64,000 nt of DNA from Tubulanus polymorphus (Eukaryota; Nemertea; Palaeonemertea; Tubulaniformes; Tubulanidae). The stretch spans positions 1,736,001-1,800,000 of the forward strand of contig NC_134028.1 of the NCBI RefSeq assembly GCF_964204645.1. Reading direction: 5' to 3'. The position numbers and the translations under genes were made by a program. Within the stretch, counting starts at the first letter, position 1. Every line of letters begins with the position of its first letter. Below the pieces are notes generated by a model. It was not told where the DNA came from. It made no database searches and worked only from the letters and a program-made list of their open reading frames with translations. Of this stretch, positions 1-64,000 are shown in pieces.

Positions 1-231
1 AGCTTTAAAATTCAAAATGATTATGCAGAATAACAACATTCCATGCATTTTAATTAGACTTATCAGTGTTAGGGTTAAGTTCGCAGTTTAGTGTCATATT
101 GTACCATATCAGATATTTATTTTTGATGAAACAGATTATTCCCTTATGGTGCAGATGAAAGATCAGCTTTGAAATATGAATATTGTAAAATTAGAAAAAT
201 AAAACATTCATAAAATATTATAGGGGCTTAC

Positions 232-466
232 CTGGCGTCCATCTTCTATCATCCTCAGTAACGCAATCCTTTCCATTCATCAAATGATCTCGAAATTCTT
301 TGATATTATCAGATTCTGGTAATCGACCTGATATTCCGCAAATTGATATTTCATCCGCGCATATTTTCATCGTCGGGGGTTTCAAATTTGAAGCCATTTC
401 TGCATCAGTCTTGTTTGTTTCCATGGTTCCTGTAGGTTCGACACCACTTCCTTCGCGAGCAGGCAT
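232..466 (-). CDS. FASN: Fatty acid synthase, first coding exon (gene runs off the left edge)
   Basis: Cytosolic multidomain enzyme that makes palmitate from acetyl-CoA and malonyl-CoA. Only the N-terminal exon is in the window. After about 35 poorly conserved residues the protein enters the start of the ketosynthase domain, with the segments ISICGISGRLPES and CVTEDDRRWTPG, which are typical of animal type I fatty acid synthases. The ATG lies at 464-466 on the minus strand. The exon ends at a clear donor (CCAG followed by GTAAG, exon edge 232), leaving a phase-1 codon, and the remaining exons must lie left of position 1. The extra N-terminal residues before the ketosynthase start are plausible but unverified; a downstream Met (METNKT) could also start translation. 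Related PKS-like proteins share this entry motif, but the DDRRW spelling favours FAS. Confidence 0.85.
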
Positions 467-1263
467 TTTATTGATCCAGATTTAATTTCACTGTATTGGA
501 GGGAAAAGTGAAAATCTTGACTGACAATACAAAACTATTAAAAACATGATTAGGCCCAATTGTTTTATTCCCTGATTTAACATCACAACAGAAACTGAAT
601 TATGATTTCAGGGGCAAAACAAGAATGAGGGAATGAGACAATTTTTTAAGTGAAATAAAAATTGTCACAACTTTTGAGTCTTTGACTGAAATCGATAAAA
701 CATGATTTCGACTATATAAAACTACTGTTGTGGCCACAGCCAGTAATTATGGGCTTGACAAACACAATAGATGAGATGTTAAACTTAGGTCCACCACATT
801 TTGCTATTTTATGCAACATAGGCCCAATAGCCAAAGATGTAACTCGGTGCAACAGTCCCCAAAGTAGCGTCTTAACACCCACGTGTAGCAGTAGGCCCTT
901 ATTATTCTACTGTCGTCATTGCCTTTGCTAAATTTTACCTGCTTTCACCGTTTCTCTGCACTCGAAGGAATGTATTGCTCCAATATTGTTGGTCTGGCAG
1001 GGTTCAGTTCGCGTTGACAGTTCAGTTATTGCCGATGATGCGACGATGACAAGATTTCGACTTCCCTATATCAATCAGCATCGACATAAGGCGATCCAAT
1101 CACAGCCAATCACAATGTCGATTTATCTAAACGTCATCAGACTGGGCGGGCTTACCCGACGCTGCTGGTCGACGCTTCAAAATTCTAGGGGCCTGAGGCA
1201 AAGTATATAAAGAAATGTATTGTTTTAATAAGCTCTAAAATGTGATTTGTTTGTTATTTATTG
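467..1263. promoter_or_regulatory. FAS upstream region with paired CCAAT boxes and a GC box
   Basis: No coding sequence is seen here. Reading back from the FAS start, two CCAAT boxes lie at 1096-1100 and 1106-1110, ten bases apart and both followed by CA, and a GGGCGGG box lies at 1144-1150. Vertebrate FAS promoters use NF-Y (CCAAT) and Sp1 (GC box) together with SREBP; I do not see a clear sterol response element. The transcription start and any leader exon are not determined. Confidence 0.4.
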
Positions 1264-1269
1264 AATATT

Positions 1270-1420
1270 ATGGAAGACCTCAGACGACATACGAGATATG
1301 AGATATAACATACGAGATATGAGATGCAACATACGAGATACGGCTTATGACATATACGAGATACGACTTATTTACAGTACGGGTGTCCGTCCGCTAGCGC
1401 CACCGCGGTGTATATTTTTC
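1270..1420 (+). repeat. Left arm of a long inverted repeat pair
   Basis: About 150 bases beginning with GGAAGACCTCAGACGACATA and made largely of a degenerate 14-17-base word like CATACGAGATATGAGA, then CAGTACGGGTGTCCGTCCGC and GCGCCACCGC. The same sequence returns in reverse complement at 3104-3256 with only a few differences. The two arms may be terminal repeats of one element or two insertions of a short non-autonomous transposon in opposite orientation. Confidence 0.7.
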
Positions 1421-2379
1421 AACATCTACTCGGCGTTGTGGCGTATACTACGACACGTGCGCAGGCAGTGGCGTATACATTAACTATGAATATCAATATG
1501 CGAAAAACGTTTCATTTGAAACGAAAAACATTTAAAAATATTCGATCAACCACTCCCGGGGACCGGCTTCTCGCTGTGACATCAGTGGGCGGCCACTCTT
1601 AGTAGTGTGAGACACCGATGGTCCGGTGATTCGAGTTGGCTCCAAATACAGGGCTACAGCCCCTAAATCCACCAAAAACGCCTCAAATTCCATTTTTGAG
1701 TGTACAAAAATCCCTCAAAAAGAGTTAGCCATGGCCCCTTCAAATTGGTGGTCAGTAAGAATTGCGCCTAGTCAAGGGTTTAAACTTCGCGTTCGATGGA
1801 GGGTTTTCGATGAAGAATGAAAGATGTATGTATATTACGAATGCCGATGACCAAAGAGTTAAAAAAAAAAGTCCGACACACGCGGAATCTGTGTTTAGTG
1901 TACTATGATTTCAACGAATGAATTGAAACATGGACATGAATTAAAAATACTAAAGATAACATAGATCTATTGAATGAATTATTCATTAAATATCAGAATG
2001 GAGTTCCATTGTATCACTCTCAGCTCCTGGCCCTAGTCCAGCTGATTTCATTTATCACGACGTTTTTTGCGACGGGTGCAAACGCACCATACGAGCAACG
2101 TTCCGGTGTTCCGCTAATTCCCCGGTCTAAAGAAATGTTACTTGATATTTCCATGGATCTCTTATCTTTACAAATGTAAGAGCTGTTGTGTTTTGCTGAA
2201 GACTTATTTATGTGGTTCCTGTACTTTTGTCAATAAACAGTTTTAAAACTGGCCATGACAATTGATAAGAATGATCTTAAATTGGATTCTCCGATTATGA
2301 AAGTTATTCAGATTCAGCCATTGGCCCTTTTCATGAAAGATGTCAGAAAAGAAAGATAGCCAAAAAGCACTCAGAATAC

Positions 2380-2500
2380 ACAAGTACCTAAATTGAACAA
2401 ATTTTCAGGGGAGGACCCCAGACTATGGCTTCAGAAAGCGGTTAGCGAAAACTGGCCAGTCTCGACTCTCAATGGCTGGTCTAGTGGACTCACCAGTCTG
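2380..2500 (+). mobile_element. Possible retrotransposon gag remnant
   Basis: One open stretch (about 2350-2509) reads through a block with FSGEDPRLWLQKA, a pattern seen in the gag proteins of LTR retrotransposons (Phe-Ser-Gly-Glu, then Pro..Trp-Leu). It ends quickly at a stop codon, and no protease, reverse transcriptase or terminal repeat is visible nearby. It is therefore a short dead fragment at most. It lies between the two inverted-repeat arms. Confidence 0.35.
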
Positions 2501-3103
2501 CCCCAGTAGCTCGATAGGGATGGAATTTAGCTGGGGATTTCAAACCTTGAGAGAGAGCACGGGAGTTCTTAATCTGGATACCAGGGCGATGTACGGGTTC
2601 CCAGGTTGTTTGGGATTCAAGAACTCAGGCAGGGGTGTCAAACAGCGGAGGAGGGGTACAAGGGGGCCGGGATTTCCGGCTGCGGAGTTTTTTTTAGAAT
2701 TTTGATTTCTGATGCAGAAAAGCAGGCGGTTACGGCGGGCGGTGAACAGTAGTTATTTTTTCTGCAGGCATTGAGTAACCGGAACCCCGGCTCCTGAACA
2801 CCAGGCCGTTTTAAGACCAAAGAAAGACAAGAAATAGCATAATATTATGAACTTGAACAGTTTGATATCTTTTTAGTTTTGTGATTTGAAAAACTTTTCG
2901 TCGCCCGCGGGAGAGGAACGGCCGGCGGCGCGCCTAGTCCAGGGTGTTCACAGTATGGCCTAATATCGTTGTGTCCGGTCCAGGTGTCCATTATCCAAAA
3001 GAAATCTATTTCTGGTTTGAATAAAATGTTGACTATGTTGGTTTTCATATAATTGACGATGACTGTACGCGTCACCATGTTAAACGATTTATATGCAGTA
3101 AAT

Positions 3104-3256
3104 ATTGAAAAAACATACACTGCGGTGGCGCCAGCGGACGGACACCCGTACTGTAAATAAGTCATATCTCGTATGTCATATGTCGTATCTCGTATGTTGC
3201 ATCTCATATCACGTATGTTATATCTCATATCTTGTATGTCGTCTGAGGTCTTCCAT
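3104..3256 (-). repeat. Right arm of the long inverted repeat pair
   Basis: Reverse complement of 1270-1420, ending at GTCTTCC near 3256. The internal CATATCTCGTATGT-like words keep one frame open on both strands, which explains the spurious open frames here. The interval 1421-3103 between the arms holds no intact gene, only the gag-like scrap and a GC-rich patch around 2890-2945. Confidence 0.7.
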
Positions 3257-3605
3257 AGAATATGGCCTATCACTGAGGCCTGTAAAAGAAGATTTTCCGA
3301 TTTGAGTTATTTTTCGCGCGACATTATTATTCGGGATTCGAACTTCATCGCTTCCGGGTTAAGGTTTATACACGTGGTTTGCGAGCTGCTTTTATGTATG
3401 TATTTTGTAATGTATATCATGTATTTTGTTCGATTTTATTGACATTCGTTAATTCCTCTTATTTTGAATTAATGGGTGAAATATCAAGATTCGATTATAA
3501 AAGGTTGTAGACAGCCTTCGCTCATCATTCCACAAGAAAAACTGGAAAAACCATACAAAAGTTTCAATCAATTAAAGTTAAATTGATGTTTATTGATAGG
3601 TAAAC

Positions 3606-4876
3606 ATGGCACCTTTCGGAGGAAATAGAGGAGGTGGACGCGGGGGTGGATTTAGAGGTGGACGCGGTGGTGGATTTAGAGGTGGACGAGGAGGTCGTGG
3701 TGGAGGTAAGTCACCTTTGAAATGATAGCATTTTCTTATTATTGTATTGTAGCTTTGGATTTGCGGGATCATTTACTGCGAAGCCGAATGTATGGCCATA
3801 CATGATGATACAGTGTTAAACTAATACTTTGTCAATCTTTAAGTTAAAGACTGACAAAGTATCAGTTTTGCCCTTAACCTTAAATGTACAATTGTAATAC
3901 GATTAAGATGCCACAAAATACTGGAGTGGATTAATTTCACAAGTTTGTTTTATCTTTAAGTAAATAAATTAATGCACAACTTTTCAGGTGGTCGATTCGA
4001 GGATCAGGGGCCTCCTGCAACTGTCACTGGTAAGTTTGATATAAAGGTCTAGAGCTAGAACTGTTCCGAGTTCGGTTAATTTTATCTGGAGAAATTAATG
4101 ATTATTTTTCAGAGGTTGGTATATACGCTCATCCGTGTGAAGAGGATCTTGTTTGTAGAGCAACCAATGAGAAAATACCGTATTTCAACGCGCCGATATT
4201 CCTAGAAAATAAAGAACAAATCGGGAAGGTTGACGAGATATTTGGACCAATCAGAGACTATGTATCCTTTATTATACCGCGATGTATTGAGTTGTCTTCC
4301 TATCCTACATTTAATCATATTAACTGAACATCACTCTTCCCCACACTGAACTATTCCTTACCCTAAATTTATTGTTATTTTATAGAAATTCTTTAACTTT
4401 GCTGTTCAGCTATTTTCAGTCAAGTTATCGCAGAATATGAAAGCGACTTCATTCAAAAAAGACCAAAAGGTATAGATAGAAATTTACCCTAACACAACGT
4501 CGTAAGAAGTAAATTAGATATTGATGGCGTCTACTTTCTTGATTTCAGTTTTTCATTGATCCATACAAGTTATTGCCATTAGAAAGATTTTTACCGAAGC
4601 CACCTGGATCGAAACCAGCGAGAGGTGGTGGTGGTAGAGGTGGCCGAGGCGGAGGTAGAGGTATGATAACTGTCGATACTTCACCTTGTACATTTGTATT
4701 TAAGTTTTTCTCAAAATTAATCAGTTTCAACGTGTTTCATCATTTCAGGAGGACGCGGAGGAGGATTCCGAGGTGGTAGAGGTGGTCGTGGAGGCGGTGG
4801 TTTCCGAGGAGGTCGCGGCGGAGGATTCAGAGGTCGAGGAGGTGGTGGTGGCGGTTTTAGAGGTCGCGGACGATAA
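3606..4876 (+). CDS. GAR1: H/ACA snoRNP protein GAR1
   Basis: Core protein of H/ACA small nucleolar RNPs, which pseudouridylate rRNA and snRNA in nucleoli and Cajal bodies; it binds dyskerin. Six exons: 3606-3705, 3988-4029, 4113-4261, 4410-4469, 4549-4660, 4749-4876, giving 196 residues with all phases closing. The N-terminal GAR domain (about 1-37) is Gly/Arg/Phe-rich. The conserved core (about 45-130) has [44 protein letters not shown] and [17 protein letters not shown]. The C-terminal GAR domain (about 143-196) is again RGG repeats. Length and order match the animal family. Exon 3 is followed by a U12-type intron. The position that is usually Tyr just before FSVK is Leu here. Polyadenylation signals lie at 5191-5196 and 5242-5247. 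The gene converges on the RhoGAP gene. Confidence 0.95.
3818..3868. repeat. Hairpin in GAR1 intron 1
   Basis: Two 23-base arms, 3818-3840 and 3846-3868, are reverse complements with two mismatches and a five-base loop (AAGTT). No H/ACA or C/D snoRNA boxes were recognised around it. It may be the collapsed remnant of a palindromic transposon or a structured intronic RNA. Confidence 0.6.
4262..4409 (+). other. U12-type (minor spliceosome) intron in GAR1
   Basis: The intron begins GTATCCTTT, the exact minor-class 5' splice consensus, and has TTCTTTAAC at 4389-4397, one base from the U12 branch consensus TTCCTTAAC and only 12 bases before the acceptor AG. It lacks the long polypyrimidine tract of the other introns in this gene. 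Confidence 0.85.
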
Positions 4877-6246
4877 AACCATCGAGTTGTTTCTTTTAAT
4901 CGGGACTTATCATTTATTAGTTGAAAGATGCATTTAATACTGTATGATGTAAAATGCGAAAAGAAAGTGATGTTGATGACATGTTTTGGTCTACATCATT
5001 GATGGATTATAACTTACACTCTTTATCAACTAAGTGAGGTTTTATTACATGAATTTGGCTAATTGTTACTGTATGTATGGCGGACATAGACTATAGAAGT
5101 CTATGATTTGAATTCACACTACCTGTATTTGAATTTTCTGTACATGTTTTAACACGTTTTATCTAATCAATATGTATTGATTAGATTTGAAATAAACTGC
5201 AGTAATTGATATACTGTACGTACACAATTGTTGTATTGTGTAATAAAGCAGGAACTCGCGATATATTGTAACAATTCACATTGTGTAACATTTGAAGAAA
5301 AATTGCTCTTGATAAATATATTATAGATTACGTCAACTAATATTTATTTGCGTTTTTAACTATTTAGCTGGCGGAATGCAGGTGTAGCTTTGGTGACTCA
5401 TGTGGAAATCCACCTTCCTCTCAAAATCTAAATCCACGACATAGCTTTCAATATCTAGTTTCGGAATAGCAATCCCAGAATATGTTAATGGATTATGCTC
5501 TTAATGGAACCTTCCTCTAGATGATGGATCAGGACATTTTGGCGAGAGCACACACCTGGAGGATTTCAAACGGGATCTGGCTAAGGTCTACAGATGTACT
5601 CCCACTTCCTCTGGTCAATTTTGATCTGATTCTGATATTTATTTTACTTCTCAAGAACACAGATATGACCAGAATTTATTTCGGATATGTGTAACAACAA
5701 TCCCAAATGATCCAAATTGGACTAAATTTTGCACGTCATGAAATGAGGCCGATACTTCTTCATAATGAAAGTTAAGGAAATCTGAACAAATCATGCCCCT
5801 ATGTAAACTGTTTTATTAAGCTTGATATATCTCGTAGAAAATAGTATTAAGATTACAGGCTGATTAAACTCATATTGAAAAAGCTTATTAAAATATACAT
5901 GTATGATGTACAAAAATATAGATTGAAAATCACGTAATATATAATCACTTGAAGAGGTGTAGAAATTATCAAAGTTTTAGCACCATTAATACAATCATTA
6001 CAACTCATCAATGTTATCTTTCAGAGTTCTAAGAAAATCTTTTTATGGTAAAGAATATAATAGTACAGCGCTAAACCCAGTTCCGCATTAGTCAGCTAAA
6101 ATTTGACTTGTGGTCTAACGGTGTCATCTAAAAAGCCAAATTTTTAACCTACAACTGGAACTGGCTCATAGATTTTCATTCTATCTTGATTAATACATCT
6201 CAAGGTCAGCTTAGTTTCAAATGTGATATGAAATAAAAAGCAACTA
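4877..6246. other. GAR1 3' UTR and convergent intergenic stretch
   Basis: GAR1 3' UTR up to signals at 5191-5196 or 5242-5247, then about 500 bases with no recognised feature. The best polyadenylation signal for the opposing RhoGAP gene is TTTATT on the plus strand at 5812-5817, which would give it a 3' UTR of roughly 640 bases. A perfect 12-base inverted repeat with a 2-base centre lies at 5161-5186, just before the first GAR1 signal. Confidence 0.5.
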
Positions 6247-6402
6247 CAGTCAAACTTGTTTGAGTCAATATGTTTGAGATCATCATTATTTTGACCACTT
6301 ACTAAAATGATGACTTACACAAAGTACCGGTATTTGAATTGGAAGTACAGATACACTGGGACTCAAACAACGAGGTGACCACTAAGTTTTTGAGTTTGAC
6401 TG
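6247..6402. mobile_element. Short mariner/Tigger-like MITE
   Basis: A 156-base element with inverted ends (CAGTCAAACT at the left, AGTTTGACTG at the right), flanked on both sides by TA (6245-6246 and 6403-6404). TA duplications and CAG-starting ends are the mark of Tc1/mariner-type elements. It has no coding capacity and lies in the probable 3' UTR of the RhoGAP gene. Confidence 0.65.
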
Positions 6403-6452
6403 TAACGAAATCAAAACTTTAATTCAGCACCTCGGAAAATAGATTTCTCGTA

Positions 6453-8765
6453 TCAATCTTCGTGATCTTCAAGATTACCAAATTTCATTCTATAAGCGAG
6501 AAGTTCAGCCTGTAGAGCAACAAGTCTATGAACAGATTGAGCAGTAGCTCCGCGTTCTTCTTCCAGTTTAACCCCCATCGCATGCAACTTTCTTTTGTAA
6601 GTTTCTTCCACCTTTTTTACTCGATCATCCGCTATAGTTTTCATTCTGGCTACCGCGTCAGCATGAGCGCGTCGCTCTAATTTAATCTGCGCTTTCAGCT
6701 TTTCAACGTCTTCGAATTTGTCCAAGTCGGAGAAGTCTAAACCATCGGTCAACTTGGATCCGTCATCTTCGCAATTTACCAATACTTCGGAAAACAAAAT
6801 ACTCGAGTTTTTCGTCGCTTTTTCAGCCTCATCGTCGACTGATTTGAAAACACGCGGTCTCCTCGTCGACGTGCGGCGAAGTTCAACCCCTGGATCGCAG
6901 CACGTTGATTTATACTTCGTTCTGGGTCTCGCTACCGGAATTGTTTCCTCCTCGCTTTCCTCGCGTTTGTGAAATTCGACATAGTTATTATTTGCGATAT
7001 CAACTCGACCAGGACTCGTCGGATTCATCGGCGGTTTCAGCTGATCGTTCGAAGATCGACCATCGTCTAGTAGAATCGGAGAATTAGGAGCCGAGGATCC
7101 CGGCGGCGTGTCGTAAACCGTGTCAAAATTCATAACGTTCTTCATCGATTTCGCCTCAGACGTCGACTTAAAACCGTTCGGAAACGCGTCTGCTGCTCGT
7201 TCTATCAGGATCAAAACGGTCTGAATCGTCAGATCAGCCGTACTCATCAACAATAACGGATGATCGTCATCTCCGCGGAGGATGTTCGGCCCAAAAACCA
7301 ATGCCAGGTTGTTCGGCGTCATTTTATTCACCGACGACCGCTTGGCGACCTTCGACAGAAAGTCACAAATATACATCAGCAGGTTATACTTATTCGGATC
7401 TATTTTGTCGAGTAATTTACGCAATAAGTCCATGCCCTGCTCGGGGTCGCCGTGTTGTATCTTCAAACCGATCGTCATGAAATGTTCGTATAAGTTAAAC
7501 GGGATGATCGGTTCCGGTAGTTCTTTAAAGTATAGTTTCAACAATGAAGCGATTGTGTTGTTATCGATGTCATCTCGTTCGAAATCTATGTCTTCGCACG
7601 TGTCGAATGCAAACTTCGTCGTTCGAATAGATTTCACTGATCCGGTCAATCTGAAATCATATCAAGAAAGAAAATCTAATCATAAATTCTGTTCAGGCCA
7701 TCCACCAAATTTTTCTCAGAGCGCTGTAGTATCATTGGGCAATGCACTGACGTGTCTAGCCAACACACCCTAGACCGATCTTGGATACCTGGCCTGCACT
7801 CGAGTGTTGGGAATAGCTTGGACAACACTTCCATGAAATTGAGATGACCGATTAATGCTAGGGGCTATTCTTACATGTACCAAATTGATACAAGCACTCT
7901 AATAATACAGTCCTGTTTAATTGATGTCTAAAGATCTTTGCCAAATAAGATGCAGTTACTATAATATCATTCAATAGACAAAATGAACATGAACCTGAAT
8001 ATTCCTTCATGATCGAGGCCGTGTTTCATCAGGTGATTCACACATTTCTCCACTATTACTGGTACTTTTGACGATGACGATTTCTTTTGATATTTCATAG
8101 TAGTGTCCAACGATTGTCCAAATACCGCTGAAAATAAATGAGATAGAAATACGATAGAAGATGCAGAATGCCGTGTAATTCTTGTGGACATTTTACCTAC
8201 CTCCACCCAGTCTTGAAAACATGACGCTAATCAAAGATTTCACCCACTTTTTTCTTTCATCCTCCGAGGAAGCGAGAAGCAAGTACGGATCATTGCTCGC
8301 TGAAACATTACAATAATACTTCATAGTCAACATCCAACATGACTATGTCACCACCCGAAACCCCTTCTCTCGCAGTAAGGCACTCATTCCACAACCCTTG
8401 GAAACCTATTCAGATTGAGAAAGGCAAGATCCAGAACAGCCCCCGATACTTTAGACAGTTTAATTTTCAAATTTGACAGTGTAAAGGGATCAGTGCCAGA
8501 AATGCCCAAAATCTATTTGCCTACCTATTATTTCAAAAAAGAATTTTCCATTCTGCGGTTCGTCTAAATTATGAGGATTTTCGACTACTTTATTTCCAGC
8601 CAATGGAATTACACCTAATAATGAGACCTCATCATCTTTACGGAAATAATAAAGCTGATCTCCTTTCAACGCGAACCATCTCGACGTCCATGATTTCACT
8701 AATCCACCCTGTTTTTTCAGCCACCCAGTTTTAGACGATAGTTGCAAGTTGAATGTAGAAGTCAT
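6453..8765 (-). CDS. ARHGAP24: PH-RhoGAP protein of the ARHGAP22/24/25 (FilGAP) group
   Basis: GTPase-activating protein for Rac/Cdc42-type small GTPases, acting on actin at the cell cortex. Four coding exons on the minus strand, 8525-8765, 8201-8299, 7995-8127 and 6453-7650, join in frame to 556 residues. The PH domain (about 10-115) opens with GWLKKQGGLVKSWTSRWFAL and ends with the Trp-containing helix DERKKWVKSLI. The RhoGAP domain (about 125-315) has EGIFRLTG with the arginine finger near residue 158, SLLKLYFKELPEPIIPF and NLALVFGPNIL. A Ser/Pro- and acid-rich linker follows, then a heptad-like coiled coil (about 475-548). PH, RhoGAP and C-terminal coiled coil in this order define the ARHGAP22/24/25 group; the exact paralogue cannot be chosen, and one pre-duplication orthologue is likely. 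It is shorter than vertebrate ARHGAP24 because of the linker. A further 5' noncoding exon is possible. Confidence 0.93.
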
Positions 8766-20925
<12,160 letters not shown>

Positions 20926-23900
20926 TTATATGTATATAGTCAATAATTATATATGTATATTGTATAAAATTAGGTACTATTTATTGGCTGTCATGGGTCG
21001 CATCATTGAAAACTATACCCGTAATTGTTAAAGGCCCAGTACTCGATTCCGAAAAAAATACTTAGCTTTCGTCGTAACCGAGCTATACGATAATTATTAC
21101 AAAACCCCTAAAAAGAAAATCTCAGGGTGATTTATACCGTGTACTTTAATTTCGGCTTATTTACCGCAGTGTCCGTCTAAATTCAAAATCGAGGGCCTGA
21201 TTTGGATTCGTGAATAAATGATAGCCGCAATGAAGTATCCATGCTTTTCATTAATAATGCCTGATGTGCCGGAAATTTAGCTTTTAATCTCGAATCCGTA
21301 TGATAACGATATATTATAATGAGATGTGATGTCACAATAGATGATGCGTAACCCATGACGACCGTGTGTTTATTGTTGTATAGAAAAAAATGTCCGCAAT
21401 ATCAGAATAAAAAATACAATAACTAGCTCCGTGTTTGTGCGTATGTGTGCGTGTGAGTGTGCGACGGTAATTCGACACCTACAATCTCCTAAATCACACA
21501 CTGCCAACGAAACAAACTAATAATCACTATTTCACTCAGTTCGAACTGTATTCGCGGAGAACCGGAACAAACCGCGAAATATTTTCAATTTTTTTTTCAT
21601 GTGTGGTGTGAATATTGTTACCAGTAATTAAATTTCTATATAAATATCTCTCTGCGTTGAGTTAACGAATGCAATGCTTTTTATTACGTAATTAAATGTT
21701 GTCGATGAATATTCCAATGTACTGCAGGTAAATAATATGCATGCAGTGCACATATCTTAACACTGTAGCAGTTTGTACTGCTCACTATGAGCTCGGGTAG
21801 AATACGATACCCTTCGATTGATTTCGACCCAGTTCCTCCATTTCACCGAGTACATGATGGCCAATTTACGCGTGAATTTTTCGAAAAATTGATAATTGGG
21901 TAATAATCATTTCGATTCAAATTATATCTGATGAATTGTAAAGATCGTGATAGAAATAATTGTTATAAGTGAGATAAAATTTTTCTATGTACCGGTATAA
22001 TTAATTAATGTTGTCTAGTTATTAGTCTTTCTAATCACTGCAGAACACTTTTCATCATTGCCTCCTTATTTCGATCGTCAAACAAATGCTTACTGGACTA
22101 AATTGGAGATTATCATACTTAGTACAAGTTTGAGATATTGAGATCACTCTATCTTTTTGCCTGTAGAAATGTTTAATCTTATGAATGGTTGTTTCCACTT
22201 AGTTGGACTGATGGATTCATGAAAACTAAGTAAGCCTGTCCTAATGAGTTGTATCATTCAGAACGGGTGCCAAAGGCTTAACATTTGCTCGTCGGGGCAT
22301 TGGCCCAGAACAAAAATGCAAATCATACCTCCTTCATTCCCGACGATGTAGTTTACATATCATTGCATTTTTGGCAGAAAGTGTTAGATAGTTTCACCTG
22401 AATGTGTGGTTCACGTTTTGAAAAATTAAACGTAGATTTTATATGGACAAAAATTAAGGAGTTCAGAATACTACGAGAGAAGTCTTGCTGGTGACTATTT
22501 AAGCCATACCTGATTAGGCAATCGGCAGATGATAGCCAGCAGCGGACACAGGAGACTCGTACTATCTCACGGGTGTTTGAAATAGGGCGATTCTGACACG
22601 TGGTTCTGCTTGAAAAATTGCCATAATTTACATGAGATTTTGATTTGCTAATAATATACGCTTGCTATTCAGTGTGAACCACGAGATAGACTAACGATAA
22701 TCATTAGTGCTATTCGTTGTGAACCATGCATTTGAAGATGTTCAGTTGCTCACCGGTAGATATTATTATTATGTGACAATTTACAAAAAAAATCACACTG
22801 ATTTGTGAATTCTCTAGTCTTCAATTAACAGTTGATTTACGTGTCATGTAAAACACTATTTAATATTTAAAAAGTGAATGGGCGAGAATTTTGTAAAAAA
22901 AAAAAAGAATGTCATGATGAGCAAAATGTTTTACAAACTTCTTCCTGTTTTAAGAATTGATAAATAATATGTCTGTGTTTTTGCGATAAATGTAACATGA
23001 AATAAATAAATGTTCAGTACATATGCATGGTGTCTATATAGAATATACATTAATAGGCACTCATTTTCAAAATGGAGGCAGCTGTCTCGATTACTGATAT
23101 CGTGCAAGTGTCTTTTGATCAAAACGTTCTTCGATTCCCTGACGGACTTAGATAAAAAATGGGTCCCTAAAAATTGCACCGAAACCAAATATCCTAATAA
23201 GAATTGGTCCCAATATGCCCAGCACTCCAGTTGTTAACACCAAATTGACCTTTGAGAAAATTAACGTATGTTTAAGTAGTTCGAATAGACACCAGAGTTC
23301 CTGTTAGCAGAGAAGAATCTCTTGATGAACTCATTCACTTATTATGATTATATACAAGATGTCTTCAGTTTCCTGTGAAATATGTATGAAATTTATTAGG
23401 AAACAAAAATAAAACATACATGAAAATCAATCGATTGTTTTTTCTCTATGTGCGAACATGAAGATATGTTCTATCCAACGTAGTTTGTCGTATTTTTCAC
23501 TTCGGTCATTCATCCACCAGGACGAAGTGGTGCGCGCCATGCAAACCAAGCCGTCTTCAGAGTGTAAGTCTGTGCCTTGTAAACAACCAGTTTAATACGC
23601 TAACAAACAAGTTAATACGAACGTGGTTTAGTTTGCTTCATTAAAGATTACCTTTATTTTATCACAAGCAAAAAACTGACAGAGTATACTTCTATGACTG
23701 AACCTAGCACTTGAACACAAATCAATCATGACCAACCATGACTTTATCTAAATAAGTGTATATGTTGAGCCGTGTTATCACCCGATACATTAAGCCTGAC
23801 GCAGATGGGCAATCTCTTCATGCGACTCCGAGAAATTGCTTGAAAATCGCAGTGATTTTAACATGAAACATGTTTGATATTGCAGTAAAATCTCGTTAAT

Positions 23901-24545
23901 CGGTCCTTGTCGCTGCAACCGTTGCCCGTCTGCCATGGGCTTTATTATAATGTATATAAAACATGGAGATTTTACACAATGCGTACATACACCATACCTG
24001 TAGGTGGATAAAAGAATTGCAATCATTGGTAATTTACCCCCGGTATGGACCTAACTTCCAGTTTGAACACCCCTGAATTCCTATAGCCAAATGACATAAA
24101 TTCAGTTTCCTTAGACACTCAATAACTGCTGAATGAGCCTTGTAGAAAATAAGTTTCGCAGAAAATCTATCGTGTATTATTGCTACGTATCAACACTTAA
24201 GCCCAGTCCTACAGTACATGACATATATCAGTATTCTTGTTCTTTTAAATCTATATAATAAATTTTCGTTTTAAAAAACATTTAAGAATTATTGAATTAC
24301 GTAATCGATATTATCCATTGCCAGTAGAGAAAAAATCAGCTAACAAAATAAATATCTAAAACACCCAAGCTCGGTTGTGGTCAATCATGCATACATGATT
24401 TTAAAACAGTTTAGCCATTCTATAAGAATAACAGCTATGATGATATCACCGCGTTGTTGCAGACAATGTGGATGTTTTAATTCACTAAAGAGACCAAGTG
24501 TTCAAATATATATCACTTCCAGCGCTGAGTAAAGTCTCGTCGAAT
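20926..24545. other. JNK 3' UTR and intergenic stretch
   Basis: JNK 3' UTR up to AATAAA at 21406-21411. From there to the hydrolase stop codon nothing coding is recognised; the scattered open frames are short, lack splice support and have no familiar motif. For the hydrolase gene on the minus strand, TTTATT at 23941-23946 or 23653-23658 are candidate polyadenylation signals. Confidence 0.5.
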
Positions 24546-27500
24546 TTACGACTCAGTCGCGAAAAGCATTCGTTTAGCAGTCTGTGAAATGATACCCATC
24601 ACGACTGGATAGAACGCACGATCAGGATCCATTAAATCTAGACAGACGTCGTAATGATTACACTCAGGGAGCAGGTGAACGATTATCTCTTGACGAGACC
24701 CGCTTAAAGCCTGCGATAGATCGGTTGATTGTTCGTACGGTACAGTTTTATCGCAGAGCGGGTGAACTAGAACAATAGGGGGCAGTCTGAAATATAAAAC
24801 AATAGTATCAATACATAATGTATCAGTGATATGCTTCACGTAAGTGCAAAAACCAGAGTTCAAAGAAGTTATTATAAAAGGGTGGCAACGTACCCGGCAT
24901 TTTCGGGTAGATTCTCGACGATAACCGTCGGTGAAAATCTATCGAAATGCTCCGATCCGTACATCACTCGTGACATCGCTGACAAATCTTCAACACCTCG
25001 CGACGTTTCGTATTCAAAATGGCGACCGATGTGATAAACACCGGCTAATCCTGCGAATGAAAACCAAATTCGTAATCAAGGGCGACCGCAGATATAGCAC
25101 GAGAATGAGTGTTTAACCTGTACGAGAATGAGTGTTTAACCTTAACTGTACCACAGCTATTTTTTCATTTTTGAGAATTGGTCACTTGAAACAACAGTGG
25201 AACCATATATATTATAGATTGTGCCACTGTTATAATACACAACCCATATGGTAAAGTTTCCAGGGGGCAATATTGTCCTAATAACATCTAGTGGGCAGCG
25301 GGTGATGTTTTCACTACCATTACATCAGCTTGCTGACTTCATAACATCTGTTCATACTGTAGGCAGTGATGGCTATAGCAGTTATTGGTTGTCGAAGAGG
25401 TTAATAACTAATTGTAGGATAAAAGTGAACATACCTATAACGCAGCGAACTGCTGTAAATAATTCATACAATTCCTGTTGACTTTTCGTCAGTTTCATTT
25501 CGTGCAGCTTAGCAGACGGACGACGGATATACGACGTCGTTATATCTCGCTTGCTATCGTCATCTCCATCGTTTCGTCGTTTCGCGGGACCATCTCGTCG
25601 CTCGGTGTCGACGACATTTCCATCTTTTTCCGTTTCTTCTTCGTCGGAATTTCGAATCAGTTCTATCGAGCCGGAACTCTCGCCTAAACTCGACGCGGCT
25701 CGTCCCAAATTCGAACTGACCATCAAATACGAATCCGTGCTGATATCTAGACTTTGTTCTGGTTCCTCTTCACCGAGTTCAGTAGCTGTTTCCGCTAATG
25801 GAGTACCTTCCTGAACGCTTATACTGACTTCGGCACCACCCGCACCCTCCCCGTCCTCGCCCGCAGCTGCAGCAAATCCGGTTTTATCGTCGGTTCTTTC
25901 TCGACCGTTCAATACGACGAACGAACTCACCGACGCGGCGCTGTCTCCGAAGTTATTTACCGTTTTTTTCTCGTCTTCGCCGTTGCTAGCGTCGCTATTG
26001 TTGCTGCCGCTGTTGTTGCTACTGTCGAAATGTCGATCGATAAACCGCATCGATTCGATGATGCTCGTCGTCGGTAAGGGAGGTCCTTGCAGCATCTGTT
26101 TCGTTAATAACTCTAATATCGACATGACGCACAGATGAGCGCCAGCCGAGTGTCCGATCAATATGATATTCTCCTAAAAAATATCAACCGATTCAAACTT
26201 TAATTATCTGTAGATGATTAATAATCTACGATCTGATGAATAATCTACACAGAGAGTGTTTCATTCGACGACATCAATCTTAAATGATAATAGTAAGCTG
26301 TTTCTCCTAATCGGCCGGTGCATTTTGTAAACTGCAATACAATTTATAATCAGTCCAATTTTAGGAGGTGCCGGGTCTGTTACGGTTAGCTTGATTATGA
26401 TTTCGGACGGTAGAATGAGGATAGTAAAATCATCATACCTTATCGCCGTGATAACTACCAATGTTATTAATAATCCATTCGATACAGTCGACTATATCTT
26501 GAATCATATCATCTACATAACCCTGTAAATATAAAACAACAATTCGGATAAAAAACGCAAGTTGAGTCAAGAAAATTGTTAGGCGACTTGATAAAACACT
26601 CAAAAAAGTTACTTTGAGCTATATTCAATCTGACGTTCAGAAGATGACTATCAGGATGAAGTTGAAATTTCTGATTATTCAATAAAAGCTCAATGAAACT
26701 TTTTGGACCTGTTTTTTTTGCATTGTGGGACTTTAATGGGTTAGAAGGCGAATTCTGGGGGTCAAAAATAGGGACAAAGGTGATAAACAGTTGAATTTTT
26801 GGCGGGGTGGGGTGGTGGGGGCTGGTTCCAGGCTGCTAGTCTGAATACCAGACAATCTACTGCTTCAACAAGGGCAAGATTCTAGACTACCACGCTGCCT
26901 GCCAAGTCTGGTCTTAAATCTTATCAGTTTTTTTACCAGGAATATGAACAGACATCTATAAGTCATCTATAAGATACTTTACCTTTGGATAAATGGAATA
27001 ATTAGGACAGCAAACGATGGCATTGAGATTTTTAGATATTTCGTTACACAGAAGTCCGTACATATTTTTATCCCCGCTGCTCCACGTTCCACCATAAACG
27101 AATATAACGACCGGTAAATTGTCACCGCCAGACGACGACGACGATGATTGCGGTAAATATAAATCTAATAAGTTCTCATTGGATCCGTAACATAAATCCT
27201 AAAATATCAACAATATTATATCATTGATCGCATTTGCAATAATGTCTCTTTCAACTTTGAAAAGGTTGCATAACTTGACATACTCTCAAGCCAAGTTGAA
27301 ATAGACTATAGGATAAATGCGCTTTTAAAAAGCTCTTCGAAAAATCTCAATTTTTTTTCACAAACCTTAATAACTCTGTCCGGTTTCGAGAACGCGTAGA
27401 AACACTTCCATTTCAACATTAAACGTAGATATTTCAATAAACCAAACTTCTTCAATACGGCGTAGTTGACTTGTAGGACTTTTTTCGGATGTAAAGCCCT

Positions 27501-27626
27501 CCTGTAACGGTTTTTCGTTTGCGGCCAACCGTATAGAATATTACATAAAACCGATATCGTATACGGGAGTGCAACAGCAGTCGTCACCGCCAACACTAAA
27601 CCCTTAGTCAGCGTCTTAGTTACCAT
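24546..27626 (-). CDS. Membrane-anchored alpha/beta hydrolase (isoprenylcysteine methylesterase/carboxylesterase-like) with long acidic insert
   Basis: Serine hydrolase of the alpha/beta fold. Six exons, minus strand: 27366-27626, 26983-27198, 26439-26522, 25435-26173, 24894-25050 and 24546-24786, joining in frame to 565 residues. A hydrophobic segment near residues 9-34 ([20 protein letters not shown]) is a likely membrane anchor. The oxyanion element is [16 protein letters not shown] (near 120-135), the nucleophile is in LIGHSAGAH (Ser196), the probable acid is Asp498 in [10 protein letters not shown], and the probable His is 530 in ECNHYD. The GG-W and GHSAG layout resembles plant ICME-like methylesterases and the BD-FAE family. 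Substrate is unknown. Between the nucleophile helix and the next fold segment lies a low-complexity Ser/Glu/Asp/Asn-rich insert (about 208-395) with no counterpart in typical members. The start at MVTK follows an acceptor AG, so a noncoding leader exon lies upstream. Divergent from TSPO. Confidence 0.85.
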
Positions 27627-28752
27627 AGTAACAAACTCTGAAATCAAGTAGGTTAATGAATTAAGACACTTAATCGAATAAATCCTAGCAATCAAACATA
27701 ATTAGCCTAAAAGCAATTTCTAATCTGTGACATACCAATCTGAATCAATATTGACTTTAAGAGAAAAACCAAGACGAAAATAGTGAATTTTGTAGTATAT
27801 GATTAATAGGTGGAAATCTATTTTACTTTTCAAGGTTCTGCTTATTTTTTCGTTTCGCCACAAGGGGGCGCGCTGTATCGATTGGTAAGTACGGTATGAA
27901 TACAAAAAGCGAGAAAAAATCCCGAAATTACTGCAATATGCGAGGTTGATACGTACAGAAAGATCGCCAATATTGAAAACAAAACTTCTCGAATAATTTA
28001 GAAAGCTTTTCACTGTAAAAACCGTCTCGTCATCGATAATTGATGCACATATTCAGTAAAATTCAGCGTACTTCTCATTAATTACGCAAGCCCAAGGGCG
28101 CAGCCATTTTTGAATACGTAGGTGGCAGCACATCACGGTGCGAATAGTTCGCGTTGATAGGTGCGCGATTCATTGCGGTCATTTTTTTCCTAGGATAAGA
28201 ACGCGCTATCTATAGTAATCTGAAAACGTTTCGATTTGATTTCATTGTTGTCACATCTTAATTTCAGGGGCCAGATGCAAAAAATTTGATTAAACATAAT
28301 AAATGACGCGCAATCGTGTTATTTTTGCATTTGAATACAATGATTGAAAATATATTGACTGTCTTTTTACTATAAATAAAGATTTAAATCTGAACGTTCA
28401 TTTTCAATCTACGATACGGTTTGAACAATGCCACTCGGTCAACGGGGTGCCAACGAGTCTTTTTTGACACTCCGAATTCATTTGTGAGTATAATCAAACG
28501 CGTACCTGAATAATTGTTATTAAATTCACTCTTTAGAAAAGATATCAGTCTAAAGCCAACTATATCTCAGTACTTGAGATTAGATTTTGAACCCGAACAC
28601 CGACTCAACGCCGACCTGTACTACGTTTGTACACACACCAGATACCGACGTATTGCAGTTTGAAATCTTAAGATTTTCTCAGCTCTTACTATCCGGAAGT
28701 ATAATTACCCACCCTCTTAATTGCAAGAGTGTGTTATTTATTGCAGTGAAAG
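27627..28752. promoter_or_regulatory. Divergent promoter region between the hydrolase and TSPO
   Basis: No coding sequence recognised. It should hold the leader exon of the hydrolase and the TSPO promoter. A sequence around 28085-28200 (GGGCGCAGCCATTTTTG, then GGTGGCAGCACATCACG) has the look of a YY1-type CCAT element, which is common in housekeeping promoters. The TSPO leader probably includes 28590-28752, with a candidate acceptor in TTATTGCAG at 28738-28746. Confidence 0.3.
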
Positions 28753-29492
28753 ATGTCGTGGATGTTGAAACCATCAGCGTTTATCATTGCTCCGCATATC
28801 GGGGGCATTGCTGGTTCTTTTATAACCCGAGACAGCGTGAAGACTTGGTATAAGGTAAATTGATACTCGATATGATAAATTTCCATTTTACGTAATATCA
28901 CTAAACAGGTTATTCCTATGAGTTAACAAAAAGTAACGTTTTCGCCCAAATTATTTCAATACGGGGGCGGGGCACCGGCCGTCTTATGAAAATATATGAT
29001 GGAAATTGTCGTATTTTCAGGATATCAAAAAGGCACCATGGACACCTCCGAATTGGGTTTTCGGACCAGTTTGGACGTCTCTATATACCGGTATGGGTTA
29101 CGCGTCATACCTAGTGTATCGTGACGGGGGTGGATTCGAGGGCGAAGCTTCGACCGCTTTACAGTTATACGCCGGTCATCTAGCTCTTAACTGGCTGTGG
29201 ACTCCACTATTCTTCGGTAAAAAGAAGTTTGGTTTGGTAAGTATTTGTTCAATTAAACATGAGTGCTTTTGATTATTCCATAGCTCATTTTTCCAATCCC
29301 ATTTTGTCTTAATGCCGTCGTGTTTTGTATTTTCAGGCTGCCATTGAGATTCTGTTTCTTGCCGGTTCAATAGTTGGTTGCGCCGTCAAATTCTATCCGA
29401 TCAACAAGACTGCCTCTTACATCATGTTACCATACTTAGCCTGGGCTTGTTACGCTAGCACTTTGAATATCTATATCTGGTTGAAGAACTAA
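28753..29492 (+). CDS. TSPO: Translocator protein TSPO (peripheral benzodiazepine receptor)
   Basis: Five-helix outer mitochondrial membrane protein that binds cholesterol and porphyrins. Three exons, 28753-28854, 29021-29236 and 29337-29492, give 157 residues with phase-0 joins. Diagnostic segments: [20 protein letters not shown] and [14 protein letters not shown] in the first half, [17 protein letters not shown] in helix 3, [17 protein letters not shown] at the C terminus. The last carries LNIYIWLK, which fits the cholesterol-recognition pattern Leu-x-x-Tyr-x-x-x-Lys. Length is slightly below the usual 160-170. ATG at 28753 gives [20 protein letters not shown], a normal first helix. A polyadenylation signal lies at 29613-29618. 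It is a housekeeping-type gene in a divergent pair with the hydrolase. Confidence 0.97.
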
Positions 29493-30338
29493 ATCATTTG
29501 TATAATATCATAGTTTTTTTAAGCACGACTTTTTCATTGTAGCTAATATATTTAATGTAAAATGTAGTTTGAATTATCAAACTAATCCAAACCAAATACA
29601 TGTACTGGACTTAATAAACATTGCTTTACATCTACGAGCGATCATCTCTGATTGCTACCGTAGCTTTGCGTGTATACTTTGAAATATGATATTGCTTAAT
29701 GGCTTAGAACCTATCGAATTATTGCTTGTATGATGTGTTCCGAAATCAAATGAAAACGACCGTTATTCCTCTCAACTTTTACTTTTGTCATTAATTGTAA
29801 ATGATCTACGTTTTGTGAATAAGTATAGTTTTCTAAGAATAAAGATTCAAATATCTCTATCAAACCAAAAATGAGTTGATTTTTCGTAATTTTCTCACCG
29901 GGTGGGCATGGAAATAGTTGGAGAGAAATATTCATCTCTGTCTGACGGAAATGTCCGAATCCTTAACGACGACCTATTCGGTGACGCCCGGACAAACCGT
30001 ATCTAATGCCATGATCTCGTTGCTAAGTTTCATTGCTTGGCTACCTCAATTACGCAACGAAGTTCTCAACTTTAGCCGCGTTTTTGTTTTCTCTTGCATT
30101 TAATTGCAAATTGAAAGTAATTTAACGAGTATATTGAGATAATTTGAACTTGGCAAGTGTATTGTCACATTTTGACAAAACACATTTCGCCATATATAGG
30201 AACCGCACCATATTCTAGGAGGTAAGCACGAGTTTAATTTCTTATTTCTTTATCAAAATTGTTCTGAATTAGATTGGAAATTTTGGCTTATTGTCGATTT
30301 GATGGCAATACTGGATCCTTGTTCTTGTTCACGTAGAT
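29493..30338. promoter_or_regulatory. TSPO 3' UTR, then TATA promoter and leader exon of the next gene
   Basis: After the TSPO poly(A) signal at 29613-29618 no gene is seen until 30190. CATATATAGG at 30191-30200 is a good TATA box. About 20 bases on, a donor (AG then GTAAGC, exon edge 30221) and an acceptor (CACGTAG, exon from 30337) define a short noncoding leader exon spliced two bases before the ATG at 30339. Confidence 0.45.
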
Positions 30339-31465
30339 ATGGATGATGTTATTAAGCCAAACGATAACCTCAATGAGGCGGGCATTGATAGCAAGACGAT
30401 TTCAGACGTAAAAATCGTAATTGATGAAGATGAAACACGAATTGGATGCTGCGCAGGAATTACTCAGATATTAAACAAAGTTGCAGCGCGAATTCACAGA
30501 TTCGGAAGCAGACTTGGAAGACTCATCACCGGTAATTCAAACGATTGTCCATCTATCTATCTATTTCTAGAAATACAAACTTTACAGATAAAACTTTAAA
30601 TAATTACAGGTCGACAGAGTAGAAGACATCGCCGTGTAGCCAAGTCAATCAAGACAGTGGCAGAACGTGAGGTGCAATTCGCTGAACATGCAAAACAGGC
30701 TGCGGAACCTCCAACTGTTACCGTAGTTCCCGCTGAACTATCAGATGAAGAAATCGGTTTACCAGTAATTCGACCAACTTCGATCGTGAGAGTAAAGCAT
30801 CGACCTTTTGGGCGTATTCCTGATTTAATCGTCACTAATCCAGATGGTCAGATCTTACAATTCGAAACATTCAAAATGCGACAACCATGCGAGCATGATT
30901 CAGATACCAGCTGCGAGTGCGAATTCGGCGATCCTTCACAAGACGAAATACCCGAAGTTCTGATGGGTACGAAAAATATAATCGCACAGCACGGAATTCT
31001 CAAAAAACCAAATAAACGACGTCAAAAAAGACATAATCGTAGAACATATGAGCAACGCAGAGTGCTGATAAATGATCTTCCTCGGGTCAAATTTATTCCA
31101 TCGCGAGCAGACGATAGAAGGTGAAACATGACCCAGAAGATGATACAGTCAAGTTCTCACGAATAATCATTTATATATCGTATCATATTCTTTTACCCCT
31201 CAGGTCAAAAGACGCCAAAACGACAAGCGGTTTATATTTCCCTTTGCCGCCTCAACCAAAAGTTGCTGTGATTGACTGTGCTGCTGCTGAACAAATCCAT
31301 ACAGCTCCGTATTCACCATTTGCTGGTAAGATGGAGGAGACTTATGTTACTTCCAGTATTTTTTCATATATATTTCAAGACATTGAATATTTTTCTTTCA
31401 TTACAGGAACACAACCGGCGCAAGATATTGACTTCGAATTTCCTCTGTCTTCTGGATATTACTAA
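30339..31465 (+). CDS. Unrecognised spliced gene, 294 residues, basic and disordered
   Basis: I do not recognise this protein. Four exons, 30339-30531, 30610-31120, 31204-31325 and 31407-31465, close in frame to 294 residues. Visible: an acidic N terminus, DEDETRIGCCAGITQILNK with an amphipathic helix (ILNKVAARIHRFGSRLGRLI), a very basic RQSRRHRRVAK stretch, a Pro/Val-rich middle, a Cys-containing block (CEHDSDTSCECEF), a Lys/Arg/His-rich KKPNKRRQKRHNRRTYEQRR segment that could be a nuclear signal, and a hydrophilic C terminus ending SSGYY. No signal peptide or membrane segment. Introns are short (78-83 bases), promoter elements lie upstream and AATAAA follows at 32085-32090, so expression is likely. 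It may be a lineage-specific nuclear protein. Confidence 0.7.
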
Positions 31466-32100
31466 ATCTTCATCAGACCGCGCCTGCAGTTCCAGTGTCC
31501 GGGTTAGAACCGGCCAGCAGATCCCGTCGCGAATTGAAGAACGAGTTGTTTCTAGGGCGAGGAAAAAAACTCCTTCCATCGGTGAGGACTAATGATCTAT
31601 CTCAGTGAAGAATCGTGGGCCCGATTTTTCCTGGATAATGTAATGCGTGCCAAACCAGTGGATGATGCGTCTTTTTCCGTGACGTTAAACGAAGTTCAGG
31701 CCAGTTTTGCAGCCGAAATACATGTTTGGCCAGTTCTGCAGCCGTCGACCCGAGACAGTAGAACTACTCAAAGACCCGCGTGCCGATCGTACAGATGTTT
31801 TTGATGACGTAGGAAATCAATTTGGTAGAATACTAAAAATGTGTAGTGTGATTGACAATGTAACTCGACCGCGAAATAGAATTTGGAGATAATCGTGTTA
31901 TCTAGTTGACTTACTGTTATATGTAGAAATCATTAATCGGGAAAAAAACAGGAATGCGTAGATTGAATGAAGTAATGTATTAATGAATGAATCATTGGAG
32001 TAATCATGATGTGAAATCATTGGTGTTATCTTGATGTGTAATCTCTCGCAAGCAATTCACGTTTATCTATATTGTGATTATTTCAATAAATCGTTATCTA
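31466..32100 (+). other. 3' UTR of the unrecognised gene with coding-like patches
   Basis: Runs to AATAAA at 32085-32090. Two overlapping frames within 31480-31892 look codon-like (for example a stretch with DDASFSVTLNEVQASF), but they are in different frames and the only GT...AG pair between them (about 24 bases) is too short to be an intron. An alternative 3' exon, a frameshifted older C terminus or chance are all possible. Confidence 0.3.
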
Positions 32101-34010
32101 TACCAAATTTTAGGATTTTGAAGAACATTTTTTCATCGCAAAAGTCTACACAGCCTCAAAATATCCTGAATCTAAAAACATTTACAAGTTTCTGATTTTC
32201 TGTACGTCGTCCATACTTTTCTGCCGAGTCCTGTTGTCCGAGCATCCTAGAATCTGATGGCGTCTTTTCCAAGAAATATTCAAGAATATTCGAGAAAATA
32301 TCACAACTAGAGAGTTACACTATACCATACAATATATTTATTAACATGATAAATGACAAACTTACATCAACACATCTGAACCGAGAAAAGAGCTCATAAA
32401 TCTCAAATTATCCGTGCACTATGTCACAGTCGATATCAATTAACTTCAAGACTCTACCGGACCATATATAAAAATCCTCGCAGAGTTTTCATTCTTTTGA
32501 ATAATTCCAGTACGGTAGATTGATAAGAATGCCATTCCCCGTGGCATTCAGTTTTACTGATCTGTAGTTTAATGTTTTACATCGAAAAAGTGACAATTAG
32601 AAAATAAAACGATCAATATTAGTACGATATGTGCAGCTTAATAATGCTTCTCTGGGTTGTATATATCAGTTAATTACAATTTACCACAAGACGAACCAAA
32701 CAATAATAATAATAATAAACCTGAACAGAAATTGACAAACTCTTTAGAATTGACTGAACGTACAAATCATGACCGGTATATACTTTTAACACCACACACA
32801 CATTTCTATAATGATGATATTCTAGATAATAATAAATAGGTTTCAAATATAGCTACTAGTTTTTAGGCTAAAAAAAATTGATACCTTGTTTCTCCGCTCT
32901 GCTGAGCTTAAATGTTGACCCGGCCGGCCGCCTATCTACCCTATACATTACTTTTTTTAAATCGTGATCAATTTTACCATAACAGACCCGGCCGCTATAG
33001 AAATGAACTGTTTATAAATTTTATCATATTTTACAAAAATGACCCGGCCGCTGCGGAGAAACAAGGTATCATTTTTGTTTAGCCTTAATTCATTTAGAAC
33101 ATGCTGTTCCAGGTCATTTTGTTTCTCACATGAACATCATCAATCCATAATACAATGTTATTTTTTCTTCTTAAATTACAAAATGCAACACATAACACCT
33201 GTCTATATACAATACATCTATACACACTTATGAATGGAGTTGAAATTAAAATTCAATTTTTCCTAAGAAACACGTGAACGAAAATGAAATTCAACCAAAT
33301 GGAAGCACAGGCTTTACAAAAAGACCAAACTGGTTATATAGAAATTATTATCAAAGATGAAACAGAAATGAATGCCGGCTATAAATAGAAATGATGATAA
33401 CTGTGATGCTTACATTCGAAGAATTGAGAACTGCAATCCCACCAGGAGTGACTTATAGTCAATCTTATTTGATCAAAATAAGCTTGTTTTCAATTGGATA
33501 TTCAGGATCTTGAATTATCAAACAAGCCATGAAAACAATAATTATGTACCGGTATGATATCTTATTAGTAGATTTGTTGCTCAGAGGAAAGTTGGTTAGA
33601 TTTCAATCAAAACGTTGCAGTGTTTAAGTTTTGAACATAAAAACATCCTTTACAGTTCCATATTGGTGAAATATCAGGGATAAAAGTTGCTGTTCTGTTT
33701 GATCAGTGCTACGCAACTGCTTTAAATTCTTAGTAAATAAAAATTCCTAGAAAATTAATGAACTTTATCGGTTTGTCAACATTTTTTCCCTTTACTGGAA
33801 GAAAATCCTGTGCACCACGTCTCGCTTCATATTCAGACGATTTATAGAATATTCAACGAATGTCAAGATTAAAGAATTTGCTGAAAAATCATTATCATAA
33901 TACAAAACAGGAAATATTCTCACATTTCATTGACATAAAAATTCTACAAAATAAAAAATAATTCGTTAAAACTATTCGTCAACTATTTGCGACAGTTCTT
34001 TTCTCATTTT
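32101..34010. other. Intergenic stretch with one MITE
   Basis: Apart from the element at 32866-33084 I see no gene. The downstream part (33087-34010) is AT-rich and should contain the 3' UTR of the SR gene on the minus strand; no single AATAAA on that strand stands out. Confidence 0.4.
32866..33084. mobile_element. Harbinger-like MITE with TTA duplication
   Basis: 219 bases with inverted ends of about 32 bases (GGCTAAA...TTGATACCTTGTTTCTCCGC at the left, its near-reverse complement at the right). TTA is duplicated at 32863-32865 and 33085-33087, the three-base TWA target typical of PIF/Harbinger. The interior carries GACCCGGCCG three times, an unusually GC-rich word in an AT-rich setting. 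Confidence 0.75.
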
Positions 34011-37000
34011 TCAATGATTCAACGGTTCAGCCGAAACGGAACGCGATTTTGATCTTTCGTGTTTTCGAACTTTCTCGACGTGCGGTGAATTCGAACGCTG
34101 CTTGCCGTTTTCCTTCACTTCACTCCGAGATCTCGACCTCTCCTTCACCTCACTCCGAGATCTCGACCTCTCCTTCACCTCACTCCGAGATCTCGATCTC
34201 TCCTTCACCTCGCTTCGAGATCTCGACCTTCGCTCTTTTGACCTCGACCTCGATCGCTGCTCCTTCGGCTCGCTTCTCGACCTTGACCTCTCTTTAGCCT
34301 CGCTTCTAGATCTTGATCTGAAAAACGGATTTGAATTCAATCACTCGCCGTAAAAAAAATCCGTTCACTCTTGAAAACAGGATTCATAGTAGTGATCCTG
34401 AGGCATGAGTACCCGGTGAGCACTTTTATAATGCAAATTGACATTTTCTCATCATTTTAGACCGCAGCCCTCGTCCTTATCCTCAAGAATAGCTAATTTG
34501 GGATATCAAAATATCAAATTAGTAGTGAAAATCAAGAATTATGGGCCTTACTAATTTCTTTCAAAAGTAAGTACTGTACTTTTAAGCACTTAACAGAGAC
34601 TCGCTATGAACCCTGGAATATCAAATTTTACTGTTTAATCCTACCTCTTATGGCACGATTCGGTTTTCGTATCTTTCGACTTCCGAGGACTCGACGCCGA
34701 TCGAGACTTACGATCTCTAGATCCGGAATTACGAGCTCGGGATTTCGAACTGGATTTACGATCGCGAGATCGTGAACGCGACTTCGACGCTGATTTTCGC
34801 GATCCCGATCGTCGGTCGCGCGACGGCGAACGTGATTTCTTCTCCGGCGATCTCGAACGAGTCATCGATCTAAAACGAATAGTTCAATCAGTCATTTTAA
34901 AATCAAAGACTTTTAAACAATTGTTGATTCGAATTGAAGTCAATTAAAGAGTTTGAGAAACCTACTGACCTAGATCTGGACCTGCGCTTGTGACCTCTGA
35001 AAAAAATTATAGATTCGTTGAAGTTTAACACTATCGTATTGTATGTAATAATAGATGCAGTGGGAGGAATTCAGGCAAGTGGATTCAAATATCAAAACCT
35101 GCCACATGTGAAATCATTTGATCGACCAAAACTGAAGTGGGTGAGAGTACCAGTAGTGATTAAAACAGCTGCAACTCAAACACTTCAACTTATGCTGCAC
35201 AATGGATATTTTACAACAGGTTCAATATTAAAACCTTCAATGTAAGAGTAACCCCAGGGCGAGCCTATAATATTCACTTTTTATGAAAAGATACTATTTG
35301 TGGGTTATGTGTGACAACATACACTTTCTGCTTTAATTCAATGTATACAGTGACTGACGCAGACAGGTGACAGTGACGCAGACAAAGTGACACAGGCAGG
35401 TGACAGGAAAAAAATGAATGAGATGAATCCAAGAGCAAAGATATATATATTTTCTGGGCCTCAAACATAAAGTCCTTGCAAAAACGTTCAAAAGATTTCA
35501 AATTGATCTAGTAAAGCAATAGCCAATACTGTCGGAAGAGTTCTGCTTCCAGATTGGCTTCTTGAAAGAGCCATTTTTGCATTCAGGTTTTCATGAAAAA
35601 CACCCTGTAAATCTAAACAAGGCTTTCCTTCAAAATACAACATTCTAGGATTTGGAGATTGGATGAATACGCGATCTGTTGCGCACTGGAAAAAGCCTTT
35701 CATCTGGAAACCATAGCACTTAAATTCGCTTTGTCTATATATCAATAGGCTCAGCGTGAGGTTGGTCTGATAAAACTGAATGAGAAAATTATTGAGTTTC
35801 CATGTAACACATGGAGTATAATTGTATGCAATTCATTGAAATATTTTTAAAATCAATCCTCATATTCACTCAATGACTGAAATTATTGCAGTCATTACAT
35901 CATTTTTAATAATATAAAATAAAATATCGCCAAGTGGATTTTGTGGAGAAGTTGCAGCCCAAATTCTGATATTTTTCATCATTTTAACACAATTTGAGAA
36001 ATTATAAAATAGGGCTTGAATCTATAATGATAATTCTGTAAACTCCACCCTAGTCGGACCCTAGCAACTCAGATGTTTGTTGAAATTTTCCATGTGACAC
36101 TATTTATGAAAGACACCCAACTCGGATATCACTCAAGTTGGACACAATTTTAGGGTCCAAAGAAATCCGAACAATCGTATTTTCAATTGGCAATTTCTAA
36201 GTTTTAAAATCTTAAGCTCAGAAATTGCCAACAGTAAGCACAGAACGATAAGCATATAACAGTATCAGGCAATATCTCATTACTGATGTATGTGTTTATC
36301 GACTGATATTTTCTTTAAGAGGTTTTGTCAACAGGTGTCATCTTTTCAGTAAAGCAATCTGTTCAATTATGCAGCAGGTGGTCACATGGTTCCAATTTCA
36401 ACAATGATTCAATAAAAACTAATTTCTCCAGGCCTTACTGAGCTACACTCTTGAGCTACATGCCAAAAAAACATATTGCATTAACGATTTATGAAAGGAA
36501 AGAACTTCAAGAAACTTTTAGAACATTAATCTAAGTATTTTTTTTTTTCAAATACCAACCTGCTTCGACTTCTACTTCGCCTGCGACGATCACGCGACCT
36601 TGACCTTGATCTGAAGTATACATAAGAATAGATTTAGATAAATCACACCGCACTAATGGATAAGAGTCATGAATCAAGGAAAATCAGCTCGATGACTATC
36701 AGTTTCCAGTCATACCGGTGGTAAAGTAATAGCTGCAAAAAGAAAATCGAGTTATTTACAAATTTTCATCGCGTGAACTTCCCTGGCAGGAAATGTCCAG
36801 CACTTCTGATTCAGCATGGAAACAGGAATACATTGTTTACGAAGGCTTTGGTTCGACTATGTGACTATATGAGATCCAACTTCAATTCATTCTTATTTGA
36901 ATATCATATTTTCCTAATGTAGCAACAGTCGACTAATTAGGAGAGGGTGGGGGGAGGGGTATAGATAGAAGACTAGAGAACAATCAACTAGTAACCAATA

Positions 37001-40000
37001 GAAAGCAATATATCTGAGTTGATGATCTGTGAAATATCAAATCATCTCCCAACCGTAGTGAATAGATTCAGCTCAGCTGTCACCTCTAAAGTATCAGATT
37101 TGAAAAGGAAATCTCGCAGCTGTCTCGGTCAGCAGGTATTATGAAGATTATCATCATATCCGCTGTAGTAAGTAGGAGGCTGCTTAGATATTTTATCGAG
37201 AGAAATATCAACAACAAACCTACGAACGATCGATGGATCCGAATGAAAAAGATGTCAAGGAACTGCTGAAAATTAACATGCAATAAAACAGTTTATACCG
37301 ACAGCCAATAGAACAGCCCAACAGTAGGCCCTATTAAATCCACCATTTTTTCTCATAATATGTAATATCGAAATATTTACCTATATAGCACTGGTTGTTA
37401 ATGCATATTATATTGGTAGTACTTGTACCAGGAGTGGTGGTGGTGGTTAATCCGATTCACGTACACACGTACAAAGCCCAAAAATAGTAGCAGTAGTAGG
37501 AACGTAGCTATAATGCTTTAGTAGTAGTAGTAGTAGTAGTAGTAACAAGCAACTGCCCGTTGGTGGCGACCTCTACCCCGATGTAGTAGTGCGAGGGTTA
37601 ACCTGCAGTATAACGCCATCTATGAGCACACATAGACGCGGCGGTGCCCAGGAAAGAGTAGTAGTGGAAGTAGTGGCGAAGTAGTAGTAGTAGTAGTAGT
37701 TTATTTAAGTAGTACGGTAGTAGTAGTGATGGTAGGTGGTAGTGTTTCTCGTAGTACAGTTCCCTATGGGTATATAATAGAGCAACATATATAACACACA
37801 TCATCAATATCAGAACACATGTAGTATATAAGAGATATGAATAGTACTAAAGTAACAACACTGAATTTGAAAACATGGGCCACTCTCTCCCTACCTTCCA
37901 AACACCGGCTTACAGTTAGAAATGGGAATAACAACCCAATTTTAGGATAGCAAGATCCTTGTATATCCTATGCATTATCGATCTGAAACCACTTCCTACA
38001 TTGCCCATATTTAGTGTGAAGTTTGGACAATCATTGCGACAAAAATGTCTAATCACTGATGTTCAGAATTAGCCATTTGATGTCAAATCAAAATCAAAAT
38101 GAGTAGACTTTATGTTCGCGTGAAGCCTCAAGTATTGAAATTCTAAAGGTGATGTAGGCTGCCGATTGATATTCAAAAGGTTAAGCCTTGATTCGCCTAA
38201 AATAGAACTTATACATAGAATTCCAAATCAGAATTTGACAAAATTGTATTCAATTGAACTAATTCTATCTTTAGAGCCATCAAATTCCACTCACAACTTC
38301 GGAACTGGACATAAATACAAATTCAACCGTAGACAGATTGATTGATCTCAAATAGGAATTCACTCATGAAGTTGAACGAACACGTATTACAGGCCTCGTA
38401 AAGAGCAATGAATACCAACAATATATCGACGACATATTAAAAATGTCTTCTATTGAATAGAGAACTATGCAGCTGACATTGGATACAATAATGAATTAAC
38501 CATTAAGCGATATGATTTATCATTTACTTCGGTTTTGTATAGAGCCGTATAGTTCCATTACACGTTTATTGCCATGAACACCAATCCCATATAAGCAGCT
38601 TACGTAAACCCTGCAGGAATTCGCAACAACTATTTATCATCATCCTCTATGCTTTATGACAAATCATCCGCATTATTTGACCGGCTACATATGAACTACC
38701 GCTGCACCAGTATTACAACCATTTTTCAAAAATACTTGATTCAGTAGTAGTAGCGAGCCCTAACACACAATTGAGGATCCAGTTCTATCCGAGTAGTGAG
38801 TGTTAAAATCAGGAGTCAGTAGAGTCAGATGGAGATGACTGATTATCATTGAGCAGATAACATCACTTTTCATCCATCATTTGTTATGTAAGATGGTAGG
38901 ACATGCTCGGTCCAAGGTTCATAAAAACGACCCCTGTATCTTATTCCAGAAATCTTTTCATCGTGACAGACAGCTTTTTTTTTTCCTTAGTAGAATAACC
39001 TCATGACAGATAAACCACAATTCCCTATTTACAGATGGACAAATTATGGGGTACCGGTACGACGATAAGCGACATGGAAATTCTTCGATATGATACTTCC
39101 CGATAGATTTCAAATTTGCAAAACTGAACTGTTCACTACCCCCGGAAAACCTTTTATATAAAAATCAACTATCGAATAAAAAACAGAGTGGCCCGATGTA
39201 TGATGGAAAATAAAATGATGATACAAATAATTCAAAGTTCCGTATGATTTTTGAAGAAAGATTATATAGTTTTTTCTTTTTAAATTTTCCGCAAATATAA
39301 CCTCACCTGCTGTAGGATCTGTACGGTCGTGACATTCTGGAAAACATTTTAAACAGGCATTCATTTTAATTTGATGGAATTCAAAATTTATAAGTACGAA
39401 AATCGATTTTTTAAAACATTATGATGGAATTATTCGCACACGTGACACTTCAATGGGATCAATCTGTCAGGCGCAGGTATTGTAAAGCGAATGGATACGA
39501 GTGCTTCGGGAAACAATCACAAACTTGTTTCAAATGCCTCATATCGATTATTTTTCAAAATGAAATACAATATCGTACTCGGGACTTGTTTGTTAGATTT
39601 ACTTTGGAACGTTGCCCAAGACTACATTATACGTACTTGATCAGATTAAAAACATGAACAAAAAAATTCAATTCCACATTTGTTGCGGATAGAAATTCAC
39701 GACTGTTGAATTTTGTCGTAAAATAAAAAGATATTTTAACTTACTCATCGACCTTAAGTTGACATTGTTGGTTAAAATAAGTCGATTTCTTCAAATTTTA
39801 CGAGCAAAGTGAAGGCGAAAATATGGAACTTGAAGCATTGAAATTTTCAGCAATCAACATTAAAAGTTTGCAGCCAACTCTTTCAAACTTTTCCTATTTT
39901 TCGAATGTTTTTTCAATCATGGATTGAATTACATTGCATTTGTCAAATATTTACCTTCTCTGGAAACGTGGACCACCGCGACCGCCCCCGTATCGCCCGG

Positions 40001-40661
40001 AGGAACCACGACGGCCCCGCGGCTCGTAAGGACGCGCGTGCTCAACTCTGACTCTTTTACCGCAGATCATTCTGTAAAAACACGAGAAAATAAATAGATT
40101 ATTCAAGGAATAGAGAAAATTCATGTTAATTCAATGCAATGAACTTCTATATGACCCTGTACTGTATTATCAATGACAATCATTATCATAATTAGTAGGG
40201 TCATATAGAAGTTCTTTGCATTAAAGTCACTGATATTATTAAAATATTATCATAATGTTTTTAATAATATCAGTGACTTTCTGATCTCTACTTAGAAGAA
40301 ATTCCCTTATCTACTACTTAGAAGAATTTCAGTACCTGCCATCATTATCTTTTACTGCTCGTTCGGCATCTTCACCATATTTATAAACGAGGAAAGCAAA
40401 TCCCGGTGGATTCCTGAAAATAAACAACCAAAACAGGAATAACGTTCCATAAAATATTGTGAGGAATAAAACTTAATTTTCATTTAATTTATTTGATGAG
40501 AAACCGACTAACCTAGCGACCCAAACATCGATAAGCGGTCCGTGGTAGGCGAATTCCTTCTCCAGTTGAAACTTGCCGATACCTGAACCTAGATCACCAA
40601 CAAATATACGATATCCGCCGTAGGTTCGATCGTGAATCGCGCATTTTGGGGCCCCAGACAT
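34011..40661 (-). CDS. SRSF7: SR splicing factor with one RRM and a long RS domain (SRSF3/SRSF7-like)
   Basis: Nuclear RNA-binding protein that promotes exon recognition and shuttles with mRNA. Eight exons, minus strand: 40513-40661, 40336-40413, 39955-40071, 39307-39336, 36560-36610, 34970-34996, 34645-34869 and 34011-34317. All inner junctions split AG|A Arg codons in the same phase, giving 327 residues. The RRM (about 14-90) has RNP2 YRIFVGDLG, then the WVARNPPGFAFLVYKYG signature of the SRSF3/SRSF7 class with RNP1. A Gly/Arg linker (GRYGGGRGGPRFQRR) follows, then about 200 residues of RS/RE/RD repeats. No CCHC knuckle is present, so it is not a strict SRSF7; the symbol is a nearest label. 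The RS tail is longer than in vertebrate SRSF3. The last exon carries four near-identical RSRSRSEVKE units. The long introns could host poison exons, but I could not identify one. Confidence 0.92.
36611..39306 (-). other. Long SR-gene intron with GTA repeats
   Basis: Noncoding, AT-rich. It contains (GTA)n tracts at about 37521-37544 and 37677-37700 with looser copies between. No exon with RS coding potential and matched splice sites was seen. Confidence 0.5.
40133..40280. repeat. Two adjacent strong hairpins in an SR-gene intron
   Basis: Arms 40133-40158 and 40197-40222 are reverse complements with a single mismatch. Directly beside them, arms 40223-40244 and 40259-40280 form a perfect 22-base stem with a 14-base loop. 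Both lie in the 258-base intron between RRM exons 2 and 3. They could be transposon remnants or RNA structure affecting splicing. Confidence 0.75.
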
Positions 40662-42850
40662 GATTTGAGGAGGAATCTCTCGGCATCAGCGAATTAATAA
40701 GCCGCAGGTTTGCGTTGATTGGTTTAATGGTCGGAAGCGCCCCAGCTGGTGGCCTAGACTGGTTTCCGGTGTTTTGGACAGACAACCAGTCTACTGGTGG
40801 CCGAGCTAGAGTTTTTGATTGGCAGATACCCGCAACAACCTATTCCACAGTAACCTATACCGGAAAATTTGTTTGGTCACTCTAAAACTTAACTAGTGGT
40901 TTTTATTAATATTTCGACACATTGCCGTTACCAGCCTGTGCTGCCATCTCTTAAAATCTTGAAATGACCTCGAAAGAACTGTATGGATGTGTCGACGCGA
41001 TCGATTGGTTCCGAGCGGCAAACCTCCAACTCAGCAACCAATCGAAATAGAGCTTTCAACACCATACCACAGCTGGAAGGACGGTCGGAAGGACGACGAG
41101 AAAAGTAAATTTTCCACCGAATATTTTTCGATAGCCGTGTAAATACGATCACTCTCTCCTCATCGAAGCCTCATTTACTCCTCGACTGATACACCTCACA
41201 GTCACAGTTCGAGATATTGTATGAAAATACTTAGGAGGTAAATAAACAACACACAGCGCCTCAGCAGACAGTAGACACCGTAGTTTCTCTCTATCTAGTT
41301 TTTTTCAGTCATGTTGTTGACTTTTGGTCGATTTTCACCCACCGGATGGATGTTTGTCGTCGTCAATAATGTTGTGTTGCGAGTTTGGTTGACATTGCTT
41401 TAGGATAGAATTAACAGATGAAATCCGTTTGCATTTTTATGTCAGTCATTCTCAGTACCGTGACAAAACAACAGTCAAATCTGGAGCCTACTACTTTAAC
41501 AACGCAGTATAGTAGGTCACACCACATCACATGATGCTCTCCGTTCGTCCCTCCCATCTTGTGACATTTTCATCCTTAAATTTGTTAATAATTCATCGGT
41601 TGATCTGAGGAGGTTATTATGCATCGATTTGACACTAAAATCAGTTGTTGCATTGAGATAACCTCTATATGATGATACTTTAGCGTCAGACGTTGTAGGG
41701 AACTGGTAACAACGACTGGTATTCAGACTATAATGTTACTTACTGTTTATCACACCACATGATGATGCTCTCCGTTCGTCCCTCCCGTCTTGTAACATTT
41801 TCATCCATAAATTTATTAATAAGTCATTGGTTGATCTGAGTGTATTATGCATCAATTTGTTCTAGAGTGAGGATTTTGCACTCAGAACTAAAACTGATTT
41901 CGCACAAACTTGTTAATATTTTTATCTTTCAGTAATTAGTAGTCGGTAGCTTTTTATGACTATTTGTGTCGAATACGAGACCAATAATGCACTTAGTGCC
42001 ATTTTCCTAGGGGACAGGGATTTGATTGATAACGAAGACTTTGAATCAAAACAGTTTCGCTTATCTTAGTAATTGATAGGTTGAGTTAGTTGTTGGAGCA
42101 TGTACGGGCTGTTGCTGCACAGCTGTTTATAATGGTTAAATCTATTTTACCACAGGCAAAAACTAAAGTCAACTTTAGTTTAAGCCTTACTTGTTGTTAA
42201 AAGAAAGAAGTCATTGCTTTCTTAGAATCTTTACCAGGGAGTGTTGAATATTGAGATATTCTGTTGAGCATTTTAAACCACTTCCCAAGTGGGCGTGGTT
42301 TCCCTGGACCCCTAGTTTGGATTTGCTTAAACTGAAATTTATTGAACTTGCGTTTGTCACAAAAAAATTTCCTCGAAAAGAAGGAAAGCCCCCAACACAA
42401 TGCCAGGCAGCCTTTATTTGAAAAAGCTTTGAAATAAGTAATTTCAATAAACATGTATACGTTAGGAGTCTGTGATTAAATGTAGGCGTAGTCATCGATC
42501 AATGGTAGACCATCTATAAATAAAACTTCTATCAACATCGATATATTTGTTTATTTATGTCAATCTATATCTCGCATTCTTTCAGGCTTCAAAATACTGA
42601 CAGAACAACAGTCGATCTAGTATTGGAATGTCAACAAAGACAAGGAAGTTGAATTCCTCACCATTCGAATGAAAGAAACAAATAATCGGGGAAAACCCAA
42701 CGAGTAACTCACTCATCAAACAAATTGAATGATTGCGTAATCAGAGTGGCTCCTATGCCAAATCCTACCCTCGTCATTTACAAAAGACATTTCAACGTAA
42801 TTCGGACGTTTTATAAAAGTTGATCGAGAGCTAAACGCGACGCACACAAA
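40662..42850. promoter_or_regulatory. Divergent region between the SR gene and OGDH
   Basis: No coding exon recognised. Near the SR start lies a short motif cluster (40749-40805) also seen at 58870-58932. A 120-base local duplication lies at 41511-41635 and 41750-41870. The OGDH leader probably ends in the 60 bases before 42851. Confidence 0.4.
41511..41870. repeat. Local direct duplication of about 120 bases
   Basis: The blocks at 41511-41635 and 41750-41870 share ATGATGCTCTCCGTTCGTCC, then CTCCC-TCTTGT and ATTTTCATCC-TAAATTT, ending near TTATGCATC. They differ at scattered positions. Direct orientation, about 115 bases apart. Confidence 0.8.
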
Positions 42851-45824
42851 ATGCAAAGATTACGGACGTTAAGTTTCGGGGCGTTGGCTCCTACGCTTCG
42901 CGCTCTCTCGAGGAATGACATCTCAAGACACCCTCTTCAACAACAGTTAGTCAAGTGTTACAGTTCGCAAGTAGTTGCCGAACCATTTCTCAATGGCAGC
43001 TCTTCGAGTTATATGGAGGAGATGTACAACTCTTGGCTCGAAGATCCCAAAAGTGTACATAAGGTAGGTTATTTCTCATAGGAAGTATTGCTTTAAGACT
43101 TGTCGACTGTTCTTGATTTTTGTATTCGTTCGTCTGGTCTGAAAAATGTTTTAATTTTCCTTGAGAAGATTTCCCCTTGACGTGTTGATAATGAAACGGA
43201 ATTAATGTAATATTTGAAATCTTTTATCATGGACGTATGAATGTCAAATAGAATATTTTTAAATGTTATTTAGCAAACAGTTGTTGCTATAAGCTCCCTT
43301 TTAGCGTAATGCTTAAGATATTTTACTTTTCATTTCAGTCTTGGGATGCATTTTTTCGCAATACAACAGCTGGCGCCCAACCCGGGCAGGCGTACCAACG
43401 GCCACCGTCACTCACTTCAGATTCGATGTCGTTGAGTCCAGTTGCAGCGATGAGTCAAGTGGCATCTGCAGATACGAAGACAATCACAGATCATCTTTCT
43501 GTACAAGCTATCATCCGATCATATCAGGTAATGTACACCGGTTCCAATCAGTTGGTTTCTGCTAACTTTCTGACCATTCGGAGTCTTATGAATCTATTGA
43601 TAAATGCGTGAAGGTTCGATATCTCTTGTGTTCGATATTTGTTCGTTATATTTTATTTCACTCCGTTGGTCATATTTTCGTGTTTAACTAGACTTTACTA
43701 CGAATTGACCCGTTTATTACTCGCTTGACCTATTTCAAGTGTTCATCTGAAGTGTTCTTCCATTAATAATTGAAATGCTTTGTTGTTAAAGTTCAGTGAT
43801 TTCCCTTATTATTTTCCCACATAGTTTATGAATAGGGAAATCGATCTTGTGACTGAACGTTAATTACCACCAATTACTTCAACGTTCATAAATTCTCAGC
43901 AAAACTTCTCGGTACAGCATTAAATATTGAAGCTCTACGTTTTATATTTTTGAAAATCTAAGCCTTTTATTATACACTACTGTACATGCATTGTTTGAAT
44001 TTGATGAATTCATGTATGTTTTGTAACCAGTAACAGAAAGGCAGCATTTTTCCTGTCAGATTGTTACCCACGCAGACGGTAGGTGCCGTAGTCCACTAAA
44101 TTGATTAATTTGAATGACTGACATTCAAAAGTTAATGATGTCGGTTGTCTACTTGACTGTAGTATCAAAAATGATGTTTTAATTCTCTGTATTTCAAATT
44201 CAATTGAAACTTTCTCAAAACACCTGCGATAATTGTGTGTTAACTGCCTCTATTCTATTGATTTATGCTAGAAATTAGATATTTGCTGTTAATTCGTTCA
44301 TTTTGATGTTCGAAATGTTTTTGAAATGTGACCGCCAATACATACATCTGTGTGTTGTAGTGGATGTGTTCTGTTTGTAGGTTCGGGGTCATAACATCGC
44401 TCAGTTAGACCCTCTCGGTATTCTAAGTGCAGATCTCGATTCTTCCATGCCTCCAGAATTAACTTTACAAAACTACCGTCTAGGTAGGTAGTGCTGCCGC
44501 TATCTGCCATTACAGTGGATCAGCAAGAAAACAAAAACACATGTCGTCTGTGTTTTACTTTAATGGTGGCGATTGCATTAAAAATGATGATGGGTATGAT
44601 TGTGAACGTTCACTGAGCTTGATTCTGTTCGTACAGATTTCTGTATTTTGAAATATTTTCTATTTTCATTCATGAAATCATCATTTTTATGTCAAAATTG
44701 CATTTTGTCTTACTGATTACTCATCATAATTAACCCTTTAACATCGATATCTAGACACTCCTATGTGCATCACTCTTGGAATGTTGATGTATTATTTGCT
44801 TCGTTGCATTTTTTTGAAGTTGTAAAGGACTCTCATTCTGTTGCGCTATGTTTATAGAATTCATGTCGAGGCAACTCAATATTTACCACTAAATTTTGCA
44901 TGCTGGCTTAAAACGGTGGTCATTATTAGAATAAGAAAAGTGTATTAAGCCCTGTATGCGCATTGTGTACTGTTTCCTTCGCAGGTTTGAAACTAGAGAA
45001 ATACTGAAACCTGAAGGCGGTCTATAGACGGTCTTTAGTTGCTAAACAGTCAGATCGGCACGTGCAGGACAGGGCTTCAGATTCAGTTTCAATCACAATT
45101 GTTACTTCGTCATATTTCAAGGGTGATGTACACGTCTCCATCTCTCCAGTGACAACCACTACTTTACATATACGTATATACTATACTGAAAACAGACTGG
45201 AAAAACTAAACTAACATGTGTGTATTACACCAGAATAGGCAGACAGACAGGCAGGCTTCCCTCATCAACTACGAACGCCGGCAACAACCGTTGACAAGGA
45301 CCTACATCGCGCTTAAATACAGCTTCCATAGTGGTGTATGTTTATTTATAATTGTAGATCGCCGGGCATACGTTAGCAGCCCTGGACCCACTCGCCTTAT
45401 CACCAAATATAAACGTTCCAGTACAACTGACGATGCCCTATTACCAGTTTGGTAAGACGTAAAAACGTGAAAAAAAAAAATACCTCAAAATACAACAAAT
45501 TGAACGGTGAAATATCTTCCTGCACTCGTTCATTGATATTCTGTGTATGTGTGGTTGTAGCAAGTATTCATTTCACGTCTACGCGTTTTCTTTTCCTGTA
45601 AAAGAATGCTATTTCAGTAGAACTTTATTTTCTAGGGTGTTCGATTCGGGCGATTATCCTGCTCGGGTAGCCCGGAGTTATCTCGGGGAATGCCGTGAGT
45701 CGTTCATTTTGTCCATCACGTGGTACAAACGAGCTCCTCCGCGGGCGAGGCCGAATACACCTCCTCGGAGAGTATATTTAACCCGAGTTGTTCTGAGAAG
45801 CGAATCGAACGCCCTATCATAAGC

Positions 45825-45865
<41 letters not shown>

Positions 45866-48800
45866 GTATATATTATCTACTATGCATATTTTCACGTGTG
45901 ATTTTTTCTTTCGGTTTTGAAAGTAACGTTTTCCGCTAATGGCTGCTTGGTGGCTATCTTACTTTCAATCGAGTATATCCAGCTTACATTTCATACGTAC
46001 CATTAAGAAGCCTTTATGAATAATCAATTTGTGACGTTATCTTTTTGAAATATTTTACTAAAGGAAGCACCAATTGTTTGTAAAGCTCTTTTAAACTTAA
46101 AATCTATCACTGAATTCTTGAATGTCACACAATCTATGTACATTGTACAGATTGCTTTCGATGTTTTGATTATGGATTTTTCGAGCAGTTTTTGTATTAC
46201 GTTTATGTCTGTTGTTTTTATTTGGCTGTTTATCAAATGTCGAATGCTGGGTTGTTGTCGTTTGTAGTAAGATTTTCACCATCTCGATCATTAATAACTT
46301 TCTGTACTGTATCTTTATTTACTGTGGAACTGTAGCCACCATTATCGCTGTCAGGGGACACTAGAAATTATCCGCCATTCTCTTCTATGATTTCTGTTAT
46401 TTCTATACATGGTGATCCAAAAAAGCAACAACCTCATACGTCCAATTTTCCGAGTCCTATCGACATTGATGGAAAGCAAAATTTAATTAGATAGAAAATG
46501 ACACCCAAAACTCTTGATTTCGTAAAGTAACTTTCGTTCCACTGCCATTATTATGAAACTTAATTATAGGTTCTATTGAATAGTAACTTTCCCGCAGGTT
46601 GAAGATAATACCAGTCTATAAAACCGGGCCCCATAGTTTTTGGTGTCATTTCCTTCATAAGAAAATTTCATATCCATCTTAGTGAAGGCCTTGGAAAGGT
46701 GGAAAAACACAGGAACCTCGTTATAATGACCTTATAAATGGAACTGCGTTTTTCGATATAATGATTTATGAGTTGCACGAAAACCTAGAATTTCGATATC
46801 AATTTAGCAAACTATCGGCAAAAACTAACAGTATGTTGTAATGATGTCTACTGTATGACGTTGTTTTTTTTGGACCACCCCGTATTCACTACTATCATAC
46901 TATATAGATAGATGAACTCCGTGCTGATTTCTTTACTACCATCGATTGAAAAAATCAATAATCTATACGTCTGGACAGGATCTAATCAAAACACCGTAAA
47001 ACCTTTCAATCCGCGTTTCGTGGCTCGACTGGTAAAATTGATGTTTTGTAACTAAAAGCTTACGGAATCCTGGCCAGAAATAGATAATGCATGTCGTACT
47101 TAGAAAACGGACTAATCTTTTTATTGATACGCATGTTAATAATAGTTGTACGTCGTTTTAGGTTACCTAAATAGAAGATTCGGCCCTCATTAATTGCCAT
47201 TTAGAATTTAGAAATTTCTAAAATGTGAGACTTCGATTTATGCGTCATCGACGACTAATGGATTTATTGTTTTGATTTTGATTGTGTATTTACGTAACAA
47301 TCTGTTTATAGCTTACATTTATTTCAGAAAGTTGTGCGCTGAGAAAACGTTCCTCTCCATATCACAACAATACACAAATACACGTTAACTAAAAATATGT
47401 TCAGTTTATATCATTGATCGATTGAATTATGTTGTTTAAGTACTAGGGGTAGTTCTACGCGCTACAGAATGTTACTATCTATATAGCTGTATTCTCTATA
47501 TATACCTTACTTTTGTTCTGCTGGTAAACGTTGGTGGATTCACAAATAAACTAGAATATTGGGCTTTAATGACAATAAACTTATCCAGTATGTTTTTAAT
47601 GACCAATACAAACAAATACTAGTATCATCGATATGTAGATATTCATACAATCTATCGGTGAAGTACACTAAGTATCGTGAGAATATTGAATTATTTATTG
47701 GAAATATGATAATAACGTTTGGAATACTTTGAATTCAGATCTTTTGAATAATAAACGTTTGACATTGGACACATGATTTCCGTAAATCAATAAATTGGGT
47801 CCCGGCCTTCGAAAAATATTTCACCCGTTTTATATTTAGCACACGATGAAAGTCCAGGTCAAATTGTCGTATGACTTTATTCATCAAATGTGTAATTAAA
47901 AAAAATAGATATGAAAGGTATATTTTAAGACGTTCTGTACGACTAACTACCAGCAGGCGTAGCGGCATGTTCTAACCCTGTAATCAATGTAACTATTTTA
48001 TATTAACTTTGAATGTTTTCTTTCACTAACAACACTTTCAGAAAGATAAGACTTTAATTCGATCGATGAATACAGAAATAAAGATCGAAATGAATAAAAG
48101 AACCTTCCCGTCCTCTCGCGCGCTGCGTCGATCTCGCGCGCTGCGTCGAGAACGCTTCCTCTAACTAAATCAATCGCTAAACCAAATAAAAAAGTTAAAG
48201 CCAGGCAAGGATGTGTGAAGCCTGCCTGTCATCTGTAATTTATTTCATTTTGTTTACGTTGTGTGATTTTGATGGTCATGCTTTAGTGTGTTGTTGTACT
48301 GTATGCTCACATATAGTAGTGGTTTATCACTTTTTTCGAGAGAGTAAGAGACAATTTTTATTTCCAAAGCCTAGTTATTCACAAAAAACATTCTTCAACT
48401 CTTCGACTTTCTCATAAATTTTCGATAAAATCTTTGAAAATTTTAAGTTTGAAATTTTTGTGTCAACTGGGCCCAGAACCGAGCACAATCACTCTATTTC
48501 CCTCTATCAGATCATAGAAGTGTATTCACTTCTATGATCTGATCTTAAGAAACTTATTTGATCACAGAAAGGTCTATGTAGTTATACCTAGAATAACACT
48601 GGTTCACATATATGTAAATCCTTTTCACGAGTAAATTTAGATAAGACGCCTTATTGACTGCTCCCAGATTCCAACTTCTCATTTTGATTTGATAATCAAA
48701 TTTAACCATTCTGCAACAAGCTCTGGAATAGTATTGTAGCGAAACTGGACCCCTTAATTCTTTCAAAATACCCTAGAATTAGCCTTAAATTCTGAGTTGA

Positions 48801-51800
48801 CTGATCTGTAGGAACCCTGGTATAGATATATAGAATTTTCTGTGTAGTGGTATGATATATGCTGAGGTTCCGTTTCATCCCCAGTACAAAATTCCATTTT
48901 TATATTATTATGTCTATGTTATCTATCTAACTGTATTATACAGGGTGTCTCAAAAATTGTGTTACCGTAGCTTTAAGATTAATAGTTCATGCTTCGATTG
49001 AAATAGATTTGTTTGGGGGTTTGATTGGTAGATGTTTGCTCGAGGAGGGAATGTTGATATGCAATAGAAAGTCGTGCATGGCTCTGAGCACTAGGCATTA
49101 ATGGAGTCGAACCAATATAAGAAATACAGTTCTTGCATTGTGTTCGTTTATTGATTGATAATCAGCTGCCAGTTGACATGATTTGAGACATTGATATTAA
49201 ATCAACTGAAACAGGTTTCTCCTTAATTAAATTGCTGGTCCGCTTAACTGATATTGTTTCATTCGACTCCGTTTCACATGACTTATCACTTCATTTCAAC
49301 ATTTCATCTCGGCGAACATCCAGGTCTACCAACCTTACCCCCCCCCCCCTAAAAACAATAATAAAGATTATAGTTAATGAATTAGTATCCTTTAAACTTG
49401 GGTAACACATATTTCTGAGACACCCTGTGTATTATGTATCTTCATATATGTGTTTCTGGGTTTTTATTTAACTGGTTGTTTTGCCTGCAGGATGCATCGT
49501 GCTTCACGTTACAGTTGTAATTCACTGGTTTTCGATAGAGTTTTCTATTTTGTAAACTTGGTCACCAGATGTTTCAACTGTTTACATTACATTGTTACCA
49601 GCTGGTCATAGGCAGTCCTATTTAGATTTTGAATTTAGAATCGGAAAACTTAAATCGTCATAATGCATAGAATTTAGAAACGAACATCATATGTTGGTAA
49701 TACATTCTAATAGAAACCAAAATCTTTATTTTCTTGTTTTGCGAAGTTGATTTTTCCAGAAAAAGCCAGAAGCACATTCTCTTCGCTATGCATTCTGCTA
49801 GTGCCACCAATCATCTATACGTATATTAAAATTAAGCCGGACGTAGGCGGACTCGCAAGTCCTTACTACGCCCGGCTTTAAATATGAAATATTTGAATTA
49901 TGGGCTCATTACTTCGAGCTATGACAGACTTAGAACACATTTTAGTTAGGTTGTGGTAAACCTTCAGTTAGAAATTTAAGGTGGATAAGAATCTATGTAA
50001 TTAAGGTGTGGCCGTAGTGGTATTTTAACCGTTTACGAATAGAAATTTATCTGCGTTCGATTTTAACGTCGTATTTCAGGTGAGAATGACCTTGACCGAG
50101 TATTCCGTCTGCCTAAAACGACGTACATCGGCGGAAGCCAGGAGGAGCTTACCCTGCGCGAAATCAAACAACGCCTCGAGGTAAGATTAGAAATGCTGAC
50201 TTGAATATTTTCATCAATCTGAAACGTGTTCCGACGTATGTTTTGTATATTGTAGGATATATACTGTAAAACTGTCGGGGTTGAATATATGTTTATCAAT
50301 AATCTGGACCAGTGCGACTGGATCAGACGAAGGTTTGAACCGCCGGGTATCATGCAAATGTCAGGCGATGAAAAACGTCTGCTGATGAAACGACTCATTC
50401 GATCTACGAGGTAATGAAACCACATATACAGTGCGACCTAGTTACTTCATCGGACCAGAAAATGTGTTTGTTGTGATGATTAAAAATTGTCCTTCTTTGG
50501 ATGAAATTCCAAGTTTTCTTTTTGGAATATCAAAGTTTGTTGTAACCGCTGAATCATTGTTATATCTGAGGTCGTTATATCCAAGTTGCGCTGTATCCCC
50601 ATCAAGCCATTAATTGTTCTGTTTTCTGTTTACGGTTGGATGCTACTGGTCGCTACAATTCGTCACATCATCTGTCCTCGGTGAAATTAAACGTTCAAAC
50701 TAATAATAAATAGCGTTATCAATGATTTTTTGTAGATTTGAAGAATTCCTGGCAAAGAAATGGTCATCGGAGAAACGTTTCGGTTTGGAGGGATGTGAAG
50801 TGTTAATTCCCGCCATGAAGATGGTGATAGATCAATCGAGTAGTGATGGAGTTGATAGTTTTATAATAGGCATGCCTCACAGGTTAGCCCGCGACAAAAA
50901 ACTGTCGAATAGTCGAGAATTTAACATCGGTTTTAAGTAATTCTGTTTGTATCGTTGATTTTAGAGGTCGTTTGAATGTCATAGCGAACGTCTGCCGTAA
51001 GCCGTTAGAGCAGATATTCTGTCAATTCGACTCGCAGTTGAACGCCGAAGACGAAGGCTCCGGCGATGTGAAATACCATCTCGGTTTGTCGCACGAACGT
51101 CTGAATCGCGCTTCGAATAAAAACATTCGCGTTTCGGTCGTCGCGAATCCGTCGCATTTAGAAGCGGTAAATCCGGTCGTGCAGGGAAAAACACGCGCGG
51201 AACAATTCTACCGAGGTGATACCGACGGCAAAAAGGTATTGTCCGATTTAAACTCTCTCCCGAGAGGTATCCGTTGGATTCACGGTCTGATTCTATGTAG
51301 TCGTCTATGGAAGTTTGAATGTTTTATTTACTGCTGTTTTTGAAGTTAGAAAATGTTGCTTTAGTTTAGTTTCAATTTCGTAAACGATCAGTCGATTCTT
51401 CGATGAATTAACTTATGCTTTTAACGAGGAAATTCGTACAAAATATCAGCTGCATTCGTCGGCGTTTACTGACGCTTTGTTCAGTCAGTCGTCTCAATCA
51501 AACAGATTTCATCTAAATCGATGTGGCTTTGCCTGTATTATTCTTATGGATTCCACACTGTCAGAATTGTTGAATTAACCGAACGAACTAACCCCCAGAG
51601 CCGGTTCGCCTCGTCACGACTAACTTTACCCCGGACACCATATTTCACTCTCCGATACGAACGCAGCTATTGGCTGTACATCTCACTACTACATATACAA
51701 TACTGATTGGATGTTGTTGCGATATGTTTGTCTATAGGTTATGAGTATATTGTTACACGGAGATGCTGCTTTCGCTGGACAAGGCGTTGTCTACGAGACG

Positions 51801-54800
51801 TTCCATTTGTCGGATTTACCGGCCTACACGACGAAGGGAACTATTCATATCGTCGTCAACAACCAGGTAACAATAACTAACAATCACTGAAAATCAACGT
51901 TAATCATTTGTGAAAATTGAAAATTAGAAAAATTAACGTTTAAAAATGTGATATAGAATCTCACACTAATGATGAAATATAAAGGATGAAATGTTTTCTT
52001 TGAGCTAATAGTTCATTCAGTTCAATGTTTCGACTATATTCCCTTATAGTCATATTCAGGAATACTGAGTTATGAGAAGCTTAGCAAACTCTGGGGAATT
52101 TCTCTTTTACAGATTGGATTTACAACAGATCCGAGATCGTCGCGATCGTCGCCGTATTGTACGGATGTAGCGCGCGTTGTAAACGCTCCGATATTCCACG
52201 TGAACGCAGACGACCCTGAGGCCGTCATGTATGTGTGTAAAGTAGCTTCAGAATGGCGAGCCGAATGGGGAAAAGATGTCGTTATTGATTTGGTAAGAGT
52301 TATCACAGTTTACAGCTACAGACTTGACTATGACTACCGTTTGAGAGTAGTTAGACTAAAATATCAAAATTCCCTCAAAATCAAAATGACTTCTAGCTCA
52401 TTTTCAATTAGCTACCGAGTGCTATTTTTCGAAGTCAAATTACTCACAATTAAAGATATGAGGTAGTCTGGTCTGCAGCTAGAATGAAAGTTTTTGAATG
52501 ATAAATTTTAGATTTGTGTTTTGGTGTTGTAAAGATGGAGAGAGGCTCTCGAGATGAGGTATATTCACCGACTCAGTTATTGAGTAATGTTTTTATCCGT
52601 TTGTTATATAGGTTTGTTATCGTAGAAACGGCCACAATGAAATTGATGAACCGATGTTTACTCAACCGTTGATGTACAATAAAATCGCGCGTCAACCGAA
52701 CGTCATGAATAAATACGTGGAGAAACTGACATCGGAAGACGTCATACAACGTACAGATTTTGAGGTTCGAATCTTTTGCCCACCGTTCCATTAACGTCTG
52801 TTCAATTGTCCGTCTTTAGTCAGAAATTAGTTTCAGAGTTTTCAACAGGTCTTAAACAATGTTAAGAACGTATATGCCCTAGATGTCTCAATGTTTAGGT
52901 CCGAGTACTACTGATTTCAGTGTTTTCAGTAAGAAATTAACAAGCCAGGTCCCTTCAAAAAACAGGAGGGTCCCATAATGTGTCACAGTCCCTGAAACGA
53001 AAGCTGGTTTGAAAGAACAGGTCCTTAAAAAACGACAGACGGGTCTGAGACCCAGGACCTGGCTCTTATTGAAAACACTGGATTTTGATTAGATTTTACT
53101 CAAATGAAATATAACGATGTTGATTGTTGTAATAGGCTGAAAGAGACACGTACGATCGAATCTGCGAAGAATCGTACGTCGCCGCTAAAAAACAAACTGC
53201 CGTACGAAACAGCGACTGGCTCGATTCGCCATGGTCCGGATTCTTTGAGACTAAAGACGCGATGAAACTGCCGGAGACCGGTGTCGATAAAGATACTCTT
53301 TCTCACGTCGCTGATGTATTTTCGTCGTGTCCCGATGACTTCGCTCTGCATCCAGGTAAAGTCTTAAATAATACGCAGTTGTCTGGCATTAAAAAAAATT
53401 TGGAAAATAATTTTGAAATATTGTTTGTTTGTTTGTCAGGTCTGAAGAGGATTTTGAGAGGTCGAAAAGATTTGTCGAAGAAATGCATGGCTGATTGGGC
53501 GATGGGAGAGGCCTTAGCGTGGGGTACCCTTCTGAAAGACGGGGTACACGTCAGACTCAGCGGTCAGGATGTCGAACGTGGAACATTCAGGTATAAAAAG
53601 GCTTCTTACAAATTAAAGGGATTGTTTTGATTTTTGCTGAAATAAGTTTCATGGATGTTTCAGTCATCGTCACAACGTTCTTCACCATCAGAAGATTGAT
53701 AAAGAAACGTACGTTCCATTGAATCATCTTTATCCAGAACAAGCGACGTACACTGTATGTAACAGTTCATTGTCTGAATACGCTGTTCTCGGTAAGTTCA
53801 CAGACAATCATTCTCTGCTCTACAAGTTATGCCTTTTGTATTGTAACAAAAAAAACCGATAATAATGGTAGGCCCAATGAGGAACTATTTTACAATGTCA
53901 TTTTTTTCTGTGAAAATATTTCTTGGTTACATGTGTATTGATGAATTTATTCAGTGTGCAATTTTTCAAATTTTCTTATTGGAGTTGACATTTTAAGTTT
54001 GTTTTATTTGATAAGTTCTTTGTTTTATCTTTGCCAAGTTTGCCACTCTATTTAATGTCTATAGTTTATGATTGTGTTTTTATTGTAGGATTCGATGTTG
54101 GTTATTCTCTGACTAACCCGAACTCGCTGGTGATTTGGGAAGCTCAGTTCGGTGATTTCCACAACACTGCGCAGTGTATAATCGATCAGTTCATATCATC
54201 TGGTCAGAGCAAGTGGGTTCGTCAGAGTGGTATCGTGCTACTCCTGCCTCACGGAATGGAAGGAATGGTACGATGATTCTGATTATTCATAAAGGCTTTA
54301 CGATACTTGCTTTGTTTATGTAGATGTTCATATTGATAATGTATCTCTCCAGGGACCGGAGCACTCCAGTGCTAGATTGGAGCGTTTCCTGCAAATGTCC
54401 AGCGATGATCCAGATCATTTCCCTGTAAGTTTAATTTATCGACACGACTTACTCAACTCATTTAATCAATCATACAATTCAGCCACATCCAGTTCCATGT
54501 TTTGATCTTTATGATATTGAATTTAATATTTTAACTGAAGTTCGTTCAATAAAATGATTGTCTGCATTTTGTAGGTTATCGGGCCAAACTTTGAGATGCA
54601 GCAGCTTCACGAGATCAATTGGTTTGTAGTGAACTGCACAACGCCTGCAAATTATTTCCACGCGATGAGACGACAGATTGCTTTACCTATACGTAAACCG
54701 GTTAGTTGAATTCAACCCCTTAGAATCCCTGCAGCTGATAATGGATAGCATCGGTTCAATCTTTTAATAAATCGTATTTCAGTTGATCGTCATGTCGCCG

Positions 54801-55809
54801 AAGAGTTTACTACGTCACCCGGAAGCTCGTTCATCGTTCGATGACATGCAAGACGGTACCCACTTCAAACGAGTTATAGCCGACGATAGCGCCGTCAATG
54901 AAACCCCGAAAAAGGTCGAAAAGAACATATTCTGTTCGGGCAAGATTTACTTCGAATTGATCAAAGAACGAGAAAAGAAAGGATTAGTCGAGAAAATAGC
55001 GATTCACAGAGTTGAACAGGTTTGTGTCTGAAATGGATAATTAGCATCTGTCTTTATTGGTTTAACTAGTTCCAATCCTTACTACACTTACAACGGAAGA
55101 ATAATTGTTATAACCAGTTCAGCTGTTGTTGCTGTTATCTGAATTGATATTTATATTTGCAGTTAAGTCCGTTCCCGTATGATTTAGTAAGGGAAGAGGT
55201 CGTGAAATATCCGAATGCTAAAGTATGCTGGGTCCAGGAAGAGCATAAAAACCAAGGAGCCTGGTCGTATATACACCCTCGTATGGAAGCTGTACTCAAC
55301 AAGTATCACAATGGAGAACGTTGCTTGTAAGTTCTTTTTCATTTAGATTCCAATTGCTAGAGATCAGCTAGTTTCAGTTCTATATTACTGAGTAATACGT
55401 CGCTAATATGGGTTAAAGCCTCACTTTAGCGTATCTCCCGAGGGTATCCTATTCTAAGCTGCTCATTCGGGCTAATCGGGCGGTTCTTGCCATTGAAGAG
55501 TCTCGAAACTCAAGGTTCGAATTCCTGCCGAGGGAGGATGCCCTGTAACGACCCAGCTAGGAGCAGATTCCTGGTAACTTGGTTGAGTACGAATACTTTA
55601 GTGTAATAGTATGAGTGTCTCATAACACACAGCGGTATTGGGACTACGTTCTTCAAATAATCAAAATCTTAAATCTTAATCATGTATTTTGTTTATTTAA
55701 TAGTTATGCCGGACGACATGCTTCAGCTGCGACCGCGACAGGCATTAAACAGATGCACACGATCGAATCGAACCAGCTACTGAGAGACGCGATGACCATT
55801 ATCAAATAA
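42851..55809 (+). CDS. OGDH: 2-oxoglutarate dehydrogenase E1 component
   Basis: Thiamine diphosphate enzyme of the TCA cycle (2-oxoglutarate to succinyl-CoA) in the mitochondrial matrix. Nineteen exons: 42851-43063, 43339-43527, 44381-44483, 50080-50180, 50256-50410, 50736-50882, 50965-51235, 51738-51866, 52113-52292, 52612-52764, 53136-53355, 53440-53590, 53664-53791, 54089-54267, 54353-54424, 54575-54700, 54783-55019, 55163-55326, 55704-55809. All phases close, giving 1007 residues, close to the usual ~1020. The N terminus is Arg/Ser-rich (presequence), then [21 protein letters not shown]. Later landmarks: [100 protein letters not shown]. Donor of exon 10 (GTTCGA) is weak. AATAAA at 56965-56970. 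Not OGDHL-specific; one gene is expected. Confidence 0.96.
45358..45451 (+). CDS. OGDH: Alternative, probably mutually exclusive OGDH exon
   Basis: Bounded by an acceptor (ATTGTAG) and a strong donor (GTAAGAC). It is 94 bases, entering in phase 0 and leaving in phase 1, exactly like the 103-base exon at 44381-44483. It encodes [17 protein letters not shown] and then [14 protein letters not shown], aligned with [18 protein letters not shown] and the rest of the constitutive exon: same GH..A.LDPL core. Including both would add 31 codons plus one base and break the frame, so only one can be used per mRNA. Mammalian OGDH and fly Nc73EF also have alternative exons in this region, linked to calcium response. 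Use of this exon gives a protein three residues shorter (1004). The product would still be the E1 subunit. Confidence 0.8.
45827..45863. repeat. (TA)n microsatellite
   Basis: About 18 TA dinucleotides, starting GATATATAT, in the large OGDH intron. Confidence 0.95.
46411..46879. mobile_element. Inverted-ended DNA element, 469 bases
   Basis: Left end GGTGATCCAAAAAAGCAACA and right end reading on the minus strand GGTGGTCCAAAAAAAACAAC, continuing CTCATAC against GTCATAC. Interior noncoding; around 46710 it holds a sequence (GGAACCTCGTTATAATGA) resembling the end of the Tigger-like element at 20502. No clear target duplication seen. Confidence 0.55.
48506..48543. repeat. Perfect 17-base hairpin
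   Basis: Arms 48506-48522 and 48527-48543 (ATCAGATCATAGAAGTG and its exact reverse complement) around a TATT loop, in the large OGDH intron. Confidence 0.9.
48941..49427. mobile_element. mariner-like MITE, 487 bases
   Basis: Left end CAGGGTGTCTCAAAAATTGT then GTTACC; right end GGTAACACATATTTCTGAGA then CACCCTG. Inverted ends of about 26 bases with a few differences. TA precedes the left end; the right flank reads TGTA, so the duplication is not perfect. CAGGGTGTC ends are common in mariner relatives. No transposase frame inside. Confidence 0.7.
49832..49882. repeat. Imperfect GC-rich palindrome
   Basis: TTAAGCCGGACGTAGGCGGA at the left mirrors TACTACGCCCGGCTTTAA at the right around CTCGCAAGT. 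Several bulges. Stable stem-loop in an AT-rich intron. Confidence 0.6.
55327..55703 (+). other. OGDH last intron with tRNA-like (SINE-like) segment
   Basis: Around 55440-55560 the sequence has a tRNA-gene-like layout: a loose A-box region (TAAGCTGCTCATTCGGG) and about 50 bases later GGTTCGAATTCC, a near-perfect B box, followed by a Pol III-unlike tail. It does not fold into a convincing tRNA, so a diverged tRNA-derived SINE is the best guess. Confidence 0.3.
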
Positions 55810-57824
55810 ATCAATAGATCTCGATATAATCAGCATCGACTGAATGATGCATATTTACTGAACTTAGTGTGAGTTTTTGTTGACAGAAATTTCGTATATT
55901 CACATAACTATGTTCGCTCACCTCGTATAGAATAATTTTTCCGGGGGATATCTATAGACACGGCTACAATTTACAAACTCTTTTTATGACTGGGTGTCTT
56001 CGTCTTTGGTGCAAGGTTAACAAATTTATGTTTATAAGTGAAGAAACATTGAGACAGAGATTGATTGGTTATGACCGCTCTCATGTTTATAGTCGATGAT
56101 GCCATCTTTCGTCTTCTAAAATTTCTGAATTGTGCTTGACTTGTTTATTCGTTACTCGGCTAAAACCTGAATATTTAGGATTATTTTTGAATAAGATAAG
56201 AGCTGAGAAATGAGGGTTATTCTTCCTTGCGATTGATTTTCGACGAACGATGTTTTAACAAAATGTGTAAATACTTTGTAGTTATTAAAGTTGAATGTAT
56301 TGAATACATGTTTAACTTATTAATGTTTAAGTAAATGAAAAGGGTAATTTTCGAGCTTTATTCAGATTTAGTTCGGGGTAAATTTTGAAATTCGGTTCTT
56401 CGGCGCAAATTTCGTGTAAATCTTCAGTGTAGATACTGGCCGCGTGCTGCTTGATAATCTACTGTAATAGGACGTGTAGTGTAACACATTGTATCGTTTA
56501 GAACTTGATATTAATGTCCAAACCTGAGAAAACTTGTTATGTAAAAAGTCTTGTTTAGTTTTTCACGCAATGTTGATCATCTGCCAGCTACATACATGGT
56601 GTGTATTATAGAAAATTATAAATTCTAGTGTTTTTGTGGATGCTATTGATAATAATCGATGCTTGTCAGACTGTTTATGAACGTTAAAGATGATCTTATT
56701 TACTCTTAATTAGTGAAGCTAAAGCCTATGTGGAAAGCTTACTACGTCTGTGTATAATATAACCTTGTGTTTAACAAGCCGTAGAATGGTTGCCTTTAGT
56801 TGTAAATAGTAATGAAATGTTGTTGGTGTGCCCAATTAGAATTTCATTTTTAAACATCATTTGGCTTGAATAGTTTAATCGTAAAAACTATAGACCGAGA
56901 AAGAAAGCAACGATTGGGCCATCGTCGGTTTCCATGCTATGACTTAAATGAGGGCGTAAGAAAGAATAAATGAATACTACTGCTGGTGTTGAGAGTATGA
57001 GAAAATGTTTGATTTGACTAGTTCTCTGCAGATAATCATTTTTAAATAGTCTATTTAGTTAAAGTTATATAGGGTAACGTGAGATTCAAAGTGACTGGTT
57101 AATATTGATTGGGTTTTTCTGTATTATTTACTAGATTTTTTCAATCAATCAAAAACACTCTTATTAGTGATTTAAGTTAGAAATCAAGAGTTCTGTCAGA
57201 GACTTACGAATGATTAGTTGAATAATGAAATTGTTTTTATGTGCGTTTTCTTTTCATTATTCTTTAACTGTTTAACTGTGATGTTTTTTCTCTTCTGCAA
57301 TGATTGACGCCAAAAATAGTTGTTAAAGCTTTGTTTAGATTTGTAGATTGCGTACGGTTTTCCCTTTCTCCGAAGACGCTACTGTTTTAGTGCACATTTG
57401 AATCTACGGTCCATCAATCAATTCATTGGCCAGTTCGTAAATACTTGTACTTGTTTTCAAAGGCAACTTTTAAACTTTGAATCGAGAAAAAATGAACAGT
57501 CTACGAAATGAAAAAAAATTGCTTGGCAAAAACTAACGTTCGGTTTCAGTAGAAGCCCATACGTTCTACCGTTCCTTTTGAGTAGGATGTCTGCTCTGCA
57601 ATTAATTCACGGAGTGTCAAGTAGGTGGCGCTTCTACTGTTGTATTGTCACCGCTTCAGTGAATGTGGATCGAGTAAAAACTTTCAATGCATAGAAGTTT
57701 AATAAAATGTCAAAAATAATTGTCACTTATTTTCCTGTGCGTGATTTGTTGTATTTCGGGATTTACCATGCTTTCAAAATGAGGATACAGCAGTAACACG
57801 AGGATCTCACAAAACAGCAACAAA
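55810..57824 (+). other. OGDH 3' UTR and downstream region
   Basis: Best polyadenylation signal AATAAA at 56965-56970, giving a 3' UTR of about 1.15 kb. Beyond it to 57824 no feature is recognised. Confidence 0.45.
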
Positions 57825-58455
57825 ATGAACAAAAGCATTTTTAACAAAAAAAAAAAACAGTTACCAGATGATTATTTTACAAAAAGTTTTAACAAAAAGC
57901 ATTTAGAATCTTATCATTGTAAATTGCAGCTGTATAGCAAGAGATTCTTGATCTTTCAAGATCCTGAAGAATTGGTTTTAACAGCAATGGTGATTAAAAT
58001 GCTTGGTTTACAGCTTCTAACGCATCTGAACATTTAGGATCTAAATGACCATCTCCACCTGAAAATATATGTCGAATAACCCTTAAGTCTGGTGTTCAAT
58101 TATGTTTCATTTCTCAGAAAAATGCAGAAATAAATACCGAAATCAAGTTGACGAATATCGTCAGTGAAGATCCTTTCTCCATTTACCCAGATTTCGATAA
58201 TGTTTCGATCGTTTATTTGCACGAAATCTACTTTGTGTCCCTTATTTTCCAAAACATCTGAAACCAGGAGATATTCCGATAACAGACTACAGTCATCTCG
58301 CTTTTCTCATTGGACATGTTGGAGGAGGTATAATCTACTTACATTTCATACCCTGTAATCTATGTTCCCTGTGGTCTACTACTCCACAACTATCGTATGG
58401 TCCATAGTGGATGAACACATTAGCGTTGGCTGGCATTATTACACTGGAATGGAAG
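57825..58455 (+). pseudogene. Broken coding-like region of unknown identity
   Basis: Segments with protein-like composition occur in succession but in different frames. First an ATG frame from 57825 (MNKSIFNKKKKQLPDDYF..., to about 57989, containing LIFQDPEELVLTAM). Then, after an acceptor (TTTCTCAG, exon from 58118), a frame with SEDPFSIYPDFDNVSIVYLH that stops after about 45 codons. Next a shifted frame with HLKPGDIPITDYSHLAFLIG, and finally a third frame with VDEHISVGWHYYTGMEG ending at a GTAAAG donor (58455). Either a decayed gene or a real gene whose small introns I cannot place. I do not recognise the protein. Confidence 0.35.
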
Positions 58456-59630
58456 GTAAAGAGAAGATAAACAAAGAACAAGAACAGTCTTGAGTTGAAA
58501 TACTCCCCAAATTAGATAATAAATTTGTTAACCACGTATGTTTCAAAATCTGTATTTCTGATTCTATTAAAACTCAAAATGGGCCCTCAAAATTAACTCT
58601 TTTCATATTACATTTTAAACCAAAAATGTCTTGATTCTGGATACGAACCTCCGATTTGACAGGACTTTGTTTACATGTAGCTAGGAAGCTTCATTTCCGG
58701 GTTAGTGTTTCATATTGCCGCTGTGGCAGCACCTTCTGGGCCAAGTTTATTTGTGCTGTTATGGGTTTAAGGAGGCACTCTTACGAAACTGAAACTTCAA
58801 AAGTCGATTCAAGTTTCAGGTTTACGGAACACAGATTAGTGAATCCTATTTGGTAAACAGGTTGTGCTGAATTGGTCAGGCGACCAGTCTAGCGCAGAAT
58901 TGGACAGGCAACCAGTCCAGTGGCGGCGCGGGAATCCCAATCGGAGGTACACTGACGCAATATCAAAATGGCGTGCTTTACCATAACACGAAAAGCAAAA
59001 ACCTCACCTAATTACTAACATTGTCACCCTCCTTTCCCACCACTCAAATCAGTATTTCAATATTTGGTAAGTGTTCGTAACATTGGTATAATTGGCGCAA
59101 AATATTCCATCTCAGATATTGTGGGTAATCATTATTTCAGAGGCACATCCTACACAGGGAACGGTGCACATGGTGGCGCTCAGTCGAGCATATCGTCAGC
59201 CATTACTTACATCCTGATATTTCTAGACCACGATGGGCTTCAATCTCCTCTCGCTGTGTTGTAATGAATTTGTTGTTAAATGATTCCATCCACTGATTAC
59301 ATCGAACAATGTGTGAACAGTGTAAGTTTATTTCATTGTTTAAATAAATGTTCTCTTCATCGGTTTCTGAAACAAGATTAAGATAATAATCTGTTCTTCA
59401 TGTTTCTTCATTTAATACTTTCTTGTTTATATTTCATGTTCAACTCTAGATGCAAAACCTCAACTGTGGATAGAAAAACCCTGTGAATCATTTAACTGCA
59501 GATTGGAGCGAACAATTTAATTTGTAAGTTTGAATTTTAAATTTCTGCAGTTATTTCTAAGAAGGAAAGAAAACAATCTTAGATTTGTCTATTATAGGTA
59601 TCACTTCAACGTGTTCAACGGGAATTTTGA
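58456..59630 (+). ncRNA. Possible spliced noncoding transcript (58900-59340)
   Basis: A GC-rich patch (GTGGCGGCGCGGG near 58919) precedes a short ATG frame of 16 codons (58970). A strong donor (GTAAGTG at 59067) and an acceptor (TTATTTCAG ending 59140) could join a second exon that runs to AATAAA near 59344. Frames after the acceptor do not resemble a known protein. This could be a noncoding RNA, a small-peptide gene or chance. The remainder of the interval holds nothing I recognise. Confidence 0.2.
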
Positions 59631-59631
59631 T

Positions 59632-59905
59632 TCAGCACAGGAAAACAAGAATCACTCTTAGATTCAGCACAGGACATCAAAGAATCAGTGTTTCACAATC
59701 AGACTTTTGGTTTCGCATGGCATGGGACATCAGGAATCACTCTTGGATTCAGCACAGGACAACAAGGAATCAGTGTTCCACAATCAGACTTTCATGGATA
59801 CAGCACGGGACATAAGGAATCACTTGGATTCTGCATAGGACAACAAGAAGGAATCATTGTTTCACTATCAGACTTTTTTGGATTCAGCACATGACATCAG
59901 GAATG
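59632..59905. repeat. Tandem repeat, long unit, three to four copies
   Basis: Units built from GGATTCAGCACAGGACA, AAGGAATCA-TGTTCCACAA and TCAGACTTT, repeated three to four times with substitutions and small length changes. The open frames across it come from the repeat. Confidence 0.8.
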
Positions 59906-60462
59906 ACGATAGATGGAAATTCAAGATAAGTTACATTTATCTTTATTAATCGGTTGTTGACTTGATTTTAAGGGACCAGTTTCATAGTATTTGATATAAA
60001 CCATGTTTTGAAATGAAAACACAGAAACCTGTTGCATTTATTCAATCATTTCAAATTTCTTAATAACGGTGAATATTTGGCTAGGATTAGTTCATGGTTT
60101 GGATTGTTATTTCAGTAAGCGGGTTTAAAAGTTTTCTAAATTGCGATCAACTCAAATGTTATTTCTAATCGATATGAAACTGGTTCCTGATGTCAATAAT
60201 ACAACTGTTATCAATCATGTTCCTTCGTGATAATCAGATCATGTGTTCTCTTAAGAGTTAGAATTTCTGTAGATTAAACTGCTGTACTTATTTCATACTG
60301 ATTGAATAGTTACAGATACATGTAACATTGTGTACAGATACAGAATACAGATCACTACATTACTTCATCCTGTGATTGAACAGTGATTTAATGTTCTCTC
60401 ATCTTCACTAGATTCCCATCGTCTAACTAAAACATCAGAACATTTCAACTCACCTAACTGCA

Positions 60463-60790
60463 GGGTTTGGGGAGGGTGGGTAGGGTTGGGGGGAGGTAAG
60501 GGGTAGAGGGAGGGCGGGAGGGAAGGGGTGCGGGAGGGAAGGGGTGAGGGAGGGCGGGAGGGAAGGGGTGAGGGAGGGCGGGAGGGATGGGGCGAGGGAG
60601 GGCGGGAGGGATGCGGCGAGGGAGGGTGGGAGGGATGGGGCAATGTGGGCGGGAGGGATGGGGCAAGGGAGTTAGGGTGGGATGTAGGGGTGGGGAGAAT
60701 GGGTGGTGGTAGGACTTTGGAGGGAGGGGTATGGGTGTGGGGTTTAGGTAGTGTAGGGTGTAGGGTGTAGGGTCTAGGTTGGGGGTGGTT
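60463..60790. repeat. G-rich minisatellite
   Basis: About 330 bases almost free of C on the plus strand, with units such as GGGAGGGCGGGAGGGATGGG, ending in GTGTAGGGTGTAGGGTGTAG. Many four-run GGG windows could fold as G-quadruplexes. Pro/Ser- or Gly/Arg-rich frames here are artefacts. Confidence 0.92.
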
Positions 60791-62240
60791 TAGTGTCAGG
60801 TACAGATGGTTAAGTCAATAGTCTTGAAGTTCAGGATATTTCAGAAAATGTGTCCCATCTTTTTCTTAATCTAAGAAAGGATTAATCATTATGAAACACA
60901 TCATGCGGCCATACGTGACTGGAACATGTCATGTTTCATGCTGTATAACCACCGGTCAATTGGACTAGTTATATTTTACTGGTTGTTATTTTTATGAGAC
61001 CCGGGTTTGATCCCCGGTGGGTGCAATTTCACAGTCACTTCTCTCAATCGTTATAAGATAATTGCCCCCAGATTTTTGAATTGGGACATTTCAATTTTTA
61101 GGGCCATTATTTAAGGTGTTGAATGATCACAAACAGCTCCTTAGCTCCGATAAAAAAACGGCTTAATGAACATTTCAATGAAACAATAATCATAGTAATA
61201 ATTACTGTTGATATCTGGCGGTTTACTGCTTCTTTTTGAATACATTTCCAGCTGAAAGATGTATTCTATCTTCTTCAGTGCTATTTTAGAAACCGCTGTA
61301 AATACTGGTTCTAGTTAAAAAACTGTAACCTGACGACTTTGTTGACGAGAGTCGCGATGCAGTCACATTCATTGCTGCTTCCTCTTTTTCTGCAGATTCT
61401 TAGACAGAGACCTAAACTCTTAATTTTTTGAAGAAGAGTATAGAACTCATTAGAAACCCATTAGAAAAGTGATATGTTTTGTAATCACTATTTATGGATT
61501 TTCAGACACGCTTCATTTGCGGGAACAGCAGTGGTACAGTTTATCACCATTCATAGATAGATATCCTTAATAATTAGTTAAATCCTATTCGAAAAGATAG
61601 GACACATTTTCTGAAATAAACTTTACAATTTATAGGTGGGACAAAGATTGACACGGAGTGACTATTGTTCTATTATTATATTCACGATATTAGTTCTATT
61701 GATGATAGTATATTTCTACCTGTGACTTATAATTCTATTCTAGACAGGGCTGCGAACTTAACTTATATCAGGAAACCGAATTTAAAAGTTGTAAAAAGTT
61801 TAAAACATGATATTCAACCAGATGTAGTTGTAGTTTTCACAGGCTACCGAGACCTTCCTACTACATTGAGACTTTGACAAAGCGTATTATGCATTGTAGT
61901 AGTTACATATCTAAGATTATTTAACTGTGTTTGAAGTTTTTGAGAATCCTTTAGCACAAATCTTAGTGATTTACTTGTAGGAAACGCGTTCACTTAATTT
62001 CATTAACTCCATTTTAAATCAACGGGATTCCAGCACACACCAGATGGCGCAACAATATACTCAGTGATACATACTGAAAATGAGTTAATTTTCAATGAAC
62101 TTTGAACTGGATTTTGACCGATGGGAAAAGTTGATTAGAAGTTAATTGAAATGTAGAAGTAAATGAAGCGCGGTAACCAAGTAACGTAACCACTAGCAAA
62201 CGTGACGGATCATACCTGTCATACATGGAATCCTCAATTG
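60791..62240. other. Intergenic stretch, no gene recognised
   Basis: A B-box-like GGGTTTGATCCCCGG at 61002-61016 may belong to a SINE fragment. A 70-codon frame at 61665-61877 lacks splice or homology support. Otherwise nothing recognised. Confidence 0.4.
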
Positions 62241-62242
62241 CC

Positions 62243-62360
62243 ACAGGTAGCATGCGGGTACACTTTCGTGTAGGGTACACAGGTAGCATGCGGGTACACT
62301 TTCGTGTAGGGTACACAGGTAGACACCCCTTAAGTAAAATTTTCCGTGAGGAAAATTTTA
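62243..62360. repeat. 36-base tandem duplication followed by a perfect hairpin
   Basis: AGGTAGCATGCGGGTACACT plus TTCGTGTAGGGTACAC is present twice without differences (62243 to about 62317). About 18 bases later TAAAATTTTCC (62335-62345), a GTGA loop and GGAAAATTTTA (62350-62360) form a perfect 11-base stem. Confidence 0.85.
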
Positions 62361-63450
62361 ACGTTATGGATAGATGGCGAATCTGATTTACAATATGGAC
62401 TTGACTGCGATTCAATAAAGATTTATTGCTCCAGCGTACAGAGCGTTTCTGGAATTGAAACCAGCCCGCGATGCTATTAGTCTGTTAGTCCGCCTATGCG
62501 TGAATCTTCAGCACGATAAATCAATTTAATACAGATTTTATTGTTTCAAAGATGGCAGAATCATTAACGCAGAAAACCCGTTATCGCTGACACGGGGGGA
62601 GATATCTAGTGTATTTTGCCATTTTTCACGATCATATCAGTTTATGAAAGTCATTTCATCCTCCACTGTTATTTAAAATTTCATCAGTGCTCGATCAGTT
62701 TGTCAGTTTATTGCTTTTAGACTTCGATCGATGTATTATTTGACAGTAGACTCAAATTAGTGAATTATCACATTCAGTGCTTACGTAATTCTTGACTTCA
62801 TACAAGTGATGAGTGATAAGTCCAATTCCCCTCAAAATATTCAACCCTCAATTTCTCATGTTACGTACGTTTTCTCTTGCTCATACAGATGGACAATTTG
62901 ATGGCTAAAAACTGCTCCACATATAAAAATTCATCTTTAGTGCCACCTATATATAGTTACTGAACTATGGTCATGAACCAAACCAGGGACATAAAACTGA
63001 CTTACCATTAATGAGGGCCATGAGCCAAATTTATTCTCATGTTATCAAACCAAAGCCATGTGCTATATTTCCCCTGCGTGGTCACCAAATCAGAACCATA
63101 GACCAAACTTTAACTCTTTGGTCACCAAAACAGGGCCATGAATGAAAAGTTATTTCTGTTGTCTTCACAACTCTGTATTTGAGAATGAAATGATTTATGT
63201 GGAACTAATGACCTACTTAATGAAAGATTCATCTGTATCAGCGTTGTTGCTGCTGGTGCTGCTGGTGCTGGTGCTGGTGTAACTTACACAACTTTTTGCT
63301 GTTTGTCTCTAAAAGAGTTAACTTGATCCCAGTCGGAACTGATGAGAGTTCTAGTGAGACGACAAATAATGAAAAGCCATATGAAAAGAAAAAAAGTAAA
63401 GCGAACGCGTGAGCTTCTAAGCACAAAATAAAACAGCATGAAATGCTGAT
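62361..63450. other. Intergenic stretch with degenerate repeats
   Basis: Around 62960-63150 words like GGTCACCAAA and GGGCCATGAACCAAA recur in degenerate form. A short CTG/GTG-rich run (TGCTGGTGCTGCTGGTGCTG) lies near 63250-63280. No gene recognised. Confidence 0.4.
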
Positions 63451-63452
63451 AT

Positions 63453-63650
63453 AAAGAGTGGGGTCCGAGAGCAATTCGAAGGTCTAGTGTCCTGCACGCT
63501 TAGAGGGCGGGCAGGGGTCTATTCCTACCTCGACTCAAAAAAAGATGAAATATAAAGAGAAGGGTCCGAGAGCAATTTGAAGGTTTAGTGTCCTGCACGC
63601 TTAGAGGGCGGGCAGGGGCCTATTCCTACCTCGACTCAAGCGCTAAAAGT
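63453..63650. repeat. Tandem duplication with about 100-base unit
   Basis: Two copies of a unit beginning TATAAAGAG--GGGTCCGAGA and containing GTGTCCTGCACGCTTAGAGG, GCGGGCAGGGG and TATTCCTACCTCGACTCAA. The copies differ at about five positions. The GC-rich block is unlike its surroundings. A TATAAA at the head of each copy recalls a promoter or LTR end, but nothing further supports this. Confidence 0.8.
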
Positions 63651-64000
63651 AGAGAAAAGAGTAAAAACGAAAAAATGGCAAATGAAGGAAAATGGCTGGA
63701 GTTCGATTTGTTCCACTGGGTTCGAGTGTTAACTTGAAAAGACAATCAAATTACAGTCAAACGGATCATTTATGACATATATTTTGTAAACATCAGCAGT
63801 TCATCAGAGTGACAACGTTGAATTCTTAAAGCAATATAAAAAAATTTAATTGATTAATTTTGATCTCAGCCATCATTCTTGTCCTTGGTTTGTGTTTGGC
63901 CTTCTCACAACATTTTGTGAGTGTTGAGGTTTGGTTAGGAATAATCTGAATGATTCGATGAAAATTGATAAAGAAATCATCTGTAAAATTCAAGCCATGT

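Follow-up and report, generated by a model that had tools for sequence, protein, structure and literature searches.

A tandem-duplicated OGDH exon in the nemertean Tubulanus polymorphus: a likely switch between Ca2+-sensing and Ca2+-blind E1 subunits that probably diverged separately from the vertebrate exon pair

Does the OGDH gene of a nemertean carry two interchangeable versions of the exon that encodes the Ca2+ loop of the E1 subunit, and if it does, is this the vertebrate exon pair or another one? According to PMC7969005, exons 4a and 4b of vertebrate OGDH are mutually exclusive, exon 4b carrying the DADLD motif that is essential for Ca2+ activation and exon 4a being Ca2+-insensitive, and it depends on the exon used whether mitochondrial Ca2+ can act on the tricarboxylic acid cycle. 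Sensitivity to Ca2+ is lost when the Asp residues of DADLD are substituted (PMC9177970). An earlier note on the stretch analyzed here, a window of 64,000 nucleotides from Tubulanus polymorphus, had proposed that OGDH exon 3 is followed by a diverged copy of itself, and that a known alternative exon pair lies at the same place in mammalian OGDH; the vertebrate work bears out the latter point (PMC7969005). We consider it likely that the two exons are tandem duplicates of which one or the other is spliced in, that they yield E1 forms with and without a response to Ca2+, and that they diverged separately from 4a and 4b. PMC7969005 connects the evolution of the vertebrate pair with endothermy and with a specific mechanism of splicing. 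If the pair described here diverged separately, then animals gained Ca2+-sensing and Ca2+-blind forms of E1 more than once, and the comparison would separate general features of such systems (a switch in the protein, enforcement by the reading frame) from lineage detail (branch points, intron size). Among the titles and abstracts listed in searches of open-licence PMC literature, none reports the exon pair outside vertebrates.

The gene is complete and intact on the + strand. Its ATG is at 42851 and its stop codon ends at 55809, with 19 coding exons and an unbroken product of 1007 amino acids; its exon borders are predicted from the DNA alone, having been picked from splice consensus, frame and likeness to human OGDH (tblastn). 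The coding part of exon 1 (42851..43063), supported by tblastn to human OGDH and by the spliced frame, is followed by exon 2 (43339..43527), which leaves in phase 0 and is the upstream partner common to both alternative exons. Exon 3 (44381..44483) has 103 nt and encodes a peptide of 34 residues that carries SADLD, aligned to DADLD, the Ca2+ motif of the human protein (7wgr/8i0k). An intron of 874 nt (44484..45357) separates it from the second alternative exon, exon 3b (45358..45451), which has 94 nt, encodes 31 residues without the acidic loop and lies within the stretch of 5.6 kb that separates exon 3 from exon 4. Exon 4 (50080..50180) enters in phase 1 and is the common downstream partner. 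The spliced frame and similarity to human OGDH place exons 5-9 at 50256-50410, 50736-50882, 50965-51235, 51738-51866 and 52113-52292, exons 10-14 at 52612-52764, 53136-53355, 53440-53590, 53664-53791 and 54089-54267, and exons 15-19 at 54353-54424, 54575-54700, 54783-55019, 55163-55326 and 55704-55809, all likewise on the + strand. When the isoform with exon 3b is spliced together, the N-terminal, E1, pyrimidine-binding and C-terminal domains are all matched in Pfam. Both the N-terminal domain (PF16078) and the DNA of exon 3 find a single match in the 267.8 Mb, 77-contig assembly, in each case among the best candidates of a first-pass search; resting on those candidates, the one-place matches do not strictly exclude an OGDH paralogue in the assembly.

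The stretch at 45358..45451 is a tandem-duplicated, diverged copy of exon 3. Its coordinates as proposed in the earlier note prove exact to the base, the alignment pairs the two exons, and both open from phase 0 and exit in phase 1 as described there. The motif GH..A.LDPL, which the two had been said to share, is present with all seven of its fixed residues at exactly two places in the six frames of the window, these two; the next best is one match of 5/7, and no third copy at 6/7 or 7/7 was found elsewhere in the six frames. A local alignment of exons 3 and 3b scores 54, a value reached by none of 20,000 shuffles (maximum 43). When 2,014 phase-matched AG...GT candidate exons from both strands were ranked, exon 3b came fifth with its score of 54, ranks 1-4 being taken by exon 3 itself in four overlapping windows and the next candidate scoring 30. 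As a control, all 19 OGDH exons were compared with 159 ORFs from the introns of the gene (+ strand). A look-alike that rises above shuffle level there exists for exon 3 alone (54, against a maximum of 35 in 30 shuffles), and for the other 18 exons none was found among these ORFs. In an all-against-all BLASTP comparison of the 1,581 ORFs of the window, the pair has an E value of 1.3e-4 per query, which amounts to some 0.2 chance hits across the full set of queries. It stands 30th among the 33 pairs listed; the 29 better ones fall in four stretches resembling local DNA repeats. Similarity by itself is therefore not overwhelming, and the case needs position, phase and splice sites in addition to it.

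The splice sites are as good as had been claimed. With matrices built from the 18 other junctions of the gene and the ranges for true sites obtained by leaving one out, the exon 3b acceptor scores 9.0 (true sites 1.2 to 12.9) and is equalled or beaten by 2 of the 637 other AG dinucleotides in the gene, and its donor scores 8.1 (true sites 4.2 to 10.1) and is equalled or beaten by 2 of 845 other GT. The borders read tag/GTTCGG...GTCTAG/gtaggt for exon 3 and tag/ATCGCC...AGTTTG/gtaaga for exon 3b, the latter with acceptor ATTGTAG/ATC and donor TTG/GTAAGA. The two are neighbouring homologous exons with matching phases, and one can stand in for the other, as in mutually exclusive exons that stem from tandem duplication.

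The reading frame permits one of the two exons only. Exon 3 alone gives a protein of 1007 amino acids and exon 3b alone one of 1004, and the forced choice put forward in the earlier note holds at the level of the frame: if both exons are included, the junction with exon 4 reads TGG TGA and translation stops at codon 201, and if neither is included it stops at codon 211, in exon 5. Premature stops with many exon junctions downstream are expected to lead to nonsense-mediated decay, so transcripts with both exons or with neither should be targets of that pathway. If these transcripts stop early and are cleared in this way, the choice would be enforced at least through the reading frame, and exactly one copy is predicted to be present in the mature mRNA.

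Several devices could make the splicing itself exclusive. In human OGDH the branch points are found 25-41 nt away from the 5' splice site (PMC7969005), and in the vertebrate pair the intervening intron is short, its branch points are distant and its AG exclusion zone is long. In contrast, the intron between exons 3 and 3b measures 874 nt and its AG exclusion zone 24 nt, within the 15-69 nt found at the gene's other acceptors, and its first YTNAY match, a candidate branch point, lies 74 nt from the 5' splice site. The length of the intron and the 24-nt zone speak against a distant branch point of the vertebrate type, of which no candidate arrangement is visible, and incompatibility between U2 and U12 sites is unsupported, as both exons have GT/AG borders whose scores fall in the range of other sites in the gene. 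A search for intronic RNA pairing, carried out in 60-nt windows with the downstream intron taken up to 46500 and in this one genome, gave best duplexes of -30.5 and -33.2 kcal/mol, for which 10/12 and 11/12 dinucleotide shuffles, respectively, were equal or stronger. Inverted repeats are present near the alternative exons. The acceptor of exon 4 (50080) reads cag/gtgaga, a consensus-like 5' splice site abutting the 3' splice site of the long intron; this resembles recursive splice sites and may merely reflect the encoded Gly-Glu.

What would the choice between the exons change in the enzyme? With exon 3, the E1 subunit would carry the SADLD loop and be Ca2+-responsive, or partly so. With exon 3b it would keep the same conserved core without the acidic loop, and on that account we predict it to be Ca2+-blind; the exon 3b peptide is three residues shorter than that of exon 3 and holds a single acidic residue, the D of LDPL. 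PMC7969005 lists SADLD for several nematodes, rotifers and insects, reports that Ala at the first position of DADLD abolishes sensitivity, and calls the effect of Ser and the Ca2+ affinity unknown, so exon 3 could itself be a weak Ca2+ responder. The strongest competitor of a Ca2+ switch, unlikely as we judge it, is that the exons are used alternatively and that the relevant difference lies in contacts with E2/E3 or in other regulation. The Ca2+ response of exon 3 is only putative, as it carries SADLD and not DADLD, exon 3b has changed at positions beyond the loop as well, among them the Arg that precedes GH, and E1-E2 contacts have been placed in the N-terminal region (PMC10003691), where the loop sits. 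Yet exon 3b has lost every acidic residue of the motif, the same difference that sets the sensitive and insensitive vertebrate exons apart, and we continue to favor a switch in Ca2+ sensitivity.

The earlier note allowed that such a switch was ancient in bilaterians or had arisen more than once, and of these a single ancient pair has become the less likely. The pair resembles vertebrate 4a/4b in lying in the same gene and at the same site of the protein, in that one of the two copies has the Ca2+ motif, exact or nearly so, while the other lacks it, and in a combined length that is not a multiple of 3 (197 nt here; PMC7969005). The order is reversed, however: in vertebrates the Ca2+-insensitive exon lies upstream and the DADLD exon downstream (PMC7969005), whereas here the exon with the motif, which reads SADLD rather than DADLD, precedes the diverged one. 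A shared ancestral pair should keep its insensitive copy on the same side, so the divergence of exon 3b, at the least, was probably separate. The lack of the distant-branch-point device points the same way, and DADLD without duplication, reported in Lottia (a mollusc) and Amphimedon (a sponge) in PMC7969005, fits with this.

Sequence comparison with the human exons lends itself to both histories in part. Over the whole exon, the scores are 60 for exon 3 with 3b, 115 for exon 3 with human 4b and 47 for exon 3b with 4a, followed by 42 for 3b with 4b, 68 for 3 with 4a and 80 for 4a with 4b, the human 4a sequence being provisional throughout; either grouping is allowed by these values. Beyond the core, exon 3b is closest to its own exon 3, the part after LDPL scoring 31 against exon 3 (shuffle P 0.0006) and 18 against the provisional human 4a (P 0.10). 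Drosophila Nc73EF is said to have alternative exons for the same stretch of protein. Orthology with 4a/4b through a single early-bilaterian duplication kept since then would account for the shared site, for the loss of the acidic motif from one copy in both cases and for pairwise scores compatible with grouping exon 3b with the provisional human 4a, but the inverted order, the affinity of the part after LDPL for exon 3 and the DADLD reported without duplication in Lottia and Amphimedon make it rather improbable. These short sequences do not settle the origin, and the pair probably diverged separately from 4a/4b. By a narrow preference, we read this as convergence, in which a non-vertebrate animal separately duplicated the exon for the OGDH Ca2+ loop, one copy becoming Ca2+-blind, with the order of the vertebrate pair inverted and its distant-branch-point device lacking.

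The same residue is encoded at 13 of the 31 aligned codons of exons 3 and 3b, by the same codon at only 4 of them, and nucleotide identity is 45/93. Where both exons have the same residue with a fourfold-degenerate codon, the third base is shared in 1/6 cases. With pS at 0.87 and pN at 0.40, a contrast that partly reflects the constrained branch of exon 3 itself, synonymous sites are saturated, and the matches at 13 residues despite this saturation argue that exon 3b has been maintained as protein. When exon 3 was evolved neutrally to equal nucleotide divergence in 200,000 simulations, about 1 in 10,000 remained open and as similar.

The core conserved among bacterial relatives is kept. When bacteria were scanned for the family, the window protein by itself detected no relative, and an alignment to E. 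coli SucA matched at least 591 stretches, of which the best 80 were taken. The alignment comprises 78 rows, 77 of the 80 fetched loci plus E. coli (three without the anchor HRGRLN were left out), and since only the best 80 matches were used, most of the rows stand close to E. coli SucA. Among these bacterial E1 rows the core kept in exon 3b is found as G in 78, H in 60, A in 74, L in 63, D in 72, P in 78 and L in 77, and the residues kept farther on as P in 50/78 and L in 76/78; the Arg preceding GH, present in 53/78, is missing from exon 3b. The three-residue deletion falls in the SADLD segment, in columns found in 0/78 rows, with a position that depends on the aligner, as a pairwise alignment splits the gap. 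It is very unlikely that exon 3b is a decaying, unused relic of the duplication. Such a relic might have lost an Arg common in the family and might show codon usage as undistinctive as it has (156 of 1,486 open intronic windows score equally well), and its use in RNA is a prediction, but its frame is open, both splice sites are strong and its residues have been kept while synonymous sites became saturated. Least credible of all is a mainly poison exon that, added to exon 3, lowers OGDH output through the stop at codon 201, a role for which the conserved protein sequence of exon 3b would be unneeded.

Other features of the window lie outside the gene. On the - strand, joined ORF pieces at 40329-40685 match RRM_1 (E 8.7e-9) and an ORF at 34011-34340 is RS-rich; at a guess, these pieces (34011-40685, -) belong to one gene for an SR-type splicing factor, which seems to face OGDH head to head. 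In human, the OGDH exon pair is under the control of SR proteins (PMC9177970). A tandem-repeat stretch at 15570-15980, in which frames on both strands match each other, gives the top self-similarity in the ORF comparison, and the ORFs at 32318-32407 (-) and 25385-26173 (-) share a short, weak similarity with an E value of 0.002 per query, which is at chance level over 1,581 queries. Judging from motifs only, the ORF at 17295-18317 (+) resembles a JNK-type MAP kinase and that at 6453-7661 (-) a RhoGAP protein.
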